A DNA stretch of 57,418 nt, taken from a virus. Shown piece by piece: positions 1 through 57,418 of this stretch; the stretch's first letter is position 1; the number at the start of each line of letters is the position of its first letter. The position numbers were made by a program, and so were the translations under genes. A model generated the notes under the pieces. It was given only the letters and a program-made list of their open reading frames with translations. It did not search any database and was not told where the DNA came from. The stretch covers positions 1,609 through 59,026 of IMG/VR virus record IMGVR_UViG_3300030060_003000, one strand, 5' to 3'.

Positions 1-115
1 ATAATGCTACTAAAAATATAGTAATCATCATTACTATATATACTAGTGGACTAAGATCTATTTGTTTTGTTTCCATATATTGGTAATCACCAAACAAATC
101 ATATAATTTATGCAT
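1..115 (-). CDS. Truncated small membrane protein (N-terminal part)
   Basis: The minus strand reads from an ATG at 115 without a stop to the window edge, giving 38 residues that begin MHKLYDLFGDYQYMETKQID and continue into a hydrophobic stretch (LVYIVMMITIFLVAL) that looks like the start of a membrane segment. It follows the MSYKMKG protein gene in the same direction and would be the next gene of the late operon, beside the M15 endolysin. A membrane protein here could serve in lysis, but nothing specific identifies it. The family is unknown to me and the C-terminus lies outside the window. Confidence 0.5.
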   Translation of the reverse strand, partial: MHKLYDLFGDYQYMETKQIDLSPLVYIVMMITIFLVAL

Positions 116-133
116 ACCTACATTAAGAAATTG

Positions 134-352
134 TTAACTTTTAACGTAGTTATACAACGCCTTAGCACCTTTTACAGCTTTAGAAACTGGTAACACATCA
201 ATTAAAGATTTTGGTGTAACTGCTTTAGCTATCTTATCTCCAATACTTCCTTTTCCAGCTTCTGCAGAATAATCTTTTTTCTTGCTAAAATCATATTTTT
301 TCTTTAACGGTGATTTTCCGTAAAAAGTTGATCCTTTCATTTTATAACTCAT
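134..352 (-). CDS. Small basic protein with MSYKMKG N-terminal tag
   Basis: A 72-residue Lys-rich protein beginning MSYKMKGSTFYGKSPLKKK. The first ~19 residues are almost the same as those of the 65-residue protein at 4560-4757 (MAFKMKGSTFYGSPLKK) and resemble five other small proteins in the late module. The rest (DKIAKAVTPKSLIDVLPVSKAVKGAKALYNYV) may form an amphipathic helix. Its ATG overlaps the stop of the upstream M15 peptidase gene as ATGA, so the two are probably translationally coupled. No catalytic motif is seen. I infer a virion-associated or late accessory role from its position; the function is unknown. Confidence 0.8.
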   Translation of the reverse strand: MSYKMKGSTFYGKSPLKKKYDFSKKKDYSAEAGKGSIGDKIAKAVTPKSLIDVLPVSKAVKGAKALYNYVKS

Positions 353-804
353 ATTATCATGTATTTAGTTTTACTATTTTCTTTGTAAGCTTTTAAACAT
401 CTTCTTCTGTTTTCGCTTTCAGACACATAACTAACGTGTACCCAGTCAGGGTTTTTGTCATTACCAAACTCCCATATCATTTGATCAAAGTCTAAATGTT
501 CTTTTATAAACTCATACATTTCAGCGTTAGTCATTCTACCAAAAGTATCATCTATATCCATAGCTTGACCATGACAATGTTGTGACTTTGTACTACCACC
601 TATAGCTTTGTTAAGCTCAGGTGATCTATAAAAGCTATTAATTTTTATAGGTCCACCTACATAAGCTCTTAAAGGTTCAAAAACCTCTTCAGCTAACTTT
701 ATCATATTTAGCTTATGTTCTTCTGTAGGTGTATTTTCTATATTTAAACGAGTTGCTGTTCTGCTATACACTCCTTCTTTATCACTAATATGCTTACTTA
801 TCAT
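349..804 (-). CDS. M15-family peptidase, probable endolysin
   Basis: A 151-residue protein of the peptidase M15 (D-Ala-D-Ala carboxypeptidase/L,D-endopeptidase-like) family. The core holds INSFYRSPELNKAIGG (residues ~55-70), then the zinc motif SxHxxGxAxD as SQHCHGQAMD (H76, D83), and a third ligand in DWVHVSY (H123). Many phage endolysins are single-domain M15 enzymes of this length that cut peptidoglycan stem peptides. There is no signal peptide, so it would need a holin to reach the wall; candidates are encoded at 45473 and 5094. It starts inside the end of the adhesin gene (11-base overlap). The family call is firm; the lytic role is inferred from family and position. Confidence 0.88.
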   Translation of the reverse strand: MISKHISDKEGVYSRTATRLNIENTPTEEHKLNMIKLAEEVFEPLRAYVGGPIKINSFYRSPELNKAIGGSTKSQHCHGQAMDIDDTFGRMTNAEMYEFIKEHLDFDQMIWEFGNDKNPDWVHVSYVSESENRRRCLKAYKENSKTKYMII

Positions 805-3184
805 GTCTTAAAAATCTTTTAGTTGTTCCATCGCTATATATGTATATAAGCACTCCTGTTTGACCTTTTTTTACAGGACGACCTAATATATCTGTAACTG
901 CTATTAATTGTTTTTGCACGCCTCTCATTGGTAGTGGACCAGCCCACGTACCTTCACAATAATCGTATGTTGCTTGACATATTGTGTCCCATTCATTTTC
1001 ACAACAATACTCATCTATATCTATTACCCAAGCATAACAAGGATCGTTTAACCAATAAGGGATGCTGTCGCCAGTAACACAACCTGCGCTATAACGACAA
1101 GATAAAGAATCGTTAGTATTAGCATTTGAATTATAGTTATATGCCTCTTGATCCATGCAACCCACAATGACAGAAATACACGAACCGTTATCCGTGTTAG
1201 CAAGTGGATCAAAGTTAATAGCCAAACTATCCATACACCCATAAACATAAGGAATACAACTAAAATCCTCCGTGTTTGCCGACGGCTCGTAATTGAAAGC
1301 AGAAGGATCCGTGCAGCCATATATAAAAGGTATACAAGGAATACTATTGTTAGTTGCATTTGCTAGTGGGTTATAATTAAATTGTGTTGAGTCCATACAA
1401 CCGTAAACAAACTCTATGCAAGAGCCATTATCTACGTTTGCTAATTGGTTATAGTTAAACATTGTTGGATCTGTACAGCCATAAACAACAGCAACACAAC
1501 TACTATCATCTACATTAGCTAGTGGATCGTAGTTAAACGCTGTTACGTCAGTGCAACCATAAACAATTGTTATACAAGAGTTGTCATCTGTGTTTGCTAA
1601 ACTATCATAATTTAAAGCCAAAGGATCAGTACAACCAAACACGTAAGGTATGCAAGTGTCAGGCGTGTTTGCTAACATATTGTAATTAAAAGCAAAAGCA
1701 TCCATACAACCTGTTATTACAGGTAAACAACCGCCGTTATCTACATTAGCCAAGCTATCATAATTAAACGCCGTACTATCAGTACAACCAAAAGTAGCGT
1801 ATACACCACAACTGTCTTGAACATTTATATCTGTGTAATATCCATTTGCCGTATCAATATGATATTGTAAGTAAGCTGCAGATATACAACCAGGATAATA
1901 GTAGCAATCATCAGCGGTGTTAGCACTGTCAACATAGTTAAATGCTAGACTGTCCATACAACCGTATACATACTCTTCACATATATTACCACAATATGTA
2001 TTTGCTTCATACATAAAAAACGGTATTATAAATGGTGGCTGTATACTTATTATAGTATCTTCATCTGGTCCTATCAACGTAAAGCCACACTCAATAGCTG
2101 TTGCTTGTGCTTGTTGACTTACAAATAGTTTTATATATACTTCTTCTGGCGCATATAAGTCTAAGCTATATGCTTGGTTAAAACTACCGTTAGTCATATA
2201 AAATATAGCTGTATCAGTATCTTGCCATATTTCTAATCTTGTGCCAACCCAACCGTTACCTACAAGATCGTGTAGTATAAGATCGTAGGAACACTGATCT
2301 ATATATTCCATTGAGTTGGCTAGTGAATCGTAGTTGTACATTGTACTATCAGTACAACCGTATATCTTTAGAGTTACACAGCTACTGTCATCTATTGTAG
2401 CTAACTCATTATATTCTACATAGTCATCGTCCATACAGCCATAAACTGGCGGTGGTGGTGTACAAGTATCAGCTTGCCAAACATGACTAGTATCATTACC
2501 AAAAGCAGGATCACTACCATAAACTACCGTATCACCACATTGCATTACATAATATGAACCATCTTGCCCACCCCATAAAGTACCTTCTAGGCCATCACCA
2601 TATAAATCATATATAGTGAAAGTTAGCTCGCCAGGTGGTAAGCATGCAAATTTAAATTGTGGTTCATAGTCTGGCACATTATTATAAGGCCCACCTGCAA
2701 ACAATATATTTCCTAAACTATCTTTTATATCCCAACTAGTCTCTTCTGGGTATTGGTCTAAATTTATATTAACTAATGTTGGTACACATGGTCCTGGTGG
2801 TGGTGGTGGTGGTGGTGGCAAACAACTTGGTACTTGCCTATTGGAGTATACACCTGATTGGAAGTTAGGATTAGGATAATCTACTATAGTATCACCACAA
2901 ATAGATACGTAATAACTACCGTTCATACCATCACCATAAGTATCTCTCATTAAAAACGTAATATCAGCTATACTATCATTTATATAACAAGTGTCAGTAT
3001 AAGTAGTGTTTGGTGATGTATAATACCCAGCTGGCACCATAGCTATAGTATCACCATATAAACTATCAGCAAATAAAGTCCAATATGTTTCTGTAGGATA
3101 TTGATCTGTAGTTACGTGTATTATACACTCTTTTTGAGCAAGTGTTACAATAGGTAATAATAATAATAATAATATTTTTTTCAT
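794..3184 (-). CDS. Secreted repeat adhesin-like protein with T9SS-like C-terminus
   Basis: A 796-residue protein with a clear signal peptide (MKKILLLLLLPIVTLAQ). Residues ~20-300 hold three related modules of the DQYPTETYW...DTYGDGMNGSYY type, separated by proline runs (eight prolines near residue 128). Residues ~250-690 are twelve copies of GC(T/M)D..A.NY..LAN.D..SC, a repeat common in surface proteins of Flavobacteriia. A Cys-rich segment follows, then a C-terminal ~45 residues (VTDILGRPVKKGQTGVLIYI, ending RHDK) that resemble the type IX secretion sorting domain. It lies between a similar secreted protein and the endolysin. It could be a host-derived adhesin exported by the infected cell, or a virion fibre. 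The signal peptide argues for the first. Function not proven. Confidence 0.75.
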   Translation of the reverse strand: MKKILLLLLLPIVTLAQKECIIHVTTDQYPTETYWTLFADSLYGDTIAMVPAGYYTSPNTTYTDTCYINDSIADITFLMRDTYGDGMNGSYYVSICGDTIVDYPNPNFQSGVYSNRQVPSCLPPPPPPPPGPCVPTLVNINLDQYPEETSWDIKDSLGNILFAGGPYNNVPDYEPQFKFACLPPGELTFTIYDLYGDGLEGTLWGGQDGSYYVMQCGDTVVYGSDPAFGNDTSHVWQADTCTPPPPVYGCMDDDYVEYNELATIDDSSCVTLKIYGCTDSTMYNYDSLANSMEYIDQCSYDLILHDLVGNGWVGTRLEIWQDTDTAIFYMTNGSFNQAYSLDLYAPEEVYIKLFVSQQAQATAIECGFTLIGPDEDTIISIQPPFIIPFFMYEANTYCGNICEEYVYGCMDSLAFNYVDSANTADDCYYYPGCISAAYLQYHIDTANGYYTDINVQDSCGVYATFGCTDSTAFNYDSLANVDNGGCLPVITGCMDAFAFNYNMLANTPDTCIPYVFGCTDPLALNYDSLANTDDNSCITIVYGCTDVTAFNYDPLANVDDSSCVAVVYGCTDPTMFNYNQLANVDNGSCIEFVYGCMDSTQFNYNPLANATNNSIPCIPFIYGCTDPSAFNYEPSANTEDFSCIPYVYGCMDSLAINFDPLANTDNGSCISVIVGCMDQEAYNYNSNANTNDSLSCRYSAGCVTGDSIPYWLNDPCYAWVIDIDEYCCENEWDTICQATYDYCEGTWAGPLPMRGVQKQLIAVTDILGRPVKKGQTGVLIYIYSDGTTKRFLRHDK
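1096..2443 (-). repeat. Twelve GC(T/M)D..A.NY repeats inside the adhesin gene
   Basis: The adhesin gene encodes twelve units of consensus (Y/F)GC(T/M)D..AFNY..LAN.D..SC. Ten lie closely packed at 1096-1985; the two N-terminal units lie near 2300-2443. Units are mostly 22-26 codons, with two Cys per unit and conserved Asp/Asn that could bind calcium. At DNA level the copies have diverged (the TGY GGY TGT ACR GAY core is kept), so this is an old protein-level expansion rather than a recent tandem duplication. Confidence 0.85.
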
Positions 3185-3185
3185 C

Positions 3186-3686
3186 TTAGAATTTAATAAA
3201 TTTTTTCATATTTCTTATATATATTCTGTTCTTTTTTACATCTGTTACAACTTTACCTTTAAGATCATATACAACACCTTTGTGTTGTCCGTTTGGTAAA
3301 ATTTCTTCCCAACCAAGAACGTTGCTCCATTCTACCCATTCAGTACCATTGTATACTATCCATTCACATACATCACGACACTCGTGTATTGTTTGCCAAT
3401 TAGTATCTGTTACATAAGCACTGTAACATACTTTTACCGTGTCTGTATTTTGTATTATTGGAAATGATGCAAATGCTCCATTACCAAGAAAGCAAAGTTG
3501 AAAATTACAAACTGCCCATGCAACACTTACAGTATCACAATAATTATCTAAAGAATCTGTTGTCTCAATCATTACACTGAAAACCCCATTTGTACTTGGT
3601 AATACTGAGTATGATATAGAATCACACCAGTCAGTTTGACTAAACATAGTTAGTGGTAGTAGTAATAATATTAACAGCTTCTTCAT
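3186..3686 (-). CDS. Secreted protein with T9SS-like C-terminus
   Basis: A 166-residue protein with signal peptide MKKLLILLLLPLTMFSQ and a short, Cys-containing beta-type body. The last ~30 residues (VVYDLKGKVVTDVKKNRIYI, then RNMKKFIKF) follow the pattern of T9SS type A sorting domains: a (V/D)xxGK/R turn, a KxxIYI strand and a basic, hydrophobic end. The start is two bases before the end of the next upstream gene region and the stop is next to the 796-residue adhesin gene, which has the same architecture. I infer that both are exported through the host Sec and type IX systems. The substrate or partner is unknown. Confidence 0.7.
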   Translation of the reverse strand: MKKLLILLLLPLTMFSQTDWCDSISYSVLPSTNGVFSVMIETTDSLDNYCDTVSVAWAVCNFQLCFLGNGAFASFPIIQNTDTVKVCYSAYVTDTNWQTIHECRDVCEWIVYNGTEWVEWSNVLGWEEILPNGQHKGVVYDLKGKVVTDVKKNRIYIRNMKKFIKF

Positions 3687-4237
3687 TCTTTTATTTTTAT
3701 AGTTATGTCATGTGGCGCGTACTCATTACCGCCAAAATAAGGATATAAATAGTATCTTCTAATTAAACCCCAGTTCCCTTCAGGTCTTCGCCTAACCATT
3801 GTAGTATCACCATCTATAACTATAACATAAAAAAATGTTTTTATATCTATAGTAGCGTCGTAAATTACTTCTGGTTCTATAGTTCTTATTGTAGCGGAGC
3901 TGTGTCTACCTTCTTCATGTCTTAACCAGCAAAGCTGTAATTCATTGTTTATATACCTCCAACCTAATCGTATAGAATATTTTTGATGTCTTACACCAAA
4001 ATCACTCATACCGTATATTTTATTTACATCATGCTGGTTTTCTGGTATTTCACTTTCGTAATAAGCAGACTCGTCTAATATAAATTTAAAATTTATTCTT
4101 GAATTATCTGGGTGATTTAAAAAACTACCTGAGCTATGTGATCCTGCTGGAATAGTATAAACTCTAAAGCCAAGATCGTCAACTTCTTTAGAACAAGATA
4201 CAAATGTTAAAAGTATAAATAACCTTAACAGTTCCAC
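3683..4237 (-). CDS. Putative surface lipoprotein
   Basis: A 184-residue protein starting at a GTG inside the end of the preceding tagged gene (13-base overlap). The N-terminus MELLRLFILLTFVSC-SKEVDD is a type II signal peptide with lipobox FVSC. The acidic SKEVDD after the cysteine resembles the lipoprotein export signals that carry Bacteroidota lipoproteins to the outer surface. The remainder is beta-rich (INFKFIL, IRLGWRYI, TIDIKTFFYVIVID) with a central RHEEGRH. I do not recognise the domain; a concanavalin-like sandwich is possible. It sits with two signal-peptide proteins, so this part of the late operon seems devoted to the cell envelope. Confidence 0.65.
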   Translation of the reverse strand: MELLRLFILLTFVSCSKEVDDLGFRVYTIPAGSHSSGSFLNHPDNSRINFKFILDESAYYESEIPENQHDVNKIYGMSDFGVRHQKYSIRLGWRYINNELQLCWLRHEEGRHSSATIRTIEPEVIYDATIDIKTFFYVIVIDGDTTMVRRRPEGNWGLIRRYYLYPYFGGNEYAPHDITIKIKE

Positions 4238-4560
4238 CTACGTCTAGCAGCTCTACCTCTTTCACCGTCCCAACCTCTTGATCTAGCACAAAATGATTTT
4301 CTACGATTAGCGTCTTTACTGCCAGGTTTTAATTTAGATGGTTTTGTTGTAACAGCTGTTTTTAACTTGCTACCAGGATTTTTAGCTTTGTATTCATTAA
4401 CACCTTTTTGTGTCATACCTCCACCAGCAGCTCCACCAGTAGCACTTTTATCTTTAGAAACTTTATTAAAGTTTTTACCTTTACCTATAGTTCTACGTGG
4501 CTCTGCTTTATCTTTCATAGGCGAGCTATACAAGCTCGGACCACTCATTTTAAAAGCCAT
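4225..4560 (-). CDS. MAFKMSG-tagged protein with SFCARS...RRRWNC C-terminus
   Basis: A 111-residue basic protein. The N-terminus MAFKMSGPSLYSSPMKDKAE belongs to the tag family of this phage. The middle is Gly/Lys-rich and probably disordered. The C-terminus (SFCARSRGWDGERGRAARRR, then WNC) matches a small Cys-containing module that I recall from many marine phage proteins of unknown function (SFCAR(S/M)...LR+W.C). Its ATG overlaps the stop of the 65-residue tagged gene upstream (TAATG). The tag plus a phage-wide C-terminal module suggests a modular virion-associated protein. The role is unknown. Confidence 0.78.
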   Translation of the reverse strand: MAFKMSGPSLYSSPMKDKAEPRRTIGKGKNFNKVSKDKSATGGAAGGGMTQKGVNEYKAKNPGSKLKTAVTTKPSKLKPGSKDANRRKSFCARSRGWDGERGRAARRRWNC

Positions 4561-4757
4561 TATGCTTTAGTGCAACTACCTTTTGCACAAGGTTTAGTTC
4601 CAGGTACTCTTTTGTAACCCTCCCAACAATTACAGTCTTTAGCGGTTACAGGGCTTTTTTCATTTTTACTTGCCCATATTGCTTTACGTTGCTTGTCAGA
4701 AGCGTATTTTTTTAGTGGTGATCCGTAGAATGTGGATCCTTTCATCTTAAATGCCAT
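4560..4757 (-). CDS. MAFKMKG-tagged small Cys-containing protein
   Basis: A 65-residue protein, MAFKMKGSTFYGSPLKKYAS at the N-terminus, then SDKQRKAIWASK (a phrase seen in small proteins of many phages) and a Cys-rich end with CNCWEGYKRVPGTKPCAKGSC. The four cysteines could bind a metal or form disulfides. The first 17 residues nearly equal those of the 72-residue protein at 134-352. This shows that the N-terminal block moves between otherwise unrelated bodies. It lies next to another tagged gene, with start and stop overlapping. Function unknown. Confidence 0.8.
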   Translation of the reverse strand: MAFKMKGSTFYGSPLKKYASDKQRKAIWASKNEKSPVTAKDCNCWEGYKRVPGTKPCAKGSCTKA

Positions 4758-4768
4758 ATTACTTTGTT

Positions 4769-5092
4769 TTAAAAATCACTCATGATTTGTTCATTAATAA
4801 ATTCTTGTATTTCTTTTCTCGTTGCAAGCATTTTAAAACTTAGGTCTGCTTGATACCTTTTTATTTCTTCACCGTCTTTAAAAACAATTATAGTAGGCAC
4901 TATAACTACTTTATGTTTTTGTTGTAGTTCAGCTTCTTTTGTTATATCGACTTTAGTTATATCGCAGTCAGATAATTTATTTATCCACTCAACTTTGTTA
5001 GCGGCGTTCCATTCTGCGTTAAATTCTGTTACAACTATTTGAGCATTAGTATTAAAACAAAATGCTAATAGTATTAGTGTTATTTTATTCAT
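4769..5092 (-). CDS. Exported thioredoxin-fold protein without CxxC
   Basis: I start this gene at the ATG at 5092, which gives 107 residues with a good signal peptide (MNKITLILLAFCFNTNAQ). A TTG twelve bases upstream would add four residues inside the neighbour's reading frame and spoil the signal. The junction then reads TAATATG, as at many genes here. The body has a thioredoxin pattern: VTEFNAEWNAAN, VDITKEAELQQKHKV, cis-Pro segment VPTIIVFKDGEE, and a final helix. The usual WCxxC is replaced by WNAAN, so redox activity is unlikely. It could act as a periplasmic binding or folding factor. Fold assignment fairly sure, role unknown. Confidence 0.72.
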   Translation of the reverse strand: MNKITLILLAFCFNTNAQIVVTEFNAEWNAANKVEWINKLSDCDITKVDITKEAELQQKHKVVIVPTIIVFKDGEEIKRYQADLSFKMLATRKEIQEFINEQIMSDF

Positions 5093-5093
5093 A

Positions 5094-5375
5094 TTATCTG
5101 TCAAATAGTTTATCTTCTATTTTTTCTATAGACTTTTTAATCTCCTGCACATCTTCCTGAGTTGTCATAATAGTTTGACGAATCATTTGATCTTTCATGT
5201 CAAATTCCATACGGGTAACATCTGGAGCTGGTGGTACCGGTAGTTCTTTTGCTTCGGCAATATCAGCTTGCAAAGCAAACCACATACCTATAATTGTAGC
5301 CATTGCAAAGCCTATTGCTATTAGTGTTTTTATACTAACTTGAAAGCCAGTGTCTTCATTTAATTCTTTTGCCAT
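5094..5375 (-). CDS. Single-pass membrane protein with coiled coil (holin/spanin-like)
   Basis: A 93-residue protein. Residues ~13-36 form one hydrophobic segment (SIKTLIAIGFAMATIIGMWF). A short Pro-rich linker (LPVPPAPD) and a charged helix to the C-terminus (TTQEDVQEIKKSIEKIEDKL) with coiled-coil heptads follow. This layout occurs in XhlA-like and other lysis-associated membrane proteins and in spanin i-subunits. It lies about 4 kb from the M15 endolysin in the same operon. The family cannot be fixed from sequence alone. Its stop overlaps the TAATATG start of the thioredoxin-like gene. Confidence 0.55.
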   Translation of the reverse strand: MAKELNEDTGFQVSIKTLIAIGFAMATIIGMWFALQADIAEAKELPVPPAPDVTRMEFDMKDQMIRQTIMTTQEDVQEIKKSIEKIEDKLFDR

Positions 5376-5377
5376 TG

Positions 5378-6430
5378 TTAAAGTATTATGTAATTAATTC
5401 CAAATTTAAAGTCATACCATTCTCTGTTCCAGTATTTGTTATATTTACCCTCAATAAAAGTACCTAACCTTTTACTATATTTATAACCAAATATAACGCC
5501 TCCAGAGTAATCTAACCATTGTCCGTTATTAAATTTGTGATAAGAAAAATCACCACCTTGATCTAAGTGGTAAGGCATTAAGTTTGCCCAAGTATGTGTC
5601 CAAAAAGTTTTAGTATAATGATAGTAATCAAAACCCAAAACAATTGAATGTTGAATCATTAAGTCTAACTCATTACGTTTTTTTTCAGTATAGTCTGCTA
5701 ATACTGTAGGTATTACAACCTCTTCCCAAACCTCTTTGCTTGTAGCAACGAGCTCTCCATTAGGAGAAAAATACTCACTAGCAGCTACGTCCACATTATA
5801 ACCCTCTTGTAGTGCTAGGTAAGTGTAATGTATATTGCCATTGCTTAGCACCCATTCTGCTAAAGGATCGTAACCATATGGCTCAGATAACCTTTGAGCA
5901 AGCCCAGCATTAAAGGACAATTTGTCATTAGCTTTATATCTGTATCTTTCCGATGTTTCAAAGTATTTAATATCTGCAAAACCATCTTCTAAATACTCAC
6001 CTTTTAATATGTAAACATCGTCAACAAACCTTATAAAGTGATGCTGATCTAAATATTCATTACCTTGTTGTCTTTTGTAATCTACCTCAAATAAAAATTC
6101 TAACCCACGTACCTTACCAACATTAGCACCATCTGACCATGAGTTTTCAGTACCATCATAAAACGTTTGCGCTCTATTTTCGTAACCAAATCTAGCTATT
6201 TTACGAACACCTACTGCTAAGTTATAATCAAAAGGGGTTTTTATAGTATTAGTTTCTAAACCGTTGCTAACAGAAAAAATTTCAACATCTGATATAGAAG
6301 TACCTCCACTTGCCGCAGCGTAAAACGTAGCAAACTTAAAGTATTTCTTTAAATTTACTTGGGCACAACAATCTTTAGGGGTAGCGCAAGATGTTATTAT
6401 AACTAGTAATATTATTAGTATTTTCTTCAT
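5378..6430 (-). CDS. Outer-membrane beta-barrel-like protein with lipobox
   Basis: A 350-residue protein with N-terminus MKKILIILLVIITSC-ATPKDC, which fits a type II signal peptide (lipobox ITSC), though a type I cut after CCAQ is also possible. The body is rich in alternating aromatic strands (VGVRKIARFGYENRAQTFY, GVIFGYKYSKRLGTFIEGKY) and ends in a strand, FKFGINYIIL, with an aromatic/hydrophobic pattern typical of outer-membrane barrels. I infer a barrel in the host outer membrane, or a virion protein with a barrel-like fold. Such a protein could alter the receptor surface late in infection. It is the gene downstream of the giant polyvalent protein. Moderate confidence in the fold, low in the role. 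Confidence 0.5.
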   Translation of the reverse strand: MKKILIILLVIITSCATPKDCCAQVNLKKYFKFATFYAAASGGTSISDVEIFSVSNGLETNTIKTPFDYNLAVGVRKIARFGYENRAQTFYDGTENSWSDGANVGKVRGLEFLFEVDYKRQQGNEYLDQHHFIRFVDDVYILKGEYLEDGFADIKYFETSERYRYKANDKLSFNAGLAQRLSEPYGYDPLAEWVLSNGNIHYTYLALQEGYNVDVAASEYFSPNGELVATSKEVWEEVVIPTVLADYTEKKRNELDLMIQHSIVLGFDYYHYTKTFWTHTWANLMPYHLDQGGDFSYHKFNNGQWLDYSGGVIFGYKYSKRLGTFIEGKYNKYWNREWYDFKFGINYIIL

Positions 6431-6433
6431 ATC

Positions 6434-6463
6434 TTTTTAATCACTTGTTTTTATTGTTTTTTA
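6434..6463 (-). promoter_or_regulatory. Candidate late promoter (TAA-N12-GATTA type)
   Basis: On the minus strand: TAAAAAACA, twelve bases ending AAGT, then GATTAAAAA, four bases before the ATG of the barrel-like gene. The same 9-12-9 layout occurs at 18305, 37564, 50293 and 51618. The sequence is AT-rich, so chance matches are possible. Confidence 0.3.
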
Positions 6464-9400
6464 CTGGTGAGCATAGCATCTGCCAGACTTGTTTTCAGTT
6501 CTATTTTTACATCTAGGGCCTTTGCCTTTTCTTGTGAAAGCAGAACACTGAACTTCTCTAGCTTCTCTTTCTTTTCTTAACCTTTCTTTTTCTTTCTGCT
6601 TTTCTATTTTTTCCTCCTCTTTTTTCTTTTGTCTTATTTCTTCTATTTCACCTCTAGCATTTATAACCTCTTGGTTTCTTACACCAACATCCCAAGTGTT
6701 CCAACCAAGCAACATAGCTATACGTTGCCATGTAGAATTATCACTATTAGCTGCTTCACGTAGGTTCATAATTTTCTTATATAATCTATCTGTAGGTATA
6801 TTAGTTAACGCAGATATTGTTTGAGTAATAGGTGACCATATAGGATTATCTATATCAAATGTGTCCATATGGTCTATTTCTCTACGTTTAAACTTATAAG
6901 TTCTAAGACCTGTATTTACCTTTCTAACTTTACTACCAACAGGTGGAGATATTTGTAACATCTCAAGTATTATAGCGGCAGTGTCCATACGGAAGCCTTT
7001 TGCATCTTCTTCTATAAACTTCATCACCATATTTTTAAGTGTAGAAACAATAGCACCAGCAACTCCAATACCACGTAAGAAAGAATCAACAACACCGTTA
7101 GCAAGTCTTAAAACTGCTCTGTCTTTTTCTTCAGCTTTCTTTTTGTTTTCTTCTTCATCTTCATCGTCGAACATGTATTTAAATAATGCTTGTTGTAATG
7201 AACCAAATATTATATTCTGTACAGCGCCATAATACATTATTTTAGATATATTTGTTTTAGCATCACCCCTACCGTTTTTAAGGTCAAGTATAGCTTTTTT
7301 AGTTAACCTAGCATACTGCATTGGTGTATTTTGAAAAGCAAGTATTAATCTACCAAGTGGTGAAGCTTGTTGTGAAGAAATCATATCAGGTCTAGAAGAC
7401 TGTTGAGTTTCTTCAGTTATTTTCTGGAAGTCAGTAAATGCTTTTGCTTCAGCTTCAGCTTTTGACATACCTTGTTTCATGTATGTTTTTATTCTATTTC
7501 TATAAAAAGTAGCACCACCAGAAGCAATAGCAAAGCTATCTGCAATTTGCGTAGGTAAAAATCCAAACTCTAATAATTTATTTAAAACACCACTAACACC
7601 GTTTCTCTCTGCCATTTGTGCTATTTCATTTTCACTAACAGATCTTTGGTTACCAGCTCTTCTTTGTTTTAACATATCTGAATTAAATAGATACGCAAAG
7701 TCTTTCCAAAACTGTTTTTGGTTTGCAAATGCAGCCGCAGCTTTAGCTGGATTATTATCTGACCAGTTTATAAAGTTTACTGTTGACAACGTTTGTAATA
7801 CAGCTGATCTACCGTTAAAGAACATGATAGCACCAACAGAGTTGTTAACCCAATTTGTAAATTGATTAGTTAACTTGTTAGTACCAAAGTTTCTATTAGT
7901 ACCATTTTCCATACGCCATAGTATATCTTCCATAGCATCTCTCCAATTAGTACCTAAAGCAGCTTCTAACTTGTTCATTAAAGGACCATCTAGTCTATTA
8001 CCTTTCCAGTCACCAAATAGTTTTTGTCTGTTTTCAATAAACTCACCTAACATTTCTTTACGGCTATCACCCTGTGTCATCATGTAAAGATCCATTGCAA
8101 CTGTACTTGTTAACCAAGTTTCTGAAGGTGTTAAATAGCTAGGGTTTTTAGTAATTCTTAATATACCATTTGCATAATCAATCATTTCTTGATCTGCATT
8201 AATAGCCTTGTTTATTTGTTTAATGTCTGTTTTTGATATACCAGGAACTTCAACACCAGCTTTTGTCCACATCCAAACTCTAATACCTTGATCGTAAGTA
8301 AACTGAGTGCCAGGTATTTTTTTGTTTAACTTTCTTTTTGCCTTTGGCATAAGCTTGTTTAAAGCTTTGTAATCTACAGATAAACCTTGAGCCATACGGT
8401 TCATTTGTTCTACACCTCTAGAGTATGGATCAAACAACACATCTTTAAAAAACTGCATGTCAGCATCGCCCTTAGCTCCTTTACCTAACAATGGGTACAT
8501 TAAACCTTTAAAGTCTTCTGCACTAGGCGGTATAAAAAATTTCCATCTACCTTTCTTTTTACCAATAAGTTTAGCTTTGGCTTCAGAATATTCTTTATAC
8601 TCAGCAACACCAAGGTTTCTAGCAATCATCTCGTTTAAAGTAGAAGCCTCAGATTTACTTCTTAAAGTAGCTTGTCTAACTTTTGACTTAACATCAAACT
8701 GATCTAATATATTTTTAACAGCTTGTACATTTTTAAGAGCATCATCAGCAAAGTAAAAATCATTATAACCTTCAGCTGCTTTATCAGCAACCCACAATGC
8801 TTTTGCTTCAGCTGTACTGTTACCTAAACCAGTTATATTATTTATAGGTATGTCAAGCCCGTTATCTTTTAAAAATTTATGTATAGCTTTTTGAGCTTCT
8901 TGAGGTCTTGCTGTTAATATAAATATATCGTTAGTACCAAATTTTTCTTGTAACTTTAAAGCCTTTTTAAATAGTGGCGCTATCTTACCATCAATAACCT
9001 TGTTAAATTGTGAAAAGTCAAACTCATAACCAAGATCAGCTAAGCTTTCGTATTCAGCAGCATATTGTGCAGGTGTTAACGTACCAGTTGTACCATCTGG
9101 TCTTGTAAACTCAACTAAAGATTTACTTGTAGCAAGTGTGTCGTCAAAATCTAATACACTTATACCTTTACGATTAGCTGACTTTAAAGTTCGAGCATCG
9201 TTGTTTAATTTACCTAACTTAGTTTCTTTTGCTACTTCATCACGCGTTTTAAATAAGTCGTTTATTTTAGTAAGATCAGCTATACGCGTGTCAGCTTTTT
9301 GACCGCTTATGTGATATATTTTTTCTAATATATTAGGAAAAGCTTTTAACCCTTGAGTTATTCTAGCGTGACCTAATCTACTTGTTTGCCCTAACTCATC

Positions 9401-12400
9401 AATAATATCCATTACATATTTAGGACCAAAAAACTGCGTATGATCTTTGTGTATATTATCAAACACACTATCATCATATTTTCCTTGTATAATAGATGTA
9501 ATTACATCAGCAGAAGTATTTGCAGAAGCTCCTATATGTTCTCCTTTAACAACAAGACCTTTATATGTAGCTATGTTTGCAGATCTTTCAATTTCAGCTT
9601 CAGTCATCTTAGGATTCTTCTTTCTTACATCAGCTAACTTTCTATTGTAAACAAATTCGTAATCGTCATACTTACTTAACTTATCTACAAAAGCATCGTA
9701 ATCCGCATCAATCTCAGCTAATTTAAATTTAGTGTTATCAATATAATTACCAAACATAAAGTAATCTATACCACTTAAAGCTCTAGTACCAGATACTATG
9801 TTTGTTTGTATAGCGCCTAGTGTTACTAAATCAATATCTTTTATTTTACCATCTTTATAAGCTTGATTTATTTTATTCCAAAAATATTTTAAATGACCTA
9901 AGTTTGAAATGTTTGCTTTTTCAATAGTGTTTTTAATTTTTTCTAGTGCAGCAAGCTTTTCACTAATAGTAGCATTACTATGTAGTAAAGGTGTATACAT
10001 TTTTCTTAGCTTTGTGTTTTTCTTATTAGCTAATAATATATCTTGTGATTCGTAACCTGTATTGTCGTTAGTTAATTTACCTTTGTTTTTTAACTGATCT
10101 CTATAAAAAGGAGCTTCACCATTATATTTAGCAGAGTTTTTAGCAGCATCTAAAGCTCTGTTAAAATAACCTAATATAGCCATATCACCACCTAAAGCAT
10201 CAATAAATCCTCTATCCATACCATAATCATTAACTAGCATGTTTACCATTTTAGAGTAACGCTGTGCATTTTCGTTTGCTTTTTTATCTTTACCTCTAAG
10301 TTGATGACCTTTGTTTTTAACCATATCTGCTAGTTCAGCAGGAATACCTGGGTGGTTAGTTATTTGTTTTAACAAACCTATGTTATCTCTAGTTACGTTA
10401 CCAGCGTAAAGATCTTCTAATATAAACTCTGCAACGCTACCTAAACCAGGATATTGAGCGTCTAATATAGCAATTTCTATATCAGTATTTTCAGATTCAA
10501 TACCGTTTTTAACAGCATTTCTAACAACTGGCATTACTAAAGACAGCATACCTTCTTGATCGTAATTTTTAAGTATTAAAGTTCTATCTATTTTTCTATC
10601 GCTTTTTAACACGTTACCTCTTTCGAGTTGTTCTACGGCCTGTACAACAGCGTTATCAGCAAGCTCACCATATAACAGCTCTTGTCTTGATTTAAATATA
10701 TCAGCAATATCTGTTTCACCAATTAGCTGTGATCTAAATTGTTCTAAACCTATTTCTTGAGCCATAGCTCTAGTTAGTGTATCAAGACCACCTCTTCTAA
10801 GCTCTGTCATTGTAGTACCATTAAAAAACTTTTTAATAATATCTATAGACGTTATATCAGTCATAGCTTTAGGGTTACGTCTGATTTTTTGTTTACCATC
10901 AGTCATGCCTTTGTATGGACCTTTTTCGCTTGATCTGTAAAAATCTACTTGACCAGGTTTTGTACCTTTAGTTCTACCTTGAAAGTCTGTTGTCCATACC
11001 TTTGTACCATCTTCTTGTATAACTAGCTTCTGTACAGCTTTAGGCAAGTTTTTAGCTAACCAAGTAGTTGGCATGTGTTTTAATATAAGAGCTTTGTTTT
11101 TAGGAGTTTTTAACCACATCTCTACTTCTTGTGGTGTTTTACCCATTATAGCTTCTATAACTTGTTGTATAGGATTTTTTTCTTTGTAAAATTCTTTTTT
11201 AAGAGCTGAAACCAAAGGACTTACTACAGCGTTTTTACCACGTTCTGCGGTTATACTAGGTAAAATACCTCCTAGGTTTAATTTAACATGATCTAAGACA
11301 GTATTTTTATTTTCTTGACTAAGAGCTAATCCATCAGTAAAAGGTGTTTCAGGGGTTAAAACATTTCCGTCGTCATCAAAATCAGCATCAGTGTCATCGT
11401 CTGTTAAAACTCTATTAGCAGTATCTAAATCACTTAAAAATTGATCTTGAACACCAAGTCTTTTTGCTAATGACTGAGCTCTTAAATTAAGTCTATTGCT
11501 TAAAAATTTATCCATGTTTTGTATAGCTGGATCATATTCTCTTATAAGTAAATCAGCCGCATCAGTTAATAACGTTTGTACATAAGTTTTTCTATCTAAA
11601 CCTTTTTTAAGCTCTGCAGGTATTCTATCGTAAAGTCTTTTTGTTATACTTTCTACAATACCGCCTACTTCACTTTCAAAAGCAGATCTTTTATTAGAAT
11701 TTGTAGTAAACTCACCATCAGAATCCATCATAAACATGTCTGAAATCATTGGTGCTATATCTGATTTTTTAGGTTTGTTGTTAGTTCTTTGATCTAATAT
11801 ACCTTGTAAGTTAGATTTTGATTTTAACACACCAAGACCACTAATTGTTTCAATACCTTTTCTTTTTCTAGCTTCTATTCTAGCCCTAGCCATTGGACTT
11901 TCTTTACCTCTTTGAAAGTTTTTTCTAAAATCATTAAAGTAATAAGCCGCGGCTTCAGGTGTATTTATTTCAAAATCTGCGTTTACTAAAGCTTTAGCTC
12001 TTTTACCAAGACCTGGTTTTGCTTTAGCAAGTTTTCTTTGTACAACACCGTTGTTTATAGTTCCACCTTCAGCATCAATAGCATCCTCAACATAAGTACC
12101 AAATTCCATGTGGAATTTTAAGTCTTGATCTAACCAGTTTATGTTTGGATCTACAGCTCCTATATTATCAAACCTTGACATAGCTTGAGCGTATATATGC
12201 GGTGCGTTTTCTTTAATCCACAAAGCTAGATTTTGAGTATAAACAGCCATTTCTTGAGGAGTAAAAGCTTTTGTATCAGCAGCGTGTCTAGTTTCATGCG
12301 CCCAAACTGTACCAACTTCAAAAACAGGGTCTGCTTGGTTTAATAATTTAGTAGCTTGAGATGCATCTGCCGCTATTAATATATTAGGCCCATCTAAATA

Positions 12401-15400
12401 AGCTCCATTAGTTTCTCCACTTCTAACTTCTTCAATTAATCTTTCTAGGTTTAACATTTCTTGTTCGCTAAGCTTTTCTTCTTGAGCTAGTTTACGTATA
12501 TCATACTCAAAACCTTTGTCACTTACTTGAACAACTCTTGGCGCTCCTTTTTGTTTATCAAATATTACTTCAGCATTTATTTGTTGATCTGTGTTTTTAG
12601 CTATTGCGTTACCAGTCATTGCTGCAAATACTCTACCAACTCTTAAGTATGCAGCTTCTTCAGCTTTTTTAGCTCTTCTTTGTCTTTTCTTACCATCTTT
12701 AGTTCTTGCCTGAGCAAATGGAGCTCCATAAACATCGTTTTCTATCATTTCTGTTATACCAGGAGTTTTCTTAGCTCTATTTATTAAGTTTTTATTCATA
12801 TCAGCTTTAATAGCTTCATGAACCATTAATGTTTTTTCTTGGTCAGAAAGATCTTTATAACGAGAGTCTGTCTTTAAAAAGTTTTCATGAACTACTTGAC
12901 CTCTTTGTCCCCATGCTTTCCAGCCTTCTTTATAGTTGATAGAGTTTAATATATTCTTATCAGTATCTAAAGCATCTTTTAATCTAGACTCATAATCTTT
13001 TCTAGCTTCACCTTGTAAACTTTCTGTGTGTTGTTTTACTTTTTGTTCTCTAATTTGATAACTGTCACCCTCTATTACACCGGCTTCAGCATATATACCG
13101 TCTAACACATAACCATTACGCATTAGTTGACTCATTTTTTTACCACCAAGTAAAAGTGTTGCAACTTCATTATTACTTGAAAGTCTAGCTTGTGTGTTTG
13201 CTTCAACAACAAGAGCTTCTCTATAAAGATTTTTTTGTACTTCATCGGTTGATCTAGCTATTTTCATAGCTAACTCTTCTTGTCTATTTTTAGAGTTTTG
13301 ATATTTAGCTCTAGCGTTTTGTATATCTGCGTTAAAAAATCTTTTATGTATAGATGGAACTGCTACACCAGGAATATTCATTGTACCACCTGTAATTATA
13401 GAGCTAAATATAACATCTTCCCAACCTTCGTACTCAAAATCTCTATTTAATATTAAAGCTTCAGACGCGGCATCACCAAAGTGTATAGCAAGTTCTTCAA
13501 CAACTTCACCAGCAGTTCTAGTTCCTATAGCAGCAAGTGAGTTTGCAATATAAGCGGTGTTTCCAAGTGTTATAGCTTTTGTTATATCAGTTGTAGCGCT
13601 ACTACCTATTAAACCTCTAGCTGTTTTACTAGCGTTAGGTATTGTACCTAAAGCAAAGGCAATACCACCTTCAATACAACCACTAGCTAAAGACTGTAAT
13701 ATTATTTGATTATCACTCATATCACCAAGAGTAATAGTTTGTTCTAATGAAGCTAATCTATTGTAATAATCTTCAGCAGACATGTTATCTTTGTTAGCCA
13801 TTAACTCTTCTCTTGCTTCTTTAGCATATTCAGCGGCGTTTTGCTGTATAGTTAAATCAGCTCTTTTACTACCACCAGCGTTAATACCAAAAGCAGTCGC
13901 TGTTAAAGCACTAGCAATATTATAAGCACCTGCAGCACTACCAAGCGCTAAACCAGCAGCTCCTTGAGTTCCTACAGCTAATAAAACGTTTGGCATTTGT
14001 TGAGCTAAAGTTATAAGACCCTGTCTACGTAATTGACCACTTGACCTAGCGGTTTTGTAGTCCATAGCTTGTTCGTAATACTCTTTACCATTTAATCTAC
14101 TAGCATGCATTGTTATAGCATTTTTATTACCAAACAAAGCTGGTATACTATAACCTATATTTTCCCAAGCACTACTCCACTCGTTTAACAATATATTTGA
14201 AAGATCATTTTCTCTAGTTAATATCTTGTTTATACGTTGGTCATCTTGATTATCTTTCATGAAAGTCATGTATTCTTTAGACCATGCTTTTCTTTCTTGT
14301 AGATGTAAATCACTATAAGCAGCCTCGTTAGAAGCTATTTCGTTAAATTTTTCTTGATGATATTTTATTGCAGGATTATCAGGGTTGTTAGAAAAAGCTT
14401 TATATAAAACAGTACCATCTTTTAATCTTTTCATTTCAACACCAACACCATCTTTCTGGGCGTTTAACCTAACTCTTTTTAATTGCTCAATTACTTTTTT
14501 CTGATTGTTTACAAACTTATCATCAATTTTAGTTGCAGCTTGTTTTCTTATTTCACCTTGTTTATACAAATCAAACTTTCTACTTTCGGCCCACCAATTA
14601 GTTTCTACATCACGCTCACCTTCTCTGTTTTGTTTGTTATATAATACGTCCCAAGATTTTTTTAAGTTAAAATCATGTTGTTCGTCTATTGAACCAGCAG
14701 CTTGTTTATCTCTTTGTAATTTAGCTTGATCAAATATAATTTTATCTTCATCAGATAACTGCTCTCGTATTTCATCACTAAACACAGTTTCATATCTTGT
14801 TTTTTCCCAACCATCAACAGTGACTGGCATCACAACACTTCTATTACCAACTTGTGTAAGTTTTTCTTCTTTTATCTCAGTGTTAAGGTGTTTTTCAAGT
14901 ATAGTATAACCTTCTTCAGACATACCGTCTGTTACAATTTTTAAGTCTGTTTTTGATCGTGGGGATTTTGCGTAGTCTAGGATAGCGTCATCTCTTGTCG
15001 CTATATTTGGATTGTTTATTTGTATTTCTTTATATAAATTAGCTTCACGCTTAGCTATGTTAGCTTTAGCGTTATCCATTTTATTTTTTTCTTCGTCTGT
15101 AAAAGTGTCTTTTTTACTAAGAAAGTTTTTTATTTCAGCTGGATTACCCTCAAATATAACCTCACCATCTCTTGTTACAGAGTAACCTTGTACATTACCA
15201 TCGGTTGCGGTGGCGCTAGGTTGTATTGAAACATTTACACCGTTTTTACTATAAAAATTATTAGCACCATTTAAATCGTCTTGTTCAAAAGAAGTAAATA
15301 AACCACCAGCTCTATCAGTATCACCTTTTACACCAGTTAATAAATTATAACCATATTCTCTTGTAGCTATTTCCTCTTGATTAGCCACCTTACCGTCCAT

Positions 15401-16021
15401 CAATTTTTTAACTTGCATCCATTTTTGATAGTTTAACATCTCAGGACCAGTTAAACCTAATTCTTTTTGAAGTTCTGTGTCAACGTTTTTGTTAGTAAAA
15501 AAAAGTTCTGGATTATCAAACATACCAGGATCTAAATCTATTTCTATTTCTTTACCATCTATGCTAAATACTATTTCACCAGACTGTGCTTGCATGTCAA
15601 CTTTTCCATCTAAAAATATATCTGGATAAGTTTCTTTAAACCAATTAACAAGTTCGCCTGAATTTTTATCTAAGAAAGGCTTAAAGTTACCTTCATCAAA
15701 AGCTGTCTTTACTAAATCACTATCAACACCTTCTCCAGCTATCATTGCTGATTTATCTAAAGCTTTAGCATTGTTAACTCTTTCTAACTTTGCCTTTTCC
15801 GCTGCATCTCTTTCTTTTTGAATCTGCTCGTTATACTTTTGGTCAGCCGCAATTTGTTTTTTTATTAAGGCATTTTGATCGGCAACCCAAGCGTTGTTCT
15901 TGTCAACCACGTATTTATCAAGAGTCTGACGTATGGTAGCGCCAGGAACTCTGTTTTTATACATGTGCTCATATATTTGCTGCATTTCAGCTTTATGCTG
16001 ATCGTTTAATTCAAATTTCAT
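6461..16021 (-). CDS. Giant polyvalent virion protein with zincin, HAD and zinc-knuckle motifs
   Basis: A 3186-residue single ORF. Visible parts: an N-terminal coiled-coil-rich region; small-residue hydrophobic stretches near residues 660-720 and 765-790 that could insert in a membrane; a zincin motif WAHETRHAAD (H1242, E1243, H1246); a HAD-type hydrolase with DFDDT (D2291, D2293), ILTARP (~2368-2373) and FADD (~2423-2426); a C-terminal region (~2870-3130, RPDMISSQQASPLGRLILAF) of a type I associate with large polyvalent proteins; and a final Cys3His zinc module (C3159, C3171, C3182, H3185). Multi-enzyme proteins of this kind are thought to be ejected with phage DNA. Its place after the nozzle and internal protein genes fits that. 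Overall class likely; each activity inferred. Confidence 0.75.
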   Translation of the reverse strand: MKFELNDQHKAEMQQIYEHMYKNRVPGATIRQTLDKYVVDKNNAWVADQNALIKKQIAADQKYNEQIQKERDAAEKAKLERVNNAKALDKSAMIAGEGVDSDLVKTAFDEGNFKPFLDKNSGELVNWFKETYPDIFLDGKVDMQAQSGEIVFSIDGKEIEIDLDPGMFDNPELFFTNKNVDTELQKELGLTGPEMLNYQKWMQVKKLMDGKVANQEEIATREYGYNLLTGVKGDTDRAGGLFTSFEQDDLNGANNFYSKNGVNVSIQPSATATDGNVQGYSVTRDGEVIFEGNPAEIKNFLSKKDTFTDEEKNKMDNAKANIAKREANLYKEIQINNPNIATRDDAILDYAKSPRSKTDLKIVTDGMSEEGYTILEKHLNTEIKEEKLTQVGNRSVVMPVTVDGWEKTRYETVFSDEIREQLSDEDKIIFDQAKLQRDKQAAGSIDEQHDFNLKKSWDVLYNKQNREGERDVETNWWAESRKFDLYKQGEIRKQAATKIDDKFVNNQKKVIEQLKRVRLNAQKDGVGVEMKRLKDGTVLYKAFSNNPDNPAIKYHQEKFNEIASNEAAYSDLHLQERKAWSKEYMTFMKDNQDDQRINKILTRENDLSNILLNEWSSAWENIGYSIPALFGNKNAITMHASRLNGKEYYEQAMDYKTARSSGQLRRQGLITLAQQMPNVLLAVGTQGAAGLALGSAAGAYNIASALTATAFGINAGGSKRADLTIQQNAAEYAKEAREELMANKDNMSAEDYYNRLASLEQTITLGDMSDNQIILQSLASGCIEGGIAFALGTIPNASKTARGLIGSSATTDITKAITLGNTAYIANSLAAIGTRTAGEVVEELAIHFGDAASEALILNRDFEYEGWEDVIFSSIITGGTMNIPGVAVPSIHKRFFNADIQNARAKYQNSKNRQEELAMKIARSTDEVQKNLYREALVVEANTQARLSSNNEVATLLLGGKKMSQLMRNGYVLDGIYAEAGVIEGDSYQIREQKVKQHTESLQGEARKDYESRLKDALDTDKNILNSINYKEGWKAWGQRGQVVHENFLKTDSRYKDLSDQEKTLMVHEAIKADMNKNLINRAKKTPGITEMIENDVYGAPFAQARTKDGKKRQRRAKKAEEAAYLRVGRVFAAMTGNAIAKNTDQQINAEVIFDKQKGAPRVVQVSDKGFEYDIRKLAQEEKLSEQEMLNLERLIEEVRSGETNGAYLDGPNILIAADASQATKLLNQADPVFEVGTVWAHETRHAADTKAFTPQEMAVYTQNLALWIKENAPHIYAQAMSRFDNIGAVDPNINWLDQDLKFHMEFGTYVEDAIDAEGGTINNGVVQRKLAKAKPGLGKRAKALVNADFEINTPEAAAYYFNDFRKNFQRGKESPMARARIEARKRKGIETISGLGVLKSKSNLQGILDQRTNNKPKKSDIAPMISDMFMMDSDGEFTTNSNKRSAFESEVGGIVESITKRLYDRIPAELKKGLDRKTYVQTLLTDAADLLIREYDPAIQNMDKFLSNRLNLRAQSLAKRLGVQDQFLSDLDTANRVLTDDDTDADFDDDGNVLTPETPFTDGLALSQENKNTVLDHVKLNLGGILPSITAERGKNAVVSPLVSALKKEFYKEKNPIQQVIEAIMGKTPQEVEMWLKTPKNKALILKHMPTTWLAKNLPKAVQKLVIQEDGTKVWTTDFQGRTKGTKPGQVDFYRSSEKGPYKGMTDGKQKIRRNPKAMTDITSIDIIKKFFNGTTMTELRRGGLDTLTRAMAQEIGLEQFRSQLIGETDIADIFKSRQELLYGELADNAVVQAVEQLERGNVLKSDRKIDRTLILKNYDQEGMLSLVMPVVRNAVKNGIESENTDIEIAILDAQYPGLGSVAEFILEDLYAGNVTRDNIGLLKQITNHPGIPAELADMVKNKGHQLRGKDKKANENAQRYSKMVNMLVNDYGMDRGFIDALGGDMAILGYFNRALDAAKNSAKYNGEAPFYRDQLKNKGKLTNDNTGYESQDILLANKKNTKLRKMYTPLLHSNATISEKLAALEKIKNTIEKANISNLGHLKYFWNKINQAYKDGKIKDIDLVTLGAIQTNIVSGTRALSGIDYFMFGNYIDNTKFKLAEIDADYDAFVDKLSKYDDYEFVYNRKLADVRKKNPKMTEAEIERSANIATYKGLVVKGEHIGASANTSADVITSIIQGKYDDSVFDNIHKDHTQFFGPKYVMDIIDELGQTSRLGHARITQGLKAFPNILEKIYHISGQKADTRIADLTKINDLFKTRDEVAKETKLGKLNNDARTLKSANRKGISVLDFDDTLATSKSLVEFTRPDGTTGTLTPAQYAAEYESLADLGYEFDFSQFNKVIDGKIAPLFKKALKLQEKFGTNDIFILTARPQEAQKAIHKFLKDNGLDIPINNITGLGNSTAEAKALWVADKAAEGYNDFYFADDALKNVQAVKNILDQFDVKSKVRQATLRSKSEASTLNEMIARNLGVAEYKEYSEAKAKLIGKKKGRWKFFIPPSAEDFKGLMYPLLGKGAKGDADMQFFKDVLFDPYSRGVEQMNRMAQGLSVDYKALNKLMPKAKRKLNKKIPGTQFTYDQGIRVWMWTKAGVEVPGISKTDIKQINKAINADQEMIDYANGILRITKNPSYLTPSETWLTSTVAMDLYMMTQGDSRKEMLGEFIENRQKLFGDWKGNRLDGPLMNKLEAALGTNWRDAMEDILWRMENGTNRNFGTNKLTNQFTNWVNNSVGAIMFFNGRSAVLQTLSTVNFINWSDNNPAKAAAAFANQKQFWKDFAYLFNSDMLKQRRAGNQRSVSENEIAQMAERNGVSGVLNKLLEFGFLPTQIADSFAIASGGATFYRNRIKTYMKQGMSKAEAEAKAFTDFQKITEETQQSSRPDMISSQQASPLGRLILAFQNTPMQYARLTKKAILDLKNGRGDAKTNISKIMYYGAVQNIIFGSLQQALFKYMFDDEDEEENKKKAEEKDRAVLRLANGVVDSFLRGIGVAGAIVSTLKNMVMKFIEEDAKGFRMDTAAIILEMLQISPPVGSKVRKVNTGLRTYKFKRREIDHMDTFDIDNPIWSPITQTISALTNIPTDRLYKKIMNLREAANSDNSTWQRIAMLLGWNTWDVGVRNQEVINARGEIEEIRQKKKEEEKIEKQKEKERLRKEREAREVQCSAFTRKGKGPRCKNRTENKSGRCYAHQ

Positions 16022-16024
16022 TTA

Positions 16025-17830
16025 TTAGCTTTCTTTTTGTATATTTTCTAATATTGCGTCGTAATCAACAGTACCATCCGAACCAGTTGGTACATTTTGT
16101 GCATAACCTAATTGTTTGTCTTCAGCGGCAGTACCTCTACCAATCATTCTGTTATATTGATTTTCAAAGTCTGAAACTATATAATTAGACATCATATCTA
16201 CAAGAGTATCTTCGTTAAAATTAGGATTTTCTCTATTAGTTAAAGCATCCATTAAAGCAGCTTGATCTTCTTCTGATAGTTTTTCAAATTCTTCTCTACT
16301 TATTTTACCGTCATCGTCTTCAATACCTTTTAAACCTAAACCTTCATAAGTAAACATGTTTGAATCTAGCAAGTCATCAACAAAATTTCTACCATTACCA
16401 AGAACGTCATCATTCATTAATGATACTAAATTACCATCTCTTATAGTTTTTTGAACTTGGTTTCGAGTATCTTTTCTCATGTTTTCAAAATCAGCGGTAA
16501 AATTATTATCACCATCACCAGAAGATATAGCAACATCTTCTAAAGCCTTAGCTTTTATTCCGTCTCTAACTTTTTGTATACTATTTATAGTAACAACATC
16601 TTCTTTTGAATCATATAGCTTTTGCTCAATTTCATTTTTAGTATATTCTTTACCGTTAACATTAAAAGTTGTTACCACTTTACCATCAACCATTTTAGTG
16701 CTAACTTTTGTTGAAGGATCTATTACAGCTTTTAAAATTTTTTGAGTTTCTGCATCTAAATTTTTAATTAAGTTTGGAGATTCTTTACCGTCAACACTTT
16801 GTGTGTCAAAAGTTTTTGCAACATCCATACGTAAGTCTTTTAAGTTTGCTGTTTCTGCAGCATAAGTATTCATTTGACCTTGCAATTTAGCTTGCAATTC
16901 TTTATCACCATCTAAAACAGCTTGATCATAATCACCTTGCATAGCAGTTATATTAGTTGTAAACGCATCAAAATAGTTATCACCCAAAGCACCAGCGGTG
17001 TCTAAAACACCTTGTGACAACTCTTGACCTTCTTTTTTAGCAGCAGCATTTTCTTTTTTTGTTTCTTCTCTCTTTGTTTTTATATCTTTAGCAAAACTTT
17101 TAGCTACATCTACAAGGCCATCGGCTCTTGTACCAGCTTTTTGATCTACTCCAGATAACGCACCAGCTCTATAAGCACTTATTAATCCCGTATCAACTGC
17201 TTTTAACGGTGACTTCATTGGAGCTGGACTTGCTAAACTAGCTACAGAACTAGCAGCGTTAGTGATACCACCCCACATTTGATCGTTAGCAGCTTGTTCT
17301 TTCATATTGGCAGCCTCAAGATCAGCACTAGCCATAGCCATAAGATTAGAAACCTTGTTTCTTTCCATATCTCTAGACATAATTTCACCCTGTCTTTCTT
17401 GACTTTGTATTTGAGACGCAGCTTGTCTTTCTAATTGTTGGTTAGCTTGTTCTTGTTGACCAATTGATATAGCTGCTTTTTGAGAGTCTATGCTACCTTG
17501 ATTAGCTAATGTTTGAGCTAAAGCAGCAATACCAGAACTACCAGCAGAACCTTTCATTTGATTTAGTATATTGGCTTGATTTTGCTGTTGTTGAGCTTTA
17601 ATAAACTCAGCTTCTTGTTGGTTCACAGCAAGATCTTCCATTTTGTTCTCCATATTAGCAAAAGGATTACTAGTATCTAGTTGTTCAAATTGGTTTTTTC
17701 TTTGTTCTATTTCGGCTTTAGCTATTTTAGCTTCTGCTTCAGCGGCTTTTTTTCTTTTAGAACCTCCGATAGCTTGAGCTACACCAGCACCAACACCAAC
17801 AGCGGCAGCACCTACTAGTAAAAAACTCAT
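16025..17830 (-). CDS. Internal virion / ejection protein
   Basis: A 601-residue protein. Residues 1-23 (MSFLLVGAAAVGVGAGVAQA) form a glycine-zipper-like hydrophobic helix. A long Gln/Ala/Glu-rich coiled coil (~28-185), a segment SPAPMKSPLK (201-210) like the SPLK element of the tagged small proteins, and a mostly helical acidic C-terminal half follow. An N-terminal membrane-active helix plus long coiled coil is typical of podovirus internal core proteins such as the T7 gp14/gp15 group, by architecture rather than sequence. It sits three bases upstream of the polyvalent protein gene, and the two probably travel together inside the virion. Confidence 0.62.
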   Translation of the reverse strand: MSFLLVGAAAVGVGAGVAQAIGGSKRKKAAEAEAKIAKAEIEQRKNQFEQLDTSNPFANMENKMEDLAVNQQEAEFIKAQQQQNQANILNQMKGSAGSSGIAALAQTLANQGSIDSQKAAISIGQQEQANQQLERQAASQIQSQERQGEIMSRDMERNKVSNLMAMASADLEAANMKEQAANDQMWGGITNAASSVASLASPAPMKSPLKAVDTGLISAYRAGALSGVDQKAGTRADGLVDVAKSFAKDIKTKREETKKENAAAKKEGQELSQGVLDTAGALGDNYFDAFTTNITAMQGDYDQAVLDGDKELQAKLQGQMNTYAAETANLKDLRMDVAKTFDTQSVDGKESPNLIKNLDAETQKILKAVIDPSTKVSTKMVDGKVVTTFNVNGKEYTKNEIEQKLYDSKEDVVTINSIQKVRDGIKAKALEDVAISSGDGDNNFTADFENMRKDTRNQVQKTIRDGNLVSLMNDDVLGNGRNFVDDLLDSNMFTYEGLGLKGIEDDDGKISREEFEKLSEEDQAALMDALTNRENPNFNEDTLVDMMSNYIVSDFENQYNRMIGRGTAAEDKQLGYAQNVPTGSDGTVDYDAILENIQKES

Positions 17831-17833
17831 ATC

Positions 17834-18286
17834 TTATTTATTTTGATTAATGTATTCTTCATATTCTTTAAAATCTTTAGCTACAATCTCTTTTTCTAAC
17901 CACTCTATATCTTGAGAGTTTGTAGGGTTTTTATGTATGTTTACAAATATACTTTCTTTATTTGCATATATAACTCTTTTTGTACCTGGCGTTGCCACTA
18001 CATAGCATGGCGCTATATAATCTTCAATATTATCTTCTGTAGCAACTGAAATATGCCCGGTTAGTAAAAACCAAACATGTAAGTGTTTGTGTATAGCACC
18101 AACAACAACTGATCCAGGTTTCATTGACATTTGTCTAACATATATACCGTCTGCAAAAGTGTGTTTTAAAGGAAATAATTCTGAGTCTTGATGTGTAACG
18201 ATGTTCACCCCGTCAGATTCACTTATCAACATCGATTGAAAATCTAAGATTTTCTTACGACTAGATAATTTTATATCTTTATTCAT
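17834..18286 (-). CDS. Cupin-fold protein
   Basis: A 150-residue protein with a single cupin barrel. Motif 1 is seen as GAIHKHLHVWFLLTG (H66, H68, H70), motif 2 as TPGTKRVIYANKESIFVNIH (P100, G101, H118). These provide three or four possible metal ligands. The glutamate of the classic motif 1 is replaced (Trp/Phe positions), so enzyme activity is uncertain. Small cupins are found among structural genes of several marine phages, but their role is not known to me. It lies between the 112-residue virion protein and the internal protein, after a candidate late promoter. Confidence 0.75.
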   Translation of the reverse strand: MNKDIKLSSRKKILDFQSMLISESDGVNIVTHQDSELFPLKHTFADGIYVRQMSMKPGSVVVGAIHKHLHVWFLLTGHISVATEDNIEDYIAPCYVVATPGTKRVIYANKESIFVNIHKNPTNSQDIEWLEKEIVAKDFKEYEEYINQNK

Positions 18287-18304
18287 ATTTAATTTAATTA
18301 TAAT

Positions 18305-18334
18305 TAAATAATCACACTTTTTTTGCGTTATTTA
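18305..18334 (-). promoter_or_regulatory. Candidate late promoter (TAA-N12-GATTA type)
   Basis: Minus strand: TAAATAACG, twelve bases ending GTGT, then GATTATTTA, about 18 bases before the cupin ATG. It fills the only gap in this stretch of the operon and shares the 9-12-9 layout with four other sites. Confidence 0.35.
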
Positions 18335-18666
18335 CTACTTTCAAATGTATCTATACCAACACTAAATAGCTCAGAAGTTATTGTAGAGCTATTTTTAAAC
18401 TTAACCTCAGCATAATAACCTAAAGCTGAACTTAAATTAGCTTTGTTATCTTTACTAAACAATATATAAGCTCCATTAGGTGGGTTGTTTATTTGAGTTC
18501 CTACTGTAACCACTAAACCTGTTATATTTGTTACAACCCCTATTTCAACAACATTTGATGAATTAATATTATATCCACCTGAAGTAGATGTTGGCACATA
18601 ATAAGCTGTATCGCCTACTTGTAAAGAAACGTTTAATGGTTGTGTAAATGTTAATACTGATGGCAT
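18328..18666 (-). CDS. Conserved small virion protein
   Basis: A 112-residue beta-rich protein with no signal peptide: VLTFTQPLNVSLQVGDTAYY, a central IGVVTNITGLVVTVGT, and a C-terminal ILFSKDNKANLSSALGYYAE, then FKNSSTITSELFSVG and ESSK. I recall similar proteins (VGDTAYY...SKDNK.N.SSLLGYYAEV) beside structural genes in several marine phages, always of unknown function. It starts two bases before the end of the giant nozzle gene region and is surely co-transcribed with it. A small tail or head decoration role is an inference. Confidence 0.65.
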   Translation of the reverse strand: MPSVLTFTQPLNVSLQVGDTAYYVPTSTSGGYNINSSNVVEIGVVTNITGLVVTVGTQINNPPNGAYILFSKDNKANLSSALGYYAEVKFKNSSTITSELFSVGIDTFESSK

Positions 18667-18667
18667 A

Positions 18668-21600
18668 TTAGTTTGAAGTTGAAGTTATAAAATTAGATGC
18701 TTGTAAAGTTATAGTACCGTCAGGCGCGGACTTACCATATTGTCTAAGCCTTATTGTTCCAGTAACAGTTACTATAGTGCTAGGATCGTTTATAGTAGCT
18801 TTAGGATTTATAAGCTCGTATTGCCAGTCACTAAATATTCTTAGATTAGAGCTAGCTGGTAAACCAGAATGCGCTACGTCTAATGCTATAGAGTCGTTTG
18901 TTTGTACAGTGACTACTTTCGATACTTGTGTTTTGTTAAGTCTATTTGTAGTTTCACCATTAGCATAATCAAGATCTTCAACAAACATACCTACTTTAAT
19001 GCCAGTAGTATCAGGCATATGTATGGTAGTTCCTGCATTTTCAGTGTCATTTGCTGTAGTATACTCGTTATCAAAACCTAAGAAATCGTTTAAAACTGGT
19101 TGTCTAACTACACTTAAAGTTCTACTTGCTGTTCTTGTGTATGTAAACGTAAAAGGAAAATCTAGTTTTGTTTCAGAGGCAACTGACTTAAGTGATCTGC
19201 CAGCCGTAACAGTAACATCACTTCCAGTAGCATCTACATTTGTTATAGTACCTTTTGTTATAGTACCACTAACATTACCAACAACCTCCCAGCTAGTAGC
19301 AGGGTCGGTGTTTATGTTTGTAGGTATTCCAGAAGCTAAAGCTATGTTTTGCGGCGCGTTAGAAACCCCGTTAACAGTAAAATCACCAGCTTCAAAAAAC
19401 ACACAGTAAGTGCCAGTAGGACTAGCGCTATCGTCAGGCATTATTGATTGTAAAAACACAGTACCATTGTTAGTGATAACATGAGCGTTTGTTTGTAATC
19501 TATACTGATTAGTGCTATTACCTTGTGCTGAATCAGCGCCTTGGTGATTACCAATACCATGTGGACCAGTATTTCCAGTTAAGTCTGTAGTATTAACCCA
19601 AGCTCCTGTAACCCAGTTGTAAGCTTTTTCTATTCCATTTTGTGCGGTATTTAATTTTACCATCATAGAATAAAACAAGCCGTTTACATCTGTAGGTATA
19701 GTATAACCTGTACTGTCAATTTGCACGGTAACAGTATCTGTAGGTGACAAAATACTATTTGAAACGTTTGCTTTAGTAACTCTTTTTCCTAAACTAGTTT
19801 TTGTAACTATAGTTCTAGCTAAGTAGCTAAGTCTAATATCATGGAGATGTGCACAGAAACCTCCCTCACCACTTGGCGGATCTGGATCTAAACCAGGTAC
19901 GTTTACCGGTGGAGTATAAAATATTTCTATGACAGATTTTTCAATTTTACTTGTGTTACCAGTAGAAGTATAATAAGTGTCTGTTACATTCCAAGTGTAA
20001 TAAGAAGCCCAAGGTGCATTTGATAGTCTGTTAAACCAAGAAACATCAACACCACCACCACTTTGGCCTTGTGCTGATAAGTGATAACCTGATGCAGCTG
20101 TTATAGTATATTCTGCTATTTTAGTTGTAACACCTTGTGTTACTGTACCACTCCATTTATCTGAAGCTATGTTTGTTGCTCCTGACAAAAACGTAACATT
20201 ATCAGTTCTAGTTATTCCAGTTACAGGTGAGCTAGGTACTATTACAACATTATCAGCGCCATGCTCTTCGTAAGAAACATGCAAACAAGCATCCCTAAGT
20301 ATTTCACCGCCTGTTGCGGTTCCACCATGATCAACGTCAAAGTGTCTATCATAATCATTATTAGGCATTGAAAAGCTACCATAATACGCTCTTGCTTCTA
20401 CAACATTAGCAGGATCACCAGCTATACCTTGGTTTCTAAATTCAACTTTTGTAATGTTTTGATCAGCGTTCCAACCTCCTGCAGCTGTATAAATATAAAC
20501 AGTTGAATTACCACTGCCACTTGTTGTTGCCGTACCATTAGGCACACTAAAATCTTTAGCATCTAAATCTAAACCTGAGTAAGTGTAAAGACCGTTTGTT
20601 AAAGTTAAATTATCAATATAACTACTCGAAGTTTGTCCTCCAGTATCGATACTAGCAGGAACAGTAGAACCAGCAACCGCTGAGTGAACACTAAACGAAC
20701 CAATTTTAAAATCAGCATCAGCACCACTTGAATCCCAATTTAAATTACCAGCAGCATTTGTAGGATGTGCGTGTACATTTATTTTATAAACAGTCGCTGG
20801 GTCACCACTATTATTAGTGCTTGCATTACCTAAACCTTGTACAGAAAACTCTTTTTCATCTAGGTTATCCAATGTTGTTGCTACGCCTTTCAGTGTACCA
20901 AACCACTTGCCTTCTTTGTTTTTAAACTCTATGTCATCAATTTCTTGTAAGTCAGTAGCCATACTATCAACATACCAACCAGCTTTAGCTGTTAAGTTGT
21001 CATACCTATTATCTGTTTTGCCACTAACAGTTGTAAACTGTGATATTCTAGCTTGAGTACCTTCGTAATTTATAGTGTTAAAACTTTTTACAGATCCTGG
21101 TTGATCATTAAATATTAATGTAAAGTCAGAATAATATTGAGTTCCATAAAAATTGTTAGTTGTTGTATTGTTATGATGCTTCCATATACTACCTTCTTTA
21201 AAAGTATAGTATTGATTATTTAAACTTATACCAGCTTCAGGACCAAAAGACTTAAAACTCACCCAACCTTGAGTTAATTCGTTATAACTTAAAGTTGTTG
21301 TTGTAGGTCTAAATTGACGTTTATCTACTCTAGTACATAAAGTTAAATTATACTCATTTTTCTTTTCATCATAAGTACCTATAAGTTCTGATAAGTTTTC
21401 AAGATTGTCATTAAAGTAATCTTTCATACCTATGTCAGATATACTTTTTACCGACATACCACCTTCTAAAGCTAATACTTGACCTCTCATTTGATCTGCC
21501 CAATACATACCAAAAGGCGTTACCGCTAAAGATTCTGGGTTTGTTGATATACCATAATCACCATTTATCGGAGTTGCTTGACCAAGTACCGCGTTATTAG

Positions 21601-24600
21601 ATGTTACATTAGCGTTACCGTCAGCATTAAATAAAGCATCTTTGTTTGTTAAAATTCTTAAGACTTTGTCTTCACAAAAAGCAAAAGTATCAGTATCTCT
21701 ACTAACAAGCTTTTGTATAGACCCATGTCTTGGGCTAAGATCTTTAGTTATAGGTTCTGCTTGTATAAACTGGTTTAAATTATTAACACCACTTGTTGAG
21801 TTGAATATACCAGAAAAAATCATACCACTAGATCTATGCTCTTCAGAATAAGGTTCAGCTAAAACAGTAGATGCTTTAACACCATTAGCAACTTTAGGCG
21901 CGTTGTAATCATCTCTAATTCTATCAGACTCTATACCATTACCAAACGACCAGCAATTGTGCCAGCCTAAATATTGTGGTTGATGATGTGGAGCTCTCCA
22001 AGGCTGATAACCAAACGGCGTTCTTTTATTAGAAGGAGCTTTACCTGTTACAACTTCAATTATGGTTGTGCCAGCAGCGTAAGCATTTGCAGTTGTTTTA
22101 GATACATAAAGAACAGAATAACTACCGTCGTATTTTTTTATTTTTATATACTGATCATGATCTAAAGTATCTACTAAAGCTGGTGATACTGTTATTTTTG
22201 TTAAGTCTTGATCTGAAGGTTGATTAACAGCTGTTATTTTATATACTTGTCTTTCGTTGTTAGAATCAACATGCCAAGCATTGCTATCATTTCTAGCTTC
22301 AAATGTTGAAAATAAAGGTATTAACAACTCGTTATTTCTATGAGTAACATTTAAAGGTATAGCGCCAGAAGCTTCATAATAAATATCTACATCAACATTT
22401 TCTTTTGGTTCAGTTTCCCATATAGCTGGTTCTTCAGTAGAAAGCTCACTTCGATCAGCGCCAAAAGTTGTATCTGGTGTTACTATGTCAATTATTGTAG
22501 AGCTATAACCATCATGTCTCATTGCACTTAAAGGATCCCAAGTCATTGAATTTTGCCCTTGACCTAAATCCATTGGTAAACCATCTTCGTCTCTTACAAT
22601 ATCATGAATAAACATTCTTCTTTTAGCAGAGTCTGGTTCGTTACCCCAATGGTGACTCCAAGCATTTGCATGACCAACAGCTCTTACAACTCTATAAACA
22701 ACTTGGCCTGGATCTGATCTGAATCTAAAAAGCGTACCAGCTCTTCTCATTGCCGCGTAAAAGTCTACTGAGTTTTGATTACCAATAGTAGAATTTGTAC
22801 TACCATGTCTTCTTATTCCCCAATATATTCTAGTACGATCAGAATAATGTCTTATACCTCCTCTTCCCATTTGATTATCTATATCCGTATGAGATGGGTG
22901 AGTTCCATTATCATCTGAATGCCAACCACTACCGTCTGTCCACGTCCATTCGTCGTGTTTATATCCAGCAGCATCTATCCACCACTCACTGTGAGCTGGC
23001 ATATTTATCCAATATTTTCTATCTCTACTTCTGGCAGAGTAATAACCCATTTGCTCGCTAGCAGAAAATTTACCAGGTTGACCGTAAGCACTTGCAGTTG
23101 TTCCAGGACTACTAGCTTCAGAACCGTACCAATTACAATTACCTCTATGGAAAGTGTGACCTGTTTGATTTACAGAAGGATGTCTTTTGTCACCTTGATC
23201 TCCAATACCAGATATAAACCTTACCGGGTGACTACTAATTATGTTATAAGCAGTAGTAGGCTCAGCAGCGTTTGTTAAAACATTATTCTCTAATGTTGAA
23301 TCTCTATATATTTTTACAAAAAATCTACCGTCAAACTCAGCTTTGTTTTCTACAACATTTTCTCTTAGTTCGACTCTATATGTAGGAAAATTACTATCAT
23401 CTCCTAAGCCTTGAGGATTAACAACGGTACCATTGCTAAGTTGAGCACTCATTAAAGCATCGTCACCAAAAGCCGCTGACAAGCGTATAACGTGGTTTGT
23501 ACCAATCTCTCTAATACTTGCAATGCTCACAAACTCTGTTGCCATTGTAACATTGTTAAGTGTAGCAGTTAATCTAACTTGCATATTACCTCTTCCAATT
23601 TTAGAGTAAACATCTGCCATCCAACTTTCTCCAAAAGTAGTGTCCCATGCATTTGTTGTAACAATAATTTCATTAGCGGTAGAAAAAAACGTACCAGTTC
23701 CACTTCCTGTTTGTGAAGTTGCAACTGCTCCATGAGGCTTCCTTGTTGTTTTTACAAATAAAGGAGCGTCTTCTGATATTGCTATAATTTTATATCTTGC
23801 TTTATCAATAACAGGATCTTCGCTGTCATGTTTCTTTTTTAGTATTAAAAACGTTTCCTCATCAACTTTATTTCTTTCTGCAGATGGAAAAGAAATCCAT
23901 ACGTTACCATCTTCTGCGTTATACCAACGATCCATAGCTAAGTTGTAATACTCGTTTGAAGTTTCTTTAACATAAAACTTCATGTATTCTGCCCATGTAG
24001 GTATTGTTGAATTAGGGTGAACTCTTGCTTTTAAACAATTAGAATAAGTAGACCATTTTTTATCTAAATAAATACTACTACTTTTTGTAGGTATTTGCAC
24101 TGGAGTTTCTCTACCGTACTTATCACTAAACACAACTCCAACTTGATATGTTCTAAGCGTTTTGCAAGAAGTTTCAGTTGAAGAACTGTATTTGTGATCA
24201 AAACTAACATCTAGTTTTAAATCCTGTGCTAATTCATAATTTTGTTTGTAGTTACCATATATTAATCTATTAGAAGTTATTTCTTGAGTCAAAGCGCTTT
24301 TAGGTACATTATCCCAAGGTCTTAACAATTGATTAGAAGGTAATATAGCGTGAATCATTTCTGACGTTAAGTCATACTGACCTCTATTATAAGGACTAAC
24401 AGCTGTATCAGGCCATTGAGGTGCACCATCTTTTTTTGTTATTTCTTTTACAGTGTATATTTCATTTTTACCATCTTCTTTGTATAACAAATCTACTTGA
24501 ATAACATCGTCTGGCATCATATGAGTTTCTGGGAAAAAGTTTGTTAGTCTTAAACTTTTTAGCCTGTTTGTCATACCTAAGTTGTAACCTTTGCTGCAAA

Positions 24601-26170
24601 CATAATCAAAACCACCAGGTATAAACGCTACTTGTGTCCAAGGTGCAAAAGTAGAATATTCACCATCAGTATATTTCCATCTATAAGAAAATCTAGGAAA
24701 TTTAAATTCAAATAAAGCTGGGGGTGAGTCTAGTCTACATCTCCAATTCGTTGGTGTTGTTGAAATGTTTTCAGCAATACTTATTATTTCAAACTCATAA
24801 GGTCCAATTTCACCACCATTATTTGGCATACCATTTGGCCCATCAGTAACTTTAACTCTTACTTGAGCAATGTCAGCGTCAAAAGAATCTGCTAAAACAT
24901 TTAGGTCATCTGTAAACAATAGCACATCGCCAGTTCTAAAATCTACAGGTTGGTTAAAATAAAAATTTGATATTATCTCTCCAACTTCATAAGCATCACC
25001 ATTAGCATCACTCCATTGAAAAGTTCCATTAGCACCACTAGATGTTCCCGTGTCAGCATATGTTAAGTTTGATTCCGGCTCTGGAACTGCTAGTGTAGAG
25101 TCTGGAACTCTATCTATACTAGTTTCTAGCATTCGTAATTCTAAAGGATATTTAGGTGATTTTTTTATTACAGTTATGTTTTCCGTCATTATCCATTCTG
25201 GCCTAACATTAGTTCTGTTTAAACATGTTCTAAAACCAATAGGACTTTTTATAACATTTCTAGTATGAAAATTAGCATTATCACCAAACGAAGGTGGTAT
25301 TAAGTCAGCTTGAACATTACCAGTGTTGTTAGCATGACTACCTTTTTGAGCATCGTCCCAACCAACAACTTGTAACGTACCACCAGTACCCATTAAACTT
25401 CTTTCTATATGTATTTTTTTAGGCTCATTTACACCGTCAGTCCAAAATAACATACCTTCTAAATGGTTTATGTTATTGATTTTAACATAAGCATTAAAAT
25501 TTAAAATTCTCTCACCAAACTCGGAATGAAAATAAATATTTTCATTATTACTAACTGGTATAGCTTCACCACTAGAACCATTGTCCCATTTGTAATCATG
25601 CCACACTTGCCAACCGCCACCAATCTTTACAAGATCTGTTACTAAAACGTTATCTTCAAATGTTAAAGTTTTAGTAGCACCACCTACGTGATTAGTAAAC
25701 GTACCTGTTATGTGCATTCCAACTCTAACGCCAGTTGTATTAGTAGAATCACCATTATCACTTATAGTAAAATACTTATTAGTATTATCATTACCAACTT
25801 GAGCTTCTTCAACATTATATATATCTACAAAAACATATCTAAAAGTATTAGTAATAGTGTTGTATTCTATTATATAATCTTTTTTAACAAGAGGTTTATA
25901 ATGACCAACACCACCACCTGAAACAAAATAATATATTAAATCTTTTTCAGCTATTGCATGAGCTCCAACACAAGTACAATAATTATCTGGAACAATATTG
26001 TTACTTAACTCTGTGTTACCAAGTAAAGTTTGTAAAGCACCAACATCACTACCATCTGAAGTTGATATTTGTACGTTTAACGCATCTCGATACTGACCAG
26101 AAGGTAAAACCCTCTCGTCCATATCTTTGTTCATCTTTGCACCTGAAAAATTTCTTTTTAATTCAGCCAT
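18668..26170 (-). CDS. Giant tail nozzle / stabilisation-like protein
   Basis: A 2500-residue protein. The N-terminus (RNFSGAKMNKDMDERVLPSG, then QYRDALNVQISTSDGSDVG) is a signature of large tail proteins of podovirus-like phages of Bacteroidota and marine hosts, which I associate with the nozzle (muzzle/stabilisation) component. Around residues 1500-1650 is VSRDTDTFAFCEDKVLRILT...LAVTPFGMYWADQ, a beta-propeller-like tract. The C-terminal third is a set of Thr/Ser/Asn-rich beta modules resembling fibre or receptor-binding domains. At 2500 residues it is much longer than usual, suggesting a fusion of nozzle and adhesin parts. It follows the two ring-like genes. The nozzle assignment is by N-terminal likeness and gene order. 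Confidence 0.65.
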   Translation of the reverse strand: MAELKRNFSGAKMNKDMDERVLPSGQYRDALNVQISTSDGSDVGALQTLLGNTELSNNIVPDNYCTCVGAHAIAEKDLIYYFVSGGGVGHYKPLVKKDYIIEYNTITNTFRYVFVDIYNVEEAQVGNDNTNKYFTISDNGDSTNTTGVRVGMHITGTFTNHVGGATKTLTFEDNVLVTDLVKIGGGWQVWHDYKWDNGSSGEAIPVSNNENIYFHSEFGERILNFNAYVKINNINHLEGMLFWTDGVNEPKKIHIERSLMGTGGTLQVVGWDDAQKGSHANNTGNVQADLIPPSFGDNANFHTRNVIKSPIGFRTCLNRTNVRPEWIMTENITVIKKSPKYPLELRMLETSIDRVPDSTLAVPEPESNLTYADTGTSSGANGTFQWSDANGDAYEVGEIISNFYFNQPVDFRTGDVLLFTDDLNVLADSFDADIAQVRVKVTDGPNGMPNNGGEIGPYEFEIISIAENISTTPTNWRCRLDSPPALFEFKFPRFSYRWKYTDGEYSTFAPWTQVAFIPGGFDYVCSKGYNLGMTNRLKSLRLTNFFPETHMMPDDVIQVDLLYKEDGKNEIYTVKEITKKDGAPQWPDTAVSPYNRGQYDLTSEMIHAILPSNQLLRPWDNVPKSALTQEITSNRLIYGNYKQNYELAQDLKLDVSFDHKYSSSTETSCKTLRTYQVGVVFSDKYGRETPVQIPTKSSSIYLDKKWSTYSNCLKARVHPNSTIPTWAEYMKFYVKETSNEYYNLAMDRWYNAEDGNVWISFPSAERNKVDEETFLILKKKHDSEDPVIDKARYKIIAISEDAPLFVKTTRKPHGAVATSQTGSGTGTFFSTANEIIVTTNAWDTTFGESWMADVYSKIGRGNMQVRLTATLNNVTMATEFVSIASIREIGTNHVIRLSAAFGDDALMSAQLSNGTVVNPQGLGDDSNFPTYRVELRENVVENKAEFDGRFFVKIYRDSTLENNVLTNAAEPTTAYNIISSHPVRFISGIGDQGDKRHPSVNQTGHTFHRGNCNWYGSEASSPGTTASAYGQPGKFSASEQMGYYSARSRDRKYWINMPAHSEWWIDAAGYKHDEWTWTDGSGWHSDDNGTHPSHTDIDNQMGRGGIRHYSDRTRIYWGIRRHGSTNSTIGNQNSVDFYAAMRRAGTLFRFRSDPGQVVYRVVRAVGHANAWSHHWGNEPDSAKRRMFIHDIVRDEDGLPMDLGQGQNSMTWDPLSAMRHDGYSSTIIDIVTPDTTFGADRSELSTEEPAIWETEPKENVDVDIYYEASGAIPLNVTHRNNELLIPLFSTFEARNDSNAWHVDSNNERQVYKITAVNQPSDQDLTKITVSPALVDTLDHDQYIKIKKYDGSYSVLYVSKTTANAYAAGTTIIEVVTGKAPSNKRTPFGYQPWRAPHHQPQYLGWHNCWSFGNGIESDRIRDDYNAPKVANGVKASTVLAEPYSEEHRSSGMIFSGIFNSTSGVNNLNQFIQAEPITKDLSPRHGSIQKLVSRDTDTFAFCEDKVLRILTNKDALFNADGNANVTSNNAVLGQATPINGDYGISTNPESLAVTPFGMYWADQMRGQVLALEGGMSVKSISDIGMKDYFNDNLENLSELIGTYDEKKNEYNLTLCTRVDKRQFRPTTTTLSYNELTQGWVSFKSFGPEAGISLNNQYYTFKEGSIWKHHNNTTTNNFYGTQYYSDFTLIFNDQPGSVKSFNTINYEGTQARISQFTTVSGKTDNRYDNLTAKAGWYVDSMATDLQEIDDIEFKNKEGKWFGTLKGVATTLDNLDEKEFSVQGLGNASTNNSGDPATVYKINVHAHPTNAAGNLNWDSSGADADFKIGSFSVHSAVAGSTVPASIDTGGQTSSSYIDNLTLTNGLYTYSGLDLDAKDFSVPNGTATTSGSGNSTVYIYTAAGGWNADQNITKVEFRNQGIAGDPANVVEARAYYGSFSMPNNDYDRHFDVDHGGTATGGEILRDACLHVSYEEHGADNVVIVPSSPVTGITRTDNVTFLSGATNIASDKWSGTVTQGVTTKIAEYTITAASGYHLSAQGQSGGGVDVSWFNRLSNAPWASYYTWNVTDTYYTSTGNTSKIEKSVIEIFYTPPVNVPGLDPDPPSGEGGFCAHLHDIRLSYLARTIVTKTSLGKRVTKANVSNSILSPTDTVTVQIDSTGYTIPTDVNGLFYSMMVKLNTAQNGIEKAYNWVTGAWVNTTDLTGNTGPHGIGNHQGADSAQGNSTNQYRLQTNAHVITNNGTVFLQSIMPDDSASPTGTYCVFFEAGDFTVNGVSNAPQNIALASGIPTNINTDPATSWEVVGNVSGTITKGTITNVDATGSDVTVTAGRSLKSVASETKLDFPFTFTYTRTASRTLSVVRQPVLNDFLGFDNEYTTANDTENAGTTIHMPDTTGIKVGMFVEDLDYANGETTNRLNKTQVSKVVTVQTNDSIALDVAHSGLPASSNLRIFSDWQYELINPKATINDPSTIVTVTGTIRLRQYGKSAPDGTITLQASNFITSTSN

Positions 26171-26179
26171 TATTTATTT

Positions 26180-27136
26180 TTAGTGTTTTATCCATTTAGA
26201 TTTACCTCTAAGTATCTGAGTAATCTCTTCAATTTTTATATTTGATAATCTTATTTTTGCTTTTCTAGTTTCTGCAAACTTTTCTTTTTTTAGCATTTGT
26301 AGCATATTATAATCTACATTTTTTCTACCTTGCATGCAAGCATATAATACATGTTTTATTACAGCTTCTTGAGCAAATTTATGTAAAATAAAATCTTCTT
26401 GTACATTTGGAGTTGTTTCAAAGTTTCCTGTGTGAGATTGTAAGTTACCAACACCGTCACTTATATAATGTAATGTTACAACTTTACCTGCACAATTACC
26501 GCTAAAATGTATTCTTCCTCTATCATAATCTATATAAAAAGACCCATTTTGATTCATATGTCTAGGTTCTCCACCGTATTTTCTTCCTTTTGCGTCTTCA
26601 AAAATATCAGTATCATCTTTATAAGGATCAGAACTGCTTGAAGATGTTTCTGTTTTATATTTATCCCAAGTTTCTGAGTCAGAGGCTAATAAACTATCAT
26701 TAGGAGCGTTAGTATCAAAGGTAAGTTCGTGACTAGCATCTTGAAGATATGCTGTTGGGTTGCTAGTTAATATAGCTGGCATTAAAGTTCTTTGTATACC
26801 ATTACTATCTAACCAAGTAACTTTAGTATAACCTACATAATCATGAGGTAACGACATCATTAAAGAAGGTGGTATTTCTATTTCCATAGATCTTGCAGAT
26901 CTAAACGTATCAAAACTAAACTCTTGTAAAGCTCTATAAGTATGATATGTAACGTCTGAAACTCTTGTTCCTTCCAACATTTTGTCTAGTTGACAATATG
27001 TTGCTACAATATCATTTATTAAGTCTGAAGCTTTCATAAACTGATAGCTACCCTGAACACCATCACCAGTTAACTGTGCGTTGTCAGTTCCTTCGTAATA
27101 TTGTTTATGCGTTAATGTTATTAAGTTTATTGGCAT
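26180..27136 (-). CDS. Tail ring / adaptor-like virion protein
   Basis: A 318-residue protein starting MPINLITLTHKQYYEG. It has a helical N-terminal half with an AL(Q)EFSFDTFRSARSMEIEI turn, then PPSLMMSLPHDYVGYTKVTW and a C-terminal half with GRIHFSGNCAGKVVTLHYIS and a helical, basic end. The pattern (helical hairpin followed by a beta domain that contacts DNA-gate proteins) and its position between capsid and nozzle genes fit a podovirus head-tail ring or gatekeeper protein. Sequence-level family not recognised. Seven bases separate it from the preceding ring gene. Confidence 0.55.
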   Translation of the reverse strand: MPINLITLTHKQYYEGTDNAQLTGDGVQGSYQFMKASDLINDIVATYCQLDKMLEGTRVSDVTYHTYRALQEFSFDTFRSARSMEIEIPPSLMMSLPHDYVGYTKVTWLDSNGIQRTLMPAILTSNPTAYLQDASHELTFDTNAPNDSLLASDSETWDKYKTETSSSSSDPYKDDTDIFEDAKGRKYGGEPRHMNQNGSFYIDYDRGRIHFSGNCAGKVVTLHYISDGVGNLQSHTGNFETTPNVQEDFILHKFAQEAVIKHVLYACMQGRKNVDYNMLQMLKKEKFAETRKAKIRLSNIKIEEITQILRGKSKWIKH

Positions 27137-27142
27137 TTTTTA

Positions 27143-27946
27143 TTATTTTGTTTGTCCGTCATTTTGAGCTTCTTCATTTGAAGCTATTTGCACTAGTCCT
27201 GGTTTGTTTATAGTTATACCAGCTAGTTCTAATATTTTTATTACTAAATTTGTTTCTTCAGATCTATGTAAGTTAAAATCTGTAGAGTTGTTAGCATCAT
27301 ATAAAGCTTTTTCATTTACAACTACATAACCCCATTTAACAGGAGCTGGTGGATCTGCTACAACTTCAACTTTTAATTGATTAGCTGATGTTATAGGCGC
27401 AACATTATCTTCTTTATACAAAGAAAAACTACCATCAGAGTTTTCAGTATAGAAAAAATCAGCCGCGTCTGCAGTATGCCATCTACTATTATTTCTAGCA
27501 TTGTACATGTCTACAATAGGCTTAATATCTGTTTGTTCAATAAGTGTTAGTGGGATTGACGATCCGTCTGTACCAGAATAGTACATTCGTCCTGTTCGAT
27601 ATATTGTAGCTGATAAGTCAGGTAATTTATAACATTTGTTTGGAGCGTCTACATCTAAAGCTACATCTGAGCCTTTATATATAGATATTTTTTCTCTAAT
27701 TATGTTAACAGTGTCACCAAAATCAGGTTCTAGCGGGTTGTTTACGCCAGGTTTACCAGCTTCTCCTCTAGCTTTTAAATTTGTCATAGCAGCTAAATCA
27801 TAAAAGTATTGCTCAAATATATCTAGTTGAGCTTGATTTGCATGCAGATTAAATTCTTGTGGCGTAATATAGCCTCTTTGTTCTTTGTTAGCTAATGCTA
27901 ATACTCTTTGATAAACTGTATCGATACTTATGCTTGTATTCGCCAT
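27143..27946 (-). CDS. Head-tail ring / connector-like protein
   Basis: A 267-residue protein. The start VYQRVLALANKEQRGYITPQ, then EFNLHANQAQLDIFEQYFYD, resembles ring proteins of crAss-like and other Bacteroidota podoviruses, which share the phrase ANKEQRG(Y/W)(I/L)(T/S)P..FN. The C-terminus holds a beta region and a helix (SEETNLVIKILELAGITIN). It is the first gene after the capsid-side gene at 28008 and lies behind a hairpin. I call it a connector/ring component with moderate confidence, from the N-terminal motif and gene order. Confidence 0.62.
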   Translation of the reverse strand: MANTSISIDTVYQRVLALANKEQRGYITPQEFNLHANQAQLDIFEQYFYDLAAMTNLKARGEAGKPGVNNPLEPDFGDTVNIIREKISIYKGSDVALDVDAPNKCYKLPDLSATIYRTGRMYYSGTDGSSIPLTLIEQTDIKPIVDMYNARNNSRWHTADAADFFYTENSDGSFSLYKEDNVAPITSANQLKVEVVADPPAPVKWGYVVVNEKALYDANNSTDFNLHRSEETNLVIKILELAGITINKPGLVQIASNEEAQNDGQTK

Positions 27947-27963
27947 ATATTATTTTTTATTAA

Positions 27964-27998
27964 AGTATAGCAATCACCCCGAAGGGTGACTGTATACT
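27964..27998 (-). terminator. UUCG-loop hairpin between late genes
   Basis: The minus strand forms a long stem with one bulge; the inner TCACCC-TTCG-GGGTGA is a C(UUCG)G tetraloop, one of the most stable RNA loops. It lies in the 61-base gap between the genes at 28008 and 27143. Only a weak T-rich tail follows, so it may be a partial terminator or an mRNA-processing or stability element rather than a full stop. Confidence 0.5.
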
Positions 27999-28007
27999 AT
28001 TGTTTAA

Positions 28008-28841
28008 TTATCCTAATTGTTTTTCAACAGATTTTAAAACTTCCATACCTTCATCAGTTTTAAACCAAGCGGCTAAAGCTGAATATGGATGTTCTTCAAA
28101 TGGAACGTTTAAAAGTTTTCTTCCGTTAGAAGTGTAAGATATTGTTCTTTGATCTGGTGAAAGTGTTAATATACCTTGCTCAACAGACTTAACACCTATA
28201 TTTCTAAGATAAATATTATCATCTTTCATTAAACTTAGAACTAAATTAGGTTTTTGTCTAGCTAATACTAGTATATCTCTTTTAAGCTCCTTAGAACTTA
28301 AACCAGATACCTTAGAACCAACCTCTGCTCGCATGATAGCCTCAACCATATCTATATCCATGTTTCTAGCAGCGATCATAGCGTCTAACTGTACATCCAT
28401 AACTTCTAAGTCATCTATAGCTGTTTCTCTATCTTTAATCTCTTCCCATAACTTATCAGCTAAAGGGTGATATATAGATAAAAACTTTTGAACCATAATT
28501 TTGTTTTTAGGAACATTTAACACTCCGTGTCTAAAAACTATTCTAGCTGGTCTTACTTGTCCTTTAAACTCGTCTACAAAAGGTGTGTTTTGATTTGCTG
28601 TTAATGCAATTTCTCTTTCATAACCTTTTTCTTCATCAAAATAGTATTTTCCTTTAGCACTAACGTGGTAAGATAAAGGTTTTAAACCATCTTTTAATAC
28701 GTAAACTCTGTCTTTAATTTCCCAACCATCAATTACTCTAGTAGTTGGTTCTTTTCTTTTTGGTTGTTTTACAACCGGTGGTGCTTCCATTACTGGAGTT
28801 TCTACAGGCACCTCTGTTTTCGTTTCTTGTTTTTTTGCCAT
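28008..28841 (-). CDS. Capsid-adjacent conserved phage protein
   Basis: A 277-residue protein with a Pro/Glu/Lys-rich N-terminal tail (to ~35), a beta domain (TRVIDGWEIKDRVYVL...YYFDEEKGYEREIAL), then a helical region (KLWEEIKDRETAIDDLEVMD ... SSKELKRDILVLARQKPNLV) and a final segment SYTSNGRKLLNVPFEEHPYS. It is the first gene after the capsid terminator, between capsid and ring genes, and so likely belongs to the head or head-tail interface. I do not recognise the family. The A/T-only leader (ATATATTATGG) shows no Shine-Dalgarno. Confidence 0.6.
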   Translation of the reverse strand: MAKKQETKTEVPVETPVMEAPPVVKQPKRKEPTTRVIDGWEIKDRVYVLKDGLKPLSYHVSAKGKYYFDEEKGYEREIALTANQNTPFVDEFKGQVRPARIVFRHGVLNVPKNKIMVQKFLSIYHPLADKLWEEIKDRETAIDDLEVMDVQLDAMIAARNMDIDMVEAIMRAEVGSKVSGLSSKELKRDILVLARQKPNLVLSLMKDDNIYLRNIGVKSVEQGILTLSPDQRTISYTSNGRKLLNVPFEEHPYSALAAWFKTDEGMEVLKSVEKQLG

Positions 28842-28866
28842 AATATATAATATAATTTAATAAGTT

Positions 28867-28898
28867 AAAAAAAAGGGGAGGAGTTTTCCTCCCCTTTT
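28867..28898 (-). terminator. Intrinsic terminator after the major capsid gene
   Basis: A perfect 12-base-pair inverted repeat (AAAAGGGGAGGA at 28871-28882 and its complement at 28887-28898) with a four-base loop, followed on the minus strand by eight T (complement of 28867-28874). It starts about 22 bases past the capsid gene stop. It is the strongest intrinsic terminator that I see in the window and would raise capsid mRNA relative to the genes downstream. Confidence 0.92.
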
Positions 28899-28920
28899 AA
28901 AGTTAATGTGAGCTATTAGC

Positions 28921-30468
28921 TTAGTTAAATGCTCCGTTTCCAACTCCTTTTAATAATACAAAGTTGTTAGCTCCTTGTACTACTAAACATCTTTCAGATA
29001 AGAAGTGCATCTCCATTGCATCTAAATCAGAAGTAACAGCACCAACTGAACCAGTAGTCCAAGTTTTGTACTTTCTACTTTCCATGTTAGAAGCTCTGTA
29101 TCTTACATGTAAGAATGGTCTCTTTAGGTTTTTACCTAAATTTTGATCATATACAGAAGAAACTCCTGCTGGTATCATAACACCAGTAATTGCAGCATCT
29201 CCTGCTTTAGTGTTAATTAAACCTCTTGTTGCGTGATCGTTTAGGTATTTAAAGTCAGACTTATAGAAGTCATAAGAACCTCTTCTAAATCCAGAGAAAC
29301 CTAAGTTTAATGCCATGTCAGCGTCGTTGTTAAATACTCCAAAAGAAGTACCTCTACCACCATGTACATTAGCAACCGCACCACTAGCAACACCACCATT
29401 AGCACCTGCTAACATATCATCAATGTTTAGAGCAACGTTTCTGTTTAAGAACATCATGTTCTCTTCAATAGCACCTTGCTTGTCAAGCTCTGCAATAATG
29501 TCATCAAATTCTTGTAAAGCAACTTGATGAGAAGGAGAACCATCTAAAGCATCAGAGATATTACCTCTATCTGCTAAAGCAGCCCAAAGACCTTCAGTAC
29601 CGTTAAAGTTACCACCTTGGTGAGCACCTGCTATAGGAGCTGAAGTCAATGTTGACTCCATCATCGCCATCTCTAAGTAGTCAGAGAATCTAGCTTTAGT
29701 ATCACCAGAAGCTTTTAAGTACCACATGTAACCTGATTGACCTTCTTCACCAGAAACTTCAACCCAACCGATTTGAGCAGCATCAGATCCAGAGATCTCA
29801 TACTTATCTTTTAATATGATTGGTTTGTTAGTTCTAGATTTGAATACTGGCTTATTAGCACCTGCTCTTCCTTCAGTTCCTTTTGCATATTCAGAACCAT
29901 AAACCATTACGTGAACATCTTGGTTTTCTGCAAGACTACCAGAAGCGATGTTACCACCATCATAACGTTTCCAAGAAACCTCACCATTTGCAGTACCAGT
30001 ACCAGAAGCAGCTACCGCAGTAACATAACCTCTTGTTACTGAATCAGCATCAGCTACTAATATCATGTCACCTGGACGTATACCGTGAAGAACAGCAGTA
30101 GTTGTACTAGTTACAGAGTTACCATCAGCATCTGTAGTACCAGCATCAAATGCTAATACACCTAAAGTTACAGTTCCACCGTTTGCTTTTAACTTAACAT
30201 CTTTATATGATAAGTGTAATCTACCTTGCTCAGACCAAATTACTTGGTCAGCAGTCATAGACTCTTCAGCCCCAACTTGTGATAAGAAACCTGAGATAGT
30301 TCTGTTTCCAAAAATCTCAGCTTCTTTCTCCATTAGGTCTGGTAAATATTGTTGCGCCCAATTCGCACTATTTGCACCTGCGTCAGCAAAGTCAATATAG
30401 TTTGAAGCAAGCGTTTGTTTTTGAGGAGCGGCAGTTAATCTACCGTCCACAACACCTGTTACAGCCAT
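28921..30468 (-). CDS. Major capsid protein (HK97-fold likely)
   Basis: A 515-residue protein. Evidence is position (just after the portal and scaffold genes, before a strong terminator), size, Gly/Ala-rich balanced composition and codon use with few rare codons. The N-terminus (NYIDFADAGANSANWAQQYL, then PDLMEKEAEIFGNRTISGFL) resembles an N-arm, and the middle holds an inserted beta domain (VLHGIRPGDMILVADADSVT). The last part, FLHVRYRASNMESRKYKTWT...DAMEMHFLSERCLVVQGANN, looks like a P-domain/A-domain core. No obvious protease site is seen. Assignment is by context; the exact lineage is not determined. Confidence 0.85.
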   Translation of the reverse strand: MAVTGVVDGRLTAAPQKQTLASNYIDFADAGANSANWAQQYLPDLMEKEAEIFGNRTISGFLSQVGAEESMTADQVIWSEQGRLHLSYKDVKLKANGGTVTLGVLAFDAGTTDADGNSVTSTTTAVLHGIRPGDMILVADADSVTRGYVTAVAASGTGTANGEVSWKRYDGGNIASGSLAENQDVHVMVYGSEYAKGTEGRAGANKPVFKSRTNKPIILKDKYEISGSDAAQIGWVEVSGEEGQSGYMWYLKASGDTKARFSDYLEMAMMESTLTSAPIAGAHQGGNFNGTEGLWAALADRGNISDALDGSPSHQVALQEFDDIIAELDKQGAIEENMMFLNRNVALNIDDMLAGANGGVASGAVANVHGGRGTSFGVFNNDADMALNLGFSGFRRGSYDFYKSDFKYLNDHATRGLINTKAGDAAITGVMIPAGVSSVYDQNLGKNLKRPFLHVRYRASNMESRKYKTWTTGSVGAVTSDLDAMEMHFLSERCLVVQGANNFVLLKGVGNGAFN

Positions 30469-30492
30469 AATTTTAAATTTTTAAATTAATAT

Positions 30493-31638
30493 TTAGTTTC
30501 GTTTTTTAATTCTTAGCTTCATATCACTAGAATCTTCACCTAAAACCCTAAACTTAATACCTCCTTCACCTTCATAAACTTTATGAGACTCTCTAGATGT
30601 GTTAATGTTCTTAGATTCAGCAACCGATTGCTTTACAGCATCAGTTTTGCCTTGTTCATAGAAATGTTTCGCTATTGCATCAGGATTCATAGCTGTGAAT
30701 AATGATTTGTGATAACCAGCAGCATCGCTCATCAAACCATCGTTTAGGAACTTCCCAACGAAATTGTTAATATCAACTTGCTTGTTTTTCACCGCGTCAA
30801 CATCTGTAATATTGTATTTAATCTTTTTATCACCTACGTTAAACTCAAAACCGTTAAAGTTTTTAAAAACTTCATCTGTTTTATTTAAAAAGGTTTTTTG
30901 TTGATTTTCTACAGTTTTTACATTTTGCTCTTCTTCCTGATTGTACCTATTAAAGAACTCAATTGCTTTTTGTTGCTCGCCTGTAAGCTTGCCTCCAGCT
31001 TTGATTTCTTTATAGTATTTGGATTTAGACTCTTCCAAGTGAGCTTTAGCCTCAGCAACTTGCTCTTTTAAGGCTATTTTTTTTCTTTTTACTTCTTTTT
31101 CACTATCAGACTCTTCGTCATATGAAAAATTTTCTTCAAGTAAAAAGTTAATTTCTTCGTGATTTAGATGTGGTTTTGTTTGTTTATAGTAATCGGACAA
31201 AACTTCAGAGTCGTCCATTTCTTCTATATTCTTATTCAACATCATGTAATCTTCTAAGCCACCACCGGTTTCTTCCATAAACTCCATCAATTTTTGTAAG
31301 TTTTCTGGAAGATCAACTACCTCGTCTACTGTAGTCTCTTCTTGTGTTTGGGTTTCCGGCTGTACTTCTTCTTGTTCTTGTGTGGTCCCGGTGTCCTCGG
31401 GTTGAACATTCTCAACGATTCCTCCTTCGTCAGTATTATTTTCTGTAAGTTCTGCTGTGGTTTCATTTTCTTTTTCTGGTTCTGGTTCTACTGGTATTTT
31501 TGTTAAATCTATTTTTATATCACCATCTTCATTTATCGATACTGGTGATTCTTCTTGTTTTTCTTCAACCTGAGGTTCTGTAGTTTGCTCTACAGTTTCT
31601 TGTGTAGCCTCTTCAGCTACGTTTTCGTTTTCTTCCAT
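30493..31638 (-). CDS. Scaffold-like acidic protein
   Basis: A 381-residue protein. Residues 1-125 are extremely rich in Glu, Gln and Thr and surely disordered. Residues ~125-260 are helical with coiled-coil character (KIALKEQVAEAKAHLEESKS). The C-terminus turns basic (SSDMKLRIKKRN), as in scaffolds that bind capsid protein by a positively charged end. It lies between portal and major capsid genes, the standard scaffold place. No protease motif is seen. The scaffold role is inferred from context and composition and is quite likely. Confidence 0.75.
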   Translation of the reverse strand: MEENENVAEEATQETVEQTTEPQVEEKQEESPVSINEDGDIKIDLTKIPVEPEPEKENETTAELTENNTDEGGIVENVQPEDTGTTQEQEEVQPETQTQEETTVDEVVDLPENLQKLMEFMEETGGGLEDYMMLNKNIEEMDDSEVLSDYYKQTKPHLNHEEINFLLEENFSYDEESDSEKEVKRKKIALKEQVAEAKAHLEESKSKYYKEIKAGGKLTGEQQKAIEFFNRYNQEEEQNVKTVENQQKTFLNKTDEVFKNFNGFEFNVGDKKIKYNITDVDAVKNKQVDINNFVGKFLNDGLMSDAAGYHKSLFTAMNPDAIAKHFYEQGKTDAVKQSVAESKNINTSRESHKVYEGEGGIKFRVLGEDSSDMKLRIKKRN

Positions 31639-31658
31639 GATATAATATTATTAAATAA

Positions 31659-34004
31659 TTAGTTTTCTGTTAAACCGCCCATACTTAAACCCTGGCCCAT
31701 AGTGTCGTTACCAGCTGATTCAAATTTAGCTTGTTCTCTTTGATCTTTACGATCTTCTTTCATTGCATCACCTTTCATTCTAGCTTCTGACTCCATGCCT
31801 TTTAACTTTTGGTTAATTTCAAACTCATGATCCATAAGTTTTCTTTTTAATGCAGCCTCTTCTTTAAGGTATTGTATTTTCATTTCTGTTTTCGCTTTTT
31901 CAAGCTCGATGTCAGATTGTACGTTAGCTTGTTTTTCTTGTATTTTAGCTTGTGAAGCAGCTTGTGCAGCTTGTTGATTTGTTTGAGATTGCATCTGCAT
32001 GTTTCTTTCACTCATCTTCTGATCTCTTTCCATTTTCTTTTTCCTACGTATTTTCAACATCTGATTAGCCATCTTTAGATTTTTAATCTCACGTAAATCA
32101 ATAGCATCATCTAAATCAATTAGTTTTTGCTGTATGGCCATTTGAATATTGTTTTCAAGCACTTGTTTTTCTTCTTCATCTGGTTGTAAGCTTATAAATA
32201 TACCAAAATCATACAAATGTAATTCTGACATTTCTTTTAGCGTAGCAACGTTATGAGCACCTATAGCTTGTATAAAAGCATCTCTAGTTGGTGAATACTC
32301 TACAATATCAGAAATTCTTAATGATAATTGCTCTGCAGTTTCTACAGTTAAATAAAGTGAAGCATCTAACACGTGTCTTGTTGCAACATTAGAATTTGCT
32401 GCAGCTAATTTTTGTATACCTACTAATGATCTAGAATCTGGCGTTGAAGCATCTCTAGCTTCATTTAAACCGGTTACGTCTCTAATCATTTGTAGATAGT
32501 AGTTATAGTTACCTATAAGTGCTTGTAATTTATTACCTGCGCCAGCTCCATTTGATATTTCTTGTATAGGTATTTTACCCGGGTTTTGATCACCATCACC
32601 AGTAAATGATCTACCAACAACAGAACCAGTTTGGAAAAACATATTTAAAGCTTCTTGAGCGTTGTAATTCGTTCCATTACCCAAATCAACTTCTGCTAAA
32701 CCATCTATATCTAAATAAACACCATCTGGCACCATTCTAGATAATACTTGTTGTAATTTAAGATGTGTCAACTGAATCATATCAGCAAAACCAGTAATTC
32801 TACTAACTAAACTTTCTATTCTACCATTATACATTTTAGGAGCAACAATAGAATAATTCATTTTTACTTTGTTAAAATCACTCTTTGTTCTCATCATGTT
32901 ATCGGCTTTTTGCCACTTTAACAACTTGTCAGTACCTAAAACTAATACACCTTCAAACAAACACTCAACAGATCTTTGTAATCTAGAGTAATCAGCTGCA
33001 TCAGCTGGTGGTTTAAAAGTGTCATCTCTACGTATAGATTTTTCTGCTCCAGAATTTAATTTTTTAACTTTATAAACATCATTCATATATGTTTTATAGT
33101 TAAAATATAGTACAGCAACTTTATTTTTATCGTTGTTACCATATATTCCTATACCATGCCTATTTGTATATTTAGATCTTATATCTTTTAATTCAAACTC
33201 ATCTAAATGTGGAAACTCTTTAGCTAATTCATTTATAGGTATATATTTAACCTCACCACAGTAATATATGTCATCAAAATAAGGTGAATCTGTATAAGAA
33301 TAAACTAAGTTAGCTGGATCAACATATTCAACTTTAGCACCTTCAGACCAGTTAAATGTTGTTTTTGTAGCTGCAATACCTAACACGGTTAAATCTTCTA
33401 AGCATCTTCTTCTTGTAAGATCATATCTACTACCTTCCATTAATACGTTTATAGCTTGCTCGTTTGCTAATTCAACTTCTTGCTTATATGTTAGTTGCAT
33501 GTGCAAACCTAACTCTTCTTCAGTTTCAGGTAAAGTTTCCGGATCGTTTTTGTAAAGATCTATATTAAACTGTTGTTTTGCTTGATCGTTAAAACTTTTG
33601 GTTCTCATATCTTTTAAGATACTTTCCATATAATCTGTCCTTTTTGCTACACCATAAGGATCTTGTGAATAAGCTTTTATATCATATGATCTATTTGCCA
33701 TACCATTAACTACTATATCAACAAACTTAGGTATAATAGGAACTGGTGTCCAGTCTAAATTAAGATAAGACAAATCACCGTTAATAGATAATTCATCTTT
33801 ATATTTTTGTATTGATTGTTCTCCTCTAGCGTATAATCTTAAATTGTGATACTTTCTTTGTGATTGATTGGCTCTATTTTGAGCAGGCCCATCAAACCAT
33901 TCTAGCTCTATAGCTTTTGCTACTTTCAAACCATACTCTGTAGTGATTTTTTCTAAATCACTAACAACTTGAGAAGGAAAATTTGTATGTACAGACTCTG
34001 CCAT
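31659..34004 (-). CDS. Portal protein
   Basis: A 781-residue protein immediately downstream of the large terminase gene (TAATATG junction). The central region (WTPVPIIPKFVDIVVNGMAN ... AINVLMEGSRYDLTRRRCLE ... AATKTTFNWSEGAKVEYVDP) and the long helical tract before residue 560 (ISNGAGAGNKLQALIGNYNY, then YLQMIRDVTGLNEARDAST) match the wing-stem-crown layout of podovirus portals. The C-terminal ~130 residues are a Gln/Lys/Glu-rich coiled coil (barrel-like). Length suits portals with an extended barrel. Confidence is high from position and motif pattern. Confidence 0.85.
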   Translation of the reverse strand: MAESVHTNFPSQVVSDLEKITTEYGLKVAKAIELEWFDGPAQNRANQSQRKYHNLRLYARGEQSIQKYKDELSINGDLSYLNLDWTPVPIIPKFVDIVVNGMANRSYDIKAYSQDPYGVAKRTDYMESILKDMRTKSFNDQAKQQFNIDLYKNDPETLPETEEELGLHMQLTYKQEVELANEQAINVLMEGSRYDLTRRRCLEDLTVLGIAATKTTFNWSEGAKVEYVDPANLVYSYTDSPYFDDIYYCGEVKYIPINELAKEFPHLDEFELKDIRSKYTNRHGIGIYGNNDKNKVAVLYFNYKTYMNDVYKVKKLNSGAEKSIRRDDTFKPPADAADYSRLQRSVECLFEGVLVLGTDKLLKWQKADNMMRTKSDFNKVKMNYSIVAPKMYNGRIESLVSRITGFADMIQLTHLKLQQVLSRMVPDGVYLDIDGLAEVDLGNGTNYNAQEALNMFFQTGSVVGRSFTGDGDQNPGKIPIQEISNGAGAGNKLQALIGNYNYYLQMIRDVTGLNEARDASTPDSRSLVGIQKLAAANSNVATRHVLDASLYLTVETAEQLSLRISDIVEYSPTRDAFIQAIGAHNVATLKEMSELHLYDFGIFISLQPDEEEKQVLENNIQMAIQQKLIDLDDAIDLREIKNLKMANQMLKIRRKKKMERDQKMSERNMQMQSQTNQQAAQAASQAKIQEKQANVQSDIELEKAKTEMKIQYLKEEAALKRKLMDHEFEINQKLKGMESEARMKGDAMKEDRKDQREQAKFESAGNDTMGQGLSMGGLTEN

Positions 34005-34005
34005 A

Positions 34006-36222
34006 TTATCGTTTAATTATTTTTGAATTTGATCCTCTATTGTTGTACCGAGCAATACTTATATCGATACTTTTTCTTTCTATCTTTGCATTTGGTGCAT
34101 ATAAGTGTCTATTGCAAGCCATTATAGCTAATCCAGAACTTATTGTTGCATCATACTTTGTTCTTTTGTTTATGTCAAATTTACTCCAATCATTTAAAGT
34201 ATTATTGAAGTACATATTTCCATAATTGCCCTCGCTTGTTTCTCCTACTTTTTCTTGTATATACATTTCAATTGCAGCAGCGTGAGCTTGTTTAATATCT
34301 TCTGAAGTATTTGGTATACCTCCTATTTCTTTTTCAGTAGTTGATAGTTTATTCCAAACTTTATCTGGTCTATTCATGCTAAAACCTCGATAACCTCTTC
34401 TTCTCATATAATATAATAATCTTGGTTTATTGTTCTCACATAAAAGAGGCATACCATAAAATACCAAAGCACATAAAACATCTTCAAAAAACATATCAGC
34501 TGTTTGTGGTCTAGCTATATATTCTAAAAAAAATTGTGCAGGCGGTGCATCTTCCATACTAAATTTAGTTAAACCATGTAAAGCACCTTTTGAACCTTGA
34601 CCGTCTACTGTTCCTGATATATCGTATGAGTCACAACCAAAAGCACCCACGTGTTCGTTGCCAGGATATTTAATACCATTCTTAATTACAACTTTATTTT
34701 GTAAATGAGAAGGTGGAACCCAACTAACTTTAAACCTACCTTTTGGATTTGGATAAAACATTACTGTTGAATCTTTTACACCGTTTAACCATTGAAAACT
34801 ACCGGTTGTAACTCCTAAAGTATTTCCTAAACCTTCGTTATAATCTATTTGTTGATATAATTTTACTAAGTTAAATATTGAATTTTTTGACTCATCTCTA
34901 AAAGCATGCTCTGTTGTTCTTGGAAACTGTCTGTAAAATTCATTTAAAGCATCTTGATCTGACTTTAATCCATCAACTTCATTTTGCCAACTATCTATTA
35001 CACCAACATCTATTAACTCTCCGTGTGGGTCGAATACATCGACGTCAGGCGTATTAAATACAGGAAGTCCGTGCTCGTCAATAAATCCTTCGTAGTTCCA
35101 TTCCATTGGGATAAACAAAGAGTACAAACCAGACTTCGTTTGACCATTTCTATTTCTTTCTGTGACGTCTGAGCTGTTATATAGTTTTTTGAAATTGTCT
35201 CCACCTTTATCTAATGCGTTTGAAGTCGAGCCCATCATACATTTACCTATAATCCTACTACCTAATCGTAAACATGTTTTTGTAACCCTCCAGTTATTTA
35301 AAATATTATCGGGTCTTTCCCACTTACCACTTTCATCGTGTACTAGTAATGCTAGTTTTTCACCATCATAACTATTATCGCCAGTATTTTTCCAGTCTAT
35401 TGTTGTATCTAAACCTGCTAAATCTTCAAGCTTTTCATTAGCTGTTATTTTCTTTCTTGTAAACTTACTAGCTGGTACTCTATACGCCAACTCTGTTTTT
35501 GGTCTATCCATACCATCTTGAATAGGTTTAAAAAAGAAAGGATAATTAATACTAATTGGCACTACTTTATCAGTAAACATTTTTTTAGCATCTGCACCTG
35601 ATTTAGATAATATTCCATACCTACTATCACTTGACATTGTTGCTAAATTAACAGTCTCTGCAGAACTCATAAAAGAAAATCCAGAACGACGATTTTTAAG
35701 GTAACACATACCATAACATCTTTTATCTGCTTTACAAGCTTCCCAGAATATAAAAAATAATCTGTTTGCTTCTCTAAAATCTGGTGCACCTACATCTATT
35801 TTACTCCACTGTAAGTACATATAATGAGTTCCTGGTAACCAAATTGCTTTATCGTTATTTGTAAACCAAAAACCTTCATCTCTTCTTCTAAACTCTTCGT
35901 CTATATAGTCAAACCATTGAGATTTATTTTCTTCAGGATAAGCTCTCCAGTCAAATATATTTTTAAGTCTTGATAGTTCTTTTGGATATTCAAATCTTTC
36001 CCACTTGTTTAGCTTGTTTTTGTACACTTGTTTTGGCACTTGTGGCAGTGCAATTCGCAAATTTTGTATTTCAAGTATTTCGCCGATTTTACCAGTTTTT
36101 GATATAACGACAATATCATGTTCTTTATTATATCCATAGTTCCATTTTTTACCACGATTCAAACGTGTTATTGTTGTTTTTTTTATAGGCTCTACAACCT
36201 TAACTAAATTTTGCTCGTACAT
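34006..36222 (-). CDS. terL: Large terminase subunit
   Basis: A 738-residue packaging motor ATPase/nuclease. The Walker A variant is YLKNRRSGFSFMSS (~175-187); Walker B with catalytic acid is LALLVHDESG (~290-299, D296, E297); the C-terminal RNase H-like nuclease begins GAFGCDSYDISGT (~527-538, D531) with further acids downstream. It uses ATP to drive DNA into the prohead and cuts the concatemer. No separate small terminase is recognised; the short genes at 36222 or 37237 are candidates. Its stop-start TAATATG junction couples it to the portal gene. Confidence 0.93.
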   Translation of the reverse strand: MYEQNLVKVVEPIKKTTITRLNRGKKWNYGYNKEHDIVVISKTGKIGEILEIQNLRIALPQVPKQVYKNKLNKWERFEYPKELSRLKNIFDWRAYPEENKSQWFDYIDEEFRRRDEGFWFTNNDKAIWLPGTHYMYLQWSKIDVGAPDFREANRLFFIFWEACKADKRCYGMCYLKNRRSGFSFMSSAETVNLATMSSDSRYGILSKSGADAKKMFTDKVVPISINYPFFFKPIQDGMDRPKTELAYRVPASKFTRKKITANEKLEDLAGLDTTIDWKNTGDNSYDGEKLALLVHDESGKWERPDNILNNWRVTKTCLRLGSRIIGKCMMGSTSNALDKGGDNFKKLYNSSDVTERNRNGQTKSGLYSLFIPMEWNYEGFIDEHGLPVFNTPDVDVFDPHGELIDVGVIDSWQNEVDGLKSDQDALNEFYRQFPRTTEHAFRDESKNSIFNLVKLYQQIDYNEGLGNTLGVTTGSFQWLNGVKDSTVMFYPNPKGRFKVSWVPPSHLQNKVVIKNGIKYPGNEHVGAFGCDSYDISGTVDGQGSKGALHGLTKFSMEDAPPAQFFLEYIARPQTADMFFEDVLCALVFYGMPLLCENNKPRLLYYMRRRGYRGFSMNRPDKVWNKLSTTEKEIGGIPNTSEDIKQAHAAAIEMYIQEKVGETSEGNYGNMYFNNTLNDWSKFDINKRTKYDATISSGLAIMACNRHLYAPNAKIERKSIDISIARYNNRGSNSKIIKR

Positions 36223-36497
36223 TACTTAGATCTACTTTCTGCGAATCCTCTAAAGACTTTTTCCTCTGTCTTTTCTTGTGTTTTACCCTCAAGCAAGTTT
36301 GCTTCTTCCTGAATTCTGTTAAGTATTTCAAATGCGTCAAATATAGCTAATTTTTTAGTAGCTGCGGCATTTTTTAATCTATCAGCTGATATATCATCAT
36401 CAGAATCTACAATAGGTTCTTTAGCAACTTTAATTAATTCATCAACTGCTCTTTGCCCAGCTTGGATTATATTCTTCTTCGTTTCCTTGATATTCAT
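36222..36497 (-). CDS. Short helical protein before terminase (small terminase candidate)
   Basis: A 91-residue, mostly helical protein: IIQAGQRAVDELIKVAKEPI, then acidic DSDDDISADRLKNAAATKKL, and FDAFEILNRIQEEANLLEGK. Its ATG lies 56 bases inside the end of the tandem GroES-like gene and its stop shares a base with the terminase start. A short helical protein beside TerL is the classic place of the small terminase, but no DNA-binding helix-turn-helix is evident. The start could be later, yet no better ATG is present. Confidence 0.65.
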   Translation of the reverse strand: MNIKETKKNIIQAGQRAVDELIKVAKEPIVDSDDDISADRLKNAAATKKLAIFDAFEILNRIQEEANLLEGKTQEKTEEKVFRGFAESRSK

Positions 36498-37032
36498 ATT
36501 TCAGTGTTATTAAATTTGATTTAACTCTATAGAGTCTTTGCCCATCTATTAAAAATTCGTATTGACCTCTTATTCTAAAACCAACTAAACTTCCTTTTTC
36601 AACAGTTCCGTCTGAAAACTTTATTATACCTATTGGTTTTTCTTTTTCCGCTGGGTTTAATTTGTTGTCTTCTTTTATTGGTTGTATAAAACAATAGCCT
36701 TTTAAAGGTTTCCATCCATCACCATTGTTGTAAGCAAATATTTGATCTGGACTAACAATATAAGTATCTTCGTTTATAAAGCCACTGCTATTTTTTTCTA
36801 TACCATATTGATTATACCATCTTCTAAAAACGTTGTGGTGTACAATTACAGTGTCTCCTTTTTTAATTTCAGACTCAAAACCAAGTGGAAGTTCTTTTAC
36901 AATAGCTTCTCTATTTATAAATTCGTGATTAGATATTTCAGAATTTAATATTAACTCTTTATCACCAATTTTTTTTATATTATTGTATCTTTCTCCTTTT
37001 GGTTTTACTACGTAATCCCAAATAGCCTTCAT
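36442..37032 (-). CDS. Tandem GroES-like cochaperonin protein
   Basis: A 196-residue protein with what appear to be two divergent GroES-like barrels. Repeat 1: MKAIWDYVVKP...ISNHEFINREAIVKELPLGF...KKGDTVIVHHNVFRRWYN...TYIVSPDQIFAY (residues 1-~103). Repeat 2: LKGYCFIQPI...PIGIIKFSD...KGSLVGFR...QYEFLIDGQRLYRVKSNLIT (~108-180). The GD(T/K)V(I/L) and final xDILA-like strand positions agree with GroES. A canonical GroES is encoded at 47230, next to GroEL. This second protein lies in the packaging block, so it may serve capsid or terminase folding. Family assignment moderate. Confidence 0.6.
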   Translation of the reverse strand: MKAIWDYVVKPKGERYNNIKKIGDKELILNSEISNHEFINREAIVKELPLGFESEIKKGDTVIVHHNVFRRWYNQYGIEKNSSGFINEDTYIVSPDQIFAYNNGDGWKPLKGYCFIQPIKEDNKLNPAEKEKPIGIIKFSDGTVEKGSLVGFRIRGQYEFLIDGQRLYRVKSNLITLKYEYQGNEEEYNPSWAKSS

Positions 37033-37256
37033 TATTTATATTCTAGATTATACTCTACAGATATAGCCATGTTTTTATTAAAATCTTTCCAAGGTATAAC
37101 TTCGTTTTGTTTTTTAATATAAACACTATATTTGTCTTTTTCTTCAAATATATCGCAGATGGTATGACCGCCATACACTTCTTGCCCAACGGCATAGTGC
37201 ATGGCGTCATTTTTATAATCTTTACCTATTGATATTTTACGAATCAGCTTGTCCAT
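37032..37256 (-). CDS. Conserved small phage protein
   Basis: A 74-residue protein: IRKISIGKDYKNDAMHYAVG, QEVYGGHTICDIFEEKDKYS, then VYIKKQNEVIPWKDFNKNMA and a final SVEYNLEY strand. It looks like a small beta barrel. I recall related proteins near terminase genes of marine phages but no function. Stop and start share one base with the GroES-like gene and the upstream gene overlaps its start by 20 bases, so it is firmly part of the packaging operon. Confidence 0.65.
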   Translation of the reverse strand: MDKLIRKISIGKDYKNDAMHYAVGQEVYGGHTICDIFEEKDKYSVYIKKQNEVIPWKDFNKNMAISVEYNLEYK

Positions 37257-37524
37257 TATTCTCGTATGTTAATGTACCTGTTCTTACATCAATATTAGCA
37301 TCTCCGTATTTATCTTGGAAATTAGCTTGCATAAGTTTTACCTCATCGTTAAGGCCAGCTAATCTATGTAACATATCATGCTCTGCAGCTCTTGTTCTGC
37401 CTATATTTAGGTGTATTGAATCTATATTTCTTACTAAAGCTTGAAGATCTTGTAATTCTTTTTCTTCTAGTTTTTCTGCTTTTACTTTAAGGTCTTTAAC
37501 CTTAGGTGTTTTTCTTTTTGCCAT
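37237..37524 (-). CDS. Small coiled-coil protein of the packaging operon
   Basis: A 95-residue protein with a basic N-terminus (MAKRKTPKVKDLKVKAEKLE) followed by a long coiled coil (EEKELQDLQALVRNIDSIHL ... AAEHDMLHRLAGLNDEVKLM) and a short beta hairpin (DVRTGTLTYEN). Small coiled-coil proteins of this type occur just before terminase genes in marine phages. A small-terminase or assembly role is possible, not proven. It is the first gene after the candidate promoter at 37564. Confidence 0.65.
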   Translation of the reverse strand: MAKRKTPKVKDLKVKAEKLEEKELQDLQALVRNIDSIHLNIGRTRAAEHDMLHRLAGLNDEVKLMQANFQDKYGDANIDVRTGTLTYENNGQADS

Positions 37525-37563
37525 TTTATTTAATTTAAGTTAATTTATTGTTATTTATCTAGT

Positions 37564-37593
37564 TATAATATCACATAAAATAGTGAGTAATTA
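37564..37593 (-). promoter_or_regulatory. Candidate late promoter ahead of the packaging block
   Basis: Minus strand: TAATTACTC, twelve bases ending ATGT, then GATATTATA, 40 bases before the first packaging gene, inside a 71-base gap between tail-fibre and packaging genes. It has the same 9-12-9 layout as four other sites. Box 1 is a weak match. Confidence 0.3.
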
Positions 37594-37595
37594 CA

Positions 37596-37856
37596 CTAAT
37601 CGTCTAATTCTGATATATAAGAGTTTTCCTCTAATTCTTCAACTTCAACACCCGTTCCATCACCTACCCAACTACTATGATTTGTAAATGTATAATTTGA
37701 ACAAGTGTTTATATTATTAAACTTACGAACACGGTCACTAACAGTGTCTGTTGTAACTATTACTCTTTGTGTATCGTCTAAGCTTTTACGCATGAACGTT
37801 ATGTTTTCTTTATTAAGTGTTTCAAACACTTCTTTTGTTACTATATAATAATTCAT
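37596..37856 (-). CDS. Small tail-region protein, function unknown
   Basis: An 86-residue protein: MNYYIVTKEVFETLNKENIT, RKSLDDTQRVIVTTDTVSDR, and an acidic end (VEELEENSYISELDD). It reads as a small beta-alpha domain with a disordered acidic tail. It shares one base with the stop of the LamG-like fibre gene upstream, so it is co-translated with it. A tail-fibre chaperone or cap is conceivable because small genes after fibre genes often have that role, but no motif supports it. Confidence 0.6.
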   Translation of the reverse strand: MNYYIVTKEVFETLNKENITFMRKSLDDTQRVIVTTDTVSDRVRKFNNINTCSNYTFTNHSSWVGDGTGVEVEELEENSYISELDD

Positions 37857-38878
37857 TATTTAGCTTCTATATTTGAGTTACCACTAATAGTAAATCCATC
37901 GTTGTTATTAGCACTAGTGTCAGAACCGTCAGACTCAAAGTTGTAATAACCTTGCAAATTACCAATACCACTTGCGGTAGTTGTGCTTGCTGGTGTACCA
38001 CTATTATAAAGTGTTGTTACTTCAGAGTCCGATAACTGCTTGTTGTATATAGTTAAAACGTTGTACTTTGTTTCATTAGTATCACCAGATTTTGCAAAAG
38101 TATGCGCGTTACTACCTAAACATATACGCCTAGCATCTTCTGTCATTTCAACAGTTCCAGCATTGTTACCATTAGAGTAAAAAGCATTATTAAGCTTAGT
38201 ACCGTTCCAATAAGCAGCTATATTACTAGCAGCTAAAGTCGTACCAGTACCTTTTGTTATGACTAAATGAGTATAGTTATTACCGTTTACATTACCTCTG
38301 TTTGAAGAACTCCAATAATTACTAGCAGAGCTACCAGGTAGACCTGTTTGTGTTAAACTAGAGTGCAAAGCCCAAAAATTGAAAGATCTATTAGTAGAAT
38401 TACTACCTATTCTAAATTCTAATCTATTATTAGATTCATTGTAAAAAATTCTTATCTGATCATTAGCAGCTGTAGAGCTACCGTCATTCATAGCAAAAAA
38501 ATGTAAATTAGTATTTAAGTTATTAGTCCAACCAGCTTTTATCCAGAAACCTATACTGTAAGCATTTTGTTCTGTTAAACTATAAGCACTTGTTTCTAGT
38601 ATAGTTATAGCTTGACCACTACCAGTAGTTATAGATTTTGCTACAGCGTTGTTGTCTGTAAATGCTGCGGCCGCATCGTGATCATAACCATACCACTCTG
38701 ACATAGCATGTGGTTGTGATGAGTTAGGAGTGCTACTACTGTTTGAATTAAAAGTTGTTTCTTCTGCAAGAGTCGCTAAAGAAGCTTGTACAGTACCAGC
38801 GTTGCTATAATCTTCTTTAACACCCACTTCAGCTGCAATACCAGCTAAACTTATTTGACCACTACTTGGAACAGCCAT
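37856..38878 (-). CDS. Tail-fibre protein with LamG/concanavalin-like domain
   Basis: A 340-residue protein. The N-terminus MAVPSSGQISLAGIAAEVGV, ending in HAMSEWYGYDH (~62-68), is a phage tail adaptor module that I recall from marine phages. Residues ~95-335 form a concanavalin-like (LamG) jelly roll: YSIGFWIKAGW, IRIFYNESNNRLEFRIG, THLVITKGTG, ARRICLGSN, YNVLTIYNKQLSDSEVTTLY, and GNLQGYYNFESDGSD. Such domains bind glycans, so it is a likely receptor- or polysaccharide-binding fibre. It overlaps the preceding S74 fibre gene by 17 bases. Confidence 0.75.
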   Translation of the reverse strand: MAVPSSGQISLAGIAAEVGVKEDYSNAGTVQASLATLAEETTFNSNSSSTPNSSQPHAMSEWYGYDHDAAAAFTDNNAVAKSITTGSGQAITILETSAYSLTEQNAYSIGFWIKAGWTNNLNTNLHFFAMNDGSSTAANDQIRIFYNESNNRLEFRIGSNSTNRSFNFWALHSSLTQTGLPGSSASNYWSSSNRGNVNGNNYTHLVITKGTGTTLAASNIAAYWNGTKLNNAFYSNGNNAGTVEMTEDARRICLGSNAHTFAKSGDTNETKYNVLTIYNKQLSDSEVTTLYNSGTPASTTTASGIGNLQGYYNFESDGSDTSANNNDGFTISGNSNIEAK

Positions 38879-40403
38879 TACATATTTCTTTTAATTCATC
38901 TATTTGTTTTTGTTGATCTTTAATAGCTTCGATTAAATAACCTACTAAGTTACCATAAGCAACACCTAAAGTACCATTATCATCATGTACTAATTCTGGT
39001 GCAACTTTTTGTATTTCTTGTGCTATAACACCAGAGCTAGCTTTACCCGTGTCTATACGATCAAAACTAACACCTCTCATTTCTAAAACTTTTTTACCAT
39101 CTAAAGTTTTAACGTTTTCTTTTAACTTTTTATCAGAGTAAGCTATTACATCTGCCAAACTCGTTATTGTACTTCCAGCAGTTATAGTACCTGCAGTAGT
39201 TAAAGTACCTTGTACTGCAGTTACTGAAGCTGCGCCATTTCCTACTGTTACATCAACCTCATTACCAGTGCTACCACCAGTTAGTTTAAAACCAGTAGCA
39301 TTTCCACCGTTGTGACTAGCAACCCCAAGAACTAATTGTCCAGACTCTTGACCACTAGTTGATACATCTATTTCACCAATTATATAAGCGTACTCTTCGG
39401 TGTTTTGTGCGCTGTCTTGTCCTGCAAACCATATTTCACCTAGGTTTTGTCCTGTAGCAACTCCATCATCAGCTCTTAACTTTTGAAACTGTAGTCTAGA
39501 TGCTTGATCGTCATCAGTAGTGTTCTTTATTAAGAAAAGAGGATCGTCTGCATTTGCTGATTCAAAAGTAAAAGTATCTCCGTTTACTGTCATGTTACCA
39601 GTTGTAAACGCGCCAGTAGGATCGTATTGTCCTACTGTAGAACCGTTTATTCTAAAAAATATATCAGTATTAGCGTTAAGCATTAACTTAGTACCACTAG
39701 TTGCACCTTCTATAAACGTACTGCTACTTCCAAATCTTAAAGCTATATCAGAATTTAGAGTTGTAGTTCCTGTTATAGTACCTCCAGCTAAAGGTAGTTT
39801 TGTACTATCAGTAGTTGTATCAGTCCAAGGCACGTTAACGGAAGCTACACCGGTTTCATCTGTTTGAACTGCATAAGACCTACCTGATGTTGTAGATGGG
39901 TTGTTTGGAACTATCGACGCTTCTGTAGCGTTTACTTTTATAATTCCTTTATCGTCATCAGAAGCATCTGGTACTTTACCATTAATATATGTTGCTAATC
40001 TAGACATTGTAGCTTTTCTAGTAGTACCATTAGCACCATCATCTACAAGCATTAAGTCAGCATCTACTAAAGCGGCACCTATATCATTGTGTGTGCTAAT
40101 ATTTATAGCTGGTGATGATACAGCGGCCCAAACAGCTCTTGTATTCGTATTATCCCATTTTAAATAATAACCATCAGTATGTGTAGATTGACCAATTTGC
40201 TCAACGTGTCCAGCACCTGATACTCTCAAACCACCATTACTAACGTGACCAATGCGTAAATCTTGCTCAGTTACAATATGATTATCTGTTCCATCATGAT
40301 ATATTTGCAAGTCAGTGCTTTCTCCAAACGTAGCTTTGTCTGAATCACCCCAATTAGCGTCGCATCCTAGTATTGATAAATCATTTAAAAATTTTATTGC
40401 CAT
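38862..40403 (-). CDS. Tail fibre with C-terminal peptidase S74 intramolecular chaperone
   Basis: A 513-residue protein. The N-terminus MAIKFLNDLSILGCDANWGD shares MAI(K/Q)FLN with the next fibre. The middle is a beta-helix-like region (ADDPLFLIKNTTDDDQASRL). The C-terminal ~92 residues are a clear S74 domain: SDKKLKENVKTLDGKKVLEM, SFDRIDTGKASSGVIAQEIQ, and NLVGYLIEAIKDQQKQIDEL. These domains trimerise fibres and cut themselves off with a Ser-Lys dyad (here about S423 and K428). It is therefore probably a trimeric fibre whose chaperone is released on maturation. The domain call is firm. Confidence 0.88.
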   Translation of the reverse strand: MAIKFLNDLSILGCDANWGDSDKATFGESTDLQIYHDGTDNHIVTEQDLRIGHVSNGGLRVSGAGHVEQIGQSTHTDGYYLKWDNTNTRAVWAAVSSPAINISTHNDIGAALVDADLMLVDDGANGTTRKATMSRLATYINGKVPDASDDDKGIIKVNATEASIVPNNPSTTSGRSYAVQTDETGVASVNVPWTDTTTDSTKLPLAGGTITGTTTLNSDIALRFGSSSTFIEGATSGTKLMLNANTDIFFRINGSTVGQYDPTGAFTTGNMTVNGDTFTFESANADDPLFLIKNTTDDDQASRLQFQKLRADDGVATGQNLGEIWFAGQDSAQNTEEYAYIIGEIDVSTSGQESGQLVLGVASHNGGNATGFKLTGGSTGNEVDVTVGNGAASVTAVQGTLTTAGTITAGSTITSLADVIAYSDKKLKENVKTLDGKKVLEMRGVSFDRIDTGKASSGVIAQEIQKVAPELVHDDNGTLGVAYGNLVGYLIEAIKDQQKQIDELKEICNGCSK

Positions 40404-40446
40404 TTATATTCATTTTTTTTATTATTTAATTTAATTTAATTTATTA

Positions 40447-42984
40447 TTATAAACCAGGCATTTTTTCACAAACAACTATATAATCTTGAGTACTTGATGG
40501 AGCTGATCCAAATATAACACTAACGTTATCATCATCGCTTCGTTTTACTTCTGGATAAACAATCGCATACATTTCTGAAGCAGTTGTATCAGTTCCATTG
40601 TTACCATAGTCTAAAACAGTTGTTTTAACAAAAGCTGAGTTAAAGCTATGATCTACAGTAAAACTAGTTGTAGAACCATCTCCTTGAATTTTAACAGACT
40701 TTTTGTCTTGAACTGTTGCAGCTTGTACAAAAGCAGTTGTAGCAATTCTAGTAGAGTCGTTACCTGCAGTTTGTGTTGGTGCCGTTGGATTATTAGTTAA
40801 AGCAGCACCGCTAAACATTGTAGATTTGCTTTCGTTTGTTACATTACCAAGTCCTATAGAAGCTCTAGCAGTAGAACCTGTTTCTAAAACAAAGTTTGAT
40901 CCATTACCAACTATAAAACCACCATCTGTTACGGCTAAACCAGCAACGTCAGCAAGTTGAGCGTCGTAAGCCTGAACGTTAGATCCAATAGCAAGGCCTA
41001 AAGCTGTTCTTGCGTCAGATGCGTTAGAAGATCCAGTACCACCGTTTGCAACAGCAAGATCAGTACCTGACCAATTGGAGTTATTGATATTATTAGCAGT
41101 TGCTAAAGAACCTAAACCTAAAGAAGTTCTAGCATCAGAACCACTTTCGTATGCAAACGCGCCAGAACCAGTAGCAACAACAAATTGTCCGTCACTAGCA
41201 GGAGCTTCTAACGTTGCAAAATCTACTAAACCACCAACTTGATCCGCTGTTAATCCAGCTAAAGTAGCTAACTGAGCGTCATAAGCTTGTACATTAGTTC
41301 CTATTACTAATCCTAAATTACTTCTAGCGCCTGCTGCATTAGATGCTCCAGTACCACCGTGAGCAACTCCAACATCTGTTGCTTGCCAAGTACCTGTTGT
41401 TATTGTACCAACACCTGTAATGTTTGTTTGTGAAGCTGTTGTTAGTGTACCTGCTATATCGCCAAATGTAGCATTCATCACTGTACCAGAGAAAGCTTCA
41501 CTAGAGTTTGTAGCCGCTGTAAATCCTGTAAATACGTTTGCGTTTTGATCCCAACCAAAGAAACCTATTTTAGCAGCCGAAGCACTTTCACTGTAATATC
41601 TAAATTCAACACCTCTGTCTTTAGCATCAGCACTACTAGGAGCAGTGTCACCACCTAAAGTTATTATTGGATCATCTAAAGTTGTAACTGTAGAGTTTAC
41701 TGTTGTTGTACCGCCGTTAACTGTTAAGTTACCACCAATAGTTGTGTTACCACTAATATCTACAGCACCGTTTATATCTATTGTACCAGCAGCTATTTGT
41801 ACTTCAGTATCTGCCTTAATATCTAATTGACCATCTGTAGATGATTGTAAGTATATTGCAGAATCTCTAAAGTAAAACTTATCACTACCATCAATTGTCT
41901 TTTCTCCAGTTATTGTTTGAGCAACTGAAAGATGCATTGTATCATCATCAAGATTTGCACTTGGTAAAGTACCTGTAACATCAGTTGCTAAGTTAATTTG
42001 TCCTAACGTAATTTCTTGACCACTTAATGTTAAATAGTCGTAAGACCCTGCTAAAGTTACATTTGTTGAATTATCTGTACCTGCAACATCTACATCAATT
42101 GTAGATCTTAATGTTGCACCGCTTTCGTATTGGAAAGCACCAGCTCCTGTCGCTACGATTACTTGTCCGTCACTACCAGCAGCTCCTAATGTATCTAGAT
42201 CTTCAAGTACACCATCTACTGCAACTGTTACTGAACTACCAAGTGATACAGAACCCATAGAAGCCATACCAGCACCTGCGGTAAGTGTTACAGCTGAGTT
42301 TGATAATTTTGAGTTTGCTATTGAACCGGCTAATTGAGTATTACTTACACCACCAGACTTTATAGCAACAGCTCCTGAGGTCACGCCAAAGTCAGCTGAA
42401 GCAAATGAAGCCACACCTTTGTTTGTCGCTGTTGCAAGTTCAGCTGCAAATGTAATTTCACCTCCATCTTCTGAAACATTAAGTCCTTCACCCTCTGTAA
42501 AAGTTATTGTTCCACCTAATGCAGTCGCAGTGCTATTTGAACCGTCAGAAACTGTTATGCTAGAATTTGCTAGCTTTGCGTTTGCTATAGATCCAGCAAG
42601 CATTGCGTTTTCTACAGTTCCAGATCCAATTGTTAATGCACCACCTGCCGCAATAGTTGCGTCACCAGTAACTAGCGCAAAAGCACCATTTGCAACCATT
42701 GTCATAGTTGCTCTTTTTTCAGTTCCATCGTCTGAGATTAAAAACTCATCGTCTGTAGCATGTGGAACACCACTAAACGCATTGAATGAATCTATATCTA
42801 CAGACGTGCTACCTGTAGCTATAGTTTTCCAACCACTATTATCGTAATATCTTAATTCATTTTGCCCACTATTAAAATACAGTTGACCCGTAGCTCCTGT
42901 TGGAGCAGAATTAGTTACATGTACTTTGGCATTTGTAAGCTGATTATCGTTTAAGCTTATGTGATTTAAAAATTGTATCGCCAT
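40447..42984 (-). CDS. Long tail-fibre protein with repeats
   Basis: An 845-residue Ala/Gly/Thr-rich fibre. N-terminus MAIQFLNHISLNDNQLTNAK; repeated phrases GGTG.SNA..AR..LGL and IG.NVQAYDAQLA..AGL (each at least twice, residues ~530-710), typical of phage fibre shafts; many ENAMLAGSIANAKLANSSIT-like turns earlier; and a C-terminal head (~750-845) with QGDGSTTSFTVDHSFNSAFV and SAPSSTQDYIVVCEKMPG. No S74 domain. It is separated by 43 AT-rich bases from the S74 fibre gene. The two fibres share an N-terminal anchor, so both may dock on the same tail protein. Confidence 0.8.
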   Translation of the reverse strand: MAIQFLNHISLNDNQLTNAKVHVTNSAPTGATGQLYFNSGQNELRYYDNSGWKTIATGSTSVDIDSFNAFSGVPHATDDEFLISDDGTEKRATMTMVANGAFALVTGDATIAAGGALTIGSGTVENAMLAGSIANAKLANSSITVSDGSNSTATALGGTITFTEGEGLNVSEDGGEITFAAELATATNKGVASFASADFGVTSGAVAIKSGGVSNTQLAGSIANSKLSNSAVTLTAGAGMASMGSVSLGSSVTVAVDGVLEDLDTLGAAGSDGQVIVATGAGAFQYESGATLRSTIDVDVAGTDNSTNVTLAGSYDYLTLSGQEITLGQINLATDVTGTLPSANLDDDTMHLSVAQTITGEKTIDGSDKFYFRDSAIYLQSSTDGQLDIKADTEVQIAAGTIDINGAVDISGNTTIGGNLTVNGGTTTVNSTVTTLDDPIITLGGDTAPSSADAKDRGVEFRYYSESASAAKIGFFGWDQNANVFTGFTAATNSSEAFSGTVMNATFGDIAGTLTTASQTNITGVGTITTGTWQATDVGVAHGGTGASNAAGARSNLGLVIGTNVQAYDAQLATLAGLTADQVGGLVDFATLEAPASDGQFVVATGSGAFAYESGSDARTSLGLGSLATANNINNSNWSGTDLAVANGGTGSSNASDARTALGLAIGSNVQAYDAQLADVAGLAVTDGGFIVGNGSNFVLETGSTARASIGLGNVTNESKSTMFSGAALTNNPTAPTQTAGNDSTRIATTAFVQAATVQDKKSVKIQGDGSTTSFTVDHSFNSAFVKTTVLDYGNNGTDTTASEMYAIVYPEVKRSDDDNVSVIFGSAPSSTQDYIVVCEKMPGL

Positions 42985-43006
42985 TTTTTTTTGTTTTTGT
43001 TTGTTA

Positions 43007-43765
43007 TTAGTTTAAGTACGCTTTACCAGTATCTGCACCGGATAAGCTTACGGTTAATTGATTTTTGCTTTGGTAAGTAACCGCAGCTCTTCCTATTACT
43101 CCAGCTGAAGTTTGAACTACAACATCTGGAAATTTATTTAAATTATGTGTTATCTCCCAAGTTTCAGATGATGAATTTTGGGTGTGTTCATAATTTTTGT
43201 CTGATCCAAAAATTTCTAGTAAATATATATCTGGTGTTGTAGAAGTATTATCACCAGCTGTAAAATTACCATTACCACTTATATATACTAATGCCATATC
43301 ATAGAAATCAGTGCTACCATCTTGCACGAAAGATATACACTCGTATATACCATATATATTAGGGTTGTTTATATCAGACCATTTTATTCTTTGACCAACG
43401 TATTCATTTAATATATTTATAGCTGCACTAGGACTAGATTTTATTGAAGCAGCATAAGGAAATTTACTAACTTTTAATGTTGTTACAGTTGAAAAAGCTT
43501 TTGTTGTAGCAGCGCCAGTTACGTTTATTGTTCCTGGTTGCATAGAGCTTTTACCTCCAAAAGTATTGTTATGAAATAAAAACGCTAAAGCTCTAGCATC
43601 AGCTTCTACTATATAATTTGTTAACGAGCCACTATTATCATCACCAGGAGAACTACCGTCACCGTCATTTATCTTGAAATTTTTAGTTGCACCACCCTGG
43701 TCAGTACCAAGTAGCTTATCATTTGCATCAAGTGTATCTATTGCATACGTGCTAATTCTTGCCAT
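43007..43765 (-). CDS. Tail-fibre adaptor-like protein
   Basis: A 252-residue protein. The N-terminus MARISTYAIDTLDANDKLLG (then TDQGG) is a module seen at the start of many marine phage fibres and adaptors. The middle holds an Ala/Phe helical tract (ADARALAFLFHNNTFGG) and beta strands; the C-terminus reads KNYEHTQNSSSETWEITHNL and SAGVIGRAAVTYQSKNQLTV, the pattern of small fibre-tip domains (TWxIxHNLNxxPxVxV). It lies between the VWA-like protein and the long fibre gene. Structural role likely, receptor role inferred. Confidence 0.68.
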   Translation of the reverse strand: MARISTYAIDTLDANDKLLGTDQGGATKNFKINDGDGSSPGDDNSGSLTNYIVEADARALAFLFHNNTFGGKSSMQPGTINVTGAATTKAFSTVTTLKVSKFPYAASIKSSPSAAINILNEYVGQRIKWSDINNPNIYGIYECISFVQDGSTDFYDMALVYISGNGNFTAGDNTSTTPDIYLLEIFGSDKNYEHTQNSSSETWEITHNLNKFPDVVVQTSAGVIGRAAVTYQSKNQLTVSLSGADTGKAYLN

Positions 43766-43766
43766 G

Positions 43767-45074
43767 TTAGAATGATAAATTTAATTGTAGCGCAGCTCTT
43801 AATTGGTCTTTCCAGTAAGAGACTGACGTATTTTGGTTTTGCTGATACAATGCTGTTAAGTGTAGTAGATTTTGTTTTTCATTCCAAGATAATAAATTAT
43901 TAAAATCATTTAAACTTCTATTATTACCGTCTGTTCTTGTTGCATGAAATGATAATTTACCTTCTATAATACCTTCTTGCGTGTGTCTTTGTGAAGCTGT
44001 CATATCACTAGGACCGTTACCAGGATCTGCGGTAGGACCAATAAGATTCATACCACCAACTCGTTGCTGTCCAAGACCTGCATCTATTACTATATATGTC
44101 ACAGATGGTTTTTGCCCTGTATTTAATATTTGATGTATACCAGAATTTGGCGTACCACTACCATTGTATAAAACAGTTCTAGCTATTTGCACATCTGTAG
44201 TCGCTTCAGCGTGATTATCTGGGCTACTATGGTGAAAAGTACCACTAGTAGAATTAAAACCCTTAGCAAGCATTGTAAATGTTAAGTTTGTGCCTTGTGC
44301 AAATGTTTGCGCACTACTTAATGTTAAAGTGTTACCACTATAACTAACAATAGTTGGAGTTCCATTTAAAGTTCCTTGACTAACCGCTGTAAGTTTCATA
44401 TGCTCAGCAAAAGGTTCAGCTACACCGTTAGTGTCTTGATTTTGTCTGTTACCAGCGCCTGTTGTTGCTATGTCAACATTGTTAGCTACTTGTACAGTTG
44501 TACTATTTGTAGTTGCGCTTGTTACTGTTTTTATTGTTGACCTAGTTCTTTCTTCTCCAAATTGTGTAGACATATATCCAGAACCTCTTGTTGTATCTTT
44601 TGACTCATTGATAACAAAAACCTGTACTATATTACTTACCGTGTTAGCATTTGCCAAAGCGTGCCAAGTTCTACTACTACTACCACTATTATAATAGTGT
44701 TTGTCAGGCCATGTTAACCATTTTTCATCATTTATAGATCTGTGATTAATATGTAAATCATATTGATCTGCACCGTTTGTTGCTGAATTTGTATTCCAGT
44801 CAGGAGCACCTTCAATACCACCAGTAGCATATAAATCTTGCAGTTCAGCTCTTAGTGAGGTTGTTGATTTTACACCATCTTGTCCAGCTGCACTACCACT
44901 AGAAAAATAAGCGCCAGTCATTGCGTTTTGTAATGGTGTTATAATATTATTCATAGATCCACTGCTATCAAAGTGGAAATTTGCATAAGTATTAGCATCC
45001 CAAGGGTTTCTTTCCTCGTCTATATAGTAGCCTGGAGTTCCCATGCTACTAGGCATTCCGGCTAAAAATCCCAT
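43767..45074 (-). CDS. VWA-like domain protein of the tail-fibre block
   Basis: A 435-residue protein. Residues ~31-41 (ANFHFDSSGSM) hold a DxSxS metal-binding (MIDAS) motif, D36-S38-S40, followed by a helix (NNIITPLQNAM) and later VSNIVQVFVINES strand, as in von Willebrand factor A domains. The middle (~180-300) is Thr/Asn-rich beta structure; the C-terminal helix (RSLNDFNNLLSWNEKQNLLH) is amphipathic. VWA domains bind protein partners through a metal ion. In a phage tail region this suggests adhesion or complex assembly. Domain call moderate: only the first MIDAS element is clear. Confidence 0.6.
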   Translation of the reverse strand: MGFLAGMPSSMGTPGYYIDEERNPWDANTYANFHFDSSGSMNNIITPLQNAMTGAYFSSGSAAGQDGVKSTTSLRAELQDLYATGGIEGAPDWNTNSATNGADQYDLHINHRSINDEKWLTWPDKHYYNSGSSSRTWHALANANTVSNIVQVFVINESKDTTRGSGYMSTQFGEERTRSTIKTVTSATTNSTTVQVANNVDIATTGAGNRQNQDTNGVAEPFAEHMKLTAVSQGTLNGTPTIVSYSGNTLTLSSAQTFAQGTNLTFTMLAKGFNSTSGTFHHSSPDNHAEATTDVQIARTVLYNGSGTPNSGIHQILNTGQKPSVTYIVIDAGLGQQRVGGMNLIGPTADPGNGPSDMTASQRHTQEGIIEGKLSFHATRTDGNNRSLNDFNNLLSWNEKQNLLHLTALYQQNQNTSVSYWKDQLRAALQLNLSF

Positions 45075-45472
45075 TATCTACTTAAATAAGCGATTACACC
45101 TCCATCAGCATCTGCATCTATGGTAAAGCTTTCCCACCTACCGTATATAATCATACCTTTAGGAAACTTTGTTAAATTTGCATCACTTGCAGCATTTATT
45201 ATTTGACCGCCAGAACCAGCATATTGAGTTTCACTACCAGCATTAGCATCACCAAGACCTTTTTCACCATCCGCATCACCAACACATATACCGTTTGGGT
45301 GTTGATTAGTTTCGTTTTTAACTGGTGATAATTCATCAAAAGTTGTATCAGCTAAAAATTGTATGCAGCATATAACCATACGTGTTGGTGCTACAACTTG
45401 AGTATTTGTATTTGTAAATATAGAACCTGTTTGTCCAAACATTAGTTCACCAGGGGTAACTTTTTGTGCCAT
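45074..45472 (-). CDS. Small tail-region virion protein
   Basis: A 132-residue protein: MAQKVTPGELMFGQTGSIFT, MVICCIQFLADTTFDELSPV, an Asp/Gly-rich loop (GICVGDADGEKGLGDANAGS), and FPKGMIIYGRWESFTIDADA, then GGVIAYLSR. It is beta-rich and has no signal peptide. Proteins with KGM.IYGRW...D.DGG.+I.YL end are, to my recollection, conserved beside fibre genes of marine phages. I infer a small tail-tip or decoration protein; not otherwise identified. Stop and next start share a base. Confidence 0.65.
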   Translation of the reverse strand: MAQKVTPGELMFGQTGSIFTNTNTQVVAPTRMVICCIQFLADTTFDELSPVKNETNQHPNGICVGDADGEKGLGDANAGSETQYAGSGGQIINAASDANLTKFPKGMIIYGRWESFTIDADADGGVIAYLSR

Positions 45473-45859
45473 TTATTTTTTTACTTTTTCTAGTGATCTA
45501 CCGCCAAAATAAGCACCGATCACAGTTATTAATACTAATTGCAAAAGATCTACATAAGAGTCTTTTACATTGAATTTTAAAAAACCAGCATCTATAAATA
45601 TAAGTAACATTGTACATATTACTAAAAATATTAATACTAACGGTCTTATATTTTTACTTAGCCACGAGTCTGAGTTCATGTCTAGTTTCCATCTTTCAGT
45701 TACTTGTTTTTGCATCTCAGCTTCGTAACCCATAATTAAATCTTTTATTTTAGCTTCTGCAGCTAATTTTTCTTCAGCGCTAGTGTGTAGGTTATCTATT
45801 ACGTTTCCGACACCTTTAACTAAATCCGCTGCTCCACCTGAAAATATTTTACTTAACAT
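45473..45859 (-). CDS. Holin, GTA-type three-TM family
   Basis: A 128-residue protein with N-terminal amphipathic segment (GGAADLVKGVGNVIDNLHTS), a charged helix (EEKLAAEAKIKDLIMGYEAE) and the hallmark WKLDMNSDSWLSKNIRPLVL followed by two hydrophobic helices (IFLVICTMLLIFIDAGFL and LLQLVLITVIGAYFGGRSLE). This fits the holin family PF11351 (three-TM holin of gene transfer agents and phages). It would form membrane holes to let the M15 endolysin out. It overlaps the 81-residue membrane protein gene by 11 bases. Confidence 0.8.
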   Translation of the reverse strand: MLSKIFSGGAADLVKGVGNVIDNLHTSAEEKLAAEAKIKDLIMGYEAEMQKQVTERWKLDMNSDSWLSKNIRPLVLIFLVICTMLLIFIDAGFLKFNVKDSYVDLLQLVLITVIGAYFGGRSLEKVKK

Positions 45860-46094
45860 CTGTATTTGTTTTTACTTTTTCAAAAGCACTAATACCAAAA
45901 CATCCTAATGTTACCATAACAAATGAATTGTATATAGTGTCGTTAATTTCTAATTCACCACCACCTACATAGCCCATGTATATAACTGCAGTTCCTAAAT
46001 CTATAACAGCAAACAATACCATTACGGCAAAAGATATAAAACCAATAACATTTTTTTCGTTTATGTCATTTTGGTTTTTAAATAACTTCCACAT
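45849..46094 (-). CDS. Small two-TM membrane protein
   Basis: An 81-residue protein with two hydrophobic segments, FISFAVMVLFAVIDLGTAVI (~18-40) and SFVMVTLGCFGISAFEKV (~57-72), separated by an acidic loop (GGGELEIND). It ends FEKVK, like the FEKVKK/LEKVKK end of the neighbouring holin. It is probably a holin partner (antiholin or second holin), inferred from size, topology and adjacency. The start at 46094 overlaps the stop of the upstream tagged gene by one base. Confidence 0.62.
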   Translation of the reverse strand: MWKLFKNQNDINEKNVIGFISFAVMVLFAVIDLGTAVIYMGYVGGGELEINDTIYNSFVMVTLGCFGISAFEKVKTNTDVK

Positions 46095-46435
46095 TATTTA
46101 CAATACCTTTTTTTAGTTGGAGCAGGTTGGTTTTTCATAGTATAAGATTTTGGCTTGCCTTTACCTCTTTTTTTACTATCTGCTGTTTCTTCAAGATCAT
46201 AGTTAGCACCACCTTCTACATAACCGTATGTTGTAGGTATTTTATAATCAGGCACAAATATAGTATCACTTGGAGTTATACCACTAGCTGTAGCGTCCAT
46301 AGCTTGAGTATAACTTTTACCTTTACTATCTCTTTTTAAAACATCAGTGTTTTCGCCTGCAATAGTTTTTTTACTTTTATTATACAATGGAGTTCCTTCT
46401 CCAAAGTCTTTAATACCTTTCATTTTAAATGCCAT
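46094..46435 (-). CDS. MAFKMKG-tagged protein of unknown function
   Basis: A 113-residue basic protein. N-terminus MAFKMKGIKDFGEGTPLYNK is of the tag family. The rest has a polar middle (GENTDVLKRDSKGKSYTQAM) and a Lys-rich end (KKRGKGKPKSYTMKNQPAPT, KKRYCK). The phrase DTIFVPDYKIPTTYGYV suggests one beta hairpin. No catalytic residues. It lies with the tagged zincin-like gene, sharing start and stop bases. Probably virion-associated by analogy with the rest of the family; unproven. Confidence 0.75.
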   Translation of the reverse strand: MAFKMKGIKDFGEGTPLYNKSKKTIAGENTDVLKRDSKGKSYTQAMDATASGITPSDTIFVPDYKIPTTYGYVEGGANYDLEETADSKKRGKGKPKSYTMKNQPAPTKKRYCK

Positions 46436-46791
46436 TATGCTTTTGTTTTTTTATAAGCAGCTTTTTCCCAAGGAAAACTTTTGTCTCCTTCTTCTGACCA
46501 CTTACCGTTATACTTTATTTTACCGTTTTTTCTAGGATATTTTTTACCCATATAAGTTATGTCATTATCTGTATAAGCTAATTTACCACTAGCCATATCT
46601 TGTGCATGCTTTTTCTCGTGATTTATAACTTTTTTTTCTTGAGTACTACCAGGTTTTATTTTATCACTTATATATATACTACCATCCATATTAGCTTCAC
46701 CTAGAATACCTTTATCTAGTTTCTTTCTAAATATAGGTGTTGTATCTGAATTTTTAATTCCACGTCGCTCTCTACCTAGTTTAAATGCCAT
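46435..46791 (-). CDS. MAFK-tagged zincin-like protein (HEKKH motif)
   Basis: A 118-residue protein starting MAFKLGRERRG, a variant of the tag. Residues 57-65 (NHEKKHAQD) contain HExxH (H58, E59, H62) followed by Asp, the metal-binding helix of zincin metallopeptidases, then AYTDNDITYMGKKYPRKNGK and FPWEKAAYKK. The context ISDKIKPGSTQEKKVINHEK fits a small M-class peptidase-like phage protein. A similar HETRHAAD motif occurs in the 3186-residue virion protein. It could cleave a virion or host protein, or be an inactive metal-binder. The motif is clear; activity is inferred. Confidence 0.7.
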   Translation of the reverse strand: MAFKLGRERRGIKNSDTTPIFRKKLDKGILGEANMDGSIYISDKIKPGSTQEKKVINHEKKHAQDMASGKLAYTDNDITYMGKKYPRKNGKIKYNGKWSEEGDKSFPWEKAAYKKTKA

Positions 46792-46792
46792 A

Positions 46793-47233
46793 TTATCTAT
46801 CTTTGTCTTTTATCATATCATCTATAGCTTTATTATAAACTTTATCTGTATATGATTTGTTGTTAAAAAATTTACTTCTTTCTGAAGTAGGTAAATCCTC
46901 TTCTCCTAGCAATATTCTATATATTCTACTAATGAGTTGAGAACACTTAAAAGAAGTTTTAAATACTGAGTATTTTATAGTAGTTCGGTTTCGATGTCGC
47001 CAAACTTCTATCCAATCATTTCTTCTAAGCTTCTCCCATCTATTTTTATCCCAACTCATAGTGTATACTCCGTTTATAAAGTCTTGTCGGGTAAATCTAC
47101 CTTTACAATCTAAGTATATCAATAATTCTAGATCAGCGTCGGTTATGTTGTAAGTTTTACAAGCCCATTTTCTTACTAATCTATAATATTTAAAGAGATT
47201 CATATCTCTTATATCTTGTGCTGTTATTATCAT
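46793..47233 (-). CDS. Winged-helix (MarR-like) DNA-binding protein
   Basis: I start at the ATG at 47233 (146 residues), where it overlaps the GroES stop as ATGA; twelve residues upstream to 47269 would lie wholly in the GroES frame. The sequence has helices (AQDIRDMNLFKYYRLVRKWA), a recognition-like segment (ITDADLELLIYLDCKGRFTR, then QDFINGVYTMSWDKNRWEKL) and a wing (DWIEVWRHRNRTTIKYSVFK), the order of MarR-type winged helices. It may regulate late transcription from the operon. The family call is by pattern only. Confidence 0.65.
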   Translation of the reverse strand: MIITAQDIRDMNLFKYYRLVRKWACKTYNITDADLELLIYLDCKGRFTRQDFINGVYTMSWDKNRWEKLRRNDWIEVWRHRNRTTIKYSVFKTSFKCSQLISRIYRILLGEEDLPTSERSKFFNNKSYTDKVYNKAIDDMIKDKDR

Positions 47234-47487
47234 TCTACGAGAACAACATCTATATCTCTTATAACCCAATGAAGTTTTTCATTATAATCAACTCCGTTAC
47301 CTCTATTTTTATCGTAATATATAATATCATTTTCTTTTAATACTTCAACAAGTTCTCCTTTTGATATTATTTTACCCCTAACATATCTATTATCAACATC
47401 GGTTTTTTCTGTTAATAATAACCCATTTACTTCTTTGTGTTTACTTTGAAGCGCTTCTATTAATATGTAATGTCCTATTGCTTTCAT
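47230..47487 (-). CDS. groES: GroES cochaperonin
   Basis: An 85-residue GroES-type ring subunit: MKAIGHYILIEAL, a mobile-loop-like KEVNGLLLTEK, then RYVRGKIISKGELVEVLKEN, DIIYYDKNRGNGVDYNEKLH and the final WVIRDIDVVLVE strand (xRExDILA-like end). It is slightly shorter than bacterial GroES (~95). Its start overlaps the GroEL stop (ATGA-type). It should cap the GroEL chamber encoded next to it. The LLL triplet in the loop fits GroEL binding, as the IVL of bacterial GroES does. Confidence 0.88.
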   Translation of the reverse strand: MKAIGHYILIEALQSKHKEVNGLLLTEKTDVDNRYVRGKIISKGELVEVLKENDIIYYDKNRGNGVDYNEKLHWVIRDIDVVLVE

Positions 47488-49046
47488 ATTTCTCTAGCGT
47501 TTGAAATTACACAATCTGCAGAAACTATAGTTGAAACAACGCTCACTGCATTTTTAAGAGCTGATTTAGTTACAAGCACTGGATCTATAATACCTCTTTC
47601 TACCATATCTACACCGTTGCCTGTTACAACGTCTATACCATAACCTTGTTCTAATGGTAAATCTTTATATGTTATACCAGCGTTATCTAATATAGTATGG
47701 TATGGTGCTTTTATAGCGCTTAACAATATCTCTTCGCCAACACCTTTAGCTTTTGTTTTTTGCGAAGCGTTTAATAGTGCAATACCACCACCAGGCACAA
47801 TACCTTCTTTCAAAGCTGCTTTAGTAGCATATATAGCATCTTCAACTCTATCGCGTTTTTCTTTTAGTTCGACTTTAGAATCAGCACCCACTTTGATGAC
47901 CCCAACTCTACCGGATAACATAGACAGTCTTTGTTCCAGCTTCTTTTTAATGAAACCATTTTTCTCATCATTGATAAGTTTTGAAACGAGTTCGATTCTC
48001 TCTTGTAAATCTTCATGTATATCTTCAATTGTTGTTATTACAGTTGTTTTTTCATCAGTTACAGCAAATTCAGCTTCACCTAAATGTTCTGGCTGTATCA
48101 TGTCTAAATCATCACCTAATTCTTCATTTATAACTGTAGCACCTGTTAATATAGCTAGATCTTCAGTTGTATCTTTTTTAGTAGGACCAAAGCCTGGTAA
48201 ATCAATTATATTGACCTTTATATTACCTTTAGCTTTGTTCATCATTAAAGCTGTTTTTACCTGTTGATCTACAGGCGCAACAATTAATAATGCTCTACCT
48301 TTTTTTATAACATACTCTAAAACGCTTTGTATTTTACGTATGTTAGGTATTTCGCTAGAAACGATTAATACTAGTGGGTTTTCTAATTCAGCTTTGTTTT
48401 TTTCTTTATCAGTTGTAAAGTATGCTGATGTTAGTCCACATTCAAGTTGTATTCCTTCAACAACTTCTACGTATGTTTGATCTGTTTCTGAGCTTTCCAT
48501 CAAAACAACACCGTTTTTACCTACGGTTTCATAAGCCTCTGCTATAATCTTTCCTAGTTCTTCATCATTATTACAACTTATTGAACTAACAGATCTCAAC
48601 ATATCGCCCTCGATCTTGACAGCAGACTTATCTAAGTATTTGTTTATTTTTACTAAAGCCGTGTTAATACCTTCTTTTATTTCTCTTATTGAAGCTTTAT
48701 CAATATCTGAATTATAAACTTCTTTTAATAAAGCTTGAGCAAGGACGGTTGCCGTTGTGGTACCGTCACCTGCTTCGCTTACTGTATTTCTAGCAGCTTC
48801 TTTTATTAAGGTTGCCCCTAAGTTTTCAACCGGGTCATGCAAGACTACGCTTTGCGCAACGGTTACACCGTCTTTTGTTATAACCGGGTTGCCTCTCGCA
48901 TCCTCGTATATTACACACTTTCCAGATGCTCCGAGAGTAGACTTTACTGCTTCAGCTAGTTTATCTACACCAGCCTTTATTTTAGATTTAGCGGAATCGC
49001 CAAAGTTTAAATCCTTGACAATCTCACTAGGGTGATTGTATTCCAT
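47484..49046 (-). CDS. groEL: GroEL chaperonin
   Basis: A 520-residue full-length group I chaperonin. ATP-site elements are present: TLGASGK (~38-43), ITKDGVT with the Asp equivalent to E. coli D52 (D59), GDGTTTA (93-99), and the hydrolytic RVEDA (~392) and GGG turn. Apical hydrophobic stretch (VEVVEGIQLECGLTSAYFTT) is intact. It lacks the GGM-rich tail and has an Ala for Pro33 after Gly (LGAS). It lies in one operon with groES. It would fold capsid or other late proteins or replace the host chaperonin. Confidence 0.95.
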   Translation of the reverse strand: MEYNHPSEIVKDLNFGDSAKSKIKAGVDKLAEAVKSTLGASGKCVIYEDARGNPVITKDGVTVAQSVVLHDPVENLGATLIKEAARNTVSEAGDGTTTATVLAQALLKEVYNSDIDKASIREIKEGINTALVKINKYLDKSAVKIEGDMLRSVSSISCNNDEELGKIIAEAYETVGKNGVVLMESSETDQTYVEVVEGIQLECGLTSAYFTTDKEKNKAELENPLVLIVSSEIPNIRKIQSVLEYVIKKGRALLIVAPVDQQVKTALMMNKAKGNIKVNIIDLPGFGPTKKDTTEDLAILTGATVINEELGDDLDMIQPEHLGEAEFAVTDEKTTVITTIEDIHEDLQERIELVSKLINDEKNGFIKKKLEQRLSMLSGRVGVIKVGADSKVELKEKRDRVEDAIYATKAALKEGIVPGGGIALLNASQKTKAKGVGEEILLSAIKAPYHTILDNAGITYKDLPLEQGYGIDVVTGNGVDMVERGIIDPVLVTKSALKNAVSVVSTIVSADCVISNAREI

Positions 49047-49078
49047 ATTATATTTAATTTAATTTAATTTATTTTAAT

Positions 49079-49375
49079 CTATTCAAAAGTCTTTACAACT
49101 TTTGGACCGCTAGCCGCTTCTACTTTTTTAGAGAAGTGTTCGATGCTTCCGTCAATTGCTGCTTCCGCACCTTCTACGGTTTCTCTTCGTGTTACATCTG
49201 ACCACTCATCTTCAGTATCAGGTCGTAAACATTCAGTTTGGTAAAATCCATTAGGCAACTGAGTTATTCTCCAGTTACTTTTAGTAGCTAAATGCTCCCA
49301 TTGCTTAATAGTTTCTTTACTCGGTTTTTGGTTGCCAACAGTGTGAGTGCTGGTCTTATAGTATAAATAAGTCAT
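49079..49375 (-). CDS. Conserved small protein, function unknown
   Basis: A 98-residue protein: MTYLYYKTSTHTVGNQKPSK, ETIKQWEHLATKSNWRITQL, GFYQTECLRPDTEDEWSDVT, RRETVEGAEAAIDGSIEHFS and a short tail. The Trp and Cys positions suggest one compact alpha/beta domain. It precedes groEL in the operon. I recall nothing sure for this family; no signal, membrane segment or metal motif is visible. Confidence 0.62.
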   Translation of the reverse strand: MTYLYYKTSTHTVGNQKPSKETIKQWEHLATKSNWRITQLPNGFYQTECLRPDTEDEWSDVTRRETVEGAEAAIDGSIEHFSKKVEAASGPKVVKTFE

Positions 49376-49420
49376 TTTGGTTTGTTTTTGGTTAATATTG
49401 ACTTGGTTTAGGGTCTTTCC

Positions 49421-49780
49421 CTATTTCTTTTTTCCATACATTTTAGTAGGAACTTTCTTTTTGTCTGGCTTTCTTAATCCCATTTCTTCCATACGTTTTA
49501 TGTATTCTGCTCTGGTTTCGCCATACTCGTTTCTTTTTTCTTTCTTTTTAGTTTCTTTTTTCATTTGGTCTTCTTTAGCAAATAAACCAGTTGCACCAGC
49601 TGCAGCACCTAAAGGTCCCATAGCTAATCTACCAACATCGCCTATACCAAATTTACCATCTTTACCTTTTAAAGCTCCTTTTAACGCACCGCCAATACCC
49701 TTAGCTATTTTACCAAGAAATTTGTTTGGTGATGTGTTTCCTTTTCCGTAGTGATGACTACCTTTCATTTTAAATGCCAT
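49421..49780 (-). CDS. MAFKMKG-tagged basic protein
   Basis: A 119-residue protein. N-terminus MAFKMKGSHHYGKGNTSPNK is a typical tag with an SPNK element. The rest has Gly/Ala/Lys-rich GKIAKGIGGALKGALKGKDG, which may form an amphipathic, membrane- or DNA-binding helix, then GRLAMGPLGAAAGATGLFAK and a Lys-Glu-rich C-terminal tail. It is strongly basic. It starts three bases after the next tagged gene. A virion DNA- or membrane-active accessory protein is conceivable. Confidence 0.75.
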   Translation of the reverse strand: MAFKMKGSHHYGKGNTSPNKFLGKIAKGIGGALKGALKGKDGKFGIGDVGRLAMGPLGAAAGATGLFAKEDQMKKETKKKEKRNEYGETRAEYIKRMEEMGLRKPDKKKVPTKMYGKKK

Positions 49781-49782
49781 AG

Positions 49783-50277
49783 TTATTTCTTTTTAGTTGT
49801 TTTTTTCTTTGGAACATATCCATCGATTTTCATTTCTTTTTCTTTCTCAGTCATTTTAGCAATATCAGCTTTACTATAATCAGCGCCTGGATAAGCTGGT
49901 ACAAAATCTTCTTGAGACTTTGGCTTAGCCTTTGCTTTTGGTCTACCAGTTACCGCGCCATCTTTTATCATTCGATCAGCATCGGCAGGAGTAAAACCTT
50001 CTTTTAATAAATCTTCCTTTGTTTTCTTACCGTCCTTCATTTTAGTTGGAGCGTCTTTCTTCATGTTTCTCTCTATAGCAGTTTGTCTAGCAGTTTCGTA
50101 GCCAGACATCTTACCATCTTTATTTAAATCACCTTTCATTTGGAAAGCAGATGATTTAGCTTTACCATCAGCCATACTTTTATATCCAGACTTCTCTAGC
50201 GGAATACTTCCTTTTGCACCCGCCCCATTGCTTTTATAGTTTGGGTACAGTGATGGACCCTTCATTTTATATCCCAT
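49783..50277 (-). CDS. MGYKMKG-tagged protein with EF-hand-like loop
   Basis: A 164-residue protein starting MGYKMKGPSLYPN. A second tag-like AFQMKG at 45-49 leads straight into a canonical EF-hand loop DLNKDGKMSGYE (residues 50-61: acidic or polar ligands at 1,3,5,9 and Glu at 12, Gly at 6), followed by a helix (TARQTAIERNMKK). Single EF-hand loops like this can bind calcium. The rest is Lys-rich with KEDLLKEGFTPADADRMIKD. It is the fourth gene from the late promoter region. Whether calcium controls a virion function is unknown. Confidence 0.72.
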   Translation of the reverse strand: MGYKMKGPSLYPNYKSNGAGAKGSIPLEKSGYKSMADGKAKSSAFQMKGDLNKDGKMSGYETARQTAIERNMKKDAPTKMKDGKKTKEDLLKEGFTPADADRMIKDGAVTGRPKAKAKPKSQEDFVPAYPGADYSKADIAKMTEKEKEMKIDGYVPKKKTTKKK

Positions 50278-50292
50278 AGTTTTGTTCTTTTA

Positions 50293-50322
50293 TATATTAT
50301 TACTTATTACTTTAATTTTTTA
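50293..50322 (-). promoter_or_regulatory. Candidate late promoter ahead of the tagged genes
   Basis: Minus strand: TAAAAAATT, twelve bases ending AAGT, then AATAATATA, 16 bases before the MGYKMKG gene. It shows the 9-12-9 layout shared by five minus-strand sites. It overlaps the stop of the basic protein gene by a few bases. Confidence 0.3.
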
Positions 50323-51132
50323 CTTCTTTTTACGTTGAGAATAAGGCCTCCAGTTACCAACACCACCTTTAATTCCATGTACAGAATTTTTTGCGCCATC
50401 TTTCATTGCTTTTCTCTTTGTAGTTGGTGGAGCAGTAGGATCGTTTTTGTATTGACCCATTTCATACCTTGATTTTGCAAGAGTTTTGCTTTGATCGTCA
50501 CTACCTTTAGAAGCTCTTGGTCCAAAACCTCCTTTTTTCAAAAGATCAACTTCAGATTTACCAGTTGTTTTCATTTTATTTGGAGATTTTACTTTTTTAC
50601 CAGTAACATTTGATGTAAAGTCTGTATAACCGTGATAACCTTGTCTTTTAGCGTAAGGTCTAGTACCTTTTACAGTATCTTTATAAGGTGGTTTCATAAA
50701 ACCTTTACCTTTAGAAGGTTTCTTTTTCTTATTCTTTTTATCTTCAGCTAATTCAGTTTCGTAATCACTTACTTGTCCAGTATGTAAAGTACCATCAGAC
50801 GCTTTGTAATACTTTTTACCGTTTTTGTAAATAATTTTTCCATTATTTTTAACAGGAGACTTAGGTTTTGTGTGACCATAACCCTTTTTCTTTAGCTCAA
50901 GATGCTTTTCGTATGTTTTAGCCATAACTTCATCACCATCTTTGTACATCATGTGTGGTTTAAAGTCTTTTATTTCATCTTTTTTAACTTTAAATGGTGA
51001 ATCACTAGATTTTTCCTCGTTTTGACTGTGTAAACCCATATTAAATGGTCTTCTATTGTCAAAACCGAGTTTCTGTGGCTTATAACCACAACCTTCTACT
51101 TTATATAATGGATCGTTTGGTGTTCTTATCAT
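50320..51132 (-). CDS. Large basic Lys-rich protein with SPxK segments
   Basis: A 270-residue protein. N-terminus MIRTPNDPLYKVEGCGYKPQ; then SSDSPFKVKKDEIK, KPKSPVKNNGKIIYKNGKKY, KVKSPNKMKTTGKSEVDLLK. The repeated SPxK pieces recall the SPLK part of the tagged proteins, without the MAFK start. More than a quarter of residues are Lys, with Gly and polar residues, so much of it is likely disordered. A DNA-condensing or virion internal role is an inference. It is the second gene of the late operon. Confidence 0.6.
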   Translation of the reverse strand: MIRTPNDPLYKVEGCGYKPQKLGFDNRRPFNMGLHSQNEEKSSDSPFKVKKDEIKDFKPHMMYKDGDEVMAKTYEKHLELKKKGYGHTKPKSPVKNNGKIIYKNGKKYYKASDGTLHTGQVSDYETELAEDKKNKKKKPSKGKGFMKPPYKDTVKGTRPYAKRQGYHGYTDFTSNVTGKKVKSPNKMKTTGKSEVDLLKKGGFGPRASKGSDDQSKTLAKSRYEMGQYKNDPTAPPTTKRKAMKDGAKNSVHGIKGGVGNWRPYSQRKKK

Positions 51133-51584
51133 TATCCTCTTGTTTTATTTAGTTTACCCGTAACTAGATTACGAGTTTTTCTTACTTTTCTACCTTTTTT
51201 TACTTTTGGTAGCTTAATATTCTTTATTTTTTTAAGTATCTTCTTTTTAGTCGATGTGTTCTTTGCTCTATCGCGAGCATCTGCAATAGCCTGCGTCTTC
51301 TTGTCCAACGTAACTTCAGGAGATATATAACCTGGAGCCTTAACATTTTTTAATTTTCTTGGAATACGCTTGCTTTTCATCCGTTTAGTCTTTTTTGGTT
51401 TTAAAGGCTTAGGATTATAGTTAGCATCTTCTTGATTTGTATTTCTATATCTAAAAGTATATGTTGATTTATCAGGGTTTTTAACAGTAAAAGATCTAAC
51501 CCCGTCACCTAAATCTTTTATAGGTTTTACGCGGGCCATTCCATCTCCGTGTTTGTTAACTTTTACTAGTTTATCTTTAGGCAT
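51132..51584 (-). CDS. Very basic protein, first gene of the late operon
   Basis: A 150-residue protein, extremely rich in Lys and Arg: a small beta domain (MARVKPIKDLGDGVRSFTVK ... STYTFRYRNTNQED) is followed by a basic tail (KPKKTKRMKSKRIPRKLKNV ... KKKILKKIKNIKLPKVKKGR). It resembles DNA- or RNA-binding proteins. It is the first gene read from the divergent promoter region. It could be an internal DNA-binding virion protein or a late regulator. Not recognised by family. Its stop shares one base with the next gene start. Confidence 0.65.
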   Translation of the reverse strand: MPKDKLVKVNKHGDGMARVKPIKDLGDGVRSFTVKNPDKSTYTFRYRNTNQEDANYNPKPLKPKKTKRMKSKRIPRKLKNVKAPGYISPEVTLDKKTQAIADARDRAKNTSTKKKILKKIKNIKLPKVKKGRKVRKTRNLVTGKLNKTRG

Positions 51585-51617
51585 CGTGATCGTTTATTTT
51601 TTTAGATACTATATATT

Positions 51618-51647
51618 CTTATTATCACTTATAAAAAAGCGTTTTTA
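51618..51647 (-). promoter_or_regulatory. Candidate late promoter of the late operon
   Basis: Minus strand: TAAAAACGC, twelve bases ending AAGT, GATAATAAG, 34 bases before the first late ATG. It resembles the early motif but with a spacer of 12 instead of 9 and without the upstream TACAA, hence may be used by a different polymerase form. Confidence 0.4.
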
Positions 51648-51652
51648 CAAAG

Positions 51653-51700
51653 TGTGACACTAGCTAGTTACTATATCCCTATTAATAGGCTTATGTCACA
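51653..51700. promoter_or_regulatory. Nested palindromes in the divergent region
   Basis: TGTGACA (51653-51659) and TGTCACA (51694-51700) are an inverted repeat enclosing two palindromes: CTAGCTAG (51660-51667) and CCTATTAATAGG (51678-51689). A nine-A run follows on the plus strand, which is not the T-tract a plus-strand terminator needs. Symmetry suits an operator for dimeric regulators or a replication element. Confidence 0.5.
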
Positions 51701-51732
51701 AAAAAAAAGTTGTTATAAATATTGAGGTACCG

Positions 51733-51800
51733 TGTTGCTCCACCTATATGCACCACCTACCCCACTGCAAAACGCGAATATTTGGCCCCACCGGGTGTTT
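51733..51800. other. GC-rich island in the divergent intergenic region
   Basis: In a stretch with no gene between 51585 and 52068, bases 51733-51800 are unusually GC-rich, with repeated CCACC/CACC on the plus strand. Read on the minus strand it would be the 5' leader of transcripts from the minus promoter at 51812. It could be a structured leader or an origin-associated element; no ORF or recognisable RNA family seen. Confidence 0.35.
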
Positions 51801-51811
51801 ATCTGTATGCT

Positions 51812-51845
51812 TTTATTATCATTTTTTACTCGTTTTTACTTTGTA
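51812..51845 (-). promoter_or_regulatory. Early-type promoter motif, minus-strand copy
   Basis: Minus strand: TACAAAG, TAAAAACGA, nine bases, GATAATAAA. Same order and spacing as the seven plus-strand copies, with one mismatch in the middle box. It points toward the late operon and lies 12 bases from the plus-strand copy at 51857, so the two form a divergent pair. Confidence 0.7.
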
Positions 51846-51856
51846 TTAATAACTTT

Positions 51857-51890
51857 TACATAATAAATACGACTATTATTAGATAATATA
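51857..51890 (+). promoter_or_regulatory. Early promoter motif copy 1
   Basis: TACATAA, then TAAATACGA (51864-51872), spacer of nine, GATAATATA (51882-51890). It is the first plus-strand copy. A tiny 21-codon ORF starts at 51898. Confidence 0.75.
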
Positions 51891-51897
51891 TATGTAA

Positions 51898-51963
51898 ATG
51901 AAAACGAAACAAATAAATAAATTAAATTTGCAAACAGTGAAGTCGCGGACAGTACATGTGTAA
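51898..51963 (+). CDS. Possible 21-residue leader peptide
   Basis: ATG at 51898, seven bases after promoter copy 1, opens a 21-codon frame (MKTKQINKLNLQTVKSRTVH, then V) with stop TAA at 51961-51963. It is basic and has no known family. It could be a leader peptide or chance. A second promoter copy lies between it and the next gene. Confidence 0.25.
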   Translation: MKTKQINKLNLQTVKSRTVHV

Positions 51964-51997
51964 GTAAATTATTAAGTAAACAAAGTATGTACTTTTA

Positions 51998-52031
51998 TAC
52001 AATGTAAATACGACTCATAAAAGATAATAAA
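51998..52031 (+). promoter_or_regulatory. Early promoter motif copy 2
   Basis: TACAATG, TAAATACGA (52005-52013), nine-base spacer, GATAATAAA (52023-52031), 37 bases before the ATG at 52069. Confidence 0.78.
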
Positions 52032-52068
52032 TATAGATAAAATAAATAATAATTAAATAGTAAAAAAA

Positions 52069-52290
52069 ATGGAATTAAATTCAAAAAGATTTGTGATAAG
52101 AAAATCACTAGTAGGTAAAAATGCAGTAATCACAGTAAACTTCAAAAATGGTAAAACTGCAAAGTATAATCACGACAAAGTGTATGAAGTAATGAAAGAT
52201 AAATTAGCAGAAATGCCTTGCTTCATAAAGTATAAAAGTTATACTGCAAGTAACAATGTTCCAGTAGTAGCAAGAGAAATCTGTGAGTAA
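52069..52290 (+). CDS. Small early protein, function unknown
   Basis: A 73-residue basic protein: MELNSKRFVIRKSLVGKNAV, ITVNFKNGKTAKYNHDKVYE, MPCFIKYKSYTASNNVPVVA. The pattern of alternating strands suggests a small beta fold. It is the first clear gene behind tandem early promoters, so it is likely expressed at once after infection. I do not recognise it. The A-rich leader AGTAAAAAAAATGG shows no Shine-Dalgarno. Confidence 0.65.
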   Translation: MELNSKRFVIRKSLVGKNAVITVNFKNGKTAKYNHDKVYEVMKDKLAEMPCFIKYKSYTASNNVPVVAREICE

Positions 52291-52349
52291 TATTGTAAAG
52301 TCGAGTTAGTTCCACTTGTTCCCTCGTATAATCAAATATGAATGAGTAA

Positions 52350-52390
52350 TGTAGTTATGGTAGGCAGGTGAGTTCGATTCTCACACTACA
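52350..52390 (+). ncRNA. tRNA-like T-arm/acceptor minihelix
   Basis: TGTAGT (52350-52355), twelve bases, GTGAG (52368-52372), T-loop TTCGATT, CTCAC (52380-52384), ACTACA (52385-52390). This is a perfect 5-bp T arm with a canonical loop, stacked directly on a 6-bp acceptor-like stem, as in tRNA. The 12 bases between (TATGGTAGGCAG) keep D-loop-like GG but there is no anticodon arm. It lies between two early genes in a 115-base gap. It may be a tRNA remnant or a tRNA-mimicking element. Confidence 0.6.
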
Positions 52391-52405
52391 ACTAAAATAT
52401 ATAAT

Positions 52406-52645
52406 ATGAGTAGAGAAGAATTAAAGCGTATGTGGTTTAGTATGCCTCACCCTACGCCAAAGAAAGAGGTGAGAGTAATTAAAGTAACAACACTTGGTGC
52501 AAATCATTATGAATGTAAGAAAATACGAGATGATGAGTTTGGTTACCACACTTATAGTAGTAACTGGAGAACACTCAGTGAAGCAATAGCATTTGCTCGT
52601 AAACTACAAAATGATGCACCTGAATTTAGTATAGTGTTACACTAA
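52406..52645 (+). CDS. Small early protein, function unknown
   Basis: A 79-residue protein: MSREELKRMWFSMPHPTPKK, EVRVIKVTTLGANHYECKKI, DDEFGYHTYSSNWRTLSEAI, FARKLQNDAP, ending IVLH. It looks like a short beta sheet plus a helix (LSEAIAFARKL). It follows the tRNA-like element in the early operon. No family recognised. Confidence 0.62.
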   Translation: MSREELKRMWFSMPHPTPKKEVRVIKVTTLGANHYECKKIRDDEFGYHTYSSNWRTLSEAIAFARKLQNDAPEFSIVLH

Positions 52646-52646
52646 A

Positions 52647-52680
52647 TGCAATATAAATACGATAATAGTAAGATAATATA
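52647..52680 (+). promoter_or_regulatory. Early promoter motif copy 3
   Basis: TGCAATA, TAAATACGA (52654-52662), nine-base spacer, GATAATATA (52672-52680), 17 bases before the ATG at 52698. It starts right after the stop of the previous gene. Confidence 0.8.
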
Positions 52681-52697
52681 TATAAATAATAAATAAT

Positions 52698-52826
52698 ATG
52701 ATAATAAGAAAAGTAGCAGGATTATGGATAGTACAGCGTCAGCACTCACAACAAATATTGTTTTCACATAAAAAACAAATGGAGTGTTATGAGTGGATAT
52801 TTAGTAAATACGTACACTATGCATAA
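52698..52826 (+). CDS. Small early protein (42 residues)
   Basis: A 42-residue ORF, MIIRKVAGLWIVQRQHSQQI, then LFSHKKQMECYEWIFSKYVH and YA. It follows promoter copy 3, and its stop overlaps the chosen start of the next gene (ATGCATAA). Tight packing and the overlap support it as real. It is basic with aromatic residues near the C-terminus; function unknown. Confidence 0.5.
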   Translation: MIIRKVAGLWIVQRQHSQQILFSHKKQMECYEWIFSKYVHYA

Positions 52827-53076
52827 ACTAAAAGATAATATAGCAGAGATAATAGTTGTAATTGTTTTTACAATAGCACTATTAAGTTCTTGCTCGTTTA
52901 ATCACGAAGCAGAAGCAATGCCACCTGTTCATAAACTATATAATGAATTAAGTGTACACGAGAAACAAGAATATGACTCGTATAATGCAGAAGAACGAGC
53001 GAATGTAAACAAGAATGAGTACATTTATCAACTAAGACAAGCATTAGCTTGCGAGAATTGTGATGAAATTGATTAA
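52819..53076 (+). CDS. Small early lipoprotein
   Basis: An 85-residue protein starting at 52819, where the ATG overlaps the previous stop. MHKLKDNIAEIIVVIVFTIA then LLSSC-SFNHEAEAMPP gives a signal peptide with lipobox LSSC, so the mature protein would be a lipid-anchored ~50-residue acidic peptide (NELSVHEKQEYDSYNAEERA). An upstream ATG at 52789 would add ten polar residues that weaken the signal. Early surface lipoproteins of phages can block superinfection; this is inference. Confidence 0.65.
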   Translation: MHKLKDNIAEIIVVIVFTIALLSSCSFNHEAEAMPPVHKLYNELSVHEKQEYDSYNAEERANVNKNEYIYQLRQALACENCDEID

Positions 53077-53089
53077 TAAATAATAAAAT

Positions 53090-53398
53090 ATGAAGAAAAT
53101 AACATGGAGTGTAGCAGCACTGTTAATTGCAGGTACGACACTATTCGGTCAAACGAGTGACGATAATAAAGAGAATTATGAGAAGGCGATGAAAGAATTT
53201 AAAGCGCTTGAATATCAAATAGAAGATATTGTCTCCGCCATACGTATGGATATGTACTATGGTCACCTAGATAGAGACAGAGGTAATTATTATATTAACG
53301 AAGTAATGATTATCAAGCATAAACAAATGCAAGTAATGTCAGATTTATGGCGAAAAAGAAATGTAACATTAAGTGAATACCAATCAAAATTAAATTAA
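53090..53398 (+). CDS. Small exported protein, function unknown
   Basis: A 102-residue protein with signal peptide MKKITWSVAALLIAGTTLFG-QT, followed by a helical, charged body (ENYEKAMKEFKALEYQIEDI, KHKQMQVMSDLWRKRNVTLS). It should reside in the periplasm. Together with the preceding lipoprotein this makes two envelope-directed early genes side by side, which suggests an envelope-related task early in infection. The family is unknown. Confidence 0.65.
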   Translation: MKKITWSVAALLIAGTTLFGQTSDDNKENYEKAMKEFKALEYQIEDIVSAIRMDMYYGHLDRDRGNYYINEVMIIKHKQMQVMSDLWRKRNVTLSEYQSKLN

Positions 53399-53399
53399 T

Positions 53400-53654
53400 A
53401 TGAAGTCAAAAAGAGATTATATACTAACACCATGTGACTATGGTTACAAAGTTGAAGCGTGGGATAGATACGGTAAATACGTGTGTGTATACGAGAAAAC
53501 CGTAGGTGACGCTAGTAAGTTTATAGTAAACTGGTGGGATAAAGCAGATGAGAATAAAAAAGCAGATGAAATTATGCATAAAGCGATGCTTGAATGTATG
53601 AAATTAGACAAAGAGGCAGGAATAACGAGTGAATATAGAGATTGTCTTGACTAA
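53400..53654 (+). CDS. Small early protein, function unknown
   Basis: An 84-residue protein: MKSKRDYILTPCDYGYKVEA, WDRYGKYVCVYEKTVGDASK, FIVNWWDKADENKKADEIMH, then a Cys/Asp-rich end. A beta-sheet start and helical finish. It begins two bases after the previous stop (TAATATG). No domain recognised. It is followed directly by promoter copy 4. Confidence 0.65.
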   Translation: MKSKRDYILTPCDYGYKVEAWDRYGKYVCVYEKTVGDASKFIVNWWDKADENKKADEIMHKAMLECMKLDKEAGITSEYRDCLD

Positions 53655-53656
53655 TT

Positions 53657-53690
53657 TACAATATAAATACGATAAAAGCAGGATAATATA
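53657..53690 (+). promoter_or_regulatory. Early promoter motif copy 4
   Basis: TACAATA, TAAATACGA (53664-53672), nine-base spacer, GATAATATA (53682-53690), only three bases before the ATG at 53694. A transcript starting downstream of the motif would thus be almost leaderless. Confidence 0.8.
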
Positions 53691-53693
53691 TAT

Positions 53694-53903
53694 ATGAAAT
53701 GCAAATGTAAAAAAATAATACCAATACAACGAGTTAATCTTGGCTTCAAAGTATGTGTCGACTGTTCTACTACCGAACGTTATGGCTGTGCTCCAATCAC
53801 ATTCCATAAAACCGGCAATTCCATACAGATTATGTCAAGCAGTGACGCTGCTAAAATAGCTAAGATGACTCGTCGTAGAGGTTATGGAACAATGTTAGGT
53901 TAA
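53694..53903 (+). CDS. Small Cys-rich zinc-ribbon-like protein
   Basis: A 69-residue protein: MKCKCKKIIPIQRVNLGFKV, CVDCSTTERYGCAPITFHKT and a basic C-terminus (KMTRRRGYGTMLG). Two CxC/CxxC knuckles (C3, C5, C21, C24) plus C32 could bind zinc in a ribbon. Small zinc-ribbon proteins are frequent among phage early genes, with possible binding to RNA polymerase or nucleic acid. Function inferred only. Confidence 0.65.
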   Translation: MKCKCKKIIPIQRVNLGFKVCVDCSTTERYGCAPITFHKTGNSIQIMSSSDAAKIAKMTRRRGYGTMLG

Positions 53904-53904
53904 T

Positions 53905-54012
53905 ATGAGAGAAATAGATAATATGTTAAATCAGTGGATAATTAATAGTATTATAAGAAATAAATTAAGAAAACTGATAATAAAACAAATAAATAAGTAT
54001 AAAAATGAGTAA
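53905..54012 (+). CDS. Small basic helical protein (35 residues)
   Basis: A 35-residue ORF (MREIDNMLNQWIINSIIRNK, then LRKLIIKQINKYKNE) that starts at the TAATATG junction of the preceding gene. It is a single amphipathic, Lys/Ile/Asn-rich helix. Its stop overlaps the next gene start. It is plausible because of packing, but short. Confidence 0.4.
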   Translation: MREIDNMLNQWIINSIIRNKLRKLIIKQINKYKNE

Positions 54013-54196
54013 AAGTACAATGAATTATATAACAGTATTAGATTTTGAAACAGGTAATGTACATATGTATAATATAATGGGTAAAGGTTGGAATCCTGAC
54101 CATGAATCATGTGAAGCATACTTATCAGGCAAAGGTCACAACTTAGCTAATATACAGTGGATGGTGCATGAAGAAAACACTATAATTACAAACTAA
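54005..54196 (+). CDS. Small early protein, function unknown
   Basis: A 63-residue protein: MSKSTMNYITVLDFETGNVH, MYNIMGKGWNPDHESCEAYL, SGKGHNLANIQWMVHEENTI and TN. VLDFETG near the start recalls the DxE of exonucleases, but the rest is far too short for such a fold. It looks like a small alpha/beta domain. The stop codon is part of promoter copy 5. Confidence 0.65.
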   Translation: MSKSTMNYITVLDFETGNVHMYNIMGKGWNPDHESCEAYLSGKGHNLANIQWMVHEENTIITN

Positions 54197-54220
54197 ATAC
54201 GAATCAAGTAAGATAATATA
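54187..54220 (+). promoter_or_regulatory. Early promoter motif copy 5
   Basis: TACAAAC, TAAATACGA (54194-54202), spacer ATCAAGTAA, GATAATATA (54212-54220). The first TAA of the middle box is also the stop codon of the preceding gene. ATG at 54240. Confidence 0.8.
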
Positions 54221-54239
54221 TACAAATAAATAAATAAAT

Positions 54240-54425
54240 ATGCAGAAAATTAAGTTTTTAAGAAATGATTACATACAACTAGGCAACTTAGTATACAAGC
54301 CGTATACTATATGTGAATTACCTGCCAACTTCGGTTGTATAGAATTTCAGGAAAAGCCTGGAATTAGCGAATGGTTTAACTACAGAGGATATACTTATCT
54401 CTTTGACAAAGTAGCGAAGTCATGA
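54240..54425 (+). CDS. Small early protein, function unknown
   Basis: A 61-residue protein: MQKIKFLRNDYIQLGNLVYK, PYTICELPANFGCIEFQEKP, GISEWFNYRGYTYLFDKVAK and S. A small all-beta fold is likely. The stop TGA overlaps the next ATG (ATGA). No homologue known to me. Confidence 0.62.
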   Translation: MQKIKFLRNDYIQLGNLVYKPYTICELPANFGCIEFQEKPGISEWFNYRGYTYLFDKVAKS

Positions 54426-54526
54426 GTCCATGGCAATTAGTAGGCGAACTCGGTATATATACTGAAGAGCAAATAGAAGAAATGACGTGGGCAGAATGCG
54501 TCGAGATATTAACAACAGAATATTAA
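54422..54526 (+). CDS. Small acidic protein (34 residues)
   Basis: A 34-residue acidic ORF (MSPWQLVGELGIYTEEQIEE, MTWAECVEILTTEY) that overlaps the preceding stop (ATGA) and ends three bases before the next gene. The pattern TEEQIEEMTWAECVEIL is helical and looks like a short protein-binding domain. The close packing on both sides makes it likely to be translated. Confidence 0.5.
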   Translation: MSPWQLVGELGIYTEEQIEEMTWAECVEILTTEY

Positions 54527-54529
54527 AAT

Positions 54530-55120
54530 ATGAAGACAATATACAAAGGCGACTCACGCTATGAGAAAATATATGAGCAGATGCAACTACTTGGTATTCA
54601 AGATATTAGCACAGAAAGACAGGTAAAAAATGGTACAATAGCATGGCGATTACCAATCAAAAACAACTGGCCAAGACAAAACGCTAGTTTCATTGAAGTA
54701 GCTAGTTTTGCTACAGGTTACGTGCGTAATCAAAATAGTGGTTACAGTAACTACCAACTCAACAAAAGATGTATGGGTGAGCCAGAATACTTTAAGAGTT
54801 ACAAGTGGGTTGATGGCGAGCAAGTATGGGACGGTAAATACAGAAAGTTTGAGACTCGTAAGTGTGTACTAATACCAATAGAAATCGATAGACTCGAGTA
54901 TATGATGAAGTATGTAGTTAAAAACTATTTCATCAAGAACGCTAATCAAGTGCCAAACGGCGAGTTCTATCCAAAGTTTATGTATGAAACTGCTAAAGAG
55001 AACGCAGATTTTCATGAGAAAAGATCTGATGAGTACATGAATAAGTTTGCTAATGTAGCGCCTGACGGTACAAAAGAAGTAACATTGATAATAGATGGCC
55101 ATAAATATAAAGTAATATGA
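54530..55120 (+). CDS. Early protein, function unknown
   Basis: A 196-residue protein: N-terminal helix (YEKIYEQMQLLGIQDISTER), then a mixed region with ATGYVRNQNSGYSNYQLNKR and KYRKFETRKCVLIPIEIDRL, a helix (MMKYVVKNYFIKNANQVPNG) and a C-terminal EVTLIIDGHKYKVI strand. No signal peptide or membrane segment. It is the largest complete early gene in the window. I do not recognise a family. It ends in an ATGA overlap with a 49-residue ORF. Confidence 0.7.
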   Translation: MKTIYKGDSRYEKIYEQMQLLGIQDISTERQVKNGTIAWRLPIKNNWPRQNASFIEVASFATGYVRNQNSGYSNYQLNKRCMGEPEYFKSYKWVDGEQVWDGKYRKFETRKCVLIPIEIDRLEYMMKYVVKNYFIKNANQVPNGEFYPKFMYETAKENADFHEKRSDEYMNKFANVAPDGTKEVTLIIDGHKYKVI

Positions 55121-55266
55121 GTAAAAAAAGAAAACTAAATAGCAAGAATCCAAAGTACTGGGACAAAAGCCTAGTAACTGAAAAGAAAATACTCAAGAAA
55201 GAATTAATAAGAGATATTAAAGGCGTGAAAGTACACGCTGTGTGGTATGACCACAGTAAAGGGTAG
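55117..55266 (+). CDS. Small basic protein (49 residues)
   Basis: A 49-residue ORF, MSKKRKLNSKNPKYWDKSLV, then TEKKILKKELIRDIKGVKVH and AVWYDHSKG, starting in an ATGA overlap with the preceding gene. The Lys/Arg-rich start could bind nucleic acid. Its stop is immediately followed by the structured non-coding stretch. Real translation is likely from the coupling arrangement. Confidence 0.55.
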   Translation: MSKKRKLNSKNPKYWDKSLVTEKKILKKELIRDIKGVKVHAVWYDHSKG

Positions 55267-55470
55267 GGTGGTAGCGCGTGAGACGTGTACACTATAATAA
55301 GTTTAAGCATGAAGTAATGTTGGAACGATTGAAAGAGTATCGGATGTCTCATTGAAGGTTTAAACTTATAGTGATCTTACTCACTTGGCAGAACGGCAGG
55401 ATAAAGCAAAAATGGTGAATTGGCTCGACTAGTGATAGCAACGAAACCATAGAACCACACCTGCCCGCCT
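55267..55470 (+). ncRNA. Structured non-coding stretch, possible small RNA
   Basis: About 200 bases without an ORF but with several complementary segments: CACTATAATAAGTTTAA (55290-55306) against TTAAACTTATAGTG (55360-55373), one three-base bulge; AGTGA-TCTTAC-TCACT just after; GGCAGG (55395-55400) against CCTGCC (55460-55465), enclosing ATGGT/ACCAT (55412-55416, 55446-55450) and TTGGCT/TAGCAA. The last set spans 71 bases. A D-arm-like GGTGGTAGCGCG opens the region. No T-loop is found, so it is not a normal tRNA. RNA identity unknown. Confidence 0.5.
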
Positions 55471-55472
55471 TT

Positions 55473-55506
55473 TACAATATAAATACGAATAAAGTAGGAT
55501 AATATA
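55473..55506 (+). promoter_or_regulatory. Early promoter motif copy 6
   Basis: TACAATA, TAAATACGA (55480-55488), spacer ATAAAGTAG, GATAATATA (55498-55506), 15 bases before the ATG at 55522, just downstream of the structured RNA. Confidence 0.8.
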
Positions 55507-55521
55507 ATAAAATTAAATAAT

Positions 55522-55917
55522 ATGAACAAACAAGATTTAGAGCTAAAAATTGCTGGCTTAGAAAAAGCAATACAAGAGCATAAAGACTTCAGTGCTACTT
55601 ATGAAAACGATTTGAAGTCAACTAAAAAACAATTAGACGACTACAATAAACCAGAGTTAACACCGAAGCAACTAGATGATATTCAAGAAGCTATTGAAGA
55701 TGCTGTAGGTACTTATAACTTTGATAATGTAGACGATTATGATGTAGAATTTTGCTTAGACTATGATGGTAGAGTGTCGTTAGATACTATTGGCTTAAAT
55801 GACACATACGATTTAGTAGAAAAAATAGTAAAAAATGTACATAATCTATTCAAAGAAGCTGATTGCCCTGAAGAATTAGATACAACAGAACCAGATAACC
55901 ATAAACCAGTAGAATAA
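55522..55917 (+). CDS. Acidic coiled-coil early protein
   Basis: A 131-residue protein with an N-terminal coiled coil (MNKQDLELKIAGLEKAIQEH, NDLKSTKKQLDDYNKPELTP) and an acidic C-terminal domain (EAIEDAVGTYNFDNVDDYDV, VEKIVKNVHNLFKEADCPEE). Very low pI. A DNA-mimic or protein-binding role is possible from the charge alone. Start follows promoter copy 6. Unknown family. Confidence 0.68.
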   Translation: MNKQDLELKIAGLEKAIQEHKDFSATYENDLKSTKKQLDDYNKPELTPKQLDDIQEAIEDAVGTYNFDNVDDYDVEFCLDYDGRVSLDTIGLNDTYDLVEKIVKNVHNLFKEADCPEELDTTEPDNHKPVE

Positions 55918-55918
55918 T

Positions 55919-56197
55919 ATGAAATTAACGGATAAAGAAGTAAAAAAATACATGATGTGGAGAACTGATGACGAGTTTATACATTGTCCTGACGCTATTG
56001 CTGCAGCTTGTAACGATATGTATGAAGAGTATAAACACAATGAGTTTCTTAAAATAACTGCAAAAGATTTTATGAAACTATTGTTCTTTAATGACCCAAT
56101 AAAAGGTATGAATACACACAACTATGGCTTTCACACAGCTCATGGCAGACATATTATTAACACATTACAAAATAAATATTATGAGTACAAAAGCTAA
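55919..56197 (+). CDS. Small early protein, function unknown
   Basis: A 92-residue helical protein: MKLTDKEVKKYMMWRTDDEF, IHCPDAIAAACNDMYEEYKH, NEFLKITAKDFMKLLFFNDP. It starts two bases after the previous stop (TAATATG). The next gene starts inside its last codons. Function unknown. Confidence 0.65.
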   Translation: MKLTDKEVKKYMMWRTDDEFIHCPDAIAAACNDMYEEYKHNEFLKITAKDFMKLLFFNDPIKGMNTHNYGFHTAHGRHIINTLQNKYYEYKS

Positions 56198-56441
56198 ATT
56201 ACCTAAATGGTTTAAAGGTCAGTTATATGACAAAGGAGACACTGTAAGAAACCCTTTCAGTGGAGAAGAATATGAATTAAATAATGTAGAACTTTCTATG
56301 TATGACTTTATAATTGGTAGTCAAATGGTGTTTGAAATGGCACCACAGACTGTTACTGAGCAAAAAGTTAAAGACTTTCAAAAAGGTCTTGCTTGGTTTA
56401 GTAAAAACAATATTAAAGCATATATGGTATTATTAGATTAA
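56181..56441 (+). CDS. Small early protein, function unknown
   Basis: I start at the ATG at 56181 (86 residues: MSTKAKLPKWFKGQLYDKGD, TVRNPFSGEEYELNNVELSM, YDFIIGSQMVFEMAPQTVTE, then QKVKDFQKGLAWFSK). The frame is open to 56124, but the upstream part lies wholly inside the previous gene. KG(D)TVRNPFSGEEYELNNVE suggests a beta hairpin seen in small phage proteins. Function unknown. Confidence 0.62.
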   Translation: MSTKAKLPKWFKGQLYDKGDTVRNPFSGEEYELNNVELSMYDFIIGSQMVFEMAPQTVTEQKVKDFQKGLAWFSKNNIKAYMVLLD

Positions 56442-56444
56442 ATT

Positions 56445-56840
56445 ATGGCAACAAGATCAAGTATAAGATTCGCTACGCGCGAAGAAGGCGTATCATTTAA
56501 TATAATGCCAGAGAAGATAAATGCTAAATTCTATGCACATTGGGATGGTTATCCATCACACAGAGGTGTAGAGATAGCTGAGGCATTACTTCATGGTAAC
56601 AAAATCGATGGTTGGGAAATAGAAAGTTTAGATTCTAAACACACTGACCTTGAGTATATATATTATGTGTGGCAAGCACACGGTAAAACTACATGGATTA
56701 GTATATTTGAAAGAAAAGACTACAGTATGGAGTCTTGGCATCTAGATTTTAATCAAGCAGATGCTTTTGAATGTATATTTGTAGGCGAACCTACTAAATT
56801 AATAGATAAATACAAACCAAATACGGATGACGAAGGATAA
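56445..56840 (+). CDS. Conserved phage protein (MATRS..HWDGYPSH family)
   Basis: A 131-residue protein of a widespread phage family recognised by MATRSSIRFATREEG at the start and YAHWDGYPSHRGVEIAEAL in the middle; then TDLEYIYYVWQAHGKTTWIS and a C-terminal IFVGEPTKLIDKY. The family is common in early regions of many phages, without a known function. The conserved His/Asp/Tyr of HWDGYPSH could be a binding site. Promoter copy 7 lies inside its last codons. Confidence 0.78.
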   Translation: MATRSSIRFATREEGVSFNIMPEKINAKFYAHWDGYPSHRGVEIAEALLHGNKIDGWEIESLDSKHTDLEYIYYVWQAHGKTTWISIFERKDYSMESWHLDFNQADAFECIFVGEPTKLIDKYKPNTDDEG

Positions 56841-56844
56841 TAAA
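56811..56844 (+). promoter_or_regulatory. Early promoter motif copy 7 (within a gene end)
   Basis: TACAAAC, CAAATACGG (56818-56826, two mismatches), nine-base spacer, GATAATAAA (56836-56844). It overlaps the 3' end of the preceding gene, yet keeps order and spacing exactly. Confidence 0.6.
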
Positions 56845-56847
56845 TAT

Positions 56848-57129
56848 ATGACAGATGAACAAATAGATCAACTATGTATAAAAATAGTCACTAGAATGAC
56901 TAAATTAAAAGCAATGGATGATTGGTTTCACCACGTAAATAAATCTAATGCAGCTTGGAAAGTATATGAAGACTTAGATATTGACGAAGAAGCAGCTGCA
57001 TACGGTGAATTAGCTAAACTAATGACACTGATGGACATTTTTAAAAATGACGAAGCATATGAAAAATGTGCTATAATAAAAAATAGAATAACACAAGTAA
57101 AAAAAATAATAAAAAAGTATAATAAATGA
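56848..57129 (+). CDS. Small helical early protein, function unknown
   Basis: A 93-residue, mostly helical protein: MTDEQIDQLCIKIVTRMTKL, KAMDDWFHHVNKSNAAWKVY, EDLDIDEEAAAYGELAKLMT, KNRITQVKKIIKKYNK. I prefer the ATG at 56848, three bases after promoter copy 7 and past the previous stop; an ATG at 56827 inside the earlier gene is the alternative. Its stop overlaps the ligase start (ATGA). Function unknown. Confidence 0.65.
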   Translation: MTDEQIDQLCIKIVTRMTKLKAMDDWFHHVNKSNAAWKVYEDLDIDEEAAAYGELAKLMTLMDIFKNDEAYEKCAIIKNRITQVKKIIKKYNK

Positions 57130-57418
57130 TGAGAAAAAAACCAATGTTAGCTTATCCAGTAAGCGATAAACCAATAGACTATACTAAACCAGTATTTATG
57201 CAACCAAAGCTTGACGGTGTTAGATGCTTGATACAAGCTAACGTAAAAAGACACATACTAACTCCAGATCTTAATGAGATAGAAGTTAAAGCTTATTCAC
57301 GTACAGGTAAAGAATGGAAAAACATTGACCACATACTTATTCAACTTACAGATTTTTTTGTAAAGCATCCAAATGTAATACTCGATGGCGAATTATATAA
57401 TCACGATTTTAAAGACGA
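57126..57418 (+). CDS. ATP-dependent DNA ligase, N-terminal part (cut by window end)
   Basis: The frame opens at ATG 57126 (ATGA overlap) and runs off the window after 97 codons. The nucleotidyltransferase motif I is intact: MQPKLDGVRC with Lys28 as the AMP-accepting lysine (KxDGxR, D30, G31, R33), and motif III as ILDGELYNHD (~85-94). This is the core of ATP-dependent ligases, here of the short phage type starting KPMLAYPVSDK. It would seal nicks during phage DNA replication. The C-terminal OB domain lies outside. RNA ligase is less likely given the KLDGVR form. Confidence 0.85.
   Translation, partial: MMRKKPMLAYPVSDKPIDYTKPVFMQPKLDGVRCLIQANVKRHILTPDLNEIEVKAYSRTGKEWKNIDHILIQLTDFFVKHPNVILDGELYNHDFKD

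Follow-up and report, generated by a model that had tools for sequence, protein, structure and literature searches.

A repeated GATAAT-containing motif as a candidate sigma-dependent promoter of uncultured Bacteroidota-infecting phages

The window analyzed here, a DNA stretch of 57,418 nucleotides corresponding to bases 1609 to 59026 of a 59,026-base IMG/VR virus record, contains repeated copies of a three-part motif, TACAANNTAAATACGA-N9-GATAATAWA, raising the question of whether this motif is a promoter and, if so, which RNA polymerase reads it. The original prediction, made from the letters of the window, was a phage-specific promoter recognized by an RNA polymerase of phage origin or, alternatively, by the host enzyme acting with a factor from the phage. 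Our comparisons with related phages leave little doubt that the motif serves as a phage promoter in an uncultured lineage infecting Bacteroidota, and its likely reader is the host RNA polymerase redirected by a phage-encoded sigma factor. Transcription control in Bacteroidota phages is hardly known beyond work on the crAss-like virion polymerase. The large uncultured lineage studied here seems to have taken another route, namely, its own sigma factor and a distinctive promoter. We found no description of this lineage's promoters or sigma factor in the open-access papers searched.

Motif copies in the window

A pattern search of the window at up to three mismatches returned exactly eight matches, while 100 dinucleotide-shuffled sequences gave none (mean, 0.00). 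All eight copies originally listed were recovered at their coordinates, with no mismatch in four of them, one in three, and two in the copy at 56811, and the spacing, which had been claimed to be exact, was the same in 8/8 copies. The other 1,608 bases of the record contained no additional copy.

With the RNA start set 12 nt beyond the G that opens GATAAT, as deduced below, each copy received a predicted start. On the plus strand, the copy at 51857..51890 (GATAAT from 51882) would start at 51894 (G), the copy at 51998..52031 at 52035 (A), 34 nt ahead of ORF 52069-52290, and the copy at 52647..52680 at 52684 (A), 105 nt ahead of the ORF beginning at 52789. Shorter leaders are predicted for the copies at 54187..54220 (start at 54224, 16 nt before the ORF at 54240) and 55473..55506 (start at 55510, 12 nt before the ORF at 55522). 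The copy at 53657..53690 has its predicted start at 53694, exactly where the ATG of ORF 53694-53903 begins, and the mRNA of this ORF would be leaderless. Similarly, the predicted start of the copy at 56811..56844 is 56848. This base is the A of an ATG lying in frame within the next ORF (56827-57129 in the ORF list), and the true beginning of this gene is therefore probably 56848. The single minus-strand copy (51812..51845; GATAAT from 51820) points toward the leftward structural/late block, with a predicted start at 51808, 224 nt ahead of the first leftward ORF (51132-51584). The leader of this leftward transcript contains a second conserved element, the inverted repeat TGTGACA-N34-TGTCACA (51653..51700). 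Overlap of a motif copy with the 3' end of a gene had been noticed once and does occur, but in two copies rather than one: the copy at 54187 overlaps the end of ORF 54005-54196, and the copy at 56811 that of ORF 56445-56840.

Distribution and start register in related phages

We collected 491 distinct motif copies from 67 related IMG/VR phages. An even spread inside genes would have spoken against a promoter; the distribution was instead promoter-like, the copies preceding genes, with 12% of them inside ORFs versus 74% of other GATAAT sites. The median distance from the inferred start to the ATG was 22 nt over the 491 copies. Near the sigma gene described below, 352 copies were on the same strand as that gene and 6 on the opposite strand, with 0 matches to a reversed-pattern control, and across the related phages motif copies and early genes nearly always had a common strand.

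GATAAT occupies positions -12 to -7 relative to the inferred start. The +1 base was a purine in 96% of the 491 copies, with G at 51% compared to 3 to 13% at positions +2 to +21, the -1 base was a pyrimidine in 76%, and the ATGs of ORFs peaked exactly at +1 (53/491 copies). Position, strand, the +1 purine and the leaderless starts all support the inference of a phage-specific promoter. The motif would provide a strand-specific map of transcription starts, some of them apparently leaderless, for many uncultured phage genomes.

The arrangement includes a -10-like element with a start 6 to 8 nt beyond it, as GATAAT is followed by 6 nt up to the 96%-purine position. A normal -35 element 16 to 18 nt upstream of the -10 is not provided by the canonical box, TTACAAACTAAATACGA, which is long (about -38 to -22) and separated from GATAAT by a 9-nt gap. 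The earlier statement that the motif fits no sigma70 distance therefore holds for the upstream box but not for GATAAT, which sits at the normal -10 position relative to the inferred start. Among the variants, only the L344 type (CGGACTT-16-GATAAT) resembles normal -35 spacing, and GATAAT is kept with the variant boxes GGTTGACACGA, TACACGGACTT, and CACAAATTAAATTCGA-N8. The Bacteroidota sigma-A promoter consists of TTTG at -33 and TAnnTTTG at -7 (PMC9723704). As originally proposed, the motif is not this promoter: neither TAnnTTTG at -7 nor TTTG at -33 was found, the consensus at that position being GATAATATAAATRT.

The motif was absent from the nearest named phages (ctfjg026, elemoA/F, phi38:1, Calle_1, phi19:3, phi13:2, and Gundel_1). 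A match in an isolate-derived record (G453), which has no genes in common with the lineage record G043, was discarded as probable chance. Contigs retrieved through TerL as controls were mostly close fragments and unusable for that purpose.

A phage sigma factor as the candidate reader

In the related phages, a sigma70-family protein of about 251 residues adjoins a 206-residue helix-turn-helix (HTH) protein. The sigma factor was identified by matches to Pfam Sigma70_r2 and r4, to a PHROG sigma factor (1e-27), and to the PDB profiles of SigA (5e-10) and FliA (2e-9). The sigma gene is paired with the HTH gene in 80/80 loci, and the two overlap in most. The presence of the sigma gene in all 25 motif-selected records of at least 60 kb favored the second option of the original prediction, host polymerase plus a phage-supplied factor; among all motif-selected records, 37/48 had the gene, and the three nearest relatives in which the sigma region was sequenced had both motif and sigma. 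The gene was found in 0/2 motif-less relatives, and six further cultured outgroups had neither motif nor sigma, making eight motif-less outgroup phages without the sigma gene. Motif, sigma, and HTH are common to one lineage whose sister groups lack all three, a co-occurrence that is confounded with ancestry. The record containing the window begins inside RNR and ends inside DNA ligase, at the place where relatives have the sigma gene; the gene is not within the record, and comparison with the relatives suggests that it lies, with the HTH gene, in the sequence gap of about 10 kb between ligase and ribonucleotide reductase.

We consider it probable that the motif serves as promoter for a transcription class belonging to the phage itself and is used by the host core polymerase with the phage sigma. 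The ~251-residue factor would take the place of the host sigma; its region 2 would both melt and recognize GATAAT(ATA) as the -10 element, and its region 4 would read the upstream box, perhaps aided by the neighboring HTH protein, RNA synthesis beginning at the position given above. Of the window copies, seven would serve the small early/middle genes that run rightward, and the remaining one would face the leftward structural block. The sigma as reader, the region that reads the box, and the timing are what we infer from these comparisons. The box exceeds the usual footprint of region 4 in length, which counts against this model. In addition, the nearest motif copy upstream of the HTH-sigma pair lies 0.4 to 4.7 kb away, which poses a start-up problem for the first sigma, and host-type promoters (TTTG/TAnnTTTG) were not enriched in the phage genomes.

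Unusual boxes tend to go together with an altered sigma recognition helix. In partial Mantel tests, box distance tracked the region 4.2 helix of sigma given region 2 (r = 0.29, P = 0.004) and given HTH (P = 0.002) but did not track region 2, region 3, or the N terminus, and the association persisted after removal of the loci that had prompted the test. The single residue most associated with the box was sigma 229 (Q/E/N; P = 0.052 corrected for 349 columns), with one HTH column nearly as strong; T occupies this position in two of the nearest relatives, whose box is nonetheless ordinary, and some E-type sigmas also have an ordinary box. That helix and box changed together several times in the lineage and that, in addition, a few Bacteroidota chromosomes captured the phage promoter, so that their own genes are on only in infected cells, is a combined proposal that we regard as quite doubtful. 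If true, the repeated co-change would offer a natural series for the sigma region 4/promoter code. The linked changes make this recognition code testable by swapping.

The length of the box, greater than that of a normal -35 element, would also suit a two-factor reading similar to that of T4 middle promoters, the HTH protein binding the box as a MotA-like activator and a phage or host sigma reading only GATAAT. The constant pairing of the HTH and sigma genes is in line with this, as is the box association of HTH columns 145 and 132, nearly as strong as that of sigma 229. However, HTH distance over the whole protein was a poor predictor of box distance in the controlled test (P = 0.06), whereas the sigma helix retained its association given HTH. 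A TGTGACA-N32..35-TGTCACA element overlapping the HTH start codon in several relatives would be a more natural HTH operator, and a structure search with the predicted HTH fold, a protein for which one viral relative was found, gave nothing significant in the PDB. This arrangement thus seems possible but unlikely. Use of a host promoter class, the motif being read by a host alternative sigma and exploited by the phages, we hold to be extremely unlikely: four Bacteroidota MAGs do have consensus-quality copies ahead of chromosomal-type genes, for example a TerB gene, and some of them have at least two, but 84,980 genomes yielded only 12 matches, about half of them on phage-like contigs. Within a single host family (399 genomes), copies with at most one mismatch were confined to two genomes already known and two-mismatch matches were little above the reversed control, and the motif is not among the sigma motifs of Flavobacterium psychrophilum (PMC9723704).

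No phage RNA polymerase was detectable, T7-like or multisubunit, in the records of the relatives, which disfavors the corresponding option of the original prediction. A packaged virion polymerase, as described for phage phi14:2 (review PMC10136315), would solve the start-up problem, and the crAss-type muzzle domains of these phages, their giant cargo gene, and a layout similar to that of N4 made it conceivable that the motif is the early promoter of a crAss-like/N4-like enzyme concealed within the giant protein of 3186 residues (6461-16021). Against this, RNA_pol_Rpb1_2 (PF00623) matched 0/12 records with 14/14 controls positive, the DxDGD motif was absent from all ORFs of at least 90 residues in four records of the lineage (G000, G007, G011, and G043), and the giant protein resembled N4 vRNAP or T7 RNAP no better than chance by blastp. 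Its conserved C terminus opens with a HAD-type DFDDTL domain, and an R...K...YYG resemblance to polymerase motif B sits in a helical tail; two other suspects of ~570 to 620 residues were ribonucleotide reductases. We therefore judge a virion polymerase very improbable. Even less credence can be given to a T7-type promoter at which a single-subunit phage enzyme would initiate (+1) on the G of GATAATA, although TAAATACGA-N9-G has the same register as T7 TAATACGA-CTCACTATA-G and the 51998 copy even contains TACGACTCA. RNA_pol (PF00940) had no match in 46 virus records, a weak result since the controls were silent, no convincing motif B was present in the conserved mid-sized proteins, and the C terminus of the giant cargo protein comprises a HAD-like phosphatase and another conserved domain rather than a polymerase. 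The T7 register was rejected for want of such an enzyme and because the -1/+1 signature and the ATG peak fall 12 nt beyond the T7-type G.

Relation to known promoter systems

The motif differs from the Bacteroidota sigma-A promoter in both elements, TAnnTTTG being absent, though both are probably active in the same host. The likeness of TAAATACGA-N9-G to the TAATACGA-N9-G of T7 class promoters appears to be due to chance, the start register and the enzyme complement being different. Closer parallels are phiEco32 gp36 and phage 7-11 gp47, podovirus sigma70-family factors that redirect the host core RNA polymerase (PMC8948821). As in those phages, there are several phage-only promoters per genome, and promoter sequence varies with sigma divergence. 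The promoters of phage 7-11 are bipartite (GTAAtg-16-aCTA), while those of phiEco32 gp36 have a single element, showing that some phage sigma systems can do without a normal -35 (PMC8948821). Both sets serve middle and late genes, early genes being served by host sigma70 (PMC8948821), whereas the copies described here cluster in the presumed early region. In addition, the box is much longer here, and neither the host nor the phage lineage is related.

T4 middle promoters depend on a MotA box at -30, AsiA, and the sigma70 -10, and the motif resembles them in joining a normal -10 hexamer to a nonstandard conserved box around -30. In T4, however, host sigma70 is remodeled by AsiA, while the lineage studied here encodes a complete sigma, and neither MotA nor AsiA had an identifiable relative in these phages. 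An HTH protein that may act as an activator at -30 is present, although its fold has no PDB match and its link to the box is weak. SPO1 gp28 and gp33-34 and T4 gp55 are phage sigma factors that switch the host polymerase to phage promoters. T4 gp55 recognizes nothing beyond a TATAAATA -10 element, the boxes of SPO1 middle promoters are different, and the hosts are unrelated, but these systems share with the lineage described here a phage-encoded sigma and phage promoters.

Motif copies and the start register

The eight copies of the motif originally predicted for the window, on the plus strand at 51857, 51998, 52647, 53657, 54187, 55473 and 56811 and on the minus strand at 51812-51845, were all recovered with zero to two mismatches and identical spacing, where none is expected by chance. 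The part of the 59,026-base IMG/VR record lying outside the window harbored no further copy. Within the window, the copies are grouped among the short rightward genes that follow a divergent junction on its right side; a single copy is directed toward the leftward structural block. Scanning IMG/VR for exact matches to TAAATACGA-N9-GATAATA returned at least 118 stretches, many with several copies on the same strand. In the five relatives scanned in detail, copies lay mainly in the early region, with a few among replication genes. The consensus, TTTACAAAC-TAAATACGA-N8-RGATAATATAAATRT, is longer than the motif initially described. Phage-by-phage collection, anchored only on GATAAT-like words and on internal repetition of the upstream block, yielded 491 distinct sites. 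The proposed placement of the motif before genes was borne out, since only 12% of sites were inside ORFs, compared to 74% for other GATAAT words.

At the 491 sites, the position lying 12 nt downstream of the G in GATAAT held a purine in 96% of cases and the one before it a pyrimidine in 76%. At 53 sites an ORF's ATG began exactly at the purine position, the sharpest peak of ATG placement; a second, broad peak lay 18 to 24 nt further. On this basis GATAAT is placed at -12 to -7, with the purine position as the probable +1. In this register, window copies 53657 and 56811 would give rise to leaderless mRNAs. The ORF at 56827-57129 is probably mis-started, the motif-derived start indicating the ATG at 56848 rather than 56827.

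A phage sigma factor as candidate reader

The original prediction proposed as reader either a phage RNA polymerase or a host polymerase with a phage factor. No phage polymerase was found: the T7-type family gave no match in 46 virus records, in a weak search whose controls were silent; the multisubunit family was detected in 0 of 12 records, with controls positive in 14 of 14; and the giant cargo protein carried no polymerase signature. The phage-factor option fared better, as relatives encode a protein of about 251 residues with sigma70 regions 2 and 4, its gene lying downstream of, and often overlapping, that of a 206-residue helix-turn-helix (HTH) protein. This sigma gene was present in 37 of the 48 virus records picked by the motif alone (25/25 of those of at least 60 kb) and absent from two motif-less relatives, and six further cultured outgroups had neither motif nor sigma. 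Both genes are present in three of the window's four nearest relatives, while the sequence of the remaining one breaks off at precisely this place. The window's record spans from inside ribonucleotide reductase to ligase, and the ligase-reductase interval is the site of both genes in relatives; the window phage's own sigma is inferred to lie in this interval, which the record's ends flank.

A general host sigma does not account for the motif, which is rare in bacterial genomes: only 12 matches were found in 84,980, about half of them on phage-like contigs, and a search of 399 genomes from a single family found it otherwise at background. Consensus-quality copies did occur on chromosome-type contigs of four Bacteroidota metagenome-assembled genomes, some genomes having at least two (loci L178/L185, L176/L193, L179/L189, L180/L188 and L181/L187). 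Downstream of these copies are a TerB-domain gene adjoining parA/parB-like genes and genes whose products are small and secreted; such chromosomal copies may represent a captured phage promoter.

The ordinary motif was present at 65 of 80 sigma loci, and a reversed-pattern control at none. Several long loci lacking it carry a variant box (GGTTGACACGA-N9, TACACGGACTT-N16 or CACAAATTAAATTCGA-N8), with GATAAT unchanged in each. At several variant-box loci, YVRxSE(I/L)K replaces YVRxSQLK in the region 4.2 helix of sigma; the Q concerned is aligned with the Q found in SigA (RQIEAKA) and FliA (RVSQLKAKAL) and corresponds to sigma70 Q589, a -35 contact. Across 61 non-redundant phages, box distance tracked helix distance (partial Mantel 0.29, p = 0.004 when controlling for region 2; p = 0.002 when controlling for HTH). 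Sigma regions 2 and 3 and the N-terminus showed no such correlation, and that with the helix persisted without the discovery loci (p = 0.004). Position 229 ranked top among 349 columns, but with p = 0.052 by the maximum statistic and an HTH column close behind, and the label required four changes on the tree. The ordinary box was also found with some E-type sigmas and, in two close relatives, with T. Overall, this co-variation favors sigma as the reader, short of proof, and leaves room for the HTH protein.

The sigma operon is itself downstream of motif promoters, and host-type promoters were not enriched in these phage genomes. The loop may start by low-level host transcription or with sigma carried in the virion; alternatively, other genes may be expressed before these.

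A second element and conserved non-coding stretches

An inverted repeat, TGTGACA-N32..35-TGTCACA, occurred 59 times in sigma loci and never at spacings of 20-31 or 36-49. In several phages the start codon of the HTH gene falls within it, and the window has a copy at 51653-51700, within the leftward transcript's leader. This repeat is a candidate HTH operator.

Two ORF-free plus-strand stretches are conserved as well. The segment at 52297-52405, with homologues at L396, L400-L404, L325, L298, L374, L349, L336 and L337, is predicted to fold into a tRNA-like acceptor stem and T-arm (GTGAG-TTCGATT-CTCAC) with an extra stem in its 5' part, and shows compensatory base changes, with double changes in 6 of 17 predicted pairs. 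Neither ARAGORN nor Rfam recognized it; it is possibly a phage tRNA-like or tmRNA-like RNA. The stretch at 55261-55472, also found at L296, L337, L367, L396-L399 and L401, contains two short blocks (about 25 and 38 nt) about 93-100% conserved across relatives, and gave no match in Rfam.

Relatives of the window phage and known sigma systems

The nearest large terminase and portal were those of ctfjg026 (Manatee Spring, USA), at 63% and 50%, followed by the Flavobacterium elemo phages (44% and 42%) and, for portal, Cellulophaga phi38:1/Calle (about 37%). Given these relatives, the host is most readily taken to belong to the Bacteroidota. The window's record also encodes GroEL and a crAss-type muzzle-domain protein, and terminase, portal and GroEL genes are common to the window and nine whole or near-whole relatives. 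Ribonucleotide reductase differs at the same place among related phages (G001, G007 and G011 versus G043, G012 and G039), being a pair of large and small subunits in some and a shorter single-chain match with a B12-type insertion domain in others. The giant cargo protein (6461-16021, minus strand) is variable over its N-terminal two thirds and strongly conserved at its C-terminus (residues about 2246-3118), where a HAD-type domain (DFDDTL; PHROG polynucleotide kinase match, 2e-5) precedes a helical-looking domain; blastp found no match to it in motif-less relatives.

phiEco32 and 7-11 offer the closest described precedents: their sigmas send host polymerase to phage-only promoters (PMC8948821). 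The mechanism proposed here is alike in outline, whereas the box, the host, the lineage and apparently also the gene class differ.
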